DNA of 58,554 nt from Desulfobacula sp. (lineage in GTDB: Bacteria; Desulfobacterota; Desulfobacteria; Desulfobacterales; Desulfobacteraceae). How positions within the stretch are numbered: position 1 is the stretch's first letter; each line of letters begins with the position of its first letter. Below are positions 1 through 58,554 of the stretch, in pieces. The stretch is taken from NCBI RefSeq assembly GCF_030611305.1, contig NZ_JAUWQB010000011.1, positions 1 to 58,554 of the forward strand, given 5' to 3'. Both the position numbers and the translations under genes were made by a program. The notes beneath the pieces were generated by a model, which made no database searches, was not told the origin of the DNA, and saw only the letters and a program-made list of their open reading frames with translations.

Positions 1-59
1 AATATATAAAAAAGCAAGAAGAAGCTGATCGAAAAATTGATCAGTTGGAGTTATTTTGA
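1..59 (+). pseudogene. tnpA: C-terminal tail of an IS200/IS605 TnpA transposase (cut by window edge)
   Basis: The window opens inside a reading frame that ends with TGA at 57-59. Its last residues, YIKKQEEADRKIDQLELF, align with the end of the complete Y1 transposase at 40340-40774 (YIKKHEEVDKRHDQQMNLFD). The Tyr and the following KK/E positions match, so this is the 3' end of a related but not identical tnpA. The right-end palindromes of the element follow directly. Whether the rest of the gene is intact lies outside the window. Confidence 0.75.
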
Positions 60-150
60 CCACCTTTAGGTGGTTCATGGTTTTTTGACCGCTTTGAGCG
101 GTTCACAATCAAGCCTCCGGGTTTACCGGAGGTCATTGACTGCAGATTGA
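59..150 (+). mobile_element. Right end of an IS200/IS605-type element
   Basis: Three consecutive small palindromes follow the transposase stop: ACCACC/GGTGGT at 59-74, ACCGC/GCGGT at 88-102 and CCTCCGG/CCGGAGG at 114-132. The 20-mer ACCGCTTTGAGCGGTTCACA (88-107) recurs exactly at 40787-40806 behind the complete transposase. In this family, subterminal hairpins at the right end are recognised by TnpA. The exact cleavage point cannot be fixed by eye, so the right boundary (about 150) is approximate. Confidence 0.65.
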
Positions 151-198
151 ATTAAACAGAATAAAAGGTCTTAATTGACCAAGATGGAGATCTACAAT

Positions 199-777
199 AT
201 GAATGATACCCATAAGGAACCCAAAGGAGTTGGTAAGAGCAGCTTTGAATTAATCGATTCAAATATATTAAGGGATATTTTACCAGTGGGGTCTGGATCT
301 GTTGTCCTTGATTTAGCCTGTGGTAAGGGTATTTATTCTATGTTCCTGTCCGAAATTGTAGGTGATCAAGGCTTGATTTATGCTGTAGATCTATGGAAAG
401 AGGGGCTTACACTTTTAGAGGAGCAAATTGAAATCCAGGATATCACCAATATCAAAATCCTTCTACTTGATGCTACTGAACAAATCGATATTGATAATTA
501 CAGCGTGGATGTATGCTTGATGGCCACTGTCCTACACGATTTTGAAGAAACCAATAAAGCCGGTGCTGTTTTAAAACAAATCAGGGGCTTACTCAAGCCC
601 GGCGGATGTCTTGCCGTTATTGAATTTAAGAAAATTGATGGTCCTCCCGGCCCACCGATAAGGATACGATTGTCTGAAGATGAAGTTGAAAAAATGATCA
701 CTGGCTATGGATTTAAAAAAGATAAAACTGCTGATATTGGTGCTTATAACTATTTGATGACGTTTCGGTCAAAATGA
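199..777 (+). CDS. Class I SAM-dependent methyltransferase
   Basis: A Rossmann-fold methyltransferase of about 192 aa. Motif I (VLDLACGKG) lies near residues 36-44, an acidic residue ending strand 2 is seen in YAVDLW, and the post-motif KPGGCLAVIEF is typical of UbiE/arsenite-methyltransferase-like small-molecule enzymes. The substrate is unknown. ATG 199 was chosen because GGAG at 186-189 is well spaced. In-frame TTG 175 (behind AAAAGG at 163-168) and ATG 184 are alternatives. The gene starts only about 50 bp beyond the IS right end, so its native promoter may have been displaced. The next gene follows after about 80 bp on the same strand. Confidence 0.85.
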   Translation: MNDTHKEPKGVGKSSFELIDSNILRDILPVGSGSVVLDLACGKGIYSMFLSEIVGDQGLIYAVDLWKEGLTLLEEQIEIQDITNIKILLLDATEQIDIDNYSVDVCLMATVLHDFEETNKAGAVLKQIRGLLKPGGCLAVIEFKKIDGPPGPPIRIRLSEDEVEKMITGYGFKKDKTADIGAYNYLMTFRSK

Positions 778-858
778 GCCGGAAATATATGTCAACAGAA
801 TCCGGGTAGAGTTTTTTTCTGCTTGACTGTAAATCACAAATTTATTATTCGCTGATCT

Positions 859-1518
859 ATGAAGCAAATCATTGAAAATATTTATCATGTGGGCGACAAC
901 GAGTGCTCTGTTTATATGGTGGATACACAAAGCGACCAGGGATTGGTCCTGATTGATGCAGGCATGAATCTGGATATGATCAAGCAAATTGATTCCCATG
1001 GGGTGCGGTTTGAAGATATCCAACATTGCATCCTGACCCATTGCCACATTGACCATATCGGTATCTGTGCTGAATTAAGTCGGGAATTGCCGGACATCAA
1101 ATTTTATGCCCATGAATTAGACGCGATTCCAATTGAAGAGCCTGACCATGACGGACGGACAGCAGCATCCTGGTACGGAGTAAGGTTTGAACCTGTCAAA
1201 TTGTATCAGAAATTTCGCTCAGATACTGTCCTCAGATTTGGCAGCTACGATTTCCAATGCATCCACACGCCAGGCCATACACCCGGATCAATATCTGTTC
1301 TCGTTGAATTAGAAGGTAAAAAAGTGTTGTTCGGCCAGGATCTACACGGCCCCTTTAATGAAAGCTTTTTATCTGATCTACAGGATTATCAGATATCCAT
1401 GCAAAAACTCCTGGATTTGGAAGCAGATATTCTATGTGAAGGACATTTTGGCATTTTCCAGCCGGGTAATCTGGTCAGACAATACATTGACAAACACAAG
1501 CACCAGAATCAGCCCTGA
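859..1518 (+). CDS. Metallo-beta-lactamase-fold hydrolase
   Basis: A 219-aa single-domain MBL-fold protein. The zinc site is complete: H61-x-H63-x-D65-H66 (THCHIDH), His140 in HTPGH, Asp161 in FGQD and His196 in EGHFG. The length and simple domain layout fit glyoxalase II-like or other small thioester/lactone hydrolases. There is no flavodiiron or RNase extension. There is no signal peptide, so it should be cytosolic. It lies between a methyltransferase and a DUF2284 protein, all on the same strand, which may be one unit. The sequence does not show the substrate. Confidence 0.85.
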   Translation: MKQIIENIYHVGDNECSVYMVDTQSDQGLVLIDAGMNLDMIKQIDSHGVRFEDIQHCILTHCHIDHIGICAELSRELPDIKFYAHELDAIPIEEPDHDGRTAASWYGVRFEPVKLYQKFRSDTVLRFGSYDFQCIHTPGHTPGSISVLVELEGKKVLFGQDLHGPFNESFLSDLQDYQISMQKLLDLEADILCEGHFGIFQPGNLVRQYIDKHKHQNQP

Positions 1519-1586
1519 TTAAAACCAGCTTTATCTGGAATATGAGGGCATGTATGTGGGAAAAGATTAATTAGAGAGCATGGATA

Positions 1587-2195
1587 ATGGAAAATGACTT
1601 GATATCAAAACAGCAGCTTGAACTATTGACCCGGGAAGCAAAAAGGCTTGGAGCAAGTGCTTCGGCTATTATATCGTCCAAAGAGATTCTGGTGAAAGAT
1701 GATTTGGCAGCACTTTGTAACGGAGAGTATCCCTGCCCAAATTATGGGCTTGCAGCAAGCTGCCCACCCAATGTGGAAGGCCCGGTCGAATTTAGAAAGT
1801 GGCAGGCACAGAGCAATTATTCCATTACCGTGAAAATAGAATTGCCTGCATCAGTCATGTTTTCCGATGAGCGTAAGGGTGTGATGCAACTGCTTCATCA
1901 AATTGTAGCAGCAATAGAGCACAAAGCCATTGAAATAGGTTTTGAAAAATCAAAAGCGTTTGCCGGCGGATCATGTAAAGAATTGTTTTGCGACGATCAG
2001 GAAAAATGTTGCGTTGTAGCAGAAAACAAATCCTGCCGTCATATAGAGTCTGCTCGCCCATCCATGTCGGGTTTTGGTATCGATGTCACCCAGTTGATGA
2101 TGTCTTCCGGGTGGGCGGCCCAGAAAGCGAAAGATGCAAGTTTATCCAATAAAGATGCCATAAGCTGGGTGGCAGGACTAATCATGCTTGCCTGA
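1587..2195 (+). CDS. DUF2284 family predicted metal-binding protein
   Basis: A 202-aa cysteine-rich protein. Cys44, Cys50 and Cys59 sit in a CNGEYPCPNYGLAASCPPN-type segment, and a second cluster, GGSCKELFCDDQEKCC followed by SCRH, lies in the C-terminal half. This arrangement is the signature of DUF2284, a family common in methanogens and anaerobic Desulfobacterota and suspected to bind a metal or Fe-S cluster. The conserved tail (ARPSMSGFGIDV) is also typical. No enzymatic function is established for the family. The start ATG 1587 lies behind a purine-rich GAGAGCATGGATA leader. It converges with the next gene. Confidence 0.85.
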   Translation: MENDLISKQQLELLTREAKRLGASASAIISSKEILVKDDLAALCNGEYPCPNYGLAASCPPNVEGPVEFRKWQAQSNYSITVKIELPASVMFSDERKGVMQLLHQIVAAIEHKAIEIGFEKSKAFAGGSCKELFCDDQEKCCVVAENKSCRHIESARPSMSGFGIDVTQLMMSSGWAAQKAKDASLSNKDAISWVAGLIMLA

Positions 2196-2256
2196 AATGC
2201 ATGAGTTTATTGATAGTTTTATGTTCAGTTTATTGAATTTTCAATAGTATACGTCT

Positions 2257-2760
2257 TTAGACTTTCTTAAACTGGGCAGTAGCATCAAGTGCATCAATGG
2301 CTTTTTTAAACAGAATGTTTTTCTTCTCTTTTTCAATCCAATATGATCGGTCATTAAAACAGGGATACGCATTCGTACAGAGAACAGGCCGCTGCTCAAA
2401 TGACAAGAAACATCCGGTTTTAAGTAAAACAGGACACTGGTCTTTTCTATTGTTGCAGATCAATTTTGCCAACGCCGCCTGCTGTTCTTCCGGCATATGA
2501 AATATTGCAATAAAAAAATCTACATGGGATAGGTTTCTCGGAAAATGCCATTTGCAGCAGTCTCCCCTGCATGTGGGAATGGATGCTTTGCACGCTTGAG
2601 AATATCCTTTTTGAGCTGCAATAGTTTCCATCTGATATTTTAAGGCGATGATTTCCTTGACCTGTAATTCGGCAAGTCCTATCTCATTTTGGGATAATTT
2701 TTGGAACCCACGCATTGCTATCATCAGATTTTTGTGCATTTCAGCCTGTACTATTTGCAT
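2257..2760 (-). CDS. Cysteine-rich YkgJ-like cluster-binding protein
   Basis: A 167-aa protein with nine cysteines in a patterned array: C57, C64, C68-C69 (TCRGDCCKW), C102, C109, C117, C128 and C134, the last ones in a CPxxxxxGC...RPxxC...C context. The GxCC plus RPxxC pattern is that of the YkgJ/CxxCxxCC family, thought to bind zinc or an Fe-S cluster. The N-terminal 50 residues look helical. Function is unknown. It is transcribed towards the DUF2284 gene and away from the PPDK-like gene, so the 2761-2867 interval should hold two divergent promoters. Confidence 0.75.
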   Translation of the reverse strand: MQIVQAEMHKNLMIAMRGFQKLSQNEIGLAELQVKEIIALKYQMETIAAQKGYSQACKASIPTCRGDCCKWHFPRNLSHVDFFIAIFHMPEEQQAALAKLICNNRKDQCPVLLKTGCFLSFEQRPVLCTNAYPCFNDRSYWIEKEKKNILFKKAIDALDATAQFKKV

Positions 2761-2867
2761 TTTTCAAGACCTCTTCCATTGCATTCTATTGTTGTTTTTA
2801 ATATAGTTTAACACAAAAAAGATCTTGAACTGAAATATATATCAATTATTTGCAAAGGCTTATACAG

Positions 2868-5800
2868 ATGGACACTCTCTATAGTTCGACTAAACCACCG
2901 ACTCTTAAGATATATCATGAATTAATGGCAAACAAGGTGGGTGAAATCCTCCTGGTATCCTGCCCGTACGATGCATTTATCATGGAGGAGGAAGGTCGTC
3001 TTTCAACAAGGATTATTAATGAGTACAAAGGGCTTAACCTTTCAAAGCCTCCAAGACTTACATGGGTGTCTTCGGCATCAGAGGCATTTGGGATGCTGGA
3101 AAGTAAGAGATTTGATTTGATTCTTGCCATGCCGAGCCTGGATGGAATGGATGTATATTCCTTTGGTGAACAAGTAAAGAAAAGATATTCTGACCTGCCC
3201 TTTTTCATGTTGCTGCATAATACCTGTGATATTGATAAATATATTGGCGTGGATAATTCAACGGCTATTGACCGGACATATATCTGGGGTGGGAATGCCG
3301 ACCTTTTGCTGGCCATTATCAAGAATTTTGAAGATGAAATGAATGTTGCCTTTGATACCAAGAATGCCAATGTCAGGGTGATCATCCTGGTGGAGGATTC
3401 TCCGTATCATTATTCTTCTTTTTTACCGGTGCTTTACAAACAGATTGTGATGCAGACCCAGTCTGTTATCGAGGACTCCATTAATGAAGAACACAGGCTG
3501 TTAAAAATGCGGGGTCGGCCTAAAGTATTGGTTGCCCATAATTATGAAGAGGCCATTGCCCTTTATGAAAAGTATAAACCATATCTGTTGTCAGTCTTTT
3601 CAGATATGCGGTATTTAAAAAACGGAGTGGAGGATGAATCCGCCGGATATAAGCTTCTCACAAAGATTAAAAAGGAAATTCCGGATTTGCCTGTATTGAT
3701 TCTGAGTACGGAGAACCATAATAAGGAAAAGGTGGTTGATATCCCGGCAGTATTTATCAATAAGAATTCAAATAATTTAAATGACCGGATTAAAAATTTT
3801 TTTGTATCATATCTCGGGTTCGGTGCTTTTATTTTTCGACTGCCCAATGGAGAAGAAATTGCCCGAGCAAGTGATTTAAGGGCCATTGAAAAACTTCTGC
3901 CTGAAATTCCTGATGAATCCATTGTCTATCATGCCATGAACGATGATTTTTCAAGATGGTTCATGGCCAGAAGTGAAATTGATTTCGCACTTAAGCTGAA
4001 GCCTTATAAGATCAGTGATTTTCCAGACCCCCAGGACATGAAGAAATTTTTAGTTGAGAGTATTCATGCCAGGCGGAAGGGATCAAGACAGGGACAGATT
4101 ATTGATTTCGATTCTGAAAAGTTTGATTCAGATACGGATTTTATGAAAATCGGGAACGGATCTCTTGGCGGAAAGGCCAGGGGGTTGGCTTTTATGGCAT
4201 CCCAGATAAGGCGGGACTCTTCTTTGCGGGATAAGTTTCCAGACGTGGATATCAGCATTCCCCAGACCTTTGTGATTTCAACGGAAGGGTTTAAAACGTT
4301 TATTGAAGAAAATAAACTGGCAAGGCTTCTTGAGTCTGATGAGGAACTGGAAGACGACCATATTGTTGAGCAGTTTGTCCAGGCCAGATTTCCAGACTGG
4401 TTGGAAAAAAACCTTCAAGCCTATTTACAGAGTGTCAGATATCCCATTGCCGTCAGGTCCTCCTCCCTTTTTGAAGACGCCCATTATCAGCCCTTTGCAG
4501 GACTTTATAATACCTATATGCTCCCCAACTCCCACCCAAATCTTGAAAAGCGGCTTGAACAGCTGATTATGGCAATTAAACTTGTCTATGCTTCTACGTA
4601 TCTCAAGGCGCCAAGATCCTATTCAAAATCGACCATGCATCGAACCGAAGATGAGGAAATGGCTGTAATTCTCCAGCAATTGACCGGCATGGCGCATAAA
4701 AATCTTTTTTATCCTGTAATTTCAGGCGTGGCCCAGTCCTATAATTTTTATCCCATCTCCCATTTAAAAGCAGAAGAGGGTATTTCCTATATTGCCATGG
4801 GGCTTGGAAAGATTGTCATGGAAGGCGGTAAGACCTTAAGATTCTGCCCCAAATATCCTCAGTTCTTACCCCAGTTTTCTATTGTAGACGATATCCTTGA
4901 AAATTCCCAAAAATATTTTTATGCACTGAAACTCGACGAATTTCCGGATGCCGATAAATTTATATCCGGCTCCACTGAAGACTCAACCCTTGCAAAACTC
5001 GATTTAATTGATGCAACCGATCATCCGATTATCAGGTTTTTATCCTCCACCTTTTATGTCCAGGACAACAGGATCAGGGATTCTTTTTCCAATAAAGGCT
5101 TCCCGGTATTAACCTTTGCCAATATTTTAAAATACAATTCTTTTCCCTTGGCCCAACTTCTTGAAGAGGTCACCAAAATCGGCAGCAAATGGATGGGGTC
5201 TTCTGTTGAAGTCGAATTTGCAGTTAATTTATTGGAGGATGAAAATCAGAAACCACAATTCTCGTTACTTCAAATCAGACCCATGGGGAGATATAAACAA
5301 AATCTCGGTGTTAAAATTGGAAAAAAAGAAATTTCGGAGGCATTCTGTTATTCTACGCTTTCGCTTGGGAACGGAGAATACAAGGATATCTATGATGTGG
5401 TGTATGTGGATCCTGAAACCTTTGACGCGGGAAAAACAATTGAAGTCGCTGCGGAAATAAACAAAATCAATGCCCTGTTTAATGAAAATAACAGAAAATA
5501 CGTTTTGATCGGCCCTGGCCGGTGGGGATCATCAGACCGGTGGCTGGGAATTCCTGTGGTCTGGAATGATATTTCAAATGTGGGGGTGATGCTGGAAACC
5601 ACCATTGAAAGCATTAAGGCCGATCCTTCCCAGGGATCCCACTTTTTCCAGAATATTACTTCCCTTGGTATCAGTTATATTACCATATCAGATAAGGGAG
5701 ATGATTTTATTGATTATGAATTTTTCAGGTGCCAGACATGTGAAAACACAACAACCTATTTAAAGCATATAAAATTTGAAAATCCCATAAAAATTCTTGT

Positions 5801-5891
5801 GGACGGAAAGACATCACTGGCAGTATTGATGCCCTATAAAAACGATGATCCGGATTACACGATGGATGACATCCCGGTCATTGATTCATGA
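2868..5891 (+). CDS. Double receiver-domain PEP/pyruvate-binding (PPDK N-terminal) protein
   Basis: A protein of about 1007 aa. Residues 25-165 form a receiver-like domain whose expected phospho-acceptor stretch reads DLILAMPSLDG and lacks the usual Asp. Residues 170-315 form a second receiver-like domain with Asp246 in FSDMRY at the phospho-acceptor position. From about 420 to the end is a pyruvate phosphate dikinase N-terminal, ATP-grasp-type domain: GSLGGKARGL near 430, IAVRSSSLFED near 528, and GPGRWGSSDRW near 880. The swivelling phospho-histidine domain and the PEP-binding barrel of true PEP synthase/PPDK are missing, so it probably is not a complete PEP synthase. ATG 2868 is preferred over TTG 2850 because AAAGG precedes it by 9 bases. 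Its 3' end overlaps the convergent gene by 14 bp. Confidence 0.8.
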   Translation: MDTLYSSTKPPTLKIYHELMANKVGEILLVSCPYDAFIMEEEGRLSTRIINEYKGLNLSKPPRLTWVSSASEAFGMLESKRFDLILAMPSLDGMDVYSFGEQVKKRYSDLPFFMLLHNTCDIDKYIGVDNSTAIDRTYIWGGNADLLLAIIKNFEDEMNVAFDTKNANVRVIILVEDSPYHYSSFLPVLYKQIVMQTQSVIEDSINEEHRLLKMRGRPKVLVAHNYEEAIALYEKYKPYLLSVFSDMRYLKNGVEDESAGYKLLTKIKKEIPDLPVLILSTENHNKEKVVDIPAVFINKNSNNLNDRIKNFFVSYLGFGAFIFRLPNGEEIARASDLRAIEKLLPEIPDESIVYHAMNDDFSRWFMARSEIDFALKLKPYKISDFPDPQDMKKFLVESIHARRKGSRQGQIIDFDSEKFDSDTDFMKIGNGSLGGKARGLAFMASQIRRDSSLRDKFPDVDISIPQTFVISTEGFKTFIEENKLARLLESDEELEDDHIVEQFVQARFPDWLEKNLQAYLQSVRYPIAVRSSSLFEDAHYQPFAGLYNTYMLPNSHPNLEKRLEQLIMAIKLVYASTYLKAPRSYSKSTMHRTEDEEMAVILQQLTGMAHKNLFYPVISGVAQSYNFYPISHLKAEEGISYIAMGLGKIVMEGGKTLRFCPKYPQFLPQFSIVDDILENSQKYFYALKLDEFPDADKFISGSTEDSTLAKLDLIDATDHPIIRFLSSTFYVQDNRIRDSFSNKGFPVLTFANILKYNSFPLAQLLEEVTKIGSKWMGSSVEVEFAVNLLEDENQKPQFSLLQIRPMGRYKQNLGVKIGKKEISEAFCYSTLSLGNGEYKDIYDVVYVDPETFDAGKTIEVAAEINKINALFNENNRKYVLIGPGRWGSSDRWLGIPVVWNDISNVGVMLETTIESIKADPSQGSHFFQNITSLGISYITISDKGDDFIDYEFFRCQTCENTTTYLKHIKFENPIKILVDGKTSLAVLMPYKNDDPDYTMDDIPVIDS

Positions 5892-6822
5892 TAAAGCCCA
5901 TGGTTTTCGCATCAATATTACCCCCGCTTAAAATAATCCCGGTCTTTTTTTTGGGTGCAATCTTTTTGCTGAGAAGAGCTGCAAGGCCAAGGACACCGGA
6001 GGGCTCTACTACAAGCTTCATTCGAAAGAATAGAAATTGTACCGCATGGATAATATCTTTTTCCGAAACTGCGACCATATCGTCAACATGTTCCAATACC
6101 AGGGGAAAGGTTATTTTTCCTAAGGATGAAGTTCTTGTGCCGTCGGCAATGGTAGCGGGATTTTTCACCGTGTGAAGGATCCCGGTTTTAAATGACCGAC
6201 AGGCATCATCTGCAAGTTCCGGTTCTACGCCAATAACTGTGCAGTCAGGATTCACACCTTTTGCAGCAATGGCGCTGCCACTTAAAAGTCCTCCGCCACC
6301 ACAGGGGGTTAACAGCATGTCAAGGGGGCCTGCCTGGTCAAATAATTCCAAGACAGCGGTTCCCTGACCAGCGATGACATCCAGATGGTCAAATGGAGGG
6401 ATCATTGTCAGCCCCTGTTCTTTCTGGATTTTTAACGCAAGACCTTCCCGGCTTTGGGTTTGAGGGTCATATTCAATTACATTGGCACCATAGCCTTTTG
6501 TCGCGGCAAGCTTTATGGCAGGGGCGTTACCGGGCATGACAATGGTTGTTTTAACATTGAGCATCTTTCCCACCAGGGCCACAGCTTGAGCATGATTCCC
6601 GGATGAATAGGTGATGACTCCGTTTGATTTTTCTTCGCCGGAGAGCTTTGAAATACTGTTAAACGCACCCCGAAATTTAAACGCACCTGTTTTTTGGAAA
6701 TTTTCACACTTTAAATGAACGTCGGCGCCCACAAGGTTGTTCAATGTCCCGGATGTCATGGTGGGTGTTATATTGGCATAGCCTTCTAATCTCTCACGGG
6801 CCTTGATGATCCTGCTAAACAT
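5878..6822 (-). CDS. Threonine dehydratase / serine racemase-like PLP enzyme
   Basis: A 314-aa fold-type II PLP enzyme. Lys49 in KFRGA should hold PLP, SSGNHAQA near residues 73-80 binds the cofactor carboxylate side, and the phosphate-binding Gly loop is PCGGGGLLSG near 172. The length matches catabolic threonine dehydratase, serine racemase or hydroxyaspartate dehydratase, and there is no C-terminal ACT regulatory domain, so it is not the biosynthetic IlvA type. It may dehydrate or racemise a hydroxy amino acid made by the neighbouring catabolic island, but it is transcribed away from that island. The 14-bp 3' overlap with the PPDK-like gene is antisense. Confidence 0.85.
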   Translation of the reverse strand: MFSRIIKARERLEGYANITPTMTSGTLNNLVGADVHLKCENFQKTGAFKFRGAFNSISKLSGEEKSNGVITYSSGNHAQAVALVGKMLNVKTTIVMPGNAPAIKLAATKGYGANVIEYDPQTQSREGLALKIQKEQGLTMIPPFDHLDVIAGQGTAVLELFDQAGPLDMLLTPCGGGGLLSGSAIAAKGVNPDCTVIGVEPELADDACRSFKTGILHTVKNPATIADGTRTSSLGKITFPLVLEHVDDMVAVSEKDIIHAVQFLFFRMKLVVEPSGVLGLAALLSKKIAPKKKTGIILSGGNIDAKTMGFIMNQ

Positions 6823-7012
6823 TGATAGACTCCCTCAAGTTTATTGTTTTGGAGTCCATTATTCCAGGTTGTCTGTGATAAGTAAATATTTTTGGCGTCT
6901 ATTTTTTAAAGAATAAAAATCTTGCGTTTGCTTTAGAAAATGGATTGCTTTAAGTTAAAGAGAGTTCTTTATTGTAAATATTATGTAGTCTTTTTCTAAG
7001 GATCTTTTTTCA
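6823..7012. other. Divergent intergenic region, racemase-like / dehydratase-like genes
   Basis: This 190-bp AT-rich gap must carry promoters for both flanking genes. A small inverted repeat GACTCC/GGAGTC lies just upstream of the dehydratase start (about 6828-6856). No -24/-12 element with GG-N10-GC spacing was found. AAGGA at about 6998-7002 is the ribosome-binding site of the downstream gene. Confidence 0.4.
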
Positions 7013-8050
7013 ATGGAATTTTTCAATAATTTTTCAAAATTTTCAAAGGGGTTTGACAATTGCATTACAACCATTGATTCCCATACTGAAGGGGAATCCA
7101 CGCGTCTGATCGTCAATGGTTTGGGGGATATCAAAGGAAAAACCATGATGGATAAGCTTGAATGGTTTAAATCCCGATATGATCATATCCGGTGTCTTTT
7201 GACAAAAGAACCCAGGGGTCCCAAGATTCTGGCAGCTCTTGTGACCGGAAATGTTACTCCTAATGCAAAGTTTGGACTGATATACATGGATGCCAAACGA
7301 TATCCCTATCTTTGCGGGCATGCAACCATTGGTGCCGTAGCAACCCTTGCAAGAGCAGGTTTCCTTGTGCTTGAACAGGGGGAAAATTCTGTGCTTGTGG
7401 ATACCCCGTCAGGGCTGATGGAGGCCAGGGTGTTTGTTCAGGAAGATACGCTCGATGCTGTGGCCATCAATATGGTGCCCTCCTTTGTTTATGCTACAGA
7501 TCAAGAGATCAAGGTTGAAGGGTTTGGAACGATAAAAGTGGATCTTGTCTGTACAGGCGGTTTTTTTGCCATGGTCGATTCACATCAAATCCGAATGGAG
7601 CCGGTTTTGGAAAATAAGGAATTTTTAACGGATCTGGGCATGAAAATTATTGATGCTGCCAATGAACAGCTTACCGTGTCCCATCCTGTCAGGCCGGATG
7701 TCAGAACCATTGATGTCACAGAATTTTATGATTCGCAGCATGATGAGGGAAACGCCTCTGGCAAAGGCATGGTCATTTACGGGGAATCCCATGCAGACCG
7801 ATCTCCCTGCGGTACCGGCACGGCTGCGAAACTAACCCTGCTTCATCATTATGGAAAAATCAAAATGAATCAGAGATATATTAATTACAGTCCTCTGGGT
7901 ACGTCTTTTGACGCGATGCTTGTAAAAAAGAAAAAAATCGGGTCTGTGGAGGGTTTTGTTGTGCAGATTAAAGGCATGGCCTATTTAACCGGTGTTCATC
8001 ATTTTATCGTTGAAGAAAATGATCCCTTTCAACAAGGCTTTATCATGTAA
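7013..8050 (+). CDS. Proline racemase family protein (hydroxyproline 2-epimerase-like)
   Basis: A 345-aa member of the proline racemase/4-hydroxyproline epimerase family. Both catalytic cysteines are present: Cys101 in YLCGHATIG and Cys266 in DRSPCGTGT. The enzyme is therefore expected to epimerise at C-alpha; the dehydratase subfamily, which lacks the first Cys, is unlikely. TIDSHTEGE at the N-terminus is typical of the family. It starts the cluster with an amidohydrolase (stop and start overlap as TAATG at 8048-8052) and a sigma-54 activator. Together they point to catabolism of a cyclic imino acid or an amino acid derivative. The substrate cannot be distinguished between proline, hydroxyproline and others from sequence alone. 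Confidence 0.85.
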   Translation: MEFFNNFSKFSKGFDNCITTIDSHTEGESTRLIVNGLGDIKGKTMMDKLEWFKSRYDHIRCLLTKEPRGPKILAALVTGNVTPNAKFGLIYMDAKRYPYLCGHATIGAVATLARAGFLVLEQGENSVLVDTPSGLMEARVFVQEDTLDAVAINMVPSFVYATDQEIKVEGFGTIKVDLVCTGGFFAMVDSHQIRMEPVLENKEFLTDLGMKIIDAANEQLTVSHPVRPDVRTIDVTEFYDSQHDEGNASGKGMVIYGESHADRSPCGTGTAAKLTLLHHYGKIKMNQRYINYSPLGTSFDAMLVKKKKIGSVEGFVVQIKGMAYLTGVHHFIVEENDPFQQGFIM

Positions 8051-9660
8051 TGAAAACTGTTGCAGATATCATTTTGCATAATGGCAATATTCAAACCCAG
8101 GATGGTTTTCATCCAATGGCCCGGGCCGTTGCCGTATCAGGCAAGAGGATTTTAAGTGTCGGGTCTGACAGGGATATTTTGGGTTTGGCTTCAAGCCACA
8201 CACAAGTGATTGATCTTGATAACAGATTGGTATTGCCGGGATTTATTGATACCCACTTTCATTTTTATGAGTGGGCGTTGAACTATGACAGTATTGATTT
8301 TTCACGGGTCGGCTCGTTTAAGGAAATGGAAAACGCTGTTTCAAACAAGGCCCTGGCCCTTGGCGAGGGTAACTGGGTGTTGGGCCAGGGATTTAATGAG
8401 TCGGACTGGCCTGAAAATAAAATACCGGATCGGTATGATCTTGACAGGATTGCACCCAATAACCCGGTTTGTATCTGGAGATGTGACCTTCATTTGTCTG
8501 TTGCCAATTCTCTTGGCTTAAAGCTTGCCAAAATCGGTTTTGAAACCCCTGATCCAGAAGACGGTGTGATTGCAAAGGATACATCCGGCCGTCCCACAGG
8601 TGTTCTAAAAGAGCTTGCCTCAAACCTGATCAGGAATGTCCTGCCTAAACCTTCCCGTGCAGCCGTGCTTGAAAATATGCAAAAAGCCGTAGGCGATGCC
8701 CATAAATTTGGACTTACATCCATCCATGATATCCGGCTCATGGGAGGACTTGACGGCGCAGATGCGTTAAAGGCATGGCAGCAGCTTCATCGGGAAAACA
8801 GGCTTCATATCCGTTGTCATGTGGCTCTTCCCGGGGAAATGACAGACCAGGCCATTGATTTAGGGCTTTGTACAGGGTTTGGGGATGACCTTTTAAAGAT
8901 CGGTTATTTAAAGTTTTTTTCCGACGGAGGCATGGGCGCAAGGACCGGCTGGATGACAAAAAAATATCTTGATGCAGAATTTGGTATGCCCTTAACCCCG
9001 GTTGCGGATATTGAAAGGGCTGTGTTAAAAGCCGATCAGGTCGGATTGAGCGTCATGGTGCATGCTGTTGGTGACCGGGCCAACAAAGAAATTATAGCCA
9101 TGTTCCAGAGGATTGAAAGCCATGACCGGACCCGGTGTATAATCCCCCATCGAATCGAGCATGTTCAGATGATTCTGCCCGAAGATCTTGAAAAACTTTC
9201 AACGTTGAAAAACATTGCTGTCTCCTGCCAGCCCAACAACTTAAGCCTTGATATCTCCATGATTGATTCCTGTGCAGGGCCCAGAGGAAAGTATGCCTAT
9301 GCCCTGAAAAATATTTTAAAAACAGGTGTTCCCCTGATGCTCAGTTCTGATGCCCCTGTGGCAGATCCCAATCCTCTGGCAGGGATTTATTCTGCTGTTA
9401 CAAGAAAAAGAATGAATAAGACCCCGGAGAAGGGATGGTATGTGGAGCAGGCACTCAGTGTTGAAGAAGCCGTTAAAGGGTATACGATCACCCCGGCTGT
9501 GGCGTCAGGGACAGGGGATTGTCTGGGGTCCATTTCAAAAGGAAAGATTGCGGATATCATTGTTCTTGACCAGGATATCTTTAAGATTGATCCTGATGGG
9601 ATCGCTGATACAAAAGTGGATATAACCCTTTTTGATGGAAGAATTGTCCATGAAAGATGA
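8050..9660 (+). CDS. YtcJ-like metal-dependent amidohydrolase
   Basis: A 536-aa cytosolic amidohydrolase of the YtcJ/NfdA (amidohydrolase_3) type. Motifs in order: LPGFIDTHFHF near residues 60-70 (HxH metal ligands), SDGGMGARTG near 290, VHAVGDRANKE near 337, PHRIEHVQM near 362 and SSDAPVADPNPL near 435. Members hydrolyse amide, N-formyl or cyclic ureide-type bonds, and the natural substrate here is unknown. It shares a one-base overlap with the upstream epimerase gene and overlaps the start of the regulator gene, so the three are translationally coupled. It may release or open the compound that the epimerase handles. Confidence 0.85.
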   Translation: MKTVADIILHNGNIQTQDGFHPMARAVAVSGKRILSVGSDRDILGLASSHTQVIDLDNRLVLPGFIDTHFHFYEWALNYDSIDFSRVGSFKEMENAVSNKALALGEGNWVLGQGFNESDWPENKIPDRYDLDRIAPNNPVCIWRCDLHLSVANSLGLKLAKIGFETPDPEDGVIAKDTSGRPTGVLKELASNLIRNVLPKPSRAAVLENMQKAVGDAHKFGLTSIHDIRLMGGLDGADALKAWQQLHRENRLHIRCHVALPGEMTDQAIDLGLCTGFGDDLLKIGYLKFFSDGGMGARTGWMTKKYLDAEFGMPLTPVADIERAVLKADQVGLSVMVHAVGDRANKEIIAMFQRIESHDRTRCIIPHRIEHVQMILPEDLEKLSTLKNIAVSCQPNNLSLDISMIDSCAGPRGKYAYALKNILKTGVPLMLSSDAPVADPNPLAGIYSAVTRKRMNKTPEKGWYVEQALSVEEAVKGYTITPAVASGTGDCLGSISKGKIADIIVLDQDIFKIDPDGIADTKVDITLFDGRIVHER

Positions 9661-11056
9661 ATCATCACACATGACCACGACATATCTTCAAACGATTTTT
9701 AATCGGTCGGCTGATGGTTTGATGATCTGTGATGCCAAGGGAACAATCCTAAAGCTTAATCGTGCGGCTGAAATCTTAAACGGGGTAAAGGCATCTGAGG
9801 TTCTGGGAAAAGATGTTAGAACCCTTGTAAAAGAAGGACAGATTGACAGGTCAGCCACCCAGGAAGTCCTTGAAACAAAACGCCAGGTCAGTGTAATTCA
9901 GACGACACCGCGATCAAAATATACCTTGCTGGTTACGGGAACCCCGGTTTTTGATGATCACCATAATATTGTTTTTGTTGTTATAAATGAACGGGATATT
10001 TCTCTTATTGAAAGCATGAGAAAGGAGCTTGCGCTTGCACGGCAGGAATCTGAAAAAATTAAGGATGAGTTGACCGAGTTAACCCTGCTTGAATTAAAAG
10101 AGAACAATATTGTGGCCCAGAGCGATTCAATGAAGCAGACTTTAAAGCTTGCCTTAAAACTATCTGTTATTAATGCTTCCAATATTCTGATCCAGGGAGA
10201 ATCCGGGACAGGCAAAGGGTTGCTGGCAAAATTCATTCATAAACACAGGACGGGGAGTAAAATGCCGTTTATTCAGATCAATTGTGCAGCCCTGCCTGAA
10301 AACCTTCTAGAGGCTGAATTGTTTGGATATAAAAAGGGAGCGTTTACCGGAGCCAGTGAAAAAGGAAAGATAGGTTTGTTTGAATTGGCATCCGGGGGCA
10401 CGATTTTCCTTGATGAAATCGGGGAAATGTCCATCGGGGTACAGGCCAAGCTGTTGAAGTGCCTGGATGATCACGAAATTATGCCTATTGGTGGTACCGT
10501 CCCAAAAAAAATAGAATGCTCGATTATTGCCGCCACAAACCAGGACCTTGACTCCCAGACATTCAATAAGAAGTTCAGGCTGGATCTTTTTCACAGGCTT
10601 AATACATTTACGCTTTTGATTCCACCATTGAGACATCGGCCTGAGGATATTCTTGAGCTGGTTCGAATAACCCTGAAAAAATATAACAAACAATACAATC
10701 GCAGAGCACGTATCGGTTACAAGGCTTTTGAGACACTTCAAGCTTATGACTTCCCGGGGAATGTCCGGGAACTGATCAATATCATTAAGCAGGCCATTGT
10801 TATGTGTGACAGACGGTCTTTGGATGATTATCTGGTAAAAGCATTAAACAAGATCACGCCCCTTGGAACAAAAGTGCAACCAATGAAAGAAGGCAGCACT
10901 CTTTCGGATAAAATATGGGCGGTTGAAAATGAAATATTGATGCAGGCAGCTATGAAATGCCTTACCACCAGGGAGGCAGCCAGCTTTTTGGGAATCAGCC
11001 AGCCCTCTGTGGTCAGAAAATTTAAAAAGCACGGGATTGCTATTATAAAAAAGTAA
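9650..11056 (+). CDS. PAS-domain sigma-54-dependent transcriptional activator
   Basis: A regulator of about 468 aa. An N-terminal PAS sensor covers about residues 10-120, a short coiled linker follows, and the central AAA+ domain carries Walker A GESGTGKG (near 183), the sigma-54 contact loop GAFTGA (near 230) and Walker [15 protein letters not shown]-terminal helix-turn-helix ([17 protein letters not shown]) follows. The HTH resembles the TyrR-type group more than classical Fis. ATG 9650 has GGAAG at 9637-9641; upstream in-frame TTG 9632 and ATG 9635 are alternatives. It overlaps the amidohydrolase gene by 11 bp. A good -24/-12 promoter 230 bp downstream, in front of the ABC transporter genes, is its likely target. 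The PAS domain may sense the imported compound. Confidence 0.9.
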
Positions 11057-11149
11057 CAGTGATCCGTTTTTGTATCAGGCATGTGGATAAGCCTTCTATT
11101 TAAGGCTTTGGATGGATATAATTTTGATCCATTTTTAAATCGGATTATA

Positions 11150-11197
11150 TATTCAATTATTTTAGATGGTTGAATACATATTGATGATTCATATGTA
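11150..11197 (+). promoter_or_regulatory. Two overlapping inverted repeats, candidate activator-binding sites
   Basis: TATTCAA (11150-11156) pairs with TTGAATA (11170-11176), and TACATAT (11175-11181) pairs with ATATGTA (11191-11197). Both are perfect 7-bp arms. They lie about 90-135 bp upstream of the -24 GG at 11286, the usual distance for enhancer sites of sigma-54 activators. Binding by the neighbouring PAS regulator is inferred. Confidence 0.45.
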
Positions 11198-11284
11198 AAT
11201 CAAAATAGATTTTTTACAATTATTAAAACTTTTCTGAAATCAAAATCCTTTTAATTTCAGATAGTTAATAAAAAAATTAATATA

Positions 11285-11300
11285 TGGTACAAGAATTGCA
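11285..11300 (+). promoter_or_regulatory. Sigma-54 (-24/-12) promoter of the ABC transporter operon
   Basis: TGGTACAAGAATTGCA matches the sigma-54 consensus TGGCAC-N5-TTGCA with one substitution. GG (11286-11287) and GC (11298-11299) are separated by exactly 10 bases. Transcription should start near 11311, giving a leader of about 54 bases before the permease ATG at 11365. The upstream gene encodes a sigma-54 activator, which supports the call. Confidence 0.8.
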
Positions 11301-11364
11301 CCGAATTAAAATTTTAAATGCAGCTAAAATCGTATGAACTAGTAATAAGGTATAGGATGGTTGA

Positions 11365-12234
11365 ATGAAAAATAAATCTTGGAAGCCCTGGATTTTATTA
11401 TCCCCCTCTTTGATAGCTGTCTTTCTCCTTTTGGTTATACCCATCTGTTTTGTGATTGTATATAGTTTTTGGCTCAGAGCACCAAGTGGTGCGGACATCC
11501 CCGCCTTTCAATTTGGTAATTATGCTAAATTTTTTGCAGATTTTTTTTATCCGTCCATCCTTTTAAATACACTTCGTGTTGCCCTTGAAACGGTTATTTT
11601 ATGCCTGATCCTGGGCTACATCCCGGCATATTTTTTTTATAAGACGGAATCCCGGTTCAAACCCTTTCTCATGATACTGGTCATGCTGCCATTCTGGATC
11701 AGCTTTATCATCCGGACCTTAAGCTGGATAAACATCCTGGGAGATTCCGGGTTGATCAATCACCTGCTGCTGAAGTATAATATCATCTCCACTCCTTTGG
11801 CCATGCTGTATAACGAAGGGGCCGTCATCATGGGCCTTTTACAATACCTTTTGCCATTCATGATTTTAAATATTTACGTCAGTCTTGATGGCATTGATAA
11901 AAGCCTGGCTGAAGCGGCAAAAAGCCTTGGATGCACAGAATGGCAGGCCTTCAAAGAAGTGACACTTCCTTTAAGCCTGCCAGGTGTGAGTGCCGGGTGC
12001 CTGCTTGTTTTCGTGTTGACCTGCGGGACATACCTTCCCCCGATGATTCTAGGTGGTCCTGGAAATGAAATGATCGCAAACCTGATCTTCAAGCGGATAA
12101 TCGGAACCCTTGACTGGCCGTTTGGTTCGGCCATCAGTGTTATTTTAATGGTGCTGTTGATGGTCATTGTCTACACCTACAACCGATATATGGGCATCGG
12201 CCAGATATTTAAAACACTAAGCAATGAATCGTAA
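11365..12234 (+). CDS. ABC transporter permease, spermidine/putrescine (PotB) type
   Basis: A 289-aa inner-membrane permease with six predicted hydrophobic segments. The first is at residues 10-35 (LLSPSLIAVFLLLVIPICFV). The EAA loop that contacts the ATPase is AEAAKSLGCTEWQAFKEVTLPLSLPG near residue 185. Its pairing with a PotC-type permease, a binding protein and a PotA-type ATPase shows a polyamine/opine/iron-type importer. Substrates of this family range widely. The first gene behind the sigma-54 promoter at 11285. Confidence 0.9.
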   Translation: MKNKSWKPWILLSPSLIAVFLLLVIPICFVIVYSFWLRAPSGADIPAFQFGNYAKFFADFFYPSILLNTLRVALETVILCLILGYIPAYFFYKTESRFKPFLMILVMLPFWISFIIRTLSWINILGDSGLINHLLLKYNIISTPLAMLYNEGAVIMGLLQYLLPFMILNIYVSLDGIDKSLAEAAKSLGCTEWQAFKEVTLPLSLPGVSAGCLLVFVLTCGTYLPPMILGGPGNEMIANLIFKRIIGTLDWPFGSAISVILMVLLMVIVYTYNRYMGIGQIFKTLSNES

Positions 12235-12259
12235 CAATGGGTCGTAACAGGGAAGAAAT

Positions 12260-13060
12260 ATGAAAAAATTTATTTCAGGATGGTCATTGATAAAAATATT
12301 TACACTCCTGGTTTATATTTGGATGTTTACCCCGATTATTGCCGTTGTCCTTCTCTCATTTAATCCCCAGCAGTTTGGATCATTCCCAATGGAGGGGTTC
12401 AGTTTCAAGTGGTATGTAAAGCTCTCGCATAATTCAACTATTTTGGATGCCTTTAAGAATTCCCTGGTGCTGGGGTCCTGCACAGCGGTATTGGCCACGG
12501 CTTTTGGCGTGCCTGCCGCCATGGCGTTTATTCGATATGAGTTTAGGGGCAAGGAATTTTTAAACACCCTTTTAATTGCACCCATCATGATTCCAGAGGT
12601 TGTATTGGGGGTTGCTTTATTGTTATTTATCAGGTGGCTGCAACAACCAAAGAGTTTTGCCCTGCTGCTCATAGGTCATGTGGTTTTAACCCTGCCCTAT
12701 GTCCTTCTTATTGTCCAGGCAAGACTTGTAGGAATTAAAAAGGAATATGAGGAAGCCGCATTGTCCCTTGGCGCAAACCCGTTTCAAACATTCAGGGAAA
12801 TTACGTTTCCCTTGCTGGCACCTGCGATCTTAGCTGGAATGCTGTTCGCCTTTACCATTTCCTTTGATGATGTAACAGCAACGCTTTTCTGGGCCACGGC
12901 ACAGAATCAGACCGTTCCTGTGAAAATATTCGGTATGCTGCGAAACTCCATCAGTCCTGAAATTAACGCCCTTGGTGCGGTCATGATTGTTCTGACGGTT
13001 TCGACCCCTCTTCTTGCAGGATATATCTCAAGAAAGTTTGCAAAAGGAATAGGAAAATAA
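12260..13060 (+). CDS. ABC transporter permease, PotC type
   Basis: A 266-aa second inner-membrane permease of the importer. About six hydrophobic segments are visible, and the EAA motif reads EEAALSLGANPFQTFREITFPLLAP near residue 165. It starts 25 bp after the PotB-type gene, with GGGAAG directly upstream of ATG 12260. Like PotC, it is slightly shorter than its partner. It should form the heterodimeric channel with the upstream permease. Confidence 0.9.
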   Translation: MKKFISGWSLIKIFTLLVYIWMFTPIIAVVLLSFNPQQFGSFPMEGFSFKWYVKLSHNSTILDAFKNSLVLGSCTAVLATAFGVPAAMAFIRYEFRGKEFLNTLLIAPIMIPEVVLGVALLLFIRWLQQPKSFALLLIGHVVLTLPYVLLIVQARLVGIKKEYEEAALSLGANPFQTFREITFPLLAPAILAGMLFAFTISFDDVTATLFWATAQNQTVPVKIFGMLRNSISPEINALGAVMIVLTVSTPLLAGYISRKFAKGIGK

Positions 13061-13129
13061 ACAAAGGTTTAAGCATCAAGGCGGCACATAATATTATTAG
13101 TTTAATTCTAAGGAAAAAGGAGAAAAAGA

Positions 13130-14290
13130 ATGGGAAAAGATTTGAAGAGAAAGTTTGATGATGTTTATGAAAGTTATCAGCAAGGCAACATTTCAAGACG
13201 TGATTTTGTAAAATTTCTTGGCATTTCCGGCGCTGCATTGGGACTGATTGGCGGTCCTTTTGGGCTTGTACAAAACGCATTTGCTGCAAAATCAATTACC
13301 TTACATTCCTGGGGCGGGTCAACCTCTGAAGCATTAAGAAAATTTGCATTTGATCCTTTTACCAAAGCCACTGGAGTTAAAGTGATTGATGCTGCATTTA
13401 CGGGTATGGCTGCATTTTTAACACAGGTAAAAGCCTCTTATCCACCCGGCGGAGAATTTAATATCGCCCATTTAAGCGCTGTTTATGATTATGCCCGCTA
13501 CACAGATCTCGGGTTTGGTGTTGAACTGGATGAAAGTAAAATACCCAATCTCAAGAATGTAATGAGCAAAATGACCAACACCCTGAAAGGAATCAGTAAG
13601 GGAACTCTTTCTGCCGTGCCTTATGATTTAGGCCAGACAGGTATTGCCTATAATACAGATAAAATATCCAAGGAAAAAGCTGAAAAACTTGGTGCATCTT
13701 TATTATATGACAAGAGCCTTAACGGAAAACTTGGATCATGGGGTGGAGACCACATCACCAACATGTGGTATGCAGCGCTTCATACGGGACAGGACCCGAA
13801 CAATATCAAAGACGAGAAAGCAGTCTGGGCGGCTTTGAAAGAACAAAGAGGCATGATTAAAAAATATTGGGCATCCGGTTCCGAGCTGATGAGTCTTCTG
13901 GGAAATGGTGACATCTATGCCACTGTTGCCTGGTCAGGCAGGGTAGGATTACTGCAGAAAGAGGGGCATCCAATTGGATATCTTGCACCGGAAGGTACTT
14001 ATTCCTGGATGGAATACATGTATGTCCTTAAGGGGACAGACCTTGACGTGGCTCAAAAGCTACTCAATTTTATGCTTGAACCCGAAGCTGCCAAAGCCGT
14101 TTCCATAGGCATGGGCTATCCGCCAAGTCTTGACCCGACAAAAATTGCCATGCCGGATGAAATCAAAAAATTACCGGCATTTGACCCTACAGGCACGTTA
14201 GAGGGGTATAAGTTTGCAGATCCTGCATATTGGAATGCCCATCAACTTGACTGGGCTGAAAAATGGGACAGGATTATGGCCGGCAAGTAA
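13130..14290 (+). CDS. ABC transporter periplasmic binding protein with Tat signal
   Basis: A 386-aa extracellular solute-binding protein of the PotD/spermidine-putrescine type. The N-terminus carries a twin-arginine export motif SRRDFVKFLG (Arg23-Arg24) after an unusually long charged n-region, then a hydrophobic stretch and a likely cleavage after AFA at about 53. Tat export implies periplasmic delivery of the folded protein. The mature chain starts SITLHSWGGSTSEALRKFAF, typical of the family. Strong GGAGAA ribosome-binding site. A stable hairpin directly follows the gene and separates it from the ATPase gene, which would favour excess binding protein. Confidence 0.92.
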   Translation: MGKDLKRKFDDVYESYQQGNISRRDFVKFLGISGAALGLIGGPFGLVQNAFAAKSITLHSWGGSTSEALRKFAFDPFTKATGVKVIDAAFTGMAAFLTQVKASYPPGGEFNIAHLSAVYDYARYTDLGFGVELDESKIPNLKNVMSKMTNTLKGISKGTLSAVPYDLGQTGIAYNTDKISKEKAEKLGASLLYDKSLNGKLGSWGGDHITNMWYAALHTGQDPNNIKDEKAVWAALKEQRGMIKKYWASGSELMSLLGNGDIYATVAWSGRVGLLQKEGHPIGYLAPEGTYSWMEYMYVLKGTDLDVAQKLLNFMLEPEAAKAVSIGMGYPPSLDPTKIAMPDEIKKLPAFDPTGTLEGYKFADPAYWNAHQLDWAEKWDRIMAGK

Positions 14291-14305
14291 GTTAATCACA
14301 AATGT

Positions 14306-14336
14306 CTTCAGACCCCGGCCTGGCCGGGGCCTGAAG
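14306..14336 (+). repeat. Intercistronic GC-rich hairpin after the binding-protein gene
   Basis: CTTCAG at 14306-14311 pairs with CTGAAG at 14331-14336, and the inner CCCCGGCC/GGCCGGGG arms pair as well. No T-run follows, so this is more likely an mRNA-stabilising or attenuating stem-loop than a full terminator. Confidence 0.65.
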
Positions 14337-14380
14337 ATTAATTTGCCCGAAGATTACTTTAATGGATAATTTGGGAGCGT

Positions 14381-15484
14381 ATGGCTTTGAAACAGGAAAA
14401 AGACCCTGCATTTGTAAAATTTACCGGGATTGAAAAACGGTATGGAAAAGTTGTTGCAGTTAAAAAGATGGACCTTGAAATTCCGGAAGGGTCCCTGGTA
14501 ACACTTTTAGGCCCCTCTGGATGCGGCAAAACAACACTTTTACGAATGCTTGCAGGCTTGGAGGAACCAACCCATGGAGATATCTATATCAAAGGCAAAC
14601 GGATCAATGATACTCCGATCCACAAAAGAAACTTAGGGATGATATTTCAGAACTATGCACTTTTTCCCCATAAAACCATTTTTGATAATGTGGCGTTTGG
14701 ACTTAAGTACAGGAGTGCGTCAAAAGCCATTATGAAAGAAAAAGTTGAAAAAGCTCTGGAAACAGTCCGGCTTCCCGGAGTCGGGGACAGGATGCCATCC
14801 CAGTTATCAGGTGGCCAGCAACAGCGTATTGCTCTTGCAAGAGCCATTGTTATTGAACCGGATGTGTTGTTGATGGATGAACCCTTATCAGCTCTTGATG
14901 AAAATTTAAGGGAAGATATGAGAAGAGAGATTGACAATCTCCAGCAGGCTTTGGGAGTGACCACTATCTTTGTTACCCATGATCAGAGAGAGGCATTGTC
15001 CATGTCAGATAAAGTTGTGGTTATGAAAGACGGTTTTGTTCAGCAGGAAGGTGATCCTGAAGAGGTTTATAACAATTCGGTCAACCATTTCGTTGCAGAT
15101 TTTCTAGGGCATTCCAATTTTCTCAATGCCATTGTAAATGAGAAACAAGACGATTATTTGAGTGTAACCCTGGAAGATAACACTACCTGCCTTGCGGTTC
15201 CGGCAGGAACATTTAACAAAGGGGACAAGGTGGAAATGGTAATCCGGGCGCAAAAATTTAACCTGGGTTACAGAGCCGACCATGTTCCGGAACAAGGGGA
15301 GAATGTTTTTTTCGGAAAGATTGTGGATCGCAGTTATATGGGAGGAGAAGTCAGTTATTTTATAGAACTTGAAAACAAGCTTGTGCTGCATGCAATAAAC
15401 TTTGTCAAACGATCTCCATATCGGCGGGGTGATGAGGTTTTTATGAAAGTTATGCATGAACACTGCCGGTTACTTAAAATTTGA
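14381..15484 (+). CDS. ABC transporter ATPase, PotA type
   Basis: A 367-aa ATPase of the importer. Walker A GPSGCGKTT lies at residues 44-52, the signature LSGGQQQRIALA near 139-150 and Walker B VLLMDEP near 162-168, followed by an H-loop in FVTHDQREA. The C-terminal 110 residues form a TOBE-type domain that usually tunes activity or senses substrate. It works with the two permeases and the binding protein encoded upstream. Its stop overlaps the start of the next small gene by one base (TGATG at 15482-15486). Confidence 0.93.
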   Translation: MALKQEKDPAFVKFTGIEKRYGKVVAVKKMDLEIPEGSLVTLLGPSGCGKTTLLRMLAGLEEPTHGDIYIKGKRINDTPIHKRNLGMIFQNYALFPHKTIFDNVAFGLKYRSASKAIMKEKVEKALETVRLPGVGDRMPSQLSGGQQQRIALARAIVIEPDVLLMDEPLSALDENLREDMRREIDNLQQALGVTTIFVTHDQREALSMSDKVVVMKDGFVQQEGDPEEVYNNSVNHFVADFLGHSNFLNAIVNEKQDDYLSVTLEDNTTCLAVPAGTFNKGDKVEMVIRAQKFNLGYRADHVPEQGENVFFGKIVDRSYMGGEVSYFIELENKLVLHAINFVKRSPYRRGDEVFMKVMHEHCRLLKI

Positions 15485-15816
15485 TGACGATAGATTTTTC
15501 AGGGCATAAAATGATCCGAAAAAGTTTTGGCTGGATTAAGAAACATCTTGATCCTTCAATGAGCTATATTATTTTTGAAAATGATTTAACCAAACAGCGT
15601 CTTTCTATTTTTTCCGAATCCCTTATCGCATATCAATATTTAAAAAAGGGAAATTATGCCTGGAAAAAAGTTTATGATTCCAAATACTCAAAAGAATACC
15701 TGGTCATAAAAATTGATCCGGAAAATGAAGATGAAACATTGGGAAAAGTCCTGGGATATGGATTCCCTAAAGATACTGTATACTATTTGTACAAGGCCGA
15801 AAAGAGGTTGTATTGA
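15484..15816 (+). CDS. Small conserved-looking protein of unknown function
   Basis: About 110 aa, not recognised. It is hydrophilic and mixed charge, with aromatic-rich blocks (SFGWIKKHLDPSMSYIIF, YQYLKKGNYAWKKVYD) and no cysteine pattern, signal peptide or membrane segment, so it should be a small cytosolic globular protein. ATG 15484 overlaps the stop codon of the ABC ATPase gene by one base, and the KamA-like gene follows, so it is translated as part of the importer/aminomutase operon. It might bind or modulate one of these partners, but nothing in the sequence proves that. Confidence 0.6.
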   Translation: MTIDFSGHKMIRKSFGWIKKHLDPSMSYIIFENDLTKQRLSIFSESLIAYQYLKKGNYAWKKVYDSKYSKEYLVIKIDPENEDETLGKVLGYGFPKDTVYYLYKAEKRLY

Positions 15817-15905
15817 GTTTGATGGAACCCGTTAGGAAAAAGATCCGTAATGTGGATGTTTCCGGACGGCTTGGAAATGAAATTTTTGTTTAAAGGAATA
15901 TGGTA

Positions 15906-18368
15906 ATGGAAAGTTATGATCGTTCAATAAACATAGTGTTCAAACATTCAGGGAAAAAAATAGAAGTCGGTCTTGCCGCTTTGACAAAAACCGTGATTGA
16001 ATTTTTTGATATCTATGGGACGAAAACGCTTGCAGGAAAACAATTCTGCAGCATCACAAAAGAGGGCGATGGGGTGTACAAATTTTCCAAGCTTTTGGAA
16101 AAAACAGGATATCCAAATGATCCGGCAGGTTTTTTTACTGAGGTTTTATCGGTCATTGTTAATGGGGAAATGAAAAAGATAATAGTGAATCAGATTGAGA
16201 TTCCTCATCTCATGCTCATGGCAATCCTTGAGCAGGTACTCCCGGGATATGGATATATTTCCATTAAAAATACCCATCAGCTTGAGCAAGCCACTCATCT
16301 TGCCGTTCCTGAAAAAGACCGGGAACAACTCCAGCAGGTGATTGAAACATATCCGGTAAGGTTGTCACGCCATACCATTCGTCAGATGCTGGTATCAAAG
16401 GATGTGGCTTATCAGTATCTGCCGTTTATCGAAGAGCTGGATTCCGGCGGTCATACCAACACCTGGATTGGCCAGTTCCATGACGGCCTCTTGGAACAGA
16501 TGTACCAGAACCGGGTCATCTTTCTTTTAAATATGGCCTGTCCCGTTTATTGCAGGTTTTGTTTCAGAAAACATAAAGATTCCAGGAATGAAAAAAACCC
16601 GACGGTGGAGGGTGTTCAAAAAGCGGTCCGGCATGTAAAGGATTCGCCATCCATCAAAGAAATTGTTGTTACCGGAGGTGATCCCTTCATGAACAGGGCC
16701 AATATGGCGGCTACCATAGACGGGCTCATGCAGGTGGATCATGTTCAGACTCTCCGTCTTGCCACACGATCCATTGCTTATTATCCGGATCTTTTCCTTG
16801 AAAATGAAGGTGCTTATCTGAAATACCTCAAGCAAAAGAATTTTGAACTTCAGCAGCACGGCAAAAGGATGGAAGTGGCCACCCATTTTATTCATCCGGA
16901 TGAAGTGTCGCCTGAAAGTCTTGAGATTATAACCGATCTTGTCAACAATGGCATTGCCGTGTATGTTCAGACTCCGTTTTTGAATGACTGCAATGACAAA
17001 GGCCCTGAACTGGTAAGACTTTTCAGCCTGTTGCGGGGCGCCGGTGCCGAACTTCATTATATTTATATTCCCTGCAGTCCCATCCACGGGAACAGCATTT
17101 ACTGGAGTTCTTTGTCCCATGGGATAAAGATTGCCAATCATCTTCGGGCTCACCTGTCTGACAGGATTATTCCCAGCATCTGTACGGCAACCCCCATTGG
17201 AAAAATTGACTGGTATACAAGTGGATGGGCAGTGGAGAAGGTGAAAGACAATGAGAATTTTGTCTGGATCAGAACGCCCTATACACCGGGTTATTTTAAA
17301 GCCTTTGCCCCCCTTGCCGCTGAGCTTGACAATATAAGGGTCAATGATGAAGGCACCATTGATATTCAGTATATGGCGCAGATCGGGGATGAAACTCTTC
17401 TTCATGGGCCCAGACCCAAAAGAATTGCCAATGAAAAAGAGTCTTTATCTGCTGGTGATATTGAAACCCTTAAATTTATTTTAGTTAATGAAAGACAGAC
17501 AGGGTCATCCATTGTAAATACGGGTTTTGAAAAACTTTCGCGGCTCCACGAAACCAGGGTTGAGATTGATGCTCTCGCATCTGAAAGCGAGATCAATTAT
17601 ATCAGATCAGATGACAGGATTACAGATGTCATTATATCCTCGTCAAAGGATGCCATAGAATCTCTTTTTTATATTAAAAAACTCATTAAAGACTTAAAGG
17701 ATATTCCCCATGTAAATGCCGTCCGGCTTTTAAGCATGAAGTTTAACAATGAGCCCCAGGCTTATACACGGGCTGTGATCAATACTCTTGGGGATTTGAA
17801 TAATCTTTGTGTGGTGAATCCTTTAAGACTGGAAATCGAAACCTGGTTTACCCTGTCAGATGAGTTAACCGATGCCCATACAAAACTTGCCGGAAGATTA
17901 AACAACAAGGGCATAACCGTATATTGCAATACCGCTCTTTTAGGGGGTATCAATGATTCAGATGAACATATCCATTCTCTTGCCTATAGTGTACGAAAAG
18001 CAGGAATCGAATTTCATCACCTCTATGTTGCAGGGCTTCCCATTCAGCAAAAATGGAATATAGACCACCCAGTGGATTCCTATGATGTAGTTGATATTGC
18101 CACAAAAGTCAGAAGAGAAGGATCAGGAAGAGAGATCCCGAGATATATGATTGCAACCTGCTTAGGGGAAGTGGATTATGGCCTGACATCATCTTTTGTT
18201 CACGATAATGGTCAACTAAAGATAAAGCCTGGTTGTTATGATTTGTTCTATTATAAAAATTTGGATGAAAAGTTTGTGCTTCCCAAAGGCGTTACCACAG
18301 ATGATGATGGATCTCTTGTGGTGCCCATAGAAGGGCTTATAAAAACAAGCGAATTCCCTGTTTCCTAG
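15906..18368 (+). CDS. Double-length KamA-like radical SAM protein with degenerate second half
   Basis: About 820 aa. Residues 1-200 include a helical N-terminal region. The first radical SAM barrel covers about 200-480, with the cluster motif C212-PVY-C216-RF-C219, TGGDPF near 260 and a probable PLP lysine, Lys433, in TATPIGKIDW. This is the layout of lysine 2,3-aminomutase relatives, which move an amino group with SAM and PLP. Residues 560-820 repeat the barrel's later part: RLEIETWFTLSDEL matches RMEVATHFIHPDEV, and GIEFHHLYVAGLPIQ matches GAELHYIYIPCSPIH. In this copy there is no CxxxCxxC, and the lysine position is Glu755 (ATCLGEVDYG). ATG 15906 has AAAGGA 8 bases upstream; ATG 15900 is too close. 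The substrate is unknown. Confidence 0.88.
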   Translation: MESYDRSINIVFKHSGKKIEVGLAALTKTVIEFFDIYGTKTLAGKQFCSITKEGDGVYKFSKLLEKTGYPNDPAGFFTEVLSVIVNGEMKKIIVNQIEIPHLMLMAILEQVLPGYGYISIKNTHQLEQATHLAVPEKDREQLQQVIETYPVRLSRHTIRQMLVSKDVAYQYLPFIEELDSGGHTNTWIGQFHDGLLEQMYQNRVIFLLNMACPVYCRFCFRKHKDSRNEKNPTVEGVQKAVRHVKDSPSIKEIVVTGGDPFMNRANMAATIDGLMQVDHVQTLRLATRSIAYYPDLFLENEGAYLKYLKQKNFELQQHGKRMEVATHFIHPDEVSPESLEIITDLVNNGIAVYVQTPFLNDCNDKGPELVRLFSLLRGAGAELHYIYIPCSPIHGNSIYWSSLSHGIKIANHLRAHLSDRIIPSICTATPIGKIDWYTSGWAVEKVKDNENFVWIRTPYTPGYFKAFAPLAAELDNIRVNDEGTIDIQYMAQIGDETLLHGPRPKRIANEKESLSAGDIETLKFILVNERQTGSSIVNTGFEKLSRLHETRVEIDALASESEINYIRSDDRITDVIISSSKDAIESLFYIKKLIKDLKDIPHVNAVRLLSMKFNNEPQAYTRAVINTLGDLNNLCVVNPLRLEIETWFTLSDELTDAHTKLAGRLNNKGITVYCNTALLGGINDSDEHIHSLAYSVRKAGIEFHHLYVAGLPIQQKWNIDHPVDSYDVVDIATKVRREGSGREIPRYMIATCLGEVDYGLTSSFVHDNGQLKIKPGCYDLFYYKNLDEKFVLPKGVTTDDDGSLVVPIEGLIKTSEFPVS

Positions 18369-18378
18369 GTAAAACAAA

Positions 18379-19044
18379 ATGATGAAATATCCCTATATCG
18401 CATATAGTGAAAAAATTAAGATTCACCCCATCTTTAAAAATTTGACAGGTGATCCCCTGGTCGTAGACATGTCGATTTACTCGACTCTTTTTGATACCAT
18501 TGATGTCAGGGATCAGAAAGGGTTCCAGAAGCATCTGGATGATGATATGAAAAACAGATACTCATGGGGGGTTTCGTCCTATCTTGAAAATCGGGAAATT
18601 GTATTGTCGCAATGCCCCCAGATGGTTGAGGAACAACGGTTTTACCATCTGGGTCTTGATGTAATTGTTTCTCTGGATACCCCCCTGCATTCCCCTTTGG
18701 ATGCAAGGGTTATGGAAAGTGGATATGAGGCGGGCGAAGGAAATTATGGCGGCCACGTCCTTTTAATGCATCAAAGCCCATATTTTGAAATTTTTTACAG
18801 CTTTTACGGCCATTTAAATCGGGAAAGGCTCCCTGCCATTGGTACAGAATTTTCGGCCGGAGAAGCCTTCTCCTATATCGGGGATTTCCATGAGAATGGG
18901 AACTGGTTTTACCATACCCACCTTCAGGTCATTACTCAAAAAGGACTTGAACAGGGATATCTTTCCAAGGGATATTGTGCAGCCAAAGACCTGGCTATAA
19001 TGGAGTCCTTATGTCCGTCGCCTTTGTCCCTGTTCAAAATTTGA
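18379..19044 (+). CDS. Cytosolic M23/LytM-like metallopeptidase-fold protein
   Basis: A 221-aa protein with the LytM/M23 zinc signature: HLGLDV near residue 89 (HxxxD), a GHVLLMHQ strand, YGHLN, and HTHLQV near 179 (HxH). There is no signal peptide or lipobox, unlike cell-wall M23 enzymes, so a role on peptidoglycan is doubtful. In other bacteria an M23-like domain is fused to class III aminotransferases and small-molecule kinases; here it sits 28 bp in front of an aminotransferase gene, which repeats that association as separate genes. It starts 10 bp after the KamA-like gene and belongs to the same operon. Confidence 0.75.
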   Translation: MMKYPYIAYSEKIKIHPIFKNLTGDPLVVDMSIYSTLFDTIDVRDQKGFQKHLDDDMKNRYSWGVSSYLENREIVLSQCPQMVEEQRFYHLGLDVIVSLDTPLHSPLDARVMESGYEAGEGNYGGHVLLMHQSPYFEIFYSFYGHLNRERLPAIGTEFSAGEAFSYIGDFHENGNWFYHTHLQVITQKGLEQGYLSKGYCAAKDLAIMESLCPSPLSLFKI

Positions 19045-19072
19045 TCACGTAACCTGTAAATGGAGGTATGCC

Positions 19073-20221
19073 GTGGATGTTAACCAGATTCTCCCACAGG
19101 TTGATCTTCCCCCAAATATGATCCACCTGGGATTGGGGCAGCCGAGCAACCATTTACTCCCCATAAAAGAGTTGGAAAAAGCGGCTGGTCATTGCTTGTC
19201 AAAAGAAAATAGTTTTTTTCTTGCCTATGGAGAAGAAAGGGGCAATGCTAACTTCAGGCAAACCCTGGCTGATTTTTTAACCGGCCAATATCCAAATCCA
19301 GTGGATCCTGGACAATTGTTGATCACCAATGGAAACTCTCAAGCCCTGGATTTTATCTGCACATTGTTTACCCGTCCCGGAGATACAGTGCTGGTGGAGG
19401 AACCCAGTTATTTTTTGGCTCTAAGAATATTTGTCGATCACAAACTCAACCTGGTGAGTATCCCCGTGGATGATAACGGGATGGTAACAGATGTCCTCAA
19501 AAAAAAGCTTGAAACCCTGAAGCCTTCCTTCCTGTATACCATTCCCACTTATCATAATCCTGCCAGTGTTACCCTGTCTTACAAACGGCGGCAGGACCTG
19601 GTTAAAATTTGTGCACAAAAGAATTTGCTGGTGCTGGCGGACGAGGTCTACCATTTTCTCAATTATTCTGATGATCCGCCCCCTCCCATGGGCAACTGGA
19701 TCGACAAATGCCCCTTGATCAGTCTGGGATCATTTTCAAAGATCCTGGCACCGGGCTTAAGACTGGGATGGATGCATACAAGCCCTGATTTAATTAAAAA
19801 AATGGCAAAGTCCGGTGTTTTAGACAGTGGCGGCGGTTTTAATCCCTTTACGTCTGAAATTGTAAATTCAGTCATTTGCCTCGGGTTTTTAAAGGCCAAT
19901 ATCCAACGCCTCAAAAACGTCTACAGTCAAAGGATTAAAATTTTCTGCGATCAATTGCGCATGCACCTGCCGGATCAGGCAGTGTTTAAGGTTCCAAAGG
20001 GCGGATATTTTATCTGGGTGCGGTTACCGGATGGTATTGATACCAATTCGTTCAGGCAAGCAGCCCGAAAACAGAATGTGGATTTTCATCCGGGATCTGT
20101 GTTTTCACACAATAAAGGATTAAAGAATTACATGCGCCTTTCCTTTGCTTTTTATGATGAAGAAGTGCTGGCAGAAGGTGCCCGCAGGCTTGGGAAAGTG
20201 ATTTCGGAAAACTTATCTTAA
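19073..20221 (+). CDS. Fold-type I PLP aminotransferase (LysN/MocR-like)
   Basis: A 382-aa aspartate-aminotransferase-fold enzyme. The PLP lysine is Lys223 in SFSKILAPGLRLGW. NGNSQALD (cofactor loop), IPTYHNPA and ADEVYHFL are further family marks. It most resembles the 2-aminoadipate aminotransferase/MocR catalytic group, and lacks the N-terminal GntR DNA-binding domain. GTG 19073 is preceded by TGGAGG with 6-base spacing; the ATG at 19068 is out of frame. In the operon it is well placed to remove the amino group after the aminomutase step. The amino donor and acceptor are unknown. Confidence 0.88.
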   Translation: MDVNQILPQVDLPPNMIHLGLGQPSNHLLPIKELEKAAGHCLSKENSFFLAYGEERGNANFRQTLADFLTGQYPNPVDPGQLLITNGNSQALDFICTLFTRPGDTVLVEEPSYFLALRIFVDHKLNLVSIPVDDNGMVTDVLKKKLETLKPSFLYTIPTYHNPASVTLSYKRRQDLVKICAQKNLLVLADEVYHFLNYSDDPPPPMGNWIDKCPLISLGSFSKILAPGLRLGWMHTSPDLIKKMAKSGVLDSGGGFNPFTSEIVNSVICLGFLKANIQRLKNVYSQRIKIFCDQLRMHLPDQAVFKVPKGGYFIWVRLPDGIDTNSFRQAARKQNVDFHPGSVFSHNKGLKNYMRLSFAFYDEEVLAEGARRLGKVISENLS

Positions 20222-20621
20222 CCCTGGTTACAAAGACTTGATTGCCGTTATAGCCATTTTTTTTTTAAAGTCTGAATACAGAGCTTTATAGCCAGTTATG
20301 TAGCGAGTTACTCCGCCTTTTTTTAAAATCCCCGATAGTTTTTCGTATAGAATGATCATAGACTTGAGGAGGCACTAAACAACGAATAAAGGCCTAATGA
20401 AAAATTGTAAAATCAAGAAAAACAAAAATTGGAACTAAAATGAATAGTTATGGAAAATATAAGGGAATATTCGACTCAAGAATTTTTTTACCGAGATGCA
20501 ATGTTTCTTAAAGTTTTGATATCATAATATGGGCCTGGATTCAAGGTTTTGTTCGGCCCGTGATGAACTTGATTCAGTAACCTTTCCATAGATTGATCAT
20601 CCTTGAATTTTTTGTGAGTAA
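20222..20621. other. 400-bp intergenic stretch with no intact gene
   Basis: AT-rich, with stops in all frames. A short frame at about 20440-20512 (MNSYGKYKGIFDSRIFLPRC) begins like a TetR-type N-terminus, but this is weak. No promoter or terminator stands out. It looks like decayed coding DNA leading into the TetR-like relic that follows. Confidence 0.4.
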
Positions 20622-20756
20622 GTGTTACCTACCGTTTTGATATTGGGGGCCATTGAGAATGCCTGCCTCGGGGAAATTATTTTTGGTAAAGAACTTGATA
20701 TTGATGAGGTGTCAACCGGTATTGCAAACATTGTATTCAACGGAGCAAAATCATAA
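20622..20756 (+). pseudogene. C-terminal relic of a TetR-like regulator
   Basis: An open frame without a start reads VLPTVLILGAIENACLGEII, then FGKELDIDEVSTGIANIVFN, then GAKS and a stop. The GAIE...GKxxDxDEVxxxIxxxxxNG pattern is that of the last helices of TetR/AcrR dimer domains. Stops at 20619 and upstream remove the DNA-binding part. The TAA touches the ATG of the acyl-CoA synthetase gene, so the regulator probably once headed that gene. Confidence 0.5.
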
Positions 20757-22955
20757 ATGAAACTGACAGATCTTCAAGAACTGATCGATGCAAGATTATT
20801 ATCACCTTCAAAATCCATAGTTGAAGATGAGGCAAAAAAAATATTTAAATTGTTCCATATCCCGGTTGTGGAAGAAAAGCGGGAGACAGATGTTGCCCAA
20901 GTCCTGGATGCCTGCCAAAAAACAGGTTTTCCTGTGGTGATAAAAGGCATTGGTGCAAATATTTTACATAAAACAGAATCAGGCCTTGTTCGTGTTGGAT
21001 TAAACACTGAGGATCAGGTATGTGATGCTGTTAAGGAAATGAAGAACTCTGCGAAAGATGATATTGAGGCCTTTCTCATACAACCTGTGGTATCAGGGAG
21101 AAGAGAGTTTGTTGCCGGCATGTTTAAAGATCCCCAGTTTGGCCCGGTCATTGTGTTTGGCCTGGGTGGGGTATTGACCGAGGCATTAAAAGATATTGTC
21201 TTTAAAATCGCCCCGTTAAATGACGCGGATATGGATGATATGTTTGAACAATTATCTTCAAAAAAACTTTTAGCCGAGTTCAGGGGTGAAAAAGCAGTCA
21301 AAAAGCAGGCAGTCAAAAAAATTCTCAAAGGACTGTCAGATATTGCTTTAACATATCCGAATATCAGGGAGATCGATATCAATCCTCTGATTATACAGCC
21401 TGACGGTTTTCCTGTTGCCGTGGACGGCCTGATTGTCCTGGAAGAGATGAGGCAAGAAAAACATAAGACCTACGATATTGATTTAAATGTATTGGGTTCC
21501 TGTTATTATCCAAAGTCCATCGTCTTTATCGGGGCGTCCGCCACTCCCGGAAAATGGGGGCATATGCTTTTAACCAATACCTTATCCCGGGATTATAAGG
21601 GCAAGGTTTTTCTGGTAAATCCCAAGGGCGGAAAAATAACCGGGCGAAAGGTGTATAAATCCGTCACTGAAATTGAAGAGGATGTTGAGCTGGCAGTGGT
21701 GACCATTCCAGCAAACAAAGTGATTGATCTGATACCGGGTTTGAAAAAGAAACATGTCAAAGGGATTTTGTTAATCACTTCCGGGTTCAGGGAAGTGGGT
21801 GTTGAAGGGGCAAAATTAGAGGAAAGACTTGTCCAGGAGGCGTATGATGCAGGGATATTGATCCTTGGGCCTAACACCATGGGAGTATGCAATCCTCATA
21901 TTGATTTTTATTGTTGCGCTGCCCATGCTTACCCGCTACCGGGTTCTACCGCCCTTGTCTGCCAGTCAGGAAATATGGGGACCCAGCTTCTGGCTTTTGC
22001 CGAGCAGCAGGATATTGGTATCCGGGCTTTTTCAGGGTCGGGAAATGAAGCAATGGTCACCATTGAAGATTATATGGAGGCATTTGAAATTGATGACCTG
22101 ACAAGAACGGTGGTTCTTTATATTGAGAGTGTAAAAGACGGCTCAAGATTTTTTAAAAGTGCAGCAAGAGTATCCCGGAAAAAACCTGTGGTTGTCTTAA
22201 AGGGCGGCAGGACCAGAATGGGTGAAAGGGCAGCGTCAAGCCATACCGGGGCCATGGCTTCAGACACAAAAGTCTTTGATGCCGCCTGCAGGCAGGCCGG
22301 TATTATTCAAGCGGATCAACCCATGGAACTTCTGGATCTGTCTGCCGTATTTTCATCCCTGCCCCTGCCAAAGGGAAACCGGGTGGCCATCATGACCCTT
22401 GGGGGCGGATGGGGCGTGATCACAACAGATCTTTGTGTGGAACACGGACTTGAGGTTCCAGAGCTTTCCAAGAATATTATTGAACGGCTCAACAGGATTC
22501 TGCCATCATTCTGGAGTCATGGAAATCCTGTAGATATTGTGGGAGAAGGTGATCCTAATATTCCCAAGATCTGTTTGGAAGAGCTGCTAAAATGGGACGG
22601 ATGCGATGCGGTCATTCATCTTGGTATTCATGGGAAAAGGGTGCTGGTCAATAATATGATTGAATCGGTGCTCAGAACAGATCATGATATTGACAGGGAA
22701 GCGGCACAAAGTTTTAAGGATGCAATACTGCAATTTGAAGAGGACTATACCCGGTATGTGGTCAAATTAACCCAGAAGTATGAAAAACCGGTTCTGGGTG
22801 TAAGCCTTTTGACCGATGAAATCAGCAGAACCCTTTACAGGGTTGAAGGATATGAACATAAGAGTGTGTTCTTCCCATCCCCTGAAAGAGCGGTTAAAGC
22901 GCTTTGGGGAATGTACCAGTATAATGATTGGCGTAAAAGCCACTCAAATCAGTGA
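20757..22955 (+). CDS. ADP-forming acyl-CoA (acetyl-CoA-type) synthetase
   Basis: A 732-aa single-chain NDP-forming acyl-CoA synthetase. The ATP-grasp (beta) domain comes first at about residues 10-225 (GFPVVIKGIGANILHKTE, EFLIQPVV-type and INPLIIQPDG motifs), then a CoA-binding Rossmann domain from about 240 (VFIGASATPGKWG) and the ligase-CoA domains with the SSHTGAMASD loop near 494. This domain order occurs in bacterial and archaeal enzymes that turn acyl-CoA plus ADP and phosphate into acid plus ATP, or the reverse. It would give the upstream amino-acid pathway a substrate-level phosphorylation step, or activate the acid. GGAG lies before the ATG. The acyl specificity cannot be read. Confidence 0.9.
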   Translation: MKLTDLQELIDARLLSPSKSIVEDEAKKIFKLFHIPVVEEKRETDVAQVLDACQKTGFPVVIKGIGANILHKTESGLVRVGLNTEDQVCDAVKEMKNSAKDDIEAFLIQPVVSGRREFVAGMFKDPQFGPVIVFGLGGVLTEALKDIVFKIAPLNDADMDDMFEQLSSKKLLAEFRGEKAVKKQAVKKILKGLSDIALTYPNIREIDINPLIIQPDGFPVAVDGLIVLEEMRQEKHKTYDIDLNVLGSCYYPKSIVFIGASATPGKWGHMLLTNTLSRDYKGKVFLVNPKGGKITGRKVYKSVTEIEEDVELAVVTIPANKVIDLIPGLKKKHVKGILLITSGFREVGVEGAKLEERLVQEAYDAGILILGPNTMGVCNPHIDFYCCAAHAYPLPGSTALVCQSGNMGTQLLAFAEQQDIGIRAFSGSGNEAMVTIEDYMEAFEIDDLTRTVVLYIESVKDGSRFFKSAARVSRKKPVVVLKGGRTRMGERAASSHTGAMASDTKVFDAACRQAGIIQADQPMELLDLSAVFSSLPLPKGNRVAIMTLGGGWGVITTDLCVEHGLEVPELSKNIIERLNRILPSFWSHGNPVDIVGEGDPNIPKICLEELLKWDGCDAVIHLGIHGKRVLVNNMIESVLRTDHDIDREAAQSFKDAILQFEEDYTRYVVKLTQKYEKPVLGVSLLTDEISRTLYRVEGYEHKSVFFPSPERAVKALWGMYQYNDWRKSHSNQ

Positions 22956-22973
22956 TCAAGCCCAGCAAAAGCC

Positions 22974-23005
22974 GGGCCGGGGCAGGGTCAGACCTGCCCC
23001 GGCCC
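22974..23005. terminator. GC-rich hairpin between convergent genes
   Basis: GGGCCGGGGCAGG (22974-22986) and CCTGCCCCGGCCC (22993-23005) form a perfect 13-bp stem with a 6-base loop, between two converging stops. Only short T-runs flank it (TTTT on the minus side), so it probably ends transcription in both directions with moderate efficiency. Confidence 0.7.
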
Positions 23006-23007
23006 GT

Positions 23008-25983
23008 TTAAATTTTAAACAGGGTTAAGGGTTTTTTCGATAGTTGTTTGTTGGCTTTTTCAAGGTTTGTCCTGCTTGATATGATGGCTGTCCCTTTTTG
23101 AGTTTCATCAATGGTGAAATACTTTTTGGCAATGTCCTGGATTCTTTTTTTATCAAGTCGCAATAATGAATTCTTGAACTGCCGGCGAATGTCATCATCA
23201 AGTTTTGTGATATCCCTGTAAAAGGCTTTCATTGCTGACGGCCCAGGAGTTTCAGGCTTGTCGATTTCTGAACAGACCTGTAATATGGCTTCTTTGACAT
23301 CGGTCTGGGTATAGTCTCCATTTATAATGAAGTCGCAGGCCTTTTTATAGACATCCAGAGTTCTTGCAATGTGGGGATCCCTGTATGATCCGAATGAAAA
23401 GATCCCTTCTTCAGTGTTATAGATGGCAAACCCACCGTATGCCCCACCCTTCTCCCTGATTTCACGGTGAAGATACAACGATCTGAGTATTTTGCTGATC
23501 ACTGCCAGTCCCGAGGAGTCCTCATGGGTGATTCGAACGGTTTTAAATGACTGCCCCACGAAAGAGACCGATGTATTGGTATACCAGCCGTCATAGGGAA
23601 GGTCTTGTTCAAAGGATATATCCGGTGTAAAAAAAGATTGCTGAGAATCATTCAAAAGATTCTCATGGATGGACCTAAACTGTTTGTCCGCGCGTATGAT
23701 GGAACCTGAATCACCAATTACAGCAGGTTTAAAATTTCCCCTTTTTAAAACAGATTGAGCAATTTTGATCAAGTTTTCCGAAAGGATTTCAAGAACTTTA
23801 TTTTTATTTCCGGTTGTGTTGAATTGCTCGGTAATCTCTTTGATGAGCTGATACTGGGCAATGCCATGCCAGAGCTCATTGATATACGAGGCTTTTGAAA
23901 GATGCCTGGAGGCAAGGGAGATGGCATACCTGTGGCCGGTTGAAACAATGGAGGCTTCCATTCCAGCCTGGTATTGCAACAAAAGGCTTTTCAGCCTTTC
24001 AAAATCCTGGAAATCGTATTCTTCAATAAACTCTTTTATCAAATCAAATAGTTTTTCAACATTCCGGTCCAGGGCCTTTCCCTGAATGGCAAGAAATGAA
24101 TGGGGTTCGGCTTTTTTTGAAAAGTAAGATCCTGAGAACGGGGAGACAGATACCCCTCCAGTATAAAGATCCATAATTTCTGCTATTTTGTCATAGGAAT
24201 TTTTCTTTGTCCCACTGTTTGTAAACGATTGGCAGAAAAACGGTATCAGGGCAAAAAGATCCGGCGGGATGTTGCCGGCACCCATAGGGCAGGTAAAATA
24301 GAGGATACCCGAAGTAGCCTTGTCATAACAGGTGGAAAGATTAACATTTTTGATAGTGTCAGGTTTTATGATTTCTATTTCAGGAGGAACATCAACAAGA
24401 TCCAGAGTCGGCAGAATTGAAACATCTTCTTCTTTTTCCTGAAGTGCTTCAAGGGTTTTGGCATCTTTTCGGATCTGTTCAAGGTCCTGTTTGGTCATCT
24501 GCTTTAAAAGATTTTTGAGTTCTTTTTTTGTCTCTTCAATTTCTTTTTGCTCAAGACCCGTATCCGGTTCAAGGGTAAAAAGGACCCTGTGAGGATTTTC
24601 AAGGAAATATTGTTTTAATTTATTTTCAAGAAAATCTCCTTTTTTTATATTTTCTTTTAGTTTGTCCAAGTCCGCATCAATATTAATGCAGGATATAGGA
24701 TCTCCATCATGGATAACCGTACTGGCAAATGAAAGCAGTAATTTTATGCCGAACGGGTAAGGGGTATTGGTGATTTCTTTTCTGTGAAATTCAATCTGGT
24801 GGATGGCCGAGTCAATCAGGTTCTGATCAATCCCTTTGTCTGCGATTTCTTGAATGGTTGAAAAAATAATATCTTCAATTTTTTTAACAGAATCTTTGGA
24901 GATATCCTTTAAACCGCAGGCAAACATGGTGTCCCGATTATCTGAGTCAAATCCGGTTGAATCTGATAAGGTCGATCCTAAAGTTGAGTCAATCAGGGCT
25001 TTTCTTAAGGGAGAAGCAGAGTTTCCCAGAAGAATCTGTTCCAAAACGGTGAGGACAAGGATTTCAAAAGAATCTTTGACATCACAGGTCAGCCAGGCCA
25101 CACAGGCTTGGTATTTCTTTGAGACGTCTTCCGGGTCGGAGTAAGCATAGACTTGTGTCGCTTTTTGGGGGGTGTCCCATCTGGGTTGAGAGGGGACTTT
25201 TGAATCTGTCTCAATTTTTTCAAATTGATTGAGTGCTTTCTCACAGATGAATGAAAGGGTTTCTTCCAAAGGCAAATTGCCGTAGGTGTAAAAATACGCA
25301 TTAGACGGGTGGTAATATCTGGCATGGAAATCTTTAAGGTTTTCCCAGGTGAGTGTCGGGATGTCAGATGGTTCGCCGCCTGAATTATTCCGATAGGTTG
25401 TGTCAGGGTACAGGGCTGTGAGCAGGGATCTTCCCAAAACCTGACCGGGAGAGGACATGGCACCTTTCATTTCGTTGTAGACAACGCCTTTGTATTCAAG
25501 TTCAATATCCTTGTCATCCGCTTCAAGGATTTCCAGGCGATGCCCTTCCTGTTTAAAACTTAATTCATCAATCTTTGGAAAAAAGGCAGCATCAAGATAA
25601 ACGTTCATCAGGTTATAATAATCTTTTTGATTTTGGGTGGAAAAAGGATACATGGTCCAGTCAGACGCGGTAAAGGCATTCATAAATGTAGACAGACTTC
25701 TTTTGATCATGGAAAAAAACGGATCACGAACATTGAATTTTTTTGACCCGCATAACACGGTATGCTCAAGGATATGGGCCACACCGGAAGAATCCGTGGG
25801 AACCGTTCTGAAAAACACGCCAAAGGTATTTTCCTTGTCCTTATTTAAGATATGGATGTGTTTTGCCTTTGTCTTTATGTGTTCAAGCTGAACCATCACG
25901 GAATCTATGGTTTCAAGCGGAGTAATTTTTTTTATGGTATATCCGCAAAGTTCCTGCCCCGGTTTAAATGCAATAATTTCCAT
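23008..25983 (-). CDS. M16C (PreP-like) zinc metalloprotease
   Basis: About 991 aa. The inverted zinc motif is His70-IL-Glu73-His74 (HILEH), and the third ligand is Glu171 in VVYNEMKGAM. The long four-domain chain with an R/Y-type distal region (GGAYGGFA near residue 880) is that of M16C presequence-type proteases, which form a closed chamber and degrade peptides of a few dozen residues. There is no signal peptide, so it is probably cytosolic. ATG 25983 with GGGAAA upstream is preferred over GTG 26022, which would overlap the upstream gene. The upstream winged-helix gene ends 16 bp before it, suggesting a two-gene unit. Confidence 0.9.
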   Translation of the reverse strand: MEIIAFKPGQELCGYTIKKITPLETIDSVMVQLEHIKTKAKHIHILNKDKENTFGVFFRTVPTDSSGVAHILEHTVLCGSKKFNVRDPFFSMIKRSLSTFMNAFTASDWTMYPFSTQNQKDYYNLMNVYLDAAFFPKIDELSFKQEGHRLEILEADDKDIELEYKGVVYNEMKGAMSSPGQVLGRSLLTALYPDTTYRNNSGGEPSDIPTLTWENLKDFHARYYHPSNAYFYTYGNLPLEETLSFICEKALNQFEKIETDSKVPSQPRWDTPQKATQVYAYSDPEDVSKKYQACVAWLTCDVKDSFEILVLTVLEQILLGNSASPLRKALIDSTLGSTLSDSTGFDSDNRDTMFACGLKDISKDSVKKIEDIIFSTIQEIADKGIDQNLIDSAIHQIEFHRKEITNTPYPFGIKLLLSFASTVIHDGDPISCINIDADLDKLKENIKKGDFLENKLKQYFLENPHRVLFTLEPDTGLEQKEIEETKKELKNLLKQMTKQDLEQIRKDAKTLEALQEKEEDVSILPTLDLVDVPPEIEIIKPDTIKNVNLSTCYDKATSGILYFTCPMGAGNIPPDLFALIPFFCQSFTNSGTKKNSYDKIAEIMDLYTGGVSVSPFSGSYFSKKAEPHSFLAIQGKALDRNVEKLFDLIKEFIEEYDFQDFERLKSLLLQYQAGMEASIVSTGHRYAISLASRHLSKASYINELWHGIAQYQLIKEITEQFNTTGNKNKVLEILSENLIKIAQSVLKRGNFKPAVIGDSGSIIRADKQFRSIHENLLNDSQQSFFTPDISFEQDLPYDGWYTNTSVSFVGQSFKTVRITHEDSSGLAVISKILRSLYLHREIREKGGAYGGFAIYNTEEGIFSFGSYRDPHIARTLDVYKKACDFIINGDYTQTDVKEAILQVCSEIDKPETPGPSAMKAFYRDITKLDDDIRRQFKNSLLRLDKKRIQDIAKKYFTIDETQKGTAIISSRTNLEKANKQLSKKPLTLFKI

Positions 25984-25999
25984 CTGTTTGTTTTTCCCA

Positions 26000-26362
26000 T
26001 TAAGCTTTTTTGTAAACACCACGTTTTACCCGTTTAATCCTTTTTATTTTATCCAGCCTGAATATGATATTTCTCAGTTTTTTGTCATCAAATCCGGTGG
26101 CAGCCTTAATCGTTTTAAAATTTGTACCTTTCGGGTGATTTGCAATCACATCGAGAACAATGGAAGAAGCACTTTCGCGTCTGCCTGCCGGTCTTATTCT
26201 CCCGCTTTTAGCCGCCGGTTGCTTCTGATAAAGTAATTGCTCCAGCTTGTCAAGCCTGTCATGTAAAAAGATAATATCTTCTTTTTTCGGAATATCAAGC
26301 CTGTCCAATAACATTTTTATGAAACTTTCCCAATTGGTTCCATGTTCTGGTTTTTCTACCAT
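26000..26362 (-). CDS. Small winged-helix-like protein
   Basis: 120 aa, not recognised as a named family. Residues 15-50 form a likely amphipathic or coiled helix (LDRLDIPKKEDIIFLHDRLD). A basic linker follows, and residues 65-118 look like a small winged helix (SIVLDVIANHPKGTNFKTIK, then DDKKLRNIIFRLDKIKRIKR). The C-terminus is very basic (KRVKRGVYKKA), so DNA or RNA binding is plausible. The gene is co-directional with the M16C protease gene and 16 bp upstream of its preferred start. A regulator of that gene or a nucleoid-type protein are both possible. Confidence 0.6.
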   Translation of the reverse strand: MVEKPEHGTNWESFIKMLLDRLDIPKKEDIIFLHDRLDKLEQLLYQKQPAAKSGRIRPAGRRESASSIVLDVIANHPKGTNFKTIKAATGFDDKKLRNIIFRLDKIKRIKRVKRGVYKKA

Positions 26363-26651
26363 GATAAGCCCCCCTCCCCAAAAAAGGTTTGTTGTGACAT
26401 AATAAAGATATTAAAAATATCAACGCCAGACGCAACTGATATGAAAACAAAGAAAAATAAAGCTTGAAACGCTGGTAAAACAGCTTAGTTTGTATTGGTT
26501 GTTGAATCTTATTTTTTGTTGAAGTATATATATAATAACTACTTGCAAGGGTAAAGAAAGTCAAGTAGTGATTTTTTGTGAGGTATGTTTAAGTAAACTT
26601 TATTACTAAGCTGCGTAGAAAAAAATTAGTAAGAAACTAAAGGGTTATAAC
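26363..26651. other. Divergent promoter region, winged-helix gene / rsmA
   Basis: An AT-rich 289-bp gap. A TATAAT box at 26531-26536 is a possible -10 for rsmA, without a convincing -35. ACTACTTG/CAAGTAGT (26538-26569) is a perfect 8-bp inverted repeat followed by GATTTTTT, and TTACTAA/TTAGTAA lies nearer the rsmA start. These could be operator or leader structures. AAAGGG near 26639 is the rsmA ribosome-binding site. Confidence 0.35.
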
Positions 26652-27494
26652 ATGACACATCCCGGGCAGTTGTTAAAACAAAGAGAGTTGTATGCAGGCA
26701 AGGAACTGGGGCAAAACTTTCTCTCAAATCCCGGTACGGCAAGACTGATTGTTGAAAAAATCGAGCTATCAAAAGACACTCGGGTGTTGGAAATTGGGTC
26801 CGGTCTGGGCGCTCTTACCATCCCTGTCGCGCAGACAGCATCCCATGTGACGACTGTTGAAAAGGATTCCCGCCTGATACCCCTTTTACAGCAAGAGCTT
26901 GATAATGAAAACTTAAAAAATGTAGAGATCATCAATAAGGATATTTTCAAAGTTGATATAAAAAAAATAGCCAAAGACAAAAAACTTGTAGTCATAGGAA
27001 ATCTTCCTTATAATATTTCATCACAAATCCTGATTAGACTGATTGAAGAAAGAAGCTGTATTGAGAAGGCATTTTTGATGTTTCAAAAAGAACTGGCAAA
27101 AAGGATTATTGCACCTCCTGGCGGAAGGGATTATTCAAGACTGTCCGCAGTGGTTCAATATGCAGCTGATATCAGTTTTGTTGCCCAAATCGGGCCGTCA
27201 TCTTTTTTTCCAAGACCCGATGTAGACTCTACTATTTTAAAATTCAATTTTTTTGAAACTAAAGAGTTTAATAAAGAACAGGAAAAGGTGTTGTTTAATG
27301 TAATTAAAGCGGCTTTTTCAAAGCGAAGAAAAACATTAAAGAATTCAATGACAGGCGGCGGCGAGCTTGAGTTTAAAAAAGAGTTTGTTGTTCATGCATT
27401 GGAATTAGCCGGGATAGATGCTCATAGACGGGCGGAAACATTGACTGTGGAGGAATTTAAATCTCTTGCCCGGGCAGTATTGGAAACAAGCTGA
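26652..27494 (+). CDS. rsmA: 16S rRNA (adenine1518/1519-N6) dimethyltransferase
   Basis: A 280-aa KsgA/RsmA orthologue. The N-terminal LGQNFL signature, SAM motif I LEIGSGLGALT near residue 50, and the catalytic motif NLPYNISS near 118 are all present, as is the C-terminal RKTLKNSM helix region. The enzyme dimethylates two adjacent adenosines in the 3' terminal helix of 16S rRNA during late 30S assembly. Full length for the family. It precedes dapL by 50 bp on the same strand. Confidence 0.96.
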   Translation: MTHPGQLLKQRELYAGKELGQNFLSNPGTARLIVEKIELSKDTRVLEIGSGLGALTIPVAQTASHVTTVEKDSRLIPLLQQELDNENLKNVEIINKDIFKVDIKKIAKDKKLVVIGNLPYNISSQILIRLIEERSCIEKAFLMFQKELAKRIIAPPGGRDYSRLSAVVQYAADISFVAQIGPSSFFPRPDVDSTILKFNFFETKEFNKEQEKVLFNVIKAAFSKRRKTLKNSMTGGGELEFKKEFVVHALELAGIDAHRRAETLTVEEFKSLARAVLETS

Positions 27495-27544
27495 AGGAAG
27501 GCGAATACAAGAACTTCTATATATATGAATTGAAAGGACGTTTT

Positions 27545-28771
27545 ATGATCAGGGCAAATGATAATTACAGCAAATTAAAAGCATCCTATCTCTTTTCAGA
27601 CATTGCAAAGAGAGTGGGTGAATACCAACTTAAAAATCCAGGGGCACAAATCATCCGTTTAGGGATCGGGGATGTCACAAGGGCCTTGGTTCCTGCGGTT
27701 ATTAAAGGATTCCATGAAGGTGTGGATGAAATGGCCAATGATGCTACATTCAGGGGGTATGGACCGGAACAGGGATATGGTTTTTTAAGAGAGAAGATTG
27801 CAAAAAATGATTTTCAGGACAGGGGGGCAGATATCTCAGCGGATGAAATATTTGTCAGTGACGGGGCAAAATGTGATACCGGCAATTTTCAGGAACTGTT
27901 TGCGACCGATATCAAGGTGGCTATTCCTGATCCGGTATATCCGGCATATCTGGATACAAATGTCATGGCCGGTCGAACCGGTGAGTATGAAAATGGCAGA
28001 TATGAGGGGATTGTTTACATGGATTGTCTAAAAGAAAATAATTTTCTCCCGAAGCTTCCTGATGAAAAAGTGGATCTGATCTATCTTTGTTTCCCAAACA
28101 ATCCTACAGGTTCCACTGCTACAAAAGAAGAACTCAAGGTGTGGGTGGAGTATGCAAAGGAAAACAAGGCGTTGATTCTATTTGATGCAGCCTATGAATC
28201 CTTTATCCGGGATGAAGAGCTTCCCAGAACAATCTATGAAATTGAGGGAGCAAAAGAAGTAGCGGTTGAATTCAGAAGTTTTTCAAAGACAGCAGGATTT
28301 ACAGGAACTCGATGCGCGTTTACTATAGTGCCCAAAAACTGCATGGTTTTTAATTCAAAGGGGGAAAAAACATCCCTCCATGCCATGTGGAACAGGCGGC
28401 ACAGCACAAAATTCAACGGAGTATCCTATCCGGTTCAAAAAGCGGTAGAAGCAGTCTATTCTGAAGAAGGCAAAGTCCAGATCAGAGACCAGATTGCCTA
28501 TTACCTGAACAATGCCGATATCATAAGAAAAACTGTTGAATCCCTTGGGTTTGATTATGTTGGCGGAAAAAACTCCCCCTATATCTGGATAGATGGAAAA
28601 GACAGGGAATCCTGGGATTTTTTTGATTTGCTTTTAACCAAAGCTTCTGTGGTGTGTACACCGGGTGCAGGGTTCGGCAGGTGCGGTAAACAATATATTA
28701 GAATCAGCGCATTTAACAGTTTTGAAAATGTAACAACGGCTATGGATAGAATTAAAGAGGCATTACGATGA
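27545..28771 (+). CDS. dapL: LL-diaminopimelate aminotransferase
   Basis: About 408 aa. The start MIRANDNYSKLKASYLFSDI, the IIRLGIGDVT strand, SDGAKCDTGN and the PLP lysine in RSFSKTAGFTGTR are diagnostic for DapL. It converts tetrahydrodipicolinate straight to LL-diaminopimelate in lysine and cell-wall synthesis, a route common in Desulfobacterota. The ATG at 27545 is preferred over TTG 27530 because AAAGGA lies 8 bases upstream. The stop overlaps the moeA start (ATGA). Confidence 0.95.
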   Translation: MIRANDNYSKLKASYLFSDIAKRVGEYQLKNPGAQIIRLGIGDVTRALVPAVIKGFHEGVDEMANDATFRGYGPEQGYGFLREKIAKNDFQDRGADISADEIFVSDGAKCDTGNFQELFATDIKVAIPDPVYPAYLDTNVMAGRTGEYENGRYEGIVYMDCLKENNFLPKLPDEKVDLIYLCFPNNPTGSTATKEELKVWVEYAKENKALILFDAAYESFIRDEELPRTIYEIEGAKEVAVEFRSFSKTAGFTGTRCAFTIVPKNCMVFNSKGEKTSLHAMWNRRHSTKFNGVSYPVQKAVEAVYSEEGKVQIRDQIAYYLNNADIIRKTVESLGFDYVGGKNSPYIWIDGKDRESWDFFDLLLTKASVVCTPGAGFGRCGKQYIRISAFNSFENVTTAMDRIKEALR

Positions 28772-29994
28772 ATCATTTCTTCAAGGTAAAAAGTCTTGAA
28801 GAGGTGATGGCATTGATAGGAGAATTTTCTCCTGTTGGGTCTGAAAAAATACCGATATCCAAAGCTTTTTCAAGAGTCCTTGCCCGGGATCTGGTTGCAA
28901 AACAAGATATGCCGGGGTTCAGACGGGCTACCATGGACGGGTATGCAGTCGTGGCACAGTCCACATTCGGTGCATCGGAATCAGGCCCTGCCTGGCTTGA
29001 TATAGCCGGAACCATTCTTATGGGGGATATTCCGGATTTTACTCTTAAGTTGGGCCAGGCGGTCAAAATTTCAACAGGTGGAATGCTTCCTGAAGGGGCG
29101 GACAGTGTGGTCATGGTGGAACATACGGAGCAGATTGATGAACTTTCCGTTGAAATTTATAAAAGTGTAGCTCCGTTACAGCATGTGATTGATGCATCCG
29201 AAGATTTTGCAAAAGAAGAGATCGTTTTATCCAAAGGGATATTTATCCGGCCTCAGGAAGAAGGCCTTGCAGCAGGACTCGGGTTTGCACAAATTGAAAC
29301 CTATAAAACACCAAAGGTTGGCATCATTTCAACCGGGGATGAGATAATTCCCATAGAAGAAGAACCCCTGCCCGGTAAAATTCGGGATATCAACTCTTAT
29401 ACCCTGTCAGGTTTTATCAGGGAAGCCCATGCCATACCGGTTCGTTACGGTATTATCAAAGATGATCTTGCGGCCTTGAAAAAAGCTGTTGCAAAAGCCC
29501 TCGAAGAAACGGACATGGTACTTATTTCCGGGGGAAGCTCTGTGGGAACAAGAGATTTTACAGTTGATGTCTTATCGGCTTTACCGGATACGGATATTTT
29601 AGTCCACGGCATGTCCGTGAGTCCAGGGAAGCCGACAATTCTTGCTAAGTCCGGGGGAAAACCTGTATGGGGACTACCCGGCCAGGTGGTGTCTGCCATG
29701 GTGGTCCTCAAAATTGTGATTATACCATTTTTAAACAAGCTCAAGGGGCTTAAGGCTAAGGACCGGCTGATCAGGATTCCTGCGAAACTGACACGGAATG
29801 TATCCTCCACACAGGGCAGAAGAGATTTTATCAGGGTCGAGCTTGCAAAAAAGAACAGCCAACTGCTGGTAAAACCGGTTTTGGGCAAATCCGGACTGAT
29901 CAGAACCATGATTCATGCAGACGGACTCCTTGAAATCGGCGATCATGTTGAAGGCCTGGAAAAAGATACCATGGTGGATATTATCCTTTTATAA
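28768..29994 (+). CDS. moeA: Molybdopterin molybdotransferase MoeA (first copy)
   Basis: 408 aa with the complete MoeA layout: N-terminal MDGYA(V) motif (RATMDGYAVVA near residue 52), STGGMLPEGAD, GIISTGDEI, SGGSSVGTRDF (molybdopterin-binding loop) and SPGKPT, then a C-terminal beta-barrel. It inserts molybdate (or tungstate) into adenylylated molybdopterin. The start overlaps the dapL stop by 4 bp. A second MoeA-type gene lies 92 bp downstream, across a long hairpin. Two MoeA paralogues are often seen where both Mo and W enzymes are made, but specificity is not visible here. Confidence 0.92.
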   Translation: MNHFFKVKSLEEVMALIGEFSPVGSEKIPISKAFSRVLARDLVAKQDMPGFRRATMDGYAVVAQSTFGASESGPAWLDIAGTILMGDIPDFTLKLGQAVKISTGGMLPEGADSVVMVEHTEQIDELSVEIYKSVAPLQHVIDASEDFAKEEIVLSKGIFIRPQEEGLAAGLGFAQIETYKTPKVGIISTGDEIIPIEEEPLPGKIRDINSYTLSGFIREAHAIPVRYGIIKDDLAALKKAVAKALEETDMVLISGGSSVGTRDFTVDVLSALPDTDILVHGMSVSPGKPTILAKSGGKPVWGLPGQVVSAMVVLKIVIIPFLNKLKGLKAKDRLIRIPAKLTRNVSSTQGRRDFIRVELAKKNSQLLVKPVLGKSGLIRTMIHADGLLEIGDHVEGLEKDTMVDIILL

Positions 29995-29999
29995 CGCAT

Positions 30000-30062
30000 G
30001 GGGTCAGGCTTTCCTTATTGTCGTTTTGGAAATAAAAACGACAATAAGGAAAGCCTGACCCC
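30000..30062. repeat. 28-bp perfect inverted repeat (REP-like palindromic unit)
   Basis: Left arm 30000-30027 begins GGGGTCAGGCTTTCCTTATT, loop 30028-30034, right arm 30035-30062, with no mismatch. No T-run follows. GGGGTCAGG...CCTGACCCC ends are widespread in Desulfobacterota and other Proteobacteria as palindromic units near REP-associated Y1 transposases. A mobile origin is inferred. Confidence 0.7.
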
Positions 30063-30086
30063 GCCCACAAAAGAGAGATCAAATTA

Positions 30087-32015
30087 ATGAATTCAAAAAG
30101 AAATGTATATCTTGATATGAAAAGTATTGAAGAGGCAAAAAAGCTCCTCTTTGATCATTTTGAACATATAGTGACAAAAATCGAAACTCTTGATGTGGTG
30201 AATACTAAAAGCAGGGTTTTAGCAAAACCAGCTATCGCAGCCGTATCTTCTCCTAATTTTCATGCAGCCGCCATGGATGGCATTGCTGTGGCTGCAAAAG
30301 TCACGTTTGGGGCCAGTGAAGAAGTTCCGATAACCCTTTCCCCTGGTAAAAATGCCTTCTGGGTCAATACCGGTCATGTCATGCCGGAAGGCACCAACGC
30401 CGTCATTATGATCGAGCATCTCAATATTATTGATGAAAAGAGTGTTGAGATTGAGGCACCGGTGTTTCCCTGGCAGCATGTCAGGAAAATGGGAGAAGAT
30501 ATTGTGGCCACCCAATTGCTGTTTCCAAGAGGGCACCAGATTAATTCCTATTCCCTTGGTGCATTATTGTCAGGTGGAATATTTACAGTGGATGTTTACA
30601 AACAGCCTAAAGTCCTGATGATTCCGACCGGATCGGAACTCAAACAATGGCATGAGATCAGGATCGATCAGCTTAAACCCGGGGATGTGGTGGAATCCAA
30701 TTCTTCTGTACTGGGCGGGCTTTGTGAAGATTATGGGGCCCGATTTGATCGTCACTCCATGCTCAAGGACAATCTTGAAAGTATTAAAAGGGCTGTGGAA
30801 ACAGCGGCAAAACAAGATTATGATTTGATTTGTATCATTGGCGGGTCTTCGGCCGGGTCAGAGGATTTCGCAAAACCTGTGATTTCCTCTCTGGGTGAAG
30901 TCTATGTTCACGGGATTACCATGATGCCCGGAAAACCCATGATGTTTGGAAAAGTGTTTGATACCCCGATATTTGGCATACCGGGATATCCTGTGTCGGC
31001 CATTGTTGCCTTTGAACAATTTGCAGGTCCTTTGCTGTTAAAAATGCAAAAACTTCCTGAAAGAGAAATGACAAAGGTATCTGTTTTTCCGGCAAGAAAA
31101 ATTGCTTCAAAACTTGGCCAGGAAGAATTTCTAAGGGTGAAAATCGGTTCGGTGGACGGACAACTTATGTCTTCCCAATTGCCCAGGGGGTCAGGAAGTA
31201 TCACCACCCTGACTGAAGCGGACGGCATTATCAGGATCCCTCGAAATATTGAGGGAATATCAGAAAATGAGAAAGTCCAGGCCCAGTTGTTACGACCATT
31301 ATCTTCCATTGAAAACACCATCGTGATTACCGGTTCACATGATAACACCCTGGATTTGCTTACCGATCAGATAAAATCAGTAAGCGGCGATATCAGTATT
31401 TCATCAAGCCATGTGGGCAGCATGGGCGGTTTGATGGCCATTAAAAAAAGGGCCTGCCATATGGCCGGTGCCCATCTTTTGGATCCTGAGGACGGCAGCT
31501 ATAATATTTCATATATTAAAAAATATCTGTCGGATCAAAAGGTTTGGCTGATCAATCTTGTTATGAGGGATCAGGGACTTATTGTGTCAAAGGGAAATCC
31601 TAAAAATATCCAATCCATTGAAGATTTAAAAGACAAAAACCTGCAGTTTATCAACCGCCAGCCGGGATCAGGCACAAGAATTTTGTTTGATTATAAGCTG
31701 AAGATACTTGGTTTATCGCCTGATGATATTCAAGGCTATGAAAATGATGAATACACCCATATGTCTGTGGCTGTTTCCGTTCTTTCAGGAAGGGTGGACG
31801 CAGGGCTTGGTATCCAGGCGGCAGCCCGGGCACTTGATCTTGATTTCATCCCGGTTGTGACAGAAGAGTATGATCTGGTCATTCCGGACAGGTTTTATAA
31901 GACCCGGAAAATTCAGGTTTTACTTGAAACCATTCAGACCAGGGAGTTTCAGGACCGAGTCATGTCTCTCGGTGGATACAGCACTAAGAATACCGGCAAG
32001 ATTATTTACGCGTGA
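30087..32015 (+). CDS. MoeA paralogue fused to a periplasmic-binding-like domain
   Basis: 642 aa. Residues 1-410 are a MoeA domain (AAMDGIAVA, NTGHVMPEGTN, IPTGSEL, IGGSSAGSEDF, MMPGKP). Residues 430-640 are a type II periplasmic-binding-like domain of the kind used as ligand sensor in LysR/ModE-type regulators (PF12727-like): SSHVGSMGGLMAI, FINRQPGSGTRILFDY, GRVDAGLGIQAAARALDLDF. There is no signal peptide, so the binding domain is cytosolic and may present or sense molybdate, tungstate or the pterin. Several active-site words differ from the first MoeA (MDGIAVAA for MDGYAVVA). It follows moeA in the same orientation but is separated by the 30000 palindrome. Confidence 0.88.
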   Translation: MNSKRNVYLDMKSIEEAKKLLFDHFEHIVTKIETLDVVNTKSRVLAKPAIAAVSSPNFHAAAMDGIAVAAKVTFGASEEVPITLSPGKNAFWVNTGHVMPEGTNAVIMIEHLNIIDEKSVEIEAPVFPWQHVRKMGEDIVATQLLFPRGHQINSYSLGALLSGGIFTVDVYKQPKVLMIPTGSELKQWHEIRIDQLKPGDVVESNSSVLGGLCEDYGARFDRHSMLKDNLESIKRAVETAAKQDYDLICIIGGSSAGSEDFAKPVISSLGEVYVHGITMMPGKPMMFGKVFDTPIFGIPGYPVSAIVAFEQFAGPLLLKMQKLPEREMTKVSVFPARKIASKLGQEEFLRVKIGSVDGQLMSSQLPRGSGSITTLTEADGIIRIPRNIEGISENEKVQAQLLRPLSSIENTIVITGSHDNTLDLLTDQIKSVSGDISISSSHVGSMGGLMAIKKRACHMAGAHLLDPEDGSYNISYIKKYLSDQKVWLINLVMRDQGLIVSKGNPKNIQSIEDLKDKNLQFINRQPGSGTRILFDYKLKILGLSPDDIQGYENDEYTHMSVAVSVLSGRVDAGLGIQAAARALDLDFIPVVTEEYDLVIPDRFYKTRKIQVLLETIQTREFQDRVMSLGGYSTKNTGKIIYA

Positions 32016-32080
32016 CCTTTAGGTTATAGATCTGACGAATCAGATACGCTTTAAAGAACGTATTTAAAGCACGTCAAAAT

Positions 32081-32138
32081 AAAAAAGGCCACAAAGAAAG
32101 TAACATTTCTTTGAAGAAAGCAACATTTCTTTGTGGCC
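32081..32138 (-). terminator. Intrinsic terminator of the OmpA/vWA lipoprotein gene
   Basis: GGCCACAAAGAAA (32087-32099) and TTTCTTTGTGGCC (32126-32138) form a 13-bp stem. On the minus strand it is followed by TTTTTTATTTTG, a proper U-tract. The stem also contains two near-identical 20-base direct repeats (AAGAAAGTAACATTTCTTTG and its T-to-C variant). Confidence 0.75.
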
Positions 32139-32206
32139 GAAAATAAATTGAATGGGAAAAAACAGTTCATTAAGAAAACAGTTCTTTCCCAGGCTTGTCT
32201 TTTAAA

Positions 32207-33388
32207 TTAATAAGGATGAAGTTCAACCCTTCTGTTTAATGTACGGCCCGTATCAGTACCGTTCAGCGCAATAGGTTTAGTAAATCCGAATCCTTCCGTT
32301 CCCATTCTATTTTTTAAGATACCCTTTCCAATCAAATAGTTTTTAACGGCATGGGCACGTCTCATGGAAAGGTCCTTGTTATACGCGGCAGTACCGACAT
32401 TGTCACAGTGACCTTGAAGCTCAACACTCATGACAGGATTTTTTTCAAGGATCTTGGCAACATTATCCAATAAAGGATAGGCTCCGGTCTTGATCACGTC
32501 TTTATCAAAGTCAAAAAGAACATTGTCAAGCACCCAGCATCCAACCGGATTGACTGTCGCACCAAGTGGAGTTCCGGGACATTGATCTTCATCATCATAA
32601 ACTCCGTCTTTGTCACTGTCTTTTTTTATTGTCACAACCGGGGCGGCAGGAGCAGGAGCAGGAGCAGCCGGAGCGACCTTTTTTTCCAGGAATACCTTTT
32701 CAACAAAATCGGCCAGGCCTGCGCTGGTTGACAATTGGTCTGCTGTTGAGTAAAATCCGCAGCCTCCGGTGGTTGCGATCTGTTTTAAAATGGTTTCACC
32801 TTCCTTTGCGTCACCGACAAGGATCGGGTAAAAACAAATGGAGGAACCATAAAGATCTTTTAATTCTTGTGCAGATGCCACTACATCGCCAGGCAGATCA
32901 AGTCCGTCAGTGATGATAATAACGGCATTCATAGCACCTGAAAGTCCTTTAAAGTCAGTTTCTGCTGCATTAATTGCTCTATACAGCGGGCTGGTTCCAC
33001 CCGGTTCAGTAATTTTTTCAAAATTAGTCTCTAAATTGTGAGAAGAATATTTTTCCATCCCGTAAAAGAGCTCAGTTGAATTTTTTGATACTTTGGGAGA
33101 GTGGCCAAAGGATCTTAAACCGGCTGTCTGACCCATTTCGGGAATCATATCGTTCATCCTGTATACAAGGGCCTGCGCAATATCAAATTTTGTTTCTTGA
33201 TTATATCTGTCATTCATGGAGCTTGATGCATCAAACAGTATCATGAAATTGTCTACTTTTGATGCGTACATACTTTTATCAAATTGTGCTGCTTCAAATG
33301 ACGGTAGTGTACTCATTTGTTTTGCTGCGCATCCAAATAAAAAAAGGAAGGCAAAAAATGTTAATAAACCTCTAATTAAAAGTTTCAT
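32207..33388 (-). CDS. Outer-membrane lipoprotein with vWA and OmpA domains
   Basis: 393 aa. A lipoprotein signal peptide with lipobox LFGC puts Cys20 as the lipid anchor. Residues 45-230 are a von Willebrand A domain with the metal site DASSS (FMILFDASSSMND). A Pro/Ala-rich linker and a calcium-type thrombospondin-3 repeat (DSDKDGVYDDEDQCP) near 258-272 follow. Residues 285-393 are OmpA-like, with the peptidoglycan-binding core (LQGHCDNVG, LSMRRAHAVKNYL, GRTLNRRVEL). The protein should link the outer membrane to peptidoglycan and expose an adhesion-type domain on the periplasmic side. AAGGAG precedes the ATG. Confidence 0.9.
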   Translation of the reverse strand: MKLLIRGLLTFFAFLFLFGCAAKQMSTLPSFEAAQFDKSMYASKVDNFMILFDASSSMNDRYNQETKFDIAQALVYRMNDMIPEMGQTAGLRSFGHSPKVSKNSTELFYGMEKYSSHNLETNFEKITEPGGTSPLYRAINAAETDFKGLSGAMNAVIIITDGLDLPGDVVASAQELKDLYGSSICFYPILVGDAKEGETILKQIATTGGCGFYSTADQLSTSAGLADFVEKVFLEKKVAPAAPAPAPAAPVVTIKKDSDKDGVYDDEDQCPGTPLGATVNPVGCWVLDNVLFDFDKDVIKTGAYPLLDNVAKILEKNPVMSVELQGHCDNVGTAAYNKDLSMRRAHAVKNYLIGKGILKNRMGTEGFGFTKPIALNGTDTGRTLNRRVELHPY

Positions 33389-33589
33389 GTTTCTTTTTCT
33401 CCTTTTGTTGTTGGTATTTATGTGGTGTTTCCCTAAAAAAACATCCGAAGTGAAATATACTAACTTAATCCTTTACAGGAAAATGGATATGAAATCAACT
33501 TTTCTTTATTATCTTGCAATTAAGGCTTAAGAATTATATACGAGTGCTGTTTATGGAAACTGAATGAACAATAAGAAAATTGATAAAAT

Positions 33590-34417
33590 ATGGAATTACA
33601 TCAGGGGATTATTCTTGGTATTTTACAGGGGCTTACGGAATTTTTACCGGTAAGTAGTTCCGGGCATCTTGTATTGGGACAGATTTTTTTCGGAATTACC
33701 CAATCACAACTGACATTTGATATCAGTGTTCATATGGGAACACTTCTGGCAGTTCTGGTAGTCTATTCTTCTGATATTTCGGCCATGCTTTCGTCTCTGT
33801 TCGGGTTTTTTTCAAAGGCAATTTCATTTAAACCGGTTTCGCATCTGATAAATGAAGATAAAAATCTTCAACTGGCAGGTTTAATTGTAATCGGTTCTAT
33901 TCCAACAGCATTCATAGGGCTTGTCTTAAAACAATTTGAGCATGTTTTGTTTACCTCAGAGGTTCTGGTAGGGGCGATGTTGATTTTGACAGGAACAATC
34001 CTGTGGGTTTCCAGAAATTATTATTTCAGTGGAAATAAAAATACTGAATTTGGTATAAAAAAGGCAACTTTTATCGGAATAAGTCAGGGGGTTGCTGTCA
34101 TCCCCGGTATTTCGCGATCAGGAACCACCATTGCTGTGGGGATGTTCTTGGGGCTTGACAGGCATATGGCTGCTAAATTTTCTTTCCTCTTATCAATCCC
34201 TGCAATAGTTGGTGCTCAGATACTAAGCATAAAAGATACCATGGAAGGCGGTATAGCAATTGATCCTGTGACCATATATGCTACAATTGCTTCATTTATA
34301 ACCGGATTGATTGCTTTAAAATTATTGCTAAAATTGGTTCACTCGGGCAGGTTCCATCTGTTTGCCCCTTATTGCTGGCTTGTAGGCTCACTGGTCCTTT
34401 TATCAAAAATTTTCTAA
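33590..34417 (+). CDS. uppP: Undecaprenyl-diphosphatase
   Basis: A 275-aa BacA/UppP integral membrane phosphatase with about eight hydrophobic segments. The two signature motifs are LTEFLPVSSSGHL near residue 15 and PGISRSGTTIAVG near 170, which form the active site with Glu17-type and Arg/Ser residues. It recycles undecaprenyl diphosphate to the lipid carrier of peptidoglycan and O-antigen synthesis. The ribosome-binding site is weak (AAGAAAA). The hexomutase gene starts 10 bp downstream. Confidence 0.95.
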   Translation: MELHQGIILGILQGLTEFLPVSSSGHLVLGQIFFGITQSQLTFDISVHMGTLLAVLVVYSSDISAMLSSLFGFFSKAISFKPVSHLINEDKNLQLAGLIVIGSIPTAFIGLVLKQFEHVLFTSEVLVGAMLILTGTILWVSRNYYFSGNKNTEFGIKKATFIGISQGVAVIPGISRSGTTIAVGMFLGLDRHMAAKFSFLLSIPAIVGAQILSIKDTMEGGIAIDPVTIYATIASFITGLIALKLLLKLVHSGRFHLFAPYCWLVGSLVLLSKIF

Positions 34418-34427
34418 AGGAGACATC

Positions 34428-35786
34428 ATGAATCCCAGAATTTTCAGAGAATATGACATAAGAGGTGTTGCAGGCAAGGATATTGAGGAAGAGGATGTGG
34501 TAAGTATTGGCAGAGCTTATGGCAGTCTTTTAAACCAACAGAATAAAAAAATCGTATCTATTGGAAGGGATTGCAGGCAGACCTCTGATAAATTTTCTCA
34601 ATTGTTTATCCGGGGAATCATCTCCACGGGTTGTGATGTCATTGATATTGGAACCTGCCCGACACCAGTACTCTATTTTTCCATACATCATCTGAACCTT
34701 GACGGCGGTGTCATGGTAACCGCAAGCCATAACCCCCCGGAATATAACGGGTTTAAACTGATGAAAGGCACAGATTCCATTCACGGCCAGGGATTACAGG
34801 ATATTCGCATTATAATTGAAAATAAAGAGTTTGTTCAAGGCAATGGCATGGTGTCCCGGAAAGATGTCATCACTCCTTATAAAGATTATATTTTAAATAA
34901 TATCAATATCAAAAAACCCATTAGGATAGGAATTGATGCAGGGAATGGGACGGGTGGGATTACAGCTCTCCCCGTATTAAAAAATTTGGGGTGCGAGGTT
35001 TACGATATATATTGCGATATGGATGGGACCTTTCCCAACCATGAAGCTGATCCCACCCAGAAAAAGAACCAGCTTGACCTGATAAAACTGGTGAAAGAAA
35101 AAAACCTTGATCTGGGGGTGGGATACGATGGAGATGCTGACAGGATTGGTGTTGTGGACAAAAACGGTGAGGTGATCTATGGGGACCAGCTCATGGTGAT
35201 CTATGCCAGGGAAATCCTTGGACGGAAACCCGGGGCAACGTTTATCTCGGAAGTCAAATGCTCCATGGTCATGTATGATGATATTAGAAACCATGGTGGC
35301 AATGCCATCATGTGGAAAACAGGCCATTCGTTGATCAAACAAAAGATGAAGGAAGAAAATGCAGTTCTGGCCGGTGAAATGAGCGGTCATATGTTCTTTA
35401 AGGACAGGTATCTGGGATTTGACGATGCCCTTTATGCCACCTGCCGCCTGCTTGAAATTATGGCAGATACAGGCCTTGGAGTTGACGAACTCATCCAGGA
35501 TCTTCCCAAAACCTTTACAACACCCGAGATCCGTGTGGATTGCCCGGATGAGATCAAATTTAATGCAGTGGATAAAATCGTTGCCCATTTTAAGGCTAAA
35601 CAACAGGATCTGATTGACATTGACGGGTTAAGAGCAGTGTATGATGATGGATGGGGACTTGTCAGGGCATCCAATACCCAGCCGGCCCTGGTCCTTCGAT
35701 TTGAAGCGTTGACCGAAAAAAGACTGGATGAAATAAGAGAAGAGATAGAATCCGTATTAAAAACTATTATAGAGGAGATAAAATAA
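34428..35786 (+). CDS. Phosphomannomutase/phosphoglucomutase
   Basis: A 452-aa alpha-D-phosphohexomutase of the AlgC/ManB type. The catalytic phosphoserine is Ser100 in TASHNPP, the Mg loop is DGDADRIGV near residue 235, the sugar-binding loop is GEMSGHMFF near 310 and the phosphate loop is RASNTQPALVLR near 415. It interconverts hexose 6- and 1-phosphates for polysaccharide and lipopolysaccharide precursors. AAAGGAG lies just before ATG 34428, and it forms a unit with uppP. Confidence 0.93.
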   Translation: MNPRIFREYDIRGVAGKDIEEEDVVSIGRAYGSLLNQQNKKIVSIGRDCRQTSDKFSQLFIRGIISTGCDVIDIGTCPTPVLYFSIHHLNLDGGVMVTASHNPPEYNGFKLMKGTDSIHGQGLQDIRIIIENKEFVQGNGMVSRKDVITPYKDYILNNINIKKPIRIGIDAGNGTGGITALPVLKNLGCEVYDIYCDMDGTFPNHEADPTQKKNQLDLIKLVKEKNLDLGVGYDGDADRIGVVDKNGEVIYGDQLMVIYAREILGRKPGATFISEVKCSMVMYDDIRNHGGNAIMWKTGHSLIKQKMKEENAVLAGEMSGHMFFKDRYLGFDDALYATCRLLEIMADTGLGVDELIQDLPKTFTTPEIRVDCPDEIKFNAVDKIVAHFKAKQQDLIDIDGLRAVYDDGWGLVRASNTQPALVLRFEALTEKRLDEIREEIESVLKTIIEEIK

Positions 35787-35828
35787 GATTTTAGATATGA
35801 TGTATTAAAATTTTATTGTTTAAATTTT

Positions 35829-37691
35829 ATGGAGTTGTCGGTACAGCAGCAGAATGCAGTAAATCATACCGGCTCCCCGGCACTTGTTGTTGCGGGAGCC
35901 GGTTCAGGTAAGACCAGAACCCTGACAGCCAAGTTTTCACACCTTGTGAATTTGGGCCATGATCCCAAAAGGATCCTTGCCATCACATTTACAAACAAAG
36001 CCGCCGGCGAGATGAAGTCCCGACTCATTGAGATGACCAGTCTTCCTTATCAAAGTTTTCAATGGGTGAGAACATATCATTCAGCCTGTCTGATGATTTT
36101 AAAACGCCATTGTGGAAAATTAGGGTACGCATCACCCATACTGGTATTTTCAGTCTATCAACAGCAAAAACTGGTCAAAGAACTCTGTGTAAAAAATAAT
36201 ATCGAAAAAAAGCAAGCCAATAAAATTTCATCCACTATTTCCCGGGCTAAAAATTTTGGTAATCCGGGAAAATATTTTGATTTAAAACCGGCCTTTTTCA
36301 ATATCAAAATTGAAGATCTATTTGCTCAATATGAAGAACGGCTAAAAGAGATGAACAGTGTGGATTTTGATAATATTCTTTTGAAAACAAGAGATCTTTT
36401 AAGAGATTACCCTGAGATCCGGGACTATTATCAAAAATATTTTTCCTATATTCTTGTGGATGAATATCAGGATACCAACAACCTTCAGGAGGATTTAACC
36501 AACCTGCTTTTAGGTGCGCATCAAAATCTTTTCTGTGTGGGAGATGACTGGCAGGCCGTTTATGGATTCAGGGGTTCCAATGTGAATCATTTCTTAAGGT
36601 TTCCTGAAAAATACAAGAATTCAAAAATTTTCCGGCTTGAGGAAAATTACCGGTCTGCGGATGAAATTGTCCAAGTGGCAAATGATTTAATTGATTATAA
36701 CCCGGATAAGATGGATAAAAAATGTTTTTCCAAGAAAAAAGGCGGTGTGATTGAAGTTTATGACTTTATGTCGGATTCCCATGAAGCTGAATGGGTTGCC
36801 AAAAGGATTAAGGGATTAAACCGCCAGGGCCGGGGCATCGACTTTGATAAAATGGCCGTGGTCTACAGGACAAAGTTTTGTTCCCTTCCTTTTGAAAAAA
36901 TTTTCAGATCATACCGGATACCCTATAGTTTGAAGGGATCACAGGGGTTTTTTGAAAGAATGGAAATCCTGGATATTAATTCCTATCTGAGTGCTGCCTT
37001 TTTTTCCAATGATGATGTCTCGTTTGAACGGATTGTCAATACACCCAAAAGGGGCATCGGGCCGGCAATGATTAAAAAAATAGCAGATATCAGAACCCAG
37101 GGGACAAGTCTTCAGGATGCCGCAAGAATTATGGTCAAAGATAGGGTCTTAACCAAAAAAATTCATGAGAATCTTTCGCAGGTTCTTGAGATTCTGGATG
37201 AAATAACGGATATGCCTCCTGCCCGGGCCATGGAAGTTGTCATAGAAAGAACCGGCTATTTTGAATACCTGGAGAAAAAAACAAAAACAAAAGCAGAGTT
37301 TATTTCAAAAAAAGAAAACATTGAACAATTGATTTATACGGCAAGAACTAAAGATGATCTTTTGAAATATCTTGAAGAGGCAGCCTTGATCAGGGAAGAT
37401 AAGGAAGATGAGGATCAAGCCGATTCATCAGGCGTATCCCTTCTCACCATTCATTCGGCCAAAGGACTGGAATATGATACCGTATTTATCGTGGGGTGCG
37501 AAGAGGGGCTGTTTCCCCATTGGCGGTCTCTTGAAGCGGGCGATAATGCGCTTTTCGAGGAAAGACGTCTGATGTATGTAGCAATGACAAGGGCAGAAAG
37601 GTTTTTATATCTGACACATGCCAATTATCGGAAAGGTGAATTTGCAATACCAAGCCGGTTTATCGATCAAATTCAGGAGTGTTTATCCTAA
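35829..37691 (+). CDS. UvrD/Rep-family DNA helicase
   Basis: A 620-aa superfamily 1A helicase. Motif I is AGAGSGKTRTL near residue 22, Q-motif residues QQNAVNH lie at the start, motif II is ILVDEYQDTN near 212, motif III is VGDDWQAVYGFRG, motif V is LLTIHSAKGLEYDTVFIVGCEEGLFPH near 535, and motif VI is EERRLMYVAMTRA. This is the set of a 3'-5' translocase close to Rep/UvrD/PcrA, somewhat shorter than UvrD. It may act in repair or replication restart. The stop overlaps the annotated start of the MFS gene. Confidence 0.92.
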   Translation: MELSVQQQNAVNHTGSPALVVAGAGSGKTRTLTAKFSHLVNLGHDPKRILAITFTNKAAGEMKSRLIEMTSLPYQSFQWVRTYHSACLMILKRHCGKLGYASPILVFSVYQQQKLVKELCVKNNIEKKQANKISSTISRAKNFGNPGKYFDLKPAFFNIKIEDLFAQYEERLKEMNSVDFDNILLKTRDLLRDYPEIRDYYQKYFSYILVDEYQDTNNLQEDLTNLLLGAHQNLFCVGDDWQAVYGFRGSNVNHFLRFPEKYKNSKIFRLEENYRSADEIVQVANDLIDYNPDKMDKKCFSKKKGGVIEVYDFMSDSHEAEWVAKRIKGLNRQGRGIDFDKMAVVYRTKFCSLPFEKIFRSYRIPYSLKGSQGFFERMEILDINSYLSAAFFSNDDVSFERIVNTPKRGIGPAMIKKIADIRTQGTSLQDAARIMVKDRVLTKKIHENLSQVLEILDEITDMPPARAMEVVIERTGYFEYLEKKTKTKAEFISKKENIEQLIYTARTKDDLLKYLEEAALIREDKEDEDQADSSGVSLLTIHSAKGLEYDTVFIVGCEEGLFPHWRSLEAGDNALFEERRLMYVAMTRAERFLYLTHANYRKGEFAIPSRFIDQIQECLS

Positions 37692-38869
37692 TTCCCACGA
37701 ATCATAAAGGTGTTTTTTTAACCCTGTTTTTTGCAATTTTTACGACGGTTACAGGGGTTGGAATAGTGGTGCCGCTTCTTCCTGTATATGCAAACGACCT
37801 GGGAGCCACAGGGATATATGTGGGAATGATATTTGGTTCATTTTCCATATCCAGGATCTTTCTTTTACCTGTTTTCGGGCGACTGTCCGATCAAAAGGGA
37901 CGAAAGCCTTTTATTGTGGCAGGCTTATTTGCCTATACAGTGATTTCTATTGCATTTGTATTTTCTGAAACAGTAGAAACATTGATCCTGTTAAGATTTT
38001 TTCAGGGCGCAGGATCTGCCATGATTATGCCCGTGGTTCAGGCGTATATAGGAGAAATAACGCCTGAAGGGTCGGAAGGATATTCCATGGGACTTTTTAA
38101 CCTGTCCATGTTTTTGAGCTTGAGCCTGGGGCCCTTGATGGGTGGCGGAATAAAAGATATATGGTCCCTTGATGCTGCATTTATCTGCATGGGCGTGTTG
38201 TCAGGCATAGGCCTCTTATTATGCATCTTTTTTCTACCTGCTACATCAGAAGAAAAAGTTAAAACCACAGGAAATGAAATAATTCCATGGTCCAATCTTA
38301 TAAAAGACAGAGGGCTTATTTCCATTTTTATTTTCAGGTATGCCTATACAGCATGTATCGGAGTGATATGGTGTTTTCTCCCATTGTTTGCAGACATTGA
38401 ATTTGGTCTTTCCAGCTCATTAATTGGTGTGCTTGTGATGCTGGGTGTATTTATATCAGGACTCCTTGGTTTACCCATGGGATATGCTGCAGACAGGGTA
38501 AATAAAAATTTGATGATTATTTTTGGTGGAACACTATCAACAATTGGAATGTTACTGCCGTTCTGGGCATCGTCTTTTCAAGATCTGGTGATTGCCGTTT
38601 CAATATTTGGAATCGGTGGTGGTATTTCCTCGCCGGCAATCATGGCCTATTCCGTCATTAAAGGGGATACAAAAAAGGCCATGGGATCTGTCATATCAAT
38701 CATGACTGTTGCCCACAGCCTGGGGATGCTGACAGGTTCAATGGCTGCAGGGCTCGCCATGGATTTTTTAAGCTTGCGGCTGTCTTTCCCATGCGGAACC
38801 CTTATCATGGCCTTTGGAACCCTTGTTTTCTGGATGCTATCGGATAAAAAATCTTTTATAAAAAAGTAA
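37679..38869 (+). CDS. MFS transporter
   Basis: A 396-aa major facilitator protein with about 12 hydrophobic segments. The loop 2-3 motif GRLSDQKGRKPF lies near residue 62, and GYAADRVNKNLM is the equivalent in the C-terminal half. It resembles drug/H+ antiporters of the DHA1 type, but the substrate is unknown. The start is uncertain: GTG 37679 overlaps the helicase gene by 13 bp and has AGGA only a few bases upstream; GTG 37712 is a shorter option. Confidence 0.85.
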   Translation: MFILIPTNHKGVFLTLFFAIFTTVTGVGIVVPLLPVYANDLGATGIYVGMIFGSFSISRIFLLPVFGRLSDQKGRKPFIVAGLFAYTVISIAFVFSETVETLILLRFFQGAGSAMIMPVVQAYIGEITPEGSEGYSMGLFNLSMFLSLSLGPLMGGGIKDIWSLDAAFICMGVLSGIGLLLCIFFLPATSEEKVKTTGNEIIPWSNLIKDRGLISIFIFRYAYTACIGVIWCFLPLFADIEFGLSSSLIGVLVMLGVFISGLLGLPMGYAADRVNKNLMIIFGGTLSTIGMLLPFWASSFQDLVIAVSIFGIGGGISSPAIMAYSVIKGDTKKAMGSVISIMTVAHSLGMLTGSMAAGLAMDFLSLRLSFPCGTLIMAFGTLVFWMLSDKKSFIKK

Positions 38870-38914
38870 GGGTCAAGTTTATTTCAGCGAAATTTTTCAA
38901 TGGTTTTGCATAAT

Positions 38915-39940
38915 TTATAACGGCCATGTAATACTGACCGGTCGTTTCCGGGCCATGAGCCAGATTCCGTATCCCTTTGAAACGATCTCTTTTTTTGATG
39001 GATTGACCATCACCTTTTTGTCAGTGGTTTGTATGGCAAAGGTCAGGTAATTGTATTTTTCCTTGAAATAATCATGCAGAGGCCACCAGGTAAAATCCTG
39101 GACAGCTTCAGGCACAACCACGTAATATATTTCTTCATCAGCATCGTTTCGCAACAGAATCTGCAGCGGTAGATGCACTTTGTCCTGCATGGCCTGTACC
39201 ATCATTTCAGCCGTCATCTGCATGATGATTTGAAAATCGCCTTGAATACTTGAAAATGTATCGAGAGACTGGGCTGATATGCAGCGGACCGTAATTTCGC
39301 AGGCCGTGCTTTTCAGCTTCAGAGCATTGATCAAGGCAAACAGGCTTTTCTCATCCTTTCCCGTGTGGATAACGATTTGTGCTGCTTTTTTTATATTGGC
39401 TTTGTTCAGGGCGTGAAGGGTATCGGGTCTGCCTTTGACAAAAAAAACATCATCCATATCAGGCAAGGGGTGTCTTGATATGTCAGCCACAATGACAACA
39501 TCCCGACTGGTATATGCCTCATCTTTTTGAATCTGCTCAATCAGCTGTTCTGTTTCATCGGTTGAACCCACGAGAAGGATATGATCCATTCCTTTATATT
39601 CTTTTTCTCCGTGCATTTTTTTATCTCTCCTTTCAATCAACGATGAAGCAATATGGGTAATGAATGCAGCACCCAGGCCGATGCCCATGAATATGGGCAA
39701 AATAACCGCCACGATCTTCCCGGGGTTGGAGACAGGGAACAGGTCTCCATAGCCAACAGTTGTGCTGGTCACAATACTCCACCAGAGCGCCTGGTCAAAA
39801 TGGGTTAAGGCGGAATCAGACGGTTCGACAAGTTTAATCAGTAAGCTTGATATCATTAAAAGAGCCAGGTAGGCAAAAACAAGGGAGACCCCTTTGCGCC
39901 TTAACCCCATCCGTATTAAATCTTTTAAAAAATAAAGCAA
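38915..39940 (-). CDS. Potassium channel protein with RCK (TrkA-N) domain
   Basis: 341 aa. Two membrane helices (about residues 20-37 and 70-98) flank a pore loop with the K+ selectivity filter TTVGYGD at 60-66. From about 115 an RCK/TrkA-N Rossmann domain follows (HILLVGSTDETEQLI), and a C-terminal regulatory portion ends the chain. This is the layout of MthK/Kch-type bacterial channels. TTG 39940 has GGAA upstream; ATG 39910 would give a shorter first segment. Confidence 0.9.
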   Translation of the reverse strand: MLYFLKDLIRMGLRRKGVSLVFAYLALLMISSLLIKLVEPSDSALTHFDQALWWSIVTSTTVGYGDLFPVSNPGKIVAVILPIFMGIGLGAAFITHIASSLIERRDKKMHGEKEYKGMDHILLVGSTDETEQLIEQIQKDEAYTSRDVVIVADISRHPLPDMDDVFFVKGRPDTLHALNKANIKKAAQIVIHTGKDEKSLFALINALKLKSTACEITVRCISAQSLDTFSSIQGDFQIIMQMTAEMMVQAMQDKVHLPLQILLRNDADEEIYYVVVPEAVQDFTWWPLHDYFKEKYNYLTFAIQTTDKKVMVNPSKKEIVSKGYGIWLMARKRPVSITWPL

Positions 39941-40039
39941 AATAGATATTCCAATTTATGCAAAAGTGTTTTCCATAGTTTGCTGTGCCGTGTTTTTAGT
40001 AAATTATATCATTTAATATTTATTTGCAATATCCAGTGT

Positions 40040-40219
40040 TCACTCAAGCAGCCAGGACTCGTGGTTGTAAATGCTTAACAGGGCCGGGTAGAGAATGGTG
40101 TTAATCTGGCGGTTCTTAGTTGTCAGATCATCTTTGCCAAAGACAAGTTCGCTTTTAAATACCTCGGGTGTGATAAATCTTGTCGGCACGTCAATGTTGA
40201 GATGCTTGATTTTCTCCAT
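40040..40219 (-). pseudogene. 59-codon gene remnant abutting the IS left end
   Basis: A protein-like minus-strand frame reads MEKIKHLNIDVPTRFITPEV, then FKSELVFGKDDLTTKNRQIN, then TILYPALLSIYNHESWLLE and stop. Composition and codon use look like real coding sequence, but no start-proximal ribosome-binding site is seen and the frame runs open into the IS left end. It is probably the 3' part of a gene truncated by IS200/IS605 insertion. I do not recognise the family. Confidence 0.45.
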
Positions 40220-40285
40220 AATTATAATGGGTAAACCCTCGGCTCTGCCGGGGGACTCCCAAAGTTTGACTTTTACGGGAATATA

Positions 40286-40340
40286 TTAAAATCTCATATT
40301 CAGTGAACCGTTCAATGTTCAGTAGAAAGTGAGATTTTAA
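40286..40340 (+). promoter_or_regulatory. Leader hairpin reaching into the tnpA start codon
   Basis: TTAAAATCTCA (40286-40296) and TGAGATTTTAA (40330-40340) are perfect 11-bp arms, the second ending on the A of the ATG. The weak Shine-Dalgarno (AAAGTGAG) lies in or next to the stem. In IS200, tnpA translation is held down by a leader stem-loop, so the same control is likely. Confidence 0.6.
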
Positions 40341-40774
40341 TGAAAATAATAAACAGTTTAAGCCACTCTAAGTGGGAGTGTATGTTCCATGTAACATGGA
40401 TACCGAAATATCGAAAGAAGAAAACATATGGCAAACTTCGAAAATATCTTGGTAAAACATTGAGAGAACTGGCAAAGCAAAAAGAATGTGAAGTGTTGGA
40501 AGGGCATCTGATGTCGGATCATGTTCATATGTTGATTTCGATTCCACCGAAATATGCTGTTGCTCAGGTTGTTGGTTTTATAAAAGGGAAAAGTGCAATT
40601 GCTGTTGCCAGGAATTTTGGAGGACGTACCAAGAACTTTACAGGGCAGCATTTTTGGGCAAGAGGCTATCATGTTTCCACAGTAGGAAGAGATGAAGAGG
40701 CAATCCGCCGATATATCAAGAAGCACGAGGAAGTTGATAAGAGGCATGATCAGCAAATGAATTTGTTTGATTAG
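40340..40774 (+). CDS. tnpA: IS200/IS605 family Y1 transposase
   Basis: 144 aa, full length for a TnpA of this family. The HUH metal motif is His61-V-His63 (DHVHML) and the nucleophile is Tyr125 in RRYIKKHEE, the residue that forms the 5' phosphotyrosine link during single-strand transposition. The N-terminus KWECMFHVTWIPKYRKK and FIKGKSA are typical. The gene looks intact, so the element may still be active. A leader hairpin covers its start. Confidence 0.95.
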   Translation: MKIINSLSHSKWECMFHVTWIPKYRKKKTYGKLRKYLGKTLRELAKQKECEVLEGHLMSDHVHMLISIPPKYAVAQVVGFIKGKSAIAVARNFGGRTKNFTGQHFWARGYHVSTVGRDEEAIRRYIKKHEEVDKRHDQQMNLFD

Positions 40775-40850
40775 GAGAGAATAATAACCGCTTTGAGCGG
40801 TTCACATTTCAAGCCACCAACCTCTGGTGGTGGTTTATGACTTGAACAAA

Positions 40851-40976
40851 AGGTATTGAATACTCATATTAAAATAATAAATATTTACATGGGACATGGA
40901 ACGGCATTAGCAAAAAAAGCTTGGGCTTCAACTATGAATATAGATGAGAATACAGGCTGGGAGGACTATAGAAAAA
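40851..40976. other. Short stretch between IS right end and the sigma-54 regulator gene
   Basis: A plus-strand frame starting near 40890 (MGHGTALAKKAWASTMNIDE, then NTGWEDYRKIR) looks protein-like, but then runs antisense into the regulator gene. It may be a fragment of a gene cut by the IS. No family is recognised. Confidence 0.25.
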
Positions 40977-42410
40977 TCAGGAGATATTGTATTTTTTCAT
41001 TTTTTGATAAAGACCGGTACGATGAATTCCCAGCATGGCTGCCGCCTTCTGCCGGCTATTGTCTGTTTTTTCTAAGGCATCTTGAATGAGTTTTTTTTCA
41101 GTGTTTTCCATGATGATTTTTAATGAGCCGCCGGTGGTATTTCCCGGCAATGATGTATTACGTCCCTGACGGATGGATATCGGCAGATCATCCAATTCAA
41201 TCCTGCCTCCACTGCACAGGATCATTGCTCGTTCTGCAATATTTCGTAATTCACGCAGATTACCCGGCCATGAATAATTTAGCATTACCTTCACTGCTTC
41301 GGGAGATATTGTGGTTATTCTTTGTTTATTACCCGGATTAAGTTTGTCAAGGAAATGCTTGAATATTTCAGGGATATCCTTTTTTATTTCTCTCAGGGAT
41401 GGCAGATTGATGTTGAACACATTCAACCTGTAATAAAGATCAAGCCGGAATTTTTTATTGATCATCAGTTCCTCAAGATTACGATTGGTCGCACTAATTA
41501 TTCTGAAATCAATTTGTTTAGGCTTGCCTCCAAGTCGTTCAATTTCTTTTTCCTGGAGAACTCGCATGAGTTTAACTTGCAGAGACAGTGGCATATCACC
41601 AATTTCATCCAGAAATATTGTGCCCCGGTGGGCCAGTTCAAATTTTCCGGCTTTTCCTTTTTTGTTTGCTCCTGTAAAGGCACCGGCTTCATACCCGAAC
41701 AATTCTGATTCTATTAATTCGCCTGGTATGGCAGCACAATTAATTTTAACAAAATTATTTTTTTTACGCCGGCTTATTTCATGAATGGAATGGGCAAAAA
41801 GCTCCTTGCCTGTTCCTGACTCACCTGTTATAAGCACCGCAGAATCACTTTCCGCGGCCCTTCGCGCCAAGGCTTTAGCCTGTCTGATGGGAACAGATCT
41901 TCCAATAACATTGTCAAGCGTATAGCGGATGCCATAGGGCCGATTCAGCTCTCCTTTATAATAATCAATCTGACTTTTCAGATAATTAATACGGTTATAA
42001 AATTTTTTTAAATGTTCAGGACTATTGAATACCAGTTTGCCCACTACTCCAATTATACGGCCATTCTTGAAAAGGGGGATACGCGCAATTACACGGTTTT
42101 TATGGTTCAACACCATGCTCCTGCCCATTTCTGCCTTGCCTGTTTTAAGTACCCGTATCATTTTGGAATCCGGTCTTACATCTTTGATGTGACGGCCTAT
42201 GGAATCTTTTACAGATATCGGTGTAACTCCTTCGTTGCCTTGACTCATGAAACGGACAATCCCATCTGCATCCACTAAAATTAGACTTTCATAGGAATTA
42301 TCTAAAAGGCTGAACAGAAGATCATAAGGAATATTTTTTAAGATCCATTTACTCTCCAATTGATCTTTACTATTCTTTAACAATACTTCTGAATTTGTTT
42401 TGCTATACAT
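40977..42410 (-). CDS. Sigma-54-dependent Fis-family activator with PAS-type sensor
   Basis: 477 aa. Residues 30-135 form a PAS-like sensor (SYESLILVDADGIVRFMSQG), and a coiled linker spans 135-160. The AAA+ domain has Walker A GESGTGKE (196-203), GAFTGA (243-248) and Walker [12 protein letters not shown]. The Fis-type HTH is at the C-terminus (NSRQKAAAMLGIHRTGLYQK). It is transcribed divergently from the beta-oxidation operon, whose promoter at 42809 fits sigma-54, so it is very likely its activator. The PAS domain and linker are of the type found in aromatic/short-chain acid regulators. The effector is unknown. Confidence 0.92.
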   Translation of the reverse strand: MYSKTNSEVLLKNSKDQLESKWILKNIPYDLLFSLLDNSYESLILVDADGIVRFMSQGNEGVTPISVKDSIGRHIKDVRPDSKMIRVLKTGKAEMGRSMVLNHKNRVIARIPLFKNGRIIGVVGKLVFNSPEHLKKFYNRINYLKSQIDYYKGELNRPYGIRYTLDNVIGRSVPIRQAKALARRAAESDSAVLITGESGTGKELFAHSIHEISRRKKNNFVKINCAAIPGELIESELFGYEAGAFTGANKKGKAGKFELAHRGTIFLDEIGDMPLSLQVKLMRVLQEKEIERLGGKPKQIDFRIISATNRNLEELMINKKFRLDLYYRLNVFNINLPSLREIKKDIPEIFKHFLDKLNPGNKQRITTISPEAVKVMLNYSWPGNLRELRNIAERAMILCSGGRIELDDLPISIRQGRNTSLPGNTTGGSLKIIMENTEKKLIQDALEKTDNSRQKAAAMLGIHRTGLYQKMKKYNIS

Positions 42411-42532
42411 TTTTAACCCTGCCCCAGGTTGTCAGCGTTCTTGAAATCCATTTTTCCAAAAAGCTAAACTACAGTATATATCAACGCTGTTATTTGATAT
42501 CAAGCAAATTTTCAATGATAAGAACGTCTTCG

Positions 42533-42572
42533 TGTATAGATTTTTATACAAGCATAGGATGTTATACATCCT
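42533..42572. promoter_or_regulatory. Paired inverted repeats, candidate activator-binding sites
   Basis: TGTATA/TATACA (42533-42550, 6-base spacer) and AGGATG/CATCCT (42556-42572, 5-base spacer) are perfect and nearly adjacent. They lie about 240 bp upstream of the -24 element and about 130 bp from the regulator start, fitting either enhancer sites or autoregulation. Confidence 0.4.
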
Positions 42573-42808
42573 GTTTTATTTGATTGTTATTCCTAATACT
42601 TCTGAATTGTTTTAATTCCTTGCGCTTAATATCCTATACATTAAAGAGGTGGTGGTCTCTATTTTTGAAAGCCTAATATAATAACTCTTTCGTCATAGGG
42701 ACAATCTTTTTTAACAGTCTATATAGACATAGACAAAGCAGGCTTTCTCATACTTTTTAAGTCTCCTTAATATTCAGGGAATTAAAATATTTTTTCTTTT
42801 GAACCTTG

Positions 42809-42825
42809 TTGGCAGGATATTTGCT
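42809..42825 (+). promoter_or_regulatory. Sigma-54 (-24/-12) promoter of the beta-oxidation operon
   Basis: TTGGCAGGATATTTGCT carries GG (42811-42812) and GC (42823-42824) with the exact 10-base gap and close flanking consensus (TGGCA...TTGCT). The start should be near 42836, giving a leader of about 40 bases. The divergent gene encodes a sigma-54 activator. Confidence 0.85.
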
Positions 42826-42876
42826 GACTAAAGTGTAAAATAGATTTAAACAAACAAAAAATATCAGGAGAAATAA

Positions 42877-43749
42877 ATGGATATTCAAAAGGTTATGGTT
42901 GTGGGATCAGGACTTATGGGAAGCGGTATAGCACAAGTCTGTGCTCAAGCGGGAATTCAGGTTGTTCTTAATGATGTTTCCCGGGAGGCGTTGGACAAAG
43001 CAACTAAAAACATAGCATGGTCTGTTGGAAAATTTGTAGAAAAAGGTAATGTCCTTGAAGATAAAGAAACCATTATGAGCCGTATTATTACGACCAGCAG
43101 TTATGAGGATGGTGCAGATGCAGATCTTGTCATTGAAGCTGTTTTTGAAAATATTGAATTAAAACACGAAATATTCAAGAAAATTGATGCAGTATGCGAC
43201 GATAAAACACTAATTGCCAGTAATACTTCTGCCATACCCATTACTGAGCTTGCAGCAGTAACCCAACGTCCTGAAAGAGTAATTGGAGTGCATTTTTTCA
43301 GTCCTGTTCCTATGATGCAGGCTGTGGAGATAATCAAAACTCTTCAGACATCTGACGAAACAGCCATGACAGGCAGGCAGTTTGTTCAAAAAATAGGTAA
43401 GGAACCCATCATGGTTAACCGTGATATTGCAGGGTTTGTAATCAATCGAATTAATTTTCCATCTGCCATTGAAGCCATGAAACTTGTGGAACAGGGGGTT
43501 GCAAGCTGCGAAGATATAGATAAGGGGCTGCGCCTGGCCTCGGGAAGAAAAATGGGAATATTTGAAACCGGTGATATGGTGGGTCTTGATGTAAGTTATG
43601 GCGCAATGATGGCAATTTACAAAGAAACCGGTGATGCCGGCTTTTATCCGCCTTTCCTTCTCAGAAGAAAGGTAAAGGCAGGACATCTGGGGCGCAAGAC
43701 CGGTAAGGGATGGTATGAGTATAACGAGGATGGAACTAAAAAGGATTAA
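42877..43749 (+). CDS. 3-hydroxyacyl-CoA dehydrogenase
   Basis: A 290-aa short 3-hydroxybutyryl-CoA dehydrogenase (Hbd/PaaH) type. The NAD loop is GSGLMGSGIAQ at about residues 10-20, the catalytic region is GVHFFSPVPMMQAVEII near 138-154, and the C-terminal dimer domain ends in GRKTGKGWYEY. It oxidises 3-hydroxyacyl-CoA to 3-ketoacyl-CoA. First gene behind the sigma-54 promoter, with AGGAG upstream. The length excludes a fused hydratase. Confidence 0.93.
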   Translation: MDIQKVMVVGSGLMGSGIAQVCAQAGIQVVLNDVSREALDKATKNIAWSVGKFVEKGNVLEDKETIMSRIITTSSYEDGADADLVIEAVFENIELKHEIFKKIDAVCDDKTLIASNTSAIPITELAAVTQRPERVIGVHFFSPVPMMQAVEIIKTLQTSDETAMTGRQFVQKIGKEPIMVNRDIAGFVINRINFPSAIEAMKLVEQGVASCEDIDKGLRLASGRKMGIFETGDMVGLDVSYGAMMAIYKETGDAGFYPPFLLRRKVKAGHLGRKTGKGWYEYNEDGTKKD

Positions 43750-43758
43750 TGAAAACAA

Positions 43759-45546
43759 ATGGGCAATTTTAAAATTAATCAAAAAGATATCTTCTTTATC
43801 TTAAAAGAACAGCTTAAGTATGGAAGGCTTTGTGAGTTAGACAAGTACAAAGACCTCAATGAAAAAACTCTGGATCTTCTGGTCTCAGAAGCATTAGGTT
43901 TTGCAAAGGGGGTAGTGGATCCCCTGAACGATATAGGCGAAGAATGGGGAGTGAAATTTGATAAAGGTCAAGTCTCCTGTCCGCCTGAATTTAAAAAAGC
44001 ATTTAAACAATATGGAGCTGATGGCTGGACTGCTGCTGCCAGGGATATTGAATATGGTGGTCAGGGTTTTCCAAATATGATGCGTGTGATTGTCAACGAT
44101 TTCATGTATGGTGCATGCCAGGCCTTTAATATGGCCTCCAGTCTAACCCATGGGGCAGCACATCTGATAGAAACATTTGGTACACAGGAACTGAAAAAAA
44201 CCTATGTTCCCAGAATGTATGATGGTACCTGGGCCGGAACAATGTGTCTTACAGAATCTGACGCAGGCTCCAACCTTGCCGCTACCGCTACAATTGCTAA
44301 ACGTGAGGGAAATCATTTTAAAATTACCGGAACAAAGATTTTTATCTCCTGGGGAGATCATAATCTGACTGATAATATCATTCACCTTGTTCTGGCAAGA
44401 ATAGAAGGTGCTCAGGAAGGTGTCAGGGGAATTTCCCTTTTTATAGTTCCCAAGTTCAGGCTCAATTCCGATGGTACATCCGGTGAATCCAATGATGTTA
44501 TTTGCAGCAACGTAGAAAAAAAATTGGGGCTTCATGCTTCTCCTACTGCCGTACTCAATTTTGGAAATTCTAATGATTGTATTGGTTATCTCTGCGGTGA
44601 AGAGAATGATGGCCTTGCCCACATGTTCCAGATGATGAATTCAGCCAGAATAAATACAGGTGTAAGCGGTATGACCATCGCCAGTACAGCTTACAGAAAT
44701 GCTCTTGAATACACAAAACAGCGTGTTCAAGGCAGGGATATCGCCAGCAGAAAGCAAGAGGACGTGCCTATAATTGATCATCCTGATGTGCGGAGAAATC
44801 TTTTATGGATGAAGGCAGTGGTAGATGGAATGAGATCCATGATTTATACTGCTGCTTTCCGGGCAGATCTGGCTTCAGAAATGAAGGACAGTGAAGAAAA
44901 GACACATAATATAAACCTGGTGGACTTTTTAACTCCTATCATTAAGGCATACTGTTCAGATACTGGTTTTCGTGTATGTGAAACAGCCATGCAATGCCTT
45001 GGTGGTTATGGGTTTTGTAAAGATTTTCCCATAGAACAGTATTTAAGAGATGTCAAGATTATGTCGCTTTATGAGGGCACAAATGGTGTTCAGTCTATGG
45101 ATCTTCTGGGTCGAAAAATGACACTCAGAAATGGAGCCCCCTTTCAGGCTTTTAAAAAGGAGATAGAAGACTTTTGTGTTAAACATAGAGAGCATCCTGA
45201 GTTGGGAGATCAAGTAAGGGCGCTTAAAGGAGTTGCACAACGCTTATGGGAAGCAGCAGATGGACTTCAAGAAAGAAAGAAAAAGGATCCTTTACAATGG
45301 GCATCTTATACCTATCCCACCCTTACAGCCTTTGCCGATATTACCATGGCATGGGTTCTTCTGGACATGGCTATCATAGCCTGTCCATATACTGAGAAAA
45401 AGGGCAAAAAGAATGATTTTTACAGAGGCAAAGTTCTCCAGGCAACCTATTTTGTCGACACAACCCTGCCCCATACACTGGCGACTATTGAAATCTGTCA
45501 GCGTCATGGCAGAGAGGTCGTAGTGATTCAGGACCATGCATTTTAA
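43759..45546 (+). CDS. Long-form acyl-CoA dehydrogenase with C-terminal extension
   Basis: 595 aa, about 200 longer than classical acyl-CoA dehydrogenases. The central ACAD fold is clear (CLTESDAGSNLAATAT, GTKIFISWGDHN, catalytic Glu in SLYEGTNGVQ near residue 440), and the extra C-terminal helical domain (about 470-595) is that of the AcdA/DmdC-like subfamily. Such enzymes dehydrogenate short, branched or thio-substituted acyl-CoAs. FAD and an electron-transfer flavoprotein are required, but no ETF gene is in the window. It follows the dehydrogenase gene by 10 bp. Confidence 0.9.
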   Translation: MGNFKINQKDIFFILKEQLKYGRLCELDKYKDLNEKTLDLLVSEALGFAKGVVDPLNDIGEEWGVKFDKGQVSCPPEFKKAFKQYGADGWTAAARDIEYGGQGFPNMMRVIVNDFMYGACQAFNMASSLTHGAAHLIETFGTQELKKTYVPRMYDGTWAGTMCLTESDAGSNLAATATIAKREGNHFKITGTKIFISWGDHNLTDNIIHLVLARIEGAQEGVRGISLFIVPKFRLNSDGTSGESNDVICSNVEKKLGLHASPTAVLNFGNSNDCIGYLCGEENDGLAHMFQMMNSARINTGVSGMTIASTAYRNALEYTKQRVQGRDIASRKQEDVPIIDHPDVRRNLLWMKAVVDGMRSMIYTAAFRADLASEMKDSEEKTHNINLVDFLTPIIKAYCSDTGFRVCETAMQCLGGYGFCKDFPIEQYLRDVKIMSLYEGTNGVQSMDLLGRKMTLRNGAPFQAFKKEIEDFCVKHREHPELGDQVRALKGVAQRLWEAADGLQERKKKDPLQWASYTYPTLTAFADITMAWVLLDMAIIACPYTEKKGKKNDFYRGKVLQATYFVDTTLPHTLATIEICQRHGREVVVIQDHAF

Positions 45547-45563
45547 ACCAAAGGATATAAAAA

Positions 45564-46805
45564 ATGAAAGAAGTTGTTATTATAGGTGCAGTTAGAACTC
45601 CGGTGGGCAGATATATGGGTGCTCTTAAATCTGTAGAAGCCTATGATCTTGCATCCCTTGTACTTGGAGAAGTCGTTAAAAGGATCAATATTGATCCTGA
45701 ACTTGTGGATGAAGTTATCATGGGTCAATCTTATCAGAATGGAGAATATGTCAATATTGCCAGAATGGCTCTTTTAAAGGCTGGATGGCCGGAAAATATC
45801 CCTGGTGTTACACTGGATCGCCGATGCTGTACAGGCTTGGATGTTGTTCGTTTTGCAGCTTCCCTTATCCGTTCGGAAGAGGCGGAAATAGTTGTGGCAG
45901 GCGGAGTTGAAAGTATGAGTAACGCCGAGTTCTATCTTCCCGGCAGTATGAAATGGGGTGTTGGCGGGGAAAAAGGCATGCCCAGAGGACACGGTGATAT
46001 GTCTATTTGGGGATTGCCTTTTTATGATCGCATACAAAGGGCCAGGGTTATGTCCCAGCCCGAGGAACGATACGGCCTACTCCCTTCCATGATGTCCTGG
46101 GCTGAAACCGGAGCAAAGGAAGAAAATATATCCAGAGAGGCCTGTGATAAATGGGCGGTAGAAAGTCACAAAAAGGCCTGTGCTGCCATTGAAGCAGGCA
46201 GATTCGATAATGAAATGGTTCCTGTGATGATTCCTCGGGCAAAAGGTGAGCCGATAACAGTTGATAAGGACGAAAATCCCAGACCAGACACAAGCATGGA
46301 AAAACTTCAGCGATTAAAACCGGTTATGGGAGGTGTCTGTACAGCCGGCAATTCTTCCACGGAAAACGATGGAGCAGCAGCAGTGGTTGTTACATCTGCT
46401 GAAAAAGCAGCTGAACTGGGAATTAAGCCTTTTGCAACTCTCAAAAGTTGCAGTGTTGCAGGAGAAGATCCCAAAAGAGCATATAAAACAGTCCCGGCTG
46501 CAGTTAATAAAGCTTTAAAAAAAGCAGGTATAAATCTTGAACAGATTGATCTTATAGAAATTCAGGAAGCTTTTGCGGCACAGGTACTTGCGGATCTCAA
46601 GGAAATGGGTGTGGGACCTGAATCTTATGACAGGATCAATGTGAACGGTTCTGGAATTTCCCTGGGACATCCTATTGCCTGTACCGGAACCCGTGTGCTT
46701 GTCACCCTGCTTCATGAGATGAAAAGACGGAATGCCCATTATGGGCTTGAAACCATATGTGGCGGAGGAGGGCTTGGCATAGCCGCAGTTCTGGAAAGAA
46801 AATAA
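45564..46805 (+). CDS. Thiolase (acetyl-CoA acyltransferase), first copy
   Basis: A 413-aa type II thiolase. The nucleophilic cysteine lies in LDRRCCTGLDVV near residue 90. The His of NGSGISLGHPIACTGTR near 370 and the second Cys in ETICGGGGLG near 400 complete the triad, and IQEAFAAQ provides the Asn/Glu-region motif with a replacement (IQEAF for the usual NEAF). It should split 3-ketoacyl-CoA with CoA. Good AAAGGAT site before the ATG. A second thiolase gene follows 57 bp later. Confidence 0.92.
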   Translation: MKEVVIIGAVRTPVGRYMGALKSVEAYDLASLVLGEVVKRINIDPELVDEVIMGQSYQNGEYVNIARMALLKAGWPENIPGVTLDRRCCTGLDVVRFAASLIRSEEAEIVVAGGVESMSNAEFYLPGSMKWGVGGEKGMPRGHGDMSIWGLPFYDRIQRARVMSQPEERYGLLPSMMSWAETGAKEENISREACDKWAVESHKKACAAIEAGRFDNEMVPVMIPRAKGEPITVDKDENPRPDTSMEKLQRLKPVMGGVCTAGNSSTENDGAAAVVVTSAEKAAELGIKPFATLKSCSVAGEDPKRAYKTVPAAVNKALKKAGINLEQIDLIEIQEAFAAQVLADLKEMGVGPESYDRINVNGSGISLGHPIACTGTRVLVTLLHEMKRRNAHYGLETICGGGGLGIAAVLERK

Positions 46806-46862
46806 TAATTGCTATTATCAACAGCAAATCAATTTGTTCTATTAATTATTAAGGACTGAAAA

Positions 46863-48053
46863 ATGACTTTTAAAAATAATGACGTTTTTGTGATAGATGC
46901 AGTTCGTACAGCTTTTGGCAGAGCCGGTGAAAAAGGAATATTCTGGAAAACAAGAGCAGAGGATATGTCAGTTGCGGTATTGCAAGCCCTGATGAAGAGA
47001 AATCCTCAGGCTTCACCAGAAATTGTAGAAGATGTTATATGGGGAGCCACCAATCAGATAGGAGAACAGGGCGGCACCATCGGAAGAATGATATCCATGC
47101 TGGCGGACTGGGGCTGGGAAGTTCCAGGGTGCTCTGTGGACAGAATGTGTGCAGGTGGCTTGACTGCCGTAGGATTCGGCGTTTCTTACATAGCAAGCGG
47201 TATGGCAGATTGTCTGGTAGCCGGCGGTGTGGAGCATATGGGGCACTTGCCCATGGGTTATATGCGGGATTCTCATCCCAGATCCGAAGAGGTTATGGGA
47301 GATGCATCTGCTTTCAATATGGGCATGACAGCAGAGAATATCCATGACATGTGTCCTGAGTTCAATAAGGAAATGGCCGATGCCTATGCAGTAGCATGCC
47401 AGCAGAAAACCAATTTAGCTGTTACCTCCGGAAAGATGAAGGATATGATTATTCCCATGGAAGTAGAGTTGGCTGATGGAACCAGGATCACAGCCGACAC
47501 AGATCAGCATCCCCGGCCTGAAACAACCATGGAAAGCCTGGGAAAACTCAAAACACCTTTCAGAGAAAATGGTCGTGTTACTGCAGGGAATGCTTCAGGT
47601 CTTAATGATGGTGCGGCAGCAGTTTTGCTGATGAACGGGAAAAAATCAAAAGAACTTGGCATTACACCCAATATGCGCTGGGTCTCCACTGCAGTTGCTT
47701 CTGTTGATCCCAGGATAATGGGCATTGCACCGGTTCCAGCGACCCTTAAAGCACTTTCCAAAGCAGGCTTGACCATGGATGATATTGATATCATAGAATT
47801 AAATGAAGCGTTTGCCATTCAGGCCTTGTACGATTTGGACCGTCTTGATCTCAAAGCCGATGATCCCAGAGTAAATATTTGGGGTGGAGCCATTGCTTAT
47901 GGTCATCCACTGGCTTCATCAGGCCCCCGGCTGATTGCTTTTATGCAGGGACTTTTCAAGGAAAACCCCACGGCAAGATATGGTCTAACCAGCATGTGTG
48001 TTGGAAGAGGTCAGGGTTATTCAATGATATGGGAAAACCTGAACAGACAATAA
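46863..48053 (+). CDS. Thiolase (acetyl-CoA acyltransferase), second copy
   Basis: A 396-aa thiolase clearly paralogous to, but different from, the upstream one. Nucleophile Cys in VDRMCAGGLTAVGF near residue 93, NEAFAIQ near 323, His in AYGHPLASSGPR near 353 and CVGRGQGYS near 384. It keeps the usual NEAF, which the first copy lacks. Two thiolases in one operon suggest two different 3-ketoacyl-CoA chain types or consecutive cleavage steps. Confidence 0.92.
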   Translation: MTFKNNDVFVIDAVRTAFGRAGEKGIFWKTRAEDMSVAVLQALMKRNPQASPEIVEDVIWGATNQIGEQGGTIGRMISMLADWGWEVPGCSVDRMCAGGLTAVGFGVSYIASGMADCLVAGGVEHMGHLPMGYMRDSHPRSEEVMGDASAFNMGMTAENIHDMCPEFNKEMADAYAVACQQKTNLAVTSGKMKDMIIPMEVELADGTRITADTDQHPRPETTMESLGKLKTPFRENGRVTAGNASGLNDGAAAVLLMNGKKSKELGITPNMRWVSTAVASVDPRIMGIAPVPATLKALSKAGLTMDDIDIIELNEAFAIQALYDLDRLDLKADDPRVNIWGGAIAYGHPLASSGPRLIAFMQGLFKENPTARYGLTSMCVGRGQGYSMIWENLNRQ

Positions 48054-48070
48054 TATAAATGAGGAATAAT

Positions 48071-49225
48071 ATGGCATCTGCAATGTCTGAAGAATTTGAA
48101 AAATTCAGATTAAAGATACGTAATTTTGTTGAAAAAGAACTGGATCCTGTTTCTATCAAGATCGAACAAGATACGAAAATTCCGGATAAAATTGTTGACC
48201 AAATGCGTCAACTGGGACTTTTTGGGCTGTCTATTCCTAAAGAGTATGGTGGCCTGGGCCTGAGTACTATTGAGGAAATAACCATATATGAAGAAATAAC
48301 CAGAACAAATGCTTGTCATCGTTCCCGTATCGGCACCAGTAACGGAATCGGTTCCATGGGGATATTGTACGATGGCACAGAGGAACAAAAAAGAAAGTAT
48401 TTGCCACGTATTGCTGCCGGTGAATGGACAGCTGCTTTTGCACTTACAGAACCTGATGCCGGATCTGATGCTGCCAACATCAGTACCAGTGCAGTTTTAA
48501 AAGATGACCACTGGGTGCTTAATGGGACAAAACAATTTATTACCAACGCAGACACAGCCAGGGTGTTTACAGTAATAGCTGTTACTGATGAACAAAAAAG
48601 AGCCCGCGGCGGTGTAAGTGCATTTATTGTGGAACAGGGGATGCCCGGTCTTTCTATAGGATCGGCAGATTTGAAGATGGGGCTTAAAGGTTCCCATACC
48701 AATGAGGTGGTTTTCAAGGACTGTCAAGTCCCAAAAGAAAATATCATTGGTGGTATGGAAAAAGTAGGTGAAGGCTTTAAAACAGCCATGAGTGTGTTGG
48801 ACAAAGGTCGGTTATCCATGGGAGCATGTGCCTTGGGAGCAGCACAAAAAATCATGGAGCTTTGCATAGAAAAAATAAAGAATAAAATCATAGAAGGTTT
48901 ACAGAAAAAGGAAATCCAGGCAATTCAATTTGATCTGGCAGACATGGGTATCCAAATATATGCAGCAAGACAAATGCTTTATAATACAGCCTCATTAAGA
49001 GATCATGGTGGAAATATTACAGCCGAAGCTTCTATGGTCAAGGTGTTTTGCACTGAAATGGCAAGTCGTATTGCCGAAAAAGCCATAGATATTTTTGAGA
49101 TGGATGGTTGTCTGACCAGTAATCAAATAGAAATTCTTTTAAGAGATGTCAGGTTGTACAGGATTTATGAAGGGACCAGTGAGATTCAACGAATCATCAT
49201 TGCAAGAAATCTTTTGAAAAAATAA
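48071..49225 (+). CDS. Acyl-CoA dehydrogenase (short/branched-chain type)
   Basis: About 384 aa, the classical ACAD length. FAD and substrate motifs FALTEPDAGSDAANI and WVLNGTKQFITNA are present, and the catalytic base is Glu367 in IYEGTSEIQR, the position used by medium- and short-chain enzymes. ATG 48071 is preferred over ATG 48059 because TGAGGA lies directly upstream. A second single-domain ACAD follows, which could be its partner in a heteromer or act on another intermediate. Confidence 0.92.
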   Translation: MASAMSEEFEKFRLKIRNFVEKELDPVSIKIEQDTKIPDKIVDQMRQLGLFGLSIPKEYGGLGLSTIEEITIYEEITRTNACHRSRIGTSNGIGSMGILYDGTEEQKRKYLPRIAAGEWTAAFALTEPDAGSDAANISTSAVLKDDHWVLNGTKQFITNADTARVFTVIAVTDEQKRARGGVSAFIVEQGMPGLSIGSADLKMGLKGSHTNEVVFKDCQVPKENIIGGMEKVGEGFKTAMSVLDKGRLSMGACALGAAQKIMELCIEKIKNKIIEGLQKKEIQAIQFDLADMGIQIYAARQMLYNTASLRDHGGNITAEASMVKVFCTEMASRIAEKAIDIFEMDGCLTSNQIEILLRDVRLYRIYEGTSEIQRIIIARNLLKK

Positions 49226-49315
49226 AAAGACAAGATCTGCTTCGGCCAGCCATGGGGATTATATAATTGGGTGGTATCAGGCAAAAATTTTGATGGGCAC
49301 ATTAGGAGAACGGAT

Positions 49316-50470
49316 GTGAATTTTGAACTTAATAAAGAACAAAAACAGATTAAAAAAGCAGTTAAAGATTTTGTAAAAGGTGAATTTAAAAAAGATATTA
49401 TTCATGAATTAATAGAAAACAAAGCATATCCTGCAAAAATCTTGAACAAAGCAAGCGAGTTGGGATTTTTAGGCATCCATTTTCCTGAACAATACGGTGG
49501 AGAGGCATTAAGTGTCTTTGAAAAAATCTTGATTGCCGAAGAGCTGGCAATTGGAAGTTCTACGGTAGGTGCTTGCGTGAGTCTTGCAGGATATGGAACA
49601 GAAATATTGCTGCAATATGGCAGTGAAAAACAAAAAAAAATATGGCTTCCCAAAGTGGCGGATGCAGAAATCCTTTCAAGTTGTGCCTTTACAGAACCAG
49701 GGATAGGAAATAACATTGAACTTTCTCAAACAACAGCAGTTAAAGATGGTAATTCGTGGTTAATCAATGGGAGAAAAGCCTTTGCTGTCAACGGCGGCCC
49801 TTTGGCAGGTTTTTATATTGTTTTATGTAAAACCGATTCTGAAGCAGGAAATCCTGAGCAGGGTTTAAGTACCATGCTTGTAGAAGCAGATTGCCAGGGA
49901 GTGTCAGCAGTTGATATTGGTAATAGATTAGGTCATAAACTTTTATTTATCAGTAATATTGAATTTAATAATGTTCGCATTCCTCTGGAAAATCTCATTG
50001 GTCAGGAACATAAGGGCTACTCACAGGTCATGGAATTTTTTAATCATAGCCGTCTGGTTATCGCTGCTCTATCTGTTGGAACAGCTCAGGGTGCTTTCGA
50101 CCGGGCGTTTGCACATGTAAAACAAAGAGAACAATTTGGTCAGAAACTTATAGATTTTCAAATCACCCGGCATAAACTTGCGGAAATGATTACTGAAATT
50201 GAAAATGCAAGACTAATGACCTGGCAGGGAGCCCTGGCTTGTGAAAAAGGCAGCACCAATACAAAATTATGCAGCATGGCTAAACTTGTTGCAACTCGGA
50301 CTGCTATGAAAGTGTGTGATCATGCACTCCAGCTTTTAGGCGGATATGGTTATGTACAAGAGTATGAGGTAGAGGGCTTTTATAGAGACGCAAAGATGTC
50401 TGAAATCCTTGAAGGTAACCAGCATGTGCAAAAAGATGTAATTGCAGATACCATAACTGGAAAAAGATAA
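49316..50470 (+). CDS. Acyl-CoA dehydrogenase, second classical copy
   Basis: About 384 aa, divergent from the preceding ACAD. FTEPGIGNNIELSQT replaces the usual TEP(D)AGSD loop, and the candidate base is Glu366 in EILEGNQHVQ, where YEGT is usual. AKMSEILEGN is therefore atypical, and the substrate pocket may differ. GTG 49316 has AGGAG 7 bases upstream; the longer GTG 49271 frame has no such site. It lies between the first ACAD and the enoyl-CoA hydratase. Confidence 0.88.
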   Translation: MNFELNKEQKQIKKAVKDFVKGEFKKDIIHELIENKAYPAKILNKASELGFLGIHFPEQYGGEALSVFEKILIAEELAIGSSTVGACVSLAGYGTEILLQYGSEKQKKIWLPKVADAEILSSCAFTEPGIGNNIELSQTTAVKDGNSWLINGRKAFAVNGGPLAGFYIVLCKTDSEAGNPEQGLSTMLVEADCQGVSAVDIGNRLGHKLLFISNIEFNNVRIPLENLIGQEHKGYSQVMEFFNHSRLVIAALSVGTAQGAFDRAFAHVKQREQFGQKLIDFQITRHKLAEMITEIENARLMTWQGALACEKGSTNTKLCSMAKLVATRTAMKVCDHALQLLGGYGYVQEYEVEGFYRDAKMSEILEGNQHVQKDVIADTITGKR

Positions 50471-50498
50471 ATTATCATATGCTATCAGGAGAACTAAA

Positions 50499-51272
50499 AT
50501 GCTTTCATACAAGAATCTGAATTATGAAATCAAGAATCACATAGCCATTATTACTATAAACCACCCGCCGGCCAACACCTGGAATCTTGCAACCATGGAA
50601 GACTTCGAAGATTGCATTGAAAGGGCAAGCACTGATACAGACGTCCGGGTTGTCATTATAACAGGAGGCAAAGAAAAATGTTTTTCTGCAGGTTTTGATG
50701 TCAGTGATGCAGCCAATGCAGACATCATCAGTCCCAAGGGTCGTGAATTATGGCGTAAATTAGACAGGCTTTCAAAACCCACCATAGCCGTCATTAATGG
50801 ACATGCTCTGGGCGGTGGTCTGGAACTTGCTCTGTCATGTCACTTCAGAATCATGGTGGACAACCCAAAGACCATACTCGGCCTCACAGAGCTGAATCTT
50901 GGAATTATTCCGGGATGGGGCGGAACCCAGCGTCTTCCCCGTATTGTGGGAAGAGCTAAAGCTCTTGATATGATTTTTTTCAGTAAAAGGATTAATGTTG
51001 ATGAAGCATTAAAAATAGGACTCATTGACCGGAAAGTCGTTTCAGAATCACTTATGGATGATGCCATTGAATTTGCTGAAAAACTGGCAAATCGTCCTCC
51101 CATAGCAGTGCAGTGGATGCTGGATGCTTTTTCCGCAGGGTTGTATGACGGTCTTGAAAAAGGCCTTGAGATTGAATCCTTGGGAAGTACCGCAGTTCGT
51201 AGCACAGAAGACCGCAATGAAGGTTTCAAGGCCTTTATGGAAAAGCGAAAACCTCAATTCAAGGGCAGGTAG
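50499..51272 (+). CDS. Enoyl-CoA hydratase/isomerase family protein
   Basis: A 257-aa crotonase-fold protein. The oxyanion-hole segments are KCFSAGFDVSDA near residue 60 and NGHALGGGLELALSCH near 100; the catalytic segment is ELNLGIIPGWGGTQRLPR near 130, with a Glu in the first position (TELNLG) and Gly at the second usual Glu site. It hydrates the trans-2-enoyl-CoA or shifts the double bond. Good AGGAG site. It completes a beta-oxidation set in the operon. Confidence 0.9.
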   Translation: MLSYKNLNYEIKNHIAIITINHPPANTWNLATMEDFEDCIERASTDTDVRVVIITGGKEKCFSAGFDVSDAANADIISPKGRELWRKLDRLSKPTIAVINGHALGGGLELALSCHFRIMVDNPKTILGLTELNLGIIPGWGGTQRLPRIVGRAKALDMIFFSKRINVDEALKIGLIDRKVVSESLMDDAIEFAEKLANRPPIAVQWMLDAFSAGLYDGLEKGLEIESLGSTAVRSTEDRNEGFKAFMEKRKPQFKGR

Positions 51273-51335
51273 CTAAAGAAAGAATCAGATTGGTTATTAT
51301 GTATTAAAAATACTTAGGGGGGAAGGGCAACTGTA

Positions 51336-52724
51336 ATGGGAACAACTTTTGCAGAAAGATATGAAAGCAAACTGATTTCCGGAAAAGAAGCAGCCGGTTT
51401 GGTAAAATCGGGTAATCATATTCACCTTGGAGGTGCGGCTAATATAGCAGCAATTATAGATAAATATCTTGCAGATCGGGTAAATGAATTAGAAGATATT
51501 AGAGTTGTTACCTATATAGACACAATAAAATATAAAATCTGTGAAGCAGATCCCGAAGGAAAAGTCTTTAAGTGGTACAGCGGGTTTTTGTTGAGTTCTG
51601 TAAGGCATGTATCAAAACAGCGCGGTATTGGTGTTTATATACCGGAAACATGGCACACCGCTCCAATGGTCTATCGGGAAAAACACCATTTTGATTTTTT
51701 CTTTATTGTTACCTCTCCCATGGATGATAAAGGATATTTCAATTTTGGCCTGACCAGCGGACATAACAGAGCAATTGCAGATGTATCAGATAAAATAGTG
51801 GCGATTGTAAGAAAAGATATGCCTGCGATTAATGGAGGATATGAAGAAAGCCTGCACTTTGATTCTGTGGATTACATTGTAGAAGACAATGAATTTGAGA
51901 CCTTTTGTTTACCTGAAATAGAATCTAAACCCGAAGACAAAATAATAGCAGAAAATATTTTGAACTCAGGATTAATTAAAGATGGTTCCACACTTCAAAT
52001 AGGAATTGGAGGCTTGCCAAATGCTGTTCTTGATTCAATAGCTTCTTCTGGAATAAAGAATTGTGGGCTGCATACTGAAATGCTTACCTCTAAAATGATT
52101 GATTTGATAGAGCAAGGAGTTGTAACAAACAGTGAGAAAAAAGCAGACAGGTTTAAGACCGTATTTACCTTTTGCCTTGGTGATAGAAAGTTATACAATT
52201 ATGCAAATCAGAATGCTGCATTTTCCCTTTTCCCTGTCGATTATACCAATAGCCCTTTGATCATTTCTCAGCAACCAAACATGTTTTCCTTAAACAGTGC
52301 CATAAATGTAGATTTAACCGGACAGGTCGCTTCAGAGCAGATGGTATTCAATGGCAGACCTTACCAAATAAGTGGATCAGGCGGACAATTAGATTTTGTT
52401 ATGGGTACTTTGTTGTCTCAGGATCAAAAAGGGCTCAGTGTCCTTGCGCTGTATTCCACCTACAAAGACACCTCAAGGATACTTCCTTTATTAGAAAAGG
52501 GTTTCAATGTAACTGTTCCAAGAACACTTACACAATATGTGGCTACAGAGTGGGGTGTGGTGAATTTAAGAGGGCTAAGTAACAGCAGCCGGGCAGAGGC
52601 TCTTATTTCAATTGCCCATCCTGATTTTAGAGAAGAATTATTCAAAAAAGCAAATGAATTGGGGCTGATTTCATATACCTCAATAAAAGAAGAGAACAAA
52701 GGAATAGTTTTTCTCAGGCAATAA
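51336..52724 (+). CDS. CoA-transferase (4-hydroxybutyrate/acetyl-CoA hydrolase family)
   Basis: A 462-aa family I-type CoA-transferase of the 4-hydroxybutyrate CoA-transferase/acetyl-CoA hydrolase group. The glycine-rich CoA loop is LQIGIGGLPNAVL near residue 225, the candidate catalytic Glu is in CGLHTEMLTSK near 250, and SGSGGQLDFVMG near 350 is the second signature. It should load CoA from acetyl-CoA or another donor onto the incoming acid, without ATP. GGGGGGAAGGG gives a strong ribosome-binding site. It is followed by a broken DctP copy and the TRAP importer. Confidence 0.9.
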   Translation: MGTTFAERYESKLISGKEAAGLVKSGNHIHLGGAANIAAIIDKYLADRVNELEDIRVVTYIDTIKYKICEADPEGKVFKWYSGFLLSSVRHVSKQRGIGVYIPETWHTAPMVYREKHHFDFFFIVTSPMDDKGYFNFGLTSGHNRAIADVSDKIVAIVRKDMPAINGGYEESLHFDSVDYIVEDNEFETFCLPEIESKPEDKIIAENILNSGLIKDGSTLQIGIGGLPNAVLDSIASSGIKNCGLHTEMLTSKMIDLIEQGVVTNSEKKADRFKTVFTFCLGDRKLYNYANQNAAFSLFPVDYTNSPLIISQQPNMFSLNSAINVDLTGQVASEQMVFNGRPYQISGSGGQLDFVMGTLLSQDQKGLSVLALYSTYKDTSRILPLLEKGFNVTVPRTLTQYVATEWGVVNLRGLSNSSRAEALISIAHPDFREELFKKANELGLISYTSIKEENKGIVFLRQ

Positions 52725-52760
52725 TTATAGTATTTAACTTTAAGAAAAAGAAATTTTGTC

Positions 52761-53003
52761 ATGTACAAACAAGTTTTAAGGCTGATGACAATTTGTGTTG
52801 TGTCTATTTCGTTAATTTTTATGCTGAATGGTGTAGCAGCTGCAAAAGAGGGACTTACTGCAATGCAGCGGGGCATGATAGATGGTTATATCGGTTCAAT
52901 GGTCTACTTTGCAGGCGTTCTTCCTGAAGTAAATGGAGAATGGCTTCCTTTCAGCTGGAAAAATGTTTCTGAAGCTATGGATATTGAAAATAATGCGTTT
53001 TAG
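52761..53003 (+). pseudogene. Collapsed DctP-type binding-protein copy
   Basis: An 80-codon frame with a complete signal peptide (residues 1-27, ending GVAAAKE) joined directly to an internal DctP segment: GMIDGYIGSMVYFAGVLPEV, NGEWLPFSWKNVSEA. The complete DctP downstream has GMIDGYSGSMLYFAGFVPEV at residues 82-101. The region between signal and segment, and everything after, is missing. This is a truncated paralogue, not a functional binding protein, and it sits right upstream of the intact gene. Confidence 0.7.
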
Positions 53004-53087
53004 GATCAGTTTTTAAGTTTTTGTATGGATAAACGGCCCAATGGTTGGGCAGCAAGTACAAATTTTAATCATAAATGGAGGTATCGT

Positions 53088-54104
53088 ATGAAGAAATTTT
53101 CAGGACTTATGATCGGGATGATTGTTTGCGTCATGATGGCGTGGCCGCAGGCCGGGATCGCTAAAACCAAAAAAATAACGATCCAGTGTGCTTATCCTGA
53201 AACCGCGTATGTGGGTCAGAGTACCATTTTTTTTGCAAAGCGCGTCAAAGAACTAACTAAAGGCGAGGTGGATATTAAAGTCTTCTGGCCGGGGCAGCTG
53301 GTCAAGACCAAAGAGGCGTTTGAGTCCGTAAAAACAGGTATGATTGACGGATATTCGGGCAGTATGCTTTATTTTGCCGGATTTGTACCTGAAGTAAACG
53401 CTGAATGGCTTCCCTTTGGTTGGAGTACGCCCCAGGAGGCTTCCGACGTTTATGAAAAATACGGGTGGCTGGAGCTGATGCGGGAAGCAACCCAGAAACA
53501 TGGTGTCCGTTATATCGCTCCGCTTGGTGTGGCGTCCATGGGTTTGATTACCAAAGTTCCAGTGAGAACGGTTGACGATCTGAAGGGCCTTAAGATTCGG
53601 GCAGTTGGAATGGAGGCAAAGATTATTGCTGCCCTTGGCGGATCTGCTGTTGCTGTTTCCGGTGCTGAGCAATATATGGCTTTAAAGCAGGGTGTGGTGG
53701 ATGGAACGGATTATCCTTTCTATACAATAGGGCAATATAAGTTCTATGAAGTCTGTGATTATATCACACGACCCGCCTTGCATACGCCTGGTATGGTAGA
53801 AATTATTATGAATGATGAATCTTATAAATCTCTTTCCGAGGCTAACCAGAAAGCCATTGACCAGGCAGGATGGGAAACATTCCAGAGAACTGTCAAACTC
53901 AATGAAGAATGGGACAAGGAGGCATATGCCGTCTGCAAGGAAAAGAATGTTGAAATTATTGATTTAACACCCGAGGCCCTGGAAGAGTTCCGGGCAAAGA
54001 TCTATCCGCTTTGGGATGAAGTTGCCCAGAAAAGTGATATCAGCAAACGCCTGGTGGACAAGCTTAAAGCGTATCTGAACGATAAGGGAGTTAAAATACA
54101 ATAA
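53088..54104 (+). CDS. TRAP transporter substrate-binding protein DctP
   Basis: About 338 aa. A Sec signal peptide (MKKFSGLMIGMIVCVMMAWP, cleaved after GIA) precedes the DctP-type fold: ITIQCAYPETAYVG, DGYSGSMLYFAGF, LPFGWSTPQEA and the arginine-containing segment LKGLKIRAVG, which in this family holds the substrate carboxylate. It captures an organic acid in the periplasm for the DctQM permease. ATG 53088 has GGAGG upstream; the longer frame from 53025 has no signal at its start. The hairpin at 54114 follows. Confidence 0.92.
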   Translation: MKKFSGLMIGMIVCVMMAWPQAGIAKTKKITIQCAYPETAYVGQSTIFFAKRVKELTKGEVDIKVFWPGQLVKTKEAFESVKTGMIDGYSGSMLYFAGFVPEVNAEWLPFGWSTPQEASDVYEKYGWLELMREATQKHGVRYIAPLGVASMGLITKVPVRTVDDLKGLKIRAVGMEAKIIAALGGSAVAVSGAEQYMALKQGVVDGTDYPFYTIGQYKFYEVCDYITRPALHTPGMVEIIMNDESYKSLSEANQKAIDQAGWETFQRTVKLNEEWDKEAYAVCKEKNVEIIDLTPEALEEFRAKIYPLWDEVAQKSDISKRLVDKLKAYLNDKGVKIQ

Positions 54105-54113
54105 ACATATTGG

Positions 54114-54148
54114 CAGGTTCAACTCTGTTTTAAACAGAGCTGAACCTG
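54114..54148 (+). repeat. Intercistronic hairpin after dctP
   Basis: CAGGTTCA (54114-54121) pairs with TGAACCTG (54141-54148), and the inner CTCTGTTT/AAACAGAG arms also pair. No T-run follows. It could stabilise the dctP message or limit read-through to dctQM, in the same way as the hairpin after the binding-protein gene at 14306. Confidence 0.65.
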
Positions 54149-54173
54149 TCTGAATGACAACGGGAGAAAAAAA

Positions 54174-54689
54174 GTGAAGCGGTTTTGTGATTTCATTGAT
54201 CGAATAAATATTGGGATTGGAAAAATTTCAAGTTTTTTAATCCTGATTCTTGTGGCCATTGTCATGTACGAAGTGGTAAGCCGTTATTTTTTTAATGCGC
54301 CAACCCAGTGGTCCAATGAATTGAGTGAATATCTTCTCACTGGTGTGGTCATGCTGGGAGGTGCGTATTGTCTGGCAGAACATGAACACGTTCGTGTGGA
54401 TATCATCCATCGCAATTTCAGCGACCGGATCCAGGCATGGATTGAAATTTTTACTTTTTTATTGGTGTTGACCTTTGTGACTGCCATTGTCTGGAAAGGA
54501 GGAGAGGCCAGTTACGATGCCTTTATCCATGACAGAAGATCCATGAGTGTCATGGAAATGCCATTGTTCCCCTCCATGGTATTGGTGCCTGTGGGGGCTT
54601 TTCTTTTGGGACTTCAGAGCCTGGCAGGTGCTTTGCGGGCAGTTCTCCAATTGACAGGTTCACAACCCATGGCTAAAAAGGATATCTAA
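54174..54689 (+). CDS. TRAP transporter small permease DctQ
   Basis: 171 aa with four hydrophobic segments (near residues 15-35, 50-68, 88-108 and 130-152). The motif W-S-N-E-L-S-E-Y near 45 and the EHVRVD segment near 65-75 are typical of DctQ. It bridges DctP and the large permease. GTG 54174 has GGGAGA upstream. Confidence 0.9.
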   Translation: MKRFCDFIDRINIGIGKISSFLILILVAIVMYEVVSRYFFNAPTQWSNELSEYLLTGVVMLGGAYCLAEHEHVRVDIIHRNFSDRIQAWIEIFTFLLVLTFVTAIVWKGGEASYDAFIHDRRSMSVMEMPLFPSMVLVPVGAFLLGLQSLAGALRAVLQLTGSQPMAKKDI

Positions 54690-54693
54690 ATTT

Positions 54694-56004
54694 ATGGAAA
54701 CCTGGGTTTTAATGATCATTGTTTTCAGTTCTCTTATATTGCTGCTCTGTTTAGGGGTTCCCATTGCGTTTAGCCTTTGCAGTATTTCAACCATCGGAAT
54801 AATTTTTACCTGGGGTCCCAAAGGACTTCTTCTCCTTTTCAACTCGGCATACGCAGAATCCACCAGTTTTCTTTTGTTGGCGATCCCTTTGTTTGTCTTC
54901 ATGGCAAACATGCTCAAATTCAGCGGCATGGGGGATGACCTGTACGAGGTGGTGTATCGCTGGATGGGCAACGTCCGGGGCGGCTTGGCCCTGGGGACGG
55001 TTGTTATCTGTGCCATCTTTGCCGCCATGGCTGGCATCAGTTCGGTTGCAACCATCAGCATGGGATTGATTGCCCTTCCATCCATGTTATCTCGAGGATA
55101 TCAAAAGGATTTGGCCATCGGCAGTATTGCCGCAGGCGGCGCCCTGGGGATTTTGATTCCTCCTTCCATTATTATGATTCTTTATGGGGCCATGGCGGAA
55201 GTTTCCGTTGGTAAACTGTTTATCGGCGGAATTGTCCCGGGCTTTCTAATGTGCCTTATATTTATGCTCTATATCGCTGTCAGAGCCTTCTTTAACAAGG
55301 ATATCGCGCCCGCCATAAAAGAAAAATTCACCTTTAAGGAAAAACTTATTGTGCTCAAAGGGGTCATTCTTCCCATTGGGTTGGTTTCCCTGGTTCTTGG
55401 TGTGATCTATTTGGGTGTCTGTACCCCGACCGAAGCATCCGCCGTCGGTGCCTTCGGTGCCATGGTATGTGCTTTTATTTACAAGAAACTGACCTGGGGA
55501 AATCTGAAACAATCATTGTGGGCCACCATAAAGATAAATGCCATGGTCTTCTGGCTGATCATCGGTGCCCTTGCATTTACCAATTTCATGGCCTATTCGG
55601 AGATTCAGGGGCTGTTGAAAGCGAGCATTCTTTCCCTGGAATATTCTCCCTGGGTAATTTTGATAGCCATGCAGCTTCTCTTTTTTGTTCTGGGTATGTT
55701 TCTGGATCCGGCAGGGATTATTATGCTGACCACCCCCATATTTGTTCCCATTATCGTTGAGTTGGGATTTGATCCCCTGTGGTTTGGGATACTGTTTGTT
55801 ATCAATATGGAGATGGCATATATTACTCCGCCATTCGGATTCAACCTTTTTATCATGAAAGGGATCGTGCCTCCGGATATAACCATGGCAAACATTTATC
55901 GCGCCATTATCCCCTTTGTGTTTCTCCAGGCCATTTGCCTGATTCTGGTTATGGTGTTTCCAGGCTTGGCAACATGGTTGCCTGAACTTATGATTACAAA
56001 ATGA
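54694..56004 (+). CDS. TRAP transporter large permease DctM
   Basis: A 436-aa permease of the ion-transporter superfamily with about 11-12 hydrophobic segments. Family motifs [18 protein letters not shown] near residue 150 and [18 protein letters not shown] near 330 are clear. It uses the sodium gradient to move the DctP-bound acid into the cell. It starts 5 bp after dctQ, and its stop overlaps the next frame as ATGA. Confidence 0.93.
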
Positions 56005-56335
56005 ACGGAGCTCAAATTGTCATAAAAACGGCTGTAGCAGCGGGCATTAAAATATGTTTTGCAAATCCCGGGACAACAGAAATGCCCTTGGTGGCAGCAT
56101 TGGATTCAGTACCTGGCATTCAGGCAAAGTTGGGGCTTTTTGAAGGATGCTGCACCTGGGCTCAGGGCTGGCCAGCTACTGTATCCTGTTTAAAGGACGG
56201 AAAAAAACGCTTATTATTTTAGGAGGCCGTGCCCTGGGAAAAGATCGACGAATAAACTGATTCGCAATGCATTTTGGCGGAGACTATTAGACTATTGTTG
56301 GCGAAGTTTGTCGAAAGGTATTGAAACGTACCTAA
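56001..56335 (+). pseudogene. Decayed acetolactate synthase large-subunit-like gene
   Basis: The frame starts intact as [20 protein letters not shown] then [20 protein letters not shown], the N-terminus of a thiamine-diphosphate enzyme of the acetolactate synthase-like group. After [10 protein letters not shown] it leaves the family pattern (expected CTGAADGYGRMAG). Further on, LIILGGRAL-like words and RLLDYC-like words appear in shifting frames to about 56335, where the middle and end of a 500-plus residue enzyme should be. Large deletions and frameshifts make it inactive. It overlaps the dctM stop. Confidence 0.65.
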
Positions 56336-56406
56336 AAGCCGGTTTTACTTGTACCCATGCCTCATGACAAAAATTAACATGAATAACATGAATAAAAGGG
56401 GTTAAT

Positions 56407-56889
56407 ATCAATACAATCAGCAAAGATTTATCAGGACTTGAGCAACTGCGTTTGAGAGTTAAAGGCATATTACCAGAATCACCTATTTTCAAGGCCATGT
56501 GCATAAAAATAATTACAGCGGAAAAAGGTTTTGTGAAATTGGAAGCAATTCCCGGCCCCCATCATCTGAACGCCATGGGTGTTGTTCAGGGCGGAGTTAC
56601 TGCAAGTATTCTGGATGCAGCAACCGGATGTGCCATTCAAACATTACTTGAGACAGGTATGAGATTTGCCACCATGGATTTGAATGTTAAATACATCAAG
56701 CCAGTTCAGGCAGATGGTTCTATCTTGTTTGCCGAAGGTCGAACCCTTCATGTGTCGAATCGAATTGGTATGGCAGAAGGAACATTAAAAAATAAGAATG
56801 GCAAACTCTATGCCTGTGCTTCAGCCACATGTATGATTTTCAAAAAAAATTCAAGATCTGAAATCACTGCATTAGAATTTACGAATTGA
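56407..56889 (+). CDS. PaaI-type hotdog thioesterase, start codon unclear
   Basis: A hotdog-fold thioesterase of the PaaI/YbgC-like group: GPHHLNAMGVVQGGVTASIL (the Gly-Gly and Asn/Asp catalytic surroundings), then DLNVKYIKPVQADG and GTLKNKNGKLYACASATC. It may release CoA from stuck acyl-CoA intermediates of the pathway. The frame is open from about 56401 but contains no ATG or GTG; the first usual start is TTG 56452, which would cut into the expected N-terminal helix. AAAAGGGG at 56394-56401 is an apparent ribosome-binding site for an unusual ATC 56407 start. A recent start-codon loss is equally possible. Confidence 0.7.
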   Translation: MNTISKDLSGLEQLRLRVKGILPESPIFKAMCIKIITAEKGFVKLEAIPGPHHLNAMGVVQGGVTASILDAATGCAIQTLLETGMRFATMDLNVKYIKPVQADGSILFAEGRTLHVSNRIGMAEGTLKNKNGKLYACASATCMIFKKNSRSEITALEFTN

Positions 56890-58178
56890 AAAACAATAAT
56901 GTAAAAGTTTATTACGGGTGGTTTGTCGTTGGCGGTCTCTTCTGGGTTGCATTCCTCGGTCCCATGGGAAGATATATTCTAACATCCCTGTTCCCTTTCA
57001 TTCTCGATGATCCGGGCTGGTCAAGGCAAACTGTCGGCATTGCCTTTACGATTCATCTCTGGGTATATGCTTTCTTCGCCATTGCGGTTGGGCATATGAT
57101 CGATCGAATCGGGGGAAGAAAAATCATTTTTACCGGCGGAGCACTCATTCTGATCGGGCTTATCTGTTTATCTCAAGTTCAGCACATCTGGCAGTTTTAC
57201 CTGGTTTTTGGAATTATACTCTCGGCAGCAGTTTCCATGACCCATTATATCCCAAATACGACTATTGTCAGAAAATGGTTTGTCAAAAAATCCGGTATCG
57301 CCACGGGGCTGGTGACGGTTGGCACAGGAACTGGATTAGCTGTCCTGACACCGGTGATCAGTTATTTGTGTGCCTACATGGGCTGGCGCACCACCTGTTT
57401 GATATGCGGTTTCGCCATAGGGATTCCGATCATGCTGATTGCCATTTTTGTAGTAAGGGATACGCCTGAAAGTATGGGACTTCTTTCAGATGGAGAAAAG
57501 ACAGCAGAGAACAGATACCGCAATTTACATGAATCGGAAAATGCAGATACACATGGCAGACTGGTTAAGATGACACCGCAACAGGCCATGAGGACAAAAT
57601 CTTTCTGGTATCTTTTTATTGTCTATTCTGTAACCGGCATACCACTACAGGGGATGTTGACACATATGGTCTCCTGGAGTATCGAGATGGGTGTATCATC
57701 GGCAAACTCCGGGATGATTATGCTATCTTTGGGGCTGCCTTCAATTTTAGTTCGAATTTTTGCCGGATGGATGGGGGATCATTTCGGGAAAAAAAAGGTG
57801 CTTGTTTTTTTTAATGTGATATCAATGACAGTATGGATATTCGGGTGGTTTTTCATCAAAGACGTCACGAGTTTTTTTATTTTTGCAGTGCTGCTCGGAT
57901 TTGTTTACAGTGCGCCTTTTGCCCTTTATACTCCTTTTCTGGGGGATCTGTTTGGTAGCTTGTCTGTGGGAACTTTGATGGGCACAATTACATTAGGCCA
58001 TAGCATTATTGGAGGCATAGGACCTTATTTATGGGGCTGGATAGCAGATACAACCGGCTCCTATGCATTGAATTGTATAATATCTGCAGGATGCTATGGA
58101 ATTGTAACGATATTTCTCATAATGATTTATCCTGTCCGGCACAAAGAGCCGCTTACTGCTGCGTCGGATAGTGAATAA
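56886..58178 (+). CDS. MFS transporter, monocarboxylate/OFA-like
   Basis: A 430-aa major facilitator with about 12 hydrophobic segments. AVGHMIDRIGGRKIIF near residue 63 and GWMGDHFGKKKV near 300 are the cytosolic loop motifs. The N-terminus VYYGWFVVGGLFWVAF resembles oxalate/formate and monocarboxylate transporters. TTG 56886 overlaps the preceding stop as TTGA. It may export or import an acid of the same pathway, but it could also be a passenger next to decayed genes. Confidence 0.85.
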   Translation: MKNNNVKVYYGWFVVGGLFWVAFLGPMGRYILTSLFPFILDDPGWSRQTVGIAFTIHLWVYAFFAIAVGHMIDRIGGRKIIFTGGALILIGLICLSQVQHIWQFYLVFGIILSAAVSMTHYIPNTTIVRKWFVKKSGIATGLVTVGTGTGLAVLTPVISYLCAYMGWRTTCLICGFAIGIPIMLIAIFVVRDTPESMGLLSDGEKTAENRYRNLHESENADTHGRLVKMTPQQAMRTKSFWYLFIVYSVTGIPLQGMLTHMVSWSIEMGVSSANSGMIMLSLGLPSILVRIFAGWMGDHFGKKKVLVFFNVISMTVWIFGWFFIKDVTSFFIFAVLLGFVYSAPFALYTPFLGDLFGSLSVGTLMGTITLGHSIIGGIGPYLWGWIADTTGSYALNCIISAGCYGIVTIFLIMIYPVRHKEPLTAASDSE

Positions 58179-58482
58179 ACCTGCTTTTCAAACCAATACC
58201 AAATTAACATCTTCTGAAATCGGCAAGGCAATTGGCAGATCAAGACAGGCCGTTGACTCATATATTGCTGATTTAAGGGCCACAACCCTTTTGGAACTTG
58301 ATCTTAAAATCTTTCATTTAAACCTGCTGGGAATCCTCCAAGACAGGATAGCAAAGAGATTGGGTATTCCTCAAAGAACTTTATCTGACCATTTAGCCCA
58401 AGTTCGTCAAAACAAATTACAGACACCCGTCGGTAGGGAGTCGGTCACTATTTATGGTCACTACTCATTTCGCATTGTATAA
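58171..58482 (+). pseudogene. Fragment of a ParB-like HTH protein
   Basis: A 103-codon frame. LTSSEIGKAIGRSRQAVDSY and RIAKRLGIPQRTLSDHLAQV are two helix-turn-helix-like units of the type found behind the ParB nuclease-like domain in Desulfobacterota. The ParB domain is missing, and after about residue 85 (TPVGRESVTIYGHY) the pattern is lost. GTG 58171 overlaps the MFS stop and is probably accidental, so this is most likely gene debris. Confidence 0.5.
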
Positions 58483-58554
58483 CTTCCTTGGAAGGGGCTC
58501 CTCATTGAGACCCAGCATTCTATAAATATTTTTATGATCCGGTTCTGGGAGACT
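58465..58554 (-). pseudogene. Unidentified reverse-strand C-terminus at the window edge
   Basis: A minus-strand frame enters from the right edge and ends with TGA at 58467-58465: SLPEPDHKNIYRMLGLNEEP then LPRKLYNAK. The composition is protein-like, and the end overlaps the HTH fragment. The family is not recognised; it may be the tail of a mobile-element gene. Confidence 0.3.

What the first reader, a model, noticed from the sequence alone, without database searches (positions are those of the whole stretch)
15906..18368. KamA-like radical SAM protein with an internal, catalytically dead second copy
One chain holds two related barrels. The first has C212xxxC216xxC219 and Lys433 (TATPIGKIDW). 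The second aligns over several blocks (RLEIETWFT with RMEVATHFI; GIEFHHLYVAGLP with GAELHYIYIPCSP) but has no cluster cysteines, and Glu755 stands where the PLP lysine should be. Lysine 2,3-aminomutases are normally single-barrel oligomers. An active/inactive fusion suggests an internal pseudo-heterodimer, perhaps for regulation or to accept an unusual substrate. The DAPGG-type Asp that helps hold lysine in aminomutases is also missing in the first barrel.
Basis: partly seen in the sequence, partly recalled or inferred. Interest (0 to 1): 0.85.

Follow-up and report, generated by a model that had tools for sequence, protein, structure and literature searches.

The report
Aminomutase fused to its dead twin
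Many sulfate-reducing and some other anaerobic microbes carry one long protein in which a radical-chemistry, amino-group-moving enzyme is joined to a duplicated copy of itself that has lost its iron-sulfur site but is still strictly conserved, probably as a built-in helper half.

Summary
One ORF (15900-18368, 822 aa) contains two homologous KamA barrels. Residues 503-822 alone match KamA profiles (E 1.8e-14) and lysine 2,3-aminomutase 2a5h (E 2e-7); the halves align at E 1.5e-39; the second half predicted alone has 2a5h as best solved match (pLDDT 93.5; Z 20.0, next 11.8).

In the second copy the CxxxCxxC loop is deleted (26 of 26 examined) and E/D faces the candidate PLP lysine (52 of 52 aligned sequences). 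It is not decaying (dN/dS 0.12-0.20) and stems from one old duplication. 53 of 340 sampled genomes of the order match, as do records from several other phyla.

Frequent neighbours: a polyamine-type importer, a proline-racemase-family protein, an amidohydrolase, an M23 protein. It co-occurs with the beta-lysine acetyltransferase AblB (23 of 29 AblB genomes, P 5.5e-16); in relatives 9 of 11 such genomes lack over-cut-off AblA.

Best reading: an aminomutase working as an intramolecular pseudo-dimer in beta-amino-acid metabolism. Substrate, PLP use and the dead barrel's role are untested.

The parts
15900..18368 (+). fusion ORF, 822 aa (alternative start 15906): KamA-type radical SAM barrel + degenerate second KamA barrel
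   Evidence: AAAGGA 8 nt before the ATG at 15906
15900..16271 (+). residues 1-124, mostly helical N-terminal region, fastest evolving (dN/dS 0.23-0.39)
16272..17414 (+). residues 125-505, first (cluster-bearing) KamA barrel and its tail
16539..16562 (+). C214-x3-C218-x2-C221 cluster motif (52 of 52 aligned sequences)
17076..17078 (+). S393, at the place of D293 of 2a5h
17187..17189 (+). A430, at the place of D330 of 2a5h
17202..17204 (+). K435, candidate PLP lysine (52 of 52)
   Evidence: loop shorter than in 2a5h
17442..18365 (+). residues 515-822, second (dead) KamA barrel
   Evidence: (residues 503-822)
17541..17549 (+). R548 and H550, invariant in the second barrel (52 of 52), at the place of H111 and Y113 of 2a5h
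18168..18170 (+). E757, acidic residue opposite K435 (E43/D9 of 52)
7013..8050 (+). proline-racemase-family protein with C101 and C266 in the two conserved Cys motifs; family in 27 of 79 related loci
8050..9660 (+). Amidohydro_3 amidohydrolase; homologue in 28 of 79 related loci
9632..11056 (+). PAS + sigma-54 activator
11285..11300 (+). sigma-54 -24/-12-like site (one mismatch) before the transporter genes; as a pattern at chance level over the whole window
11365..15484 (+). polyamine-type (PotABCD-like, below the curated cut-offs) ABC importer: two permeases, solute-binding protein, ATPase
15481..15816 (+). 111-aa protein without a family match; homologue in 18 of 79 related loci
18379..19044 (+). 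M23-like protein with HxxxD and HxH kept; resembles the middle part of PRK06148; homologue in 39 of 79 related loci
19073..20221 (+). class I/II aminotransferase family protein
20757..22955 (+). ADP-forming acyl-CoA synthetase type protein

Best explanation
This is a tandem-duplicated, fused KamA-family protein. SHOWN by sequence and models: both halves are homologous KamA barrels; the second lost the cluster loop and the lysine equivalent to K435; the duplication is old, apparently single, and maintained by purifying selection; the fusion often lies with an importer, a racemase-family protein, an amidohydrolase and an M23 protein, and it co-occurs with the beta-lysine N-acetyltransferase AblB. 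INFERRED: the first barrel is a PLP- and SAM-dependent 2,3-aminomutase (cluster cysteines, K435, and R223 at the place of R134 of 2a5h are invariant). It acts on a lysine-like or derivatised amino acid whose far end is not held as a free ammonium group. The second barrel replaces the second subunit of a KamA dimer, giving an obligate intramolecular pseudo-dimer with one catalytic site. The product is a beta-amino acid that is acetylated by AblB or degraded further (deamination, deacylation, CoA activation).
For: Homology and fold of the second half. Full-length model pTM 0.92, so the arrangement of the barrels is predicted with confidence. One duplication: in the FastTree tree (26 N-halves, 26 C-halves, 29 single-barrel KamA) N, C and singles are each one clade; N+C against singles has support 0.938, N 0.994, C 1.0. 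With the C-half profile the weaker matches (about 107-122 bits) are first barrels of the fusion type, and no single-barrel KamA is among the rows at 1e-30 (at most 6 candidates a genome scored). Selection: C-half dN/dS 0.12-0.20, N-half 0.06-0.12, 6 orthologues. Context. AblB: 23 of 29 AblB genomes of the order also match the fusion against 53 of 340 overall, Fisher P 5.5e-16; by genus 17 of 21 against 34 of 142, P 2e-9. AblB lies in or beside the cluster in several loci. In 116 relatives, 9 of the 11 genomes with both have no AblA over the TIGR03820 cut-off; in G000, G413, G428 and G487 the best TIGR03820 match is no better than 2.5e-38, the level of the fusion itself. In the window's own genome TIGR00238 finds the two halves and one 19-bit match elsewhere.
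Against: K435 is one residue after the glycine aligned with G334 of 2a5h, where K337 (recalled) is three after it, and R112 of 2a5h is M201 here, so PLP binding is not assured. No coordinates were available, so the N-C contact was not compared with the 2a5h dimer. AblB is absent from 30 of 53 fusion genomes, so it is not an obligate partner. In the window's own genome AblB lies on another contig beside EutBC. Of the 9 genomes without over-cut-off AblA, five have other KamA proteins below that cut-off (up to 467.7 bits in G492; also G427, G477, G482, G496). The co-occurrence tests treat genomes or genera as independent. The racemase-family and M23 genes have no obvious step in a beta-lysine route. 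The more distant loci have little of this context (of 11: M23 in 3, amidohydrolase in 1, racemase family and SBP in none).
Confidence: 0.55

Rival explanations
1. The dead barrel is a ligand-binding (regulatory or substrate-holding) domain rather than only a structural subunit: its lumen, emptied of cluster and PLP, binds an amino acid or product and controls or completes the first barrel's site.
For: The C-half keeps a charged, nearly invariant set that differs from the N-half: R548 52/52, H550 52/52, R609 52/52, E645 52/52, E647 51/52 (N-half A48/G4), Y675 and N677 52/52, S742-G743-R744 52/52, E757 as E43/D9, E555 44/52 where the N-half has I51/V1. In the model, residues 642-649 and 553-557 lie on strands.
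Against: A salt-bridge network inside a barrel, or the contact with the first barrel, would be conserved too. Some of these residues (R609, E645, Y675) have the same residue in the first barrel (R286, E325, Y355). No coordinates or ligand data; which side chains face the lumen is inferred from strand alternation.
Confidence: 0.3
2. The fusion makes an N-acetylated beta-amino-acid compatible solute (osmolyte synthesis) with AblB, in place of AblA, rather than feeding a degradative pathway.
For: Strong co-occurrence with AblB; AblB or a close homologue immediately upstream on the same strand in L118, L122 and L127; an AblA-AblB pair seen in G656, which lacks the fusion.
Against: The clusters hold an importer, an amidohydrolase, a racemase-family protein, IclR or sigma-54 regulators and, in the window, an acyl-CoA synthetase, a catabolic make-up; no fetched locus titled Desulfobacula or Desulfotignum has AblB in the stretch held.
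Confidence: 0.2
3. The first barrel is a radical SAM enzyme of other chemistry, without PLP, acting for example on a cyclic amino acid handled by the racemase-family protein.
For: The 2a5h residues D293, D330 and R112 are not kept, the Lys loop is shortened, and the score is below every KamA cut-off of NCBIfam. A single-barrel relative with a similar Lys motif (L003/L208) has a hexapeptide-repeat protein, a polysaccharide deacetylase-type protein and an AMP-binding_C_2 protein as neighbours, not lysine genes.
Against: K435, R205 (R116 of 2a5h), R223 (R134) and the cluster motif are invariant in 52 of 52; E. coli EpmB too has a differently spaced lysine after the glycines (sequence; its role recalled).
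Confidence: 0.2
4. Artefact: chance similarity, a frameshift or an assembly join.
For: Two odd relatives (a giant ORF in L059, a split gene in L060) looked irregular at first.
Against: Both hold stretches of N in the stored records. 52 sequences with both halves were aligned from different assemblies, among them the sequenced strains Desulfosarcina alkanivorans PL12 and Desulfopila sp. IMCC35008.
Confidence: 0.01

Closest known systems
Lysine 2,3-aminomutase KamA/AblA (TIGR03820; PDB 2a5h)
   Same: Both halves share its barrel; the first keeps CxxxCxxC, R116, R130 and R134 of 2a5h and a Lys in the PLP-lysine region.
   Different: 154.7 bits against a cut-off of 525.4; D293, D330 and R112 of 2a5h are not kept; no LAM_C match; second barrel fused and dead.
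Arginine 2,3-aminomutase (TIGR04468), glutamate 2,3-aminomutase (TIGR04368), EpmB (TIGR03821)
   Same: Significant matches to the whole protein and to residues 503-822 alone.
   Different: All far below cut-off: 154.0 of 600, 146.3 of 650, 130.3 of 369.3.
Single-barrel KamA-like protein of 382 aa in another genome of the phylum (L003/L208)
   Same: Similar motif at the candidate lysine (TDIGKITFY against TPIGKIDWY); first branch among the singles in the tree as drawn (its support not examined).
   Different: One barrel only; other gene context.
AblA-AblB beta-lysine acetylation pair
   Same: The fusion co-occurs with AblB and lies beside it in several genomes.
   Different: The fusion is not AblA by score or by key residues.

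Membership tests
KamA family radical SAM (TIGR00238) | curated score cut-off 199.2 bits | tested here: not met
   158.7 bits for the whole protein
KamA family radical SAM (TIGR00238) | homology over the barrel | tested here: met
   E 1.7e-46 whole protein; E 2.5e-13 for residues 503-822 alone
KamA family radical SAM (TIGR00238) | CxxxCxxC cluster motif | tested here: met
   first barrel, 52 of 52; the loop is deleted in the second, 26 of 26
KamA family radical SAM (TIGR00238) | PLP-binding lysine | tested here: inconclusive
   K435 invariant, but the loop is shorter than in 2a5h
Radical SAM superfamily (PF04055) | Pfam gathering score 29.5 bits | tested here: met
   36.1 bits, residues 213-359 only; no match in the second half
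Lysine 2,3-aminomutase (TIGR03820) | curated score cut-off 525.4 bits | tested here: not met
   154.7 bits
Lysine 2,3-aminomutase (TIGR03820) | the two Asp that hold the lysine side chain (D293, D330 of 2a5h; role recalled) | tested here: not met
   S393 and A430
Lysine 2,3-aminomutase (TIGR03820) | LAM_C domain (PF12544) | tested here: not met
   no match in P0001; found in the L148 AblA
Lysine 2,3-aminomutase (TIGR03820) | interconverts L-lysine and beta-lysine | not testable with these tools
   needs an assay
Arginine 2,3-aminomutase (TIGR04468) | curated score cut-off 600 bits | tested here: not met
   154.0 bits
Glutamate 2,3-aminomutase (TIGR04368) | curated score cut-off 650 bits | tested here: not met
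   146.3 bits
EpmB (TIGR03821) | curated score cut-off 369.3 bits | tested here: not met
   130.3 bits

The most novel reading that the evidence does not exclude
A radical SAM aminomutase in which a duplicated barrel has been stripped of cluster and PLP lysine and rebuilt as a conserved, charged ligand site that holds or senses the substrate for its live twin. This double enzyme stands in for AblA beside the beta-lysine acetyltransferase in a new anaerobic route for a basic or acylated amino acid.
Probability: 0.27. Interest if true: 0.82.

Novelty: new variant of a known kind. Interest (0 to 1): 0.62.

Why it matters
To my knowledge radical SAM barrels are studied mainly as active enzymes. 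A fused, cluster-less copy kept under purifying selection in many Desulfobacterales and in records of other phyla gives a natural separation of the catalytic and non-catalytic roles of a KamA subunit. The gene neighbourhood and the AblB link also point to an undescribed amino-acid route in anaerobes, with an aminomutase whose substrate cannot be read off the lysine enzyme.

Tried and rejected
Rejected: chance similarity; assembly artefact; natural fission or giant fusion in relatives, as L060 and L059 hold stretches of N read as X; membership in LAM, ArgAM, GluAM or EpmB by cut-off. A first idea that R548 sits at the place of the carboxylate-binding Arg (R134 of 2a5h), from the alignment, was dropped: the alignment with single-barrel proteins, which fits the strand order of the model, puts R553 opposite R205 and leaves the cluster loop with R134 in a gap. 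The two alignments do differ in this region.

Led nowhere: in the 395-genome phylum sample only the window's own genome had a full-length copy at 1e-30; three other genomes had single-barrel matches. Paper searches that ran (listings and abstract starts only, capped lists) showed no title or abstract start on a fused or cluster-less KamA. In PMC11887813 a term search of the main text found no lysine, aminomutase or radical SAM (two passages seen). In PMC9105233 a term search found none of the LAM residue numbers sought (passages seen). In the VIA list for the full model the range for 2a5h runs 109..818, which may mean that the alignment uses parts of both halves; this was not resolved. PHROGs and PADLOC were not searched.

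Rows dropped or chosen: the tree used every second of the 52 sequences; one search counted 79 of 80 loci; the 55 of 116 fusion genomes are my reading of the rows and include contig-edge fragments. The 53 of 340 include G408 and G627, which matched only by a first barrel at a contig edge. The 29 AblB genomes include G590, below the cut-off (175 bits); the 13 include G483, a 64.6-bit fragment. G565 and G657 were counted as lacking the fusion although their AblB lies on short contigs: in G657 beside racemase-family, amidohydrolase and importer ATPase genes, in G565 beside an ATPase gene of the L123 type.
Full report
WHAT IS THERE. Pfam sees radical SAM only in the first half. NCBIfam KamA models hit both halves, and residues 503-822 given alone still score E 1.8e-14 (TIGR04468), 4e-14 (TIGR04368) and 2.5e-13 (TIGR00238). 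Against the PDB the only significant match of that half is 2a5h, lysine 2,3-aminomutase, E 2e-7.

TWO BARRELS. A profile comparison of the halves, cut from an alignment of 52 sequences (window included), gives E 1.5e-39 over 300 columns and extends through the tail after the lysine region. AlphaFold2 gives pLDDT 90.6 and pTM 0.92 for the whole chain, and 93.5 and 0.90 for the second half alone. With the second half as query, Foldseek ranks 2a5h first (E 1.6e-14), and VIA-align gives 2a5h Z 20.0 (243 aligned, rmsd 3.6) with the next chain at 11.8.

HOW THE SECOND COPY DIED. In the alignment with single-barrel KamA proteins the second copy runs from the first barrel strand (R553-D557, opposite R205-L209) straight past the cluster loop: C125, C129, C132, R130 and R134 of 2a5h fall in a gap in 26 of 26 C-halves examined. 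K435 of the first barrel faces E757; over 52 sequences this is K52 against E43/D9. What remains is strongly kept: R548, H550, R609, E645, Y675, N677, G712, Q716, S742, G743, R744 and P747 are invariant in 52 of 52, E647 51/52, D576 51/52. dN/dS of the second half is 0.12-0.20 against 0.06-0.12 for the first half and 0.23-0.39 for the N-terminal region (6 orthologues). So it is a maintained pseudoenzyme domain, not a decaying one, though it changes faster than the live half.

ORIGIN AND SPREAD. In a FastTree tree of 26 N-halves, 26 C-halves and 29 single KamA sequences, N, C and singles are three clades, with N+C apart from the singles (support 0.938). With the C-half profile in 340 genomes of the order, 53 match at 1e-30; the second-rank matches at about 107-122 bits are first barrels of the fusion type, and no single-barrel KamA is among the rows (at most 6 candidates a genome were scored, and G408 and G627 matched only by a first barrel at a contig edge). 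One old duplication explains this. Most of these records are metagenome assemblies, so single phylum labels may be wrong. Two groups (roughly 53-92% and 41-49% identity to the window's copy) coexist in some genomes of the relatives set.

FIRST BARREL. C214/C218/C221, R205, R223 and K435 are invariant. The residues at D293 and D330 of 2a5h are S393 and A430, and R112 is M201. From recalled knowledge of 2a5h, D293 and D330 hold the lysine side-chain ammonium, R134 the carboxylate and K337 the PLP; if so, the carboxylate grip stays and the side-chain grip is lost. K435 comes one residue after the glycine aligned with G334, K337 three after it, so PLP binding is probable, not shown.

GENE CONTEXT. 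In the window: proline-racemase-family protein (C101 and C266 both present, as in epimerases by recall), Amidohydro_3, sigma-54 activator, PotABCD-like importer, a 111-aa protein, the fusion, an M23-like protein without an obvious signal peptide but with HxxxD and HxH, an aminotransferase and an ADP-forming acyl-CoA synthetase. Over 79 of the 80 related loci, counting neighbours within about 9 kb: M23 39, importer SBP 35, amidohydrolase 28, racemase family 27; among 44 loci with at least 2.5 kb on both sides: 26, 25, 22, 19. In L123 the solute-binding protein is instead of the polar-amino-acid type, and L100 and L107 share a neighbouring gene with it. Of 11 distant loci with both flanks, M23 is in 3 and the amidohydrolase in 1.

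LINK TO BETA-LYSINE CHEMISTRY. A gene over the AblB cut-off (TIGR03827) lies beside or near the fusion in L118, L123 and L148, with homologues of the same BLAST cluster in L107, L122 and L127. A phmmer search of the 80 loci finds AblB-like ORFs or fragments in 12; in G477 AblB ends the importer/amidohydrolase operon beside the fusion (L207). In 340 genomes of the order, 29 have AblB (28 over the cut-off) and 23 of these match the fusion; expected by chance about 4.5, Fisher P 5.5e-16; by genus 17 of 21, P 2e-9. These tests do not correct for kinship. In 116 relatives, 13 have AblB (12 over the cut-off) and 11 of these have the fusion (P 0.0045); of these 11, 9 have no AblA over the cut-off, though five of the 9 have other KamA proteins below it. 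Of the six AblB genomes without the fusion in the order set, one has an AblA-AblB pair (G656), and two (G565, G657) have AblB beside genes of the kinds that accompany the fusion, on short contigs. In the window's own genome AblB is on another contig beside EutBC; TIGR00238 finds there only the two halves of the fusion and one 19-bit match.

HOW IT PROBABLY WORKS. The simplest reading is a KamA-type 2,3-aminomutase working as an intramolecular pseudo-dimer: one live site, with the second barrel taking the place of the neighbouring subunit. The changed side-chain pocket and the neighbours suggest an amino acid other than plain L-lysine, or a route in which the far amino group is acylated. A route of acetylation, deamination and deacylation of beta-lysine is known to me from older Pseudomonas work (recalled, not read here) and would use AblB, an aminotransferase, an amidohydrolase and a CoA step; the racemase-family and M23 proteins stay unexplained. 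The charged and invariant residues of the dead barrel leave open that it binds a ligand.

NOVELTY. No curated KamA model covers it: all six match below cut-off; only the general Pfam models Radical_SAM and Fer4_12 are over their gathering scores, in the first half. The paper searches listed nothing that by title or abstract start describes a fused or cluster-less KamA; the lists were capped and only that open-access library was searched. I file it as a new variant of a known kind.

Noticed in passing
18379-19044: M23-type protein with HxxxD/HxH kept and no obvious signal peptide beside amino-acid metabolism genes; resembles the middle part of PRK06148 and is the most frequent of the non-transporter neighbours counted. 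Its role is unexplained.
   Followed up: partly
G000:C35 (locus L196), 7056-11612: In the window's own genome AblB lies beside EutB/EutC (ethanolamine ammonia-lyase) and a beta-lactamase-family protein, away from the fusion.
   Followed up: partly
11285-11300: Sigma-54-like -24/-12 site with one mismatch upstream of the importer genes, behind a sigma-54 activator gene; as a pattern in the whole window it is at chance level.
   Followed up: partly
L132, 19782-21230: MttB-family (trimethylamine methyltransferase) gene at the end of a fusion/importer cluster in Bacterium UASB270.
   Followed up: no
15481-15816: 111-aa protein without a family match between importer ATPase and fusion, homologue in 18 of 79 related loci.
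   Followed up: no
L047-L058, L147, L154-L156: Second group of fusions (about 41-49% identity) mostly without the importer context; an HTH-cupin regulator gene recurs near five of these loci.
   Followed up: partly
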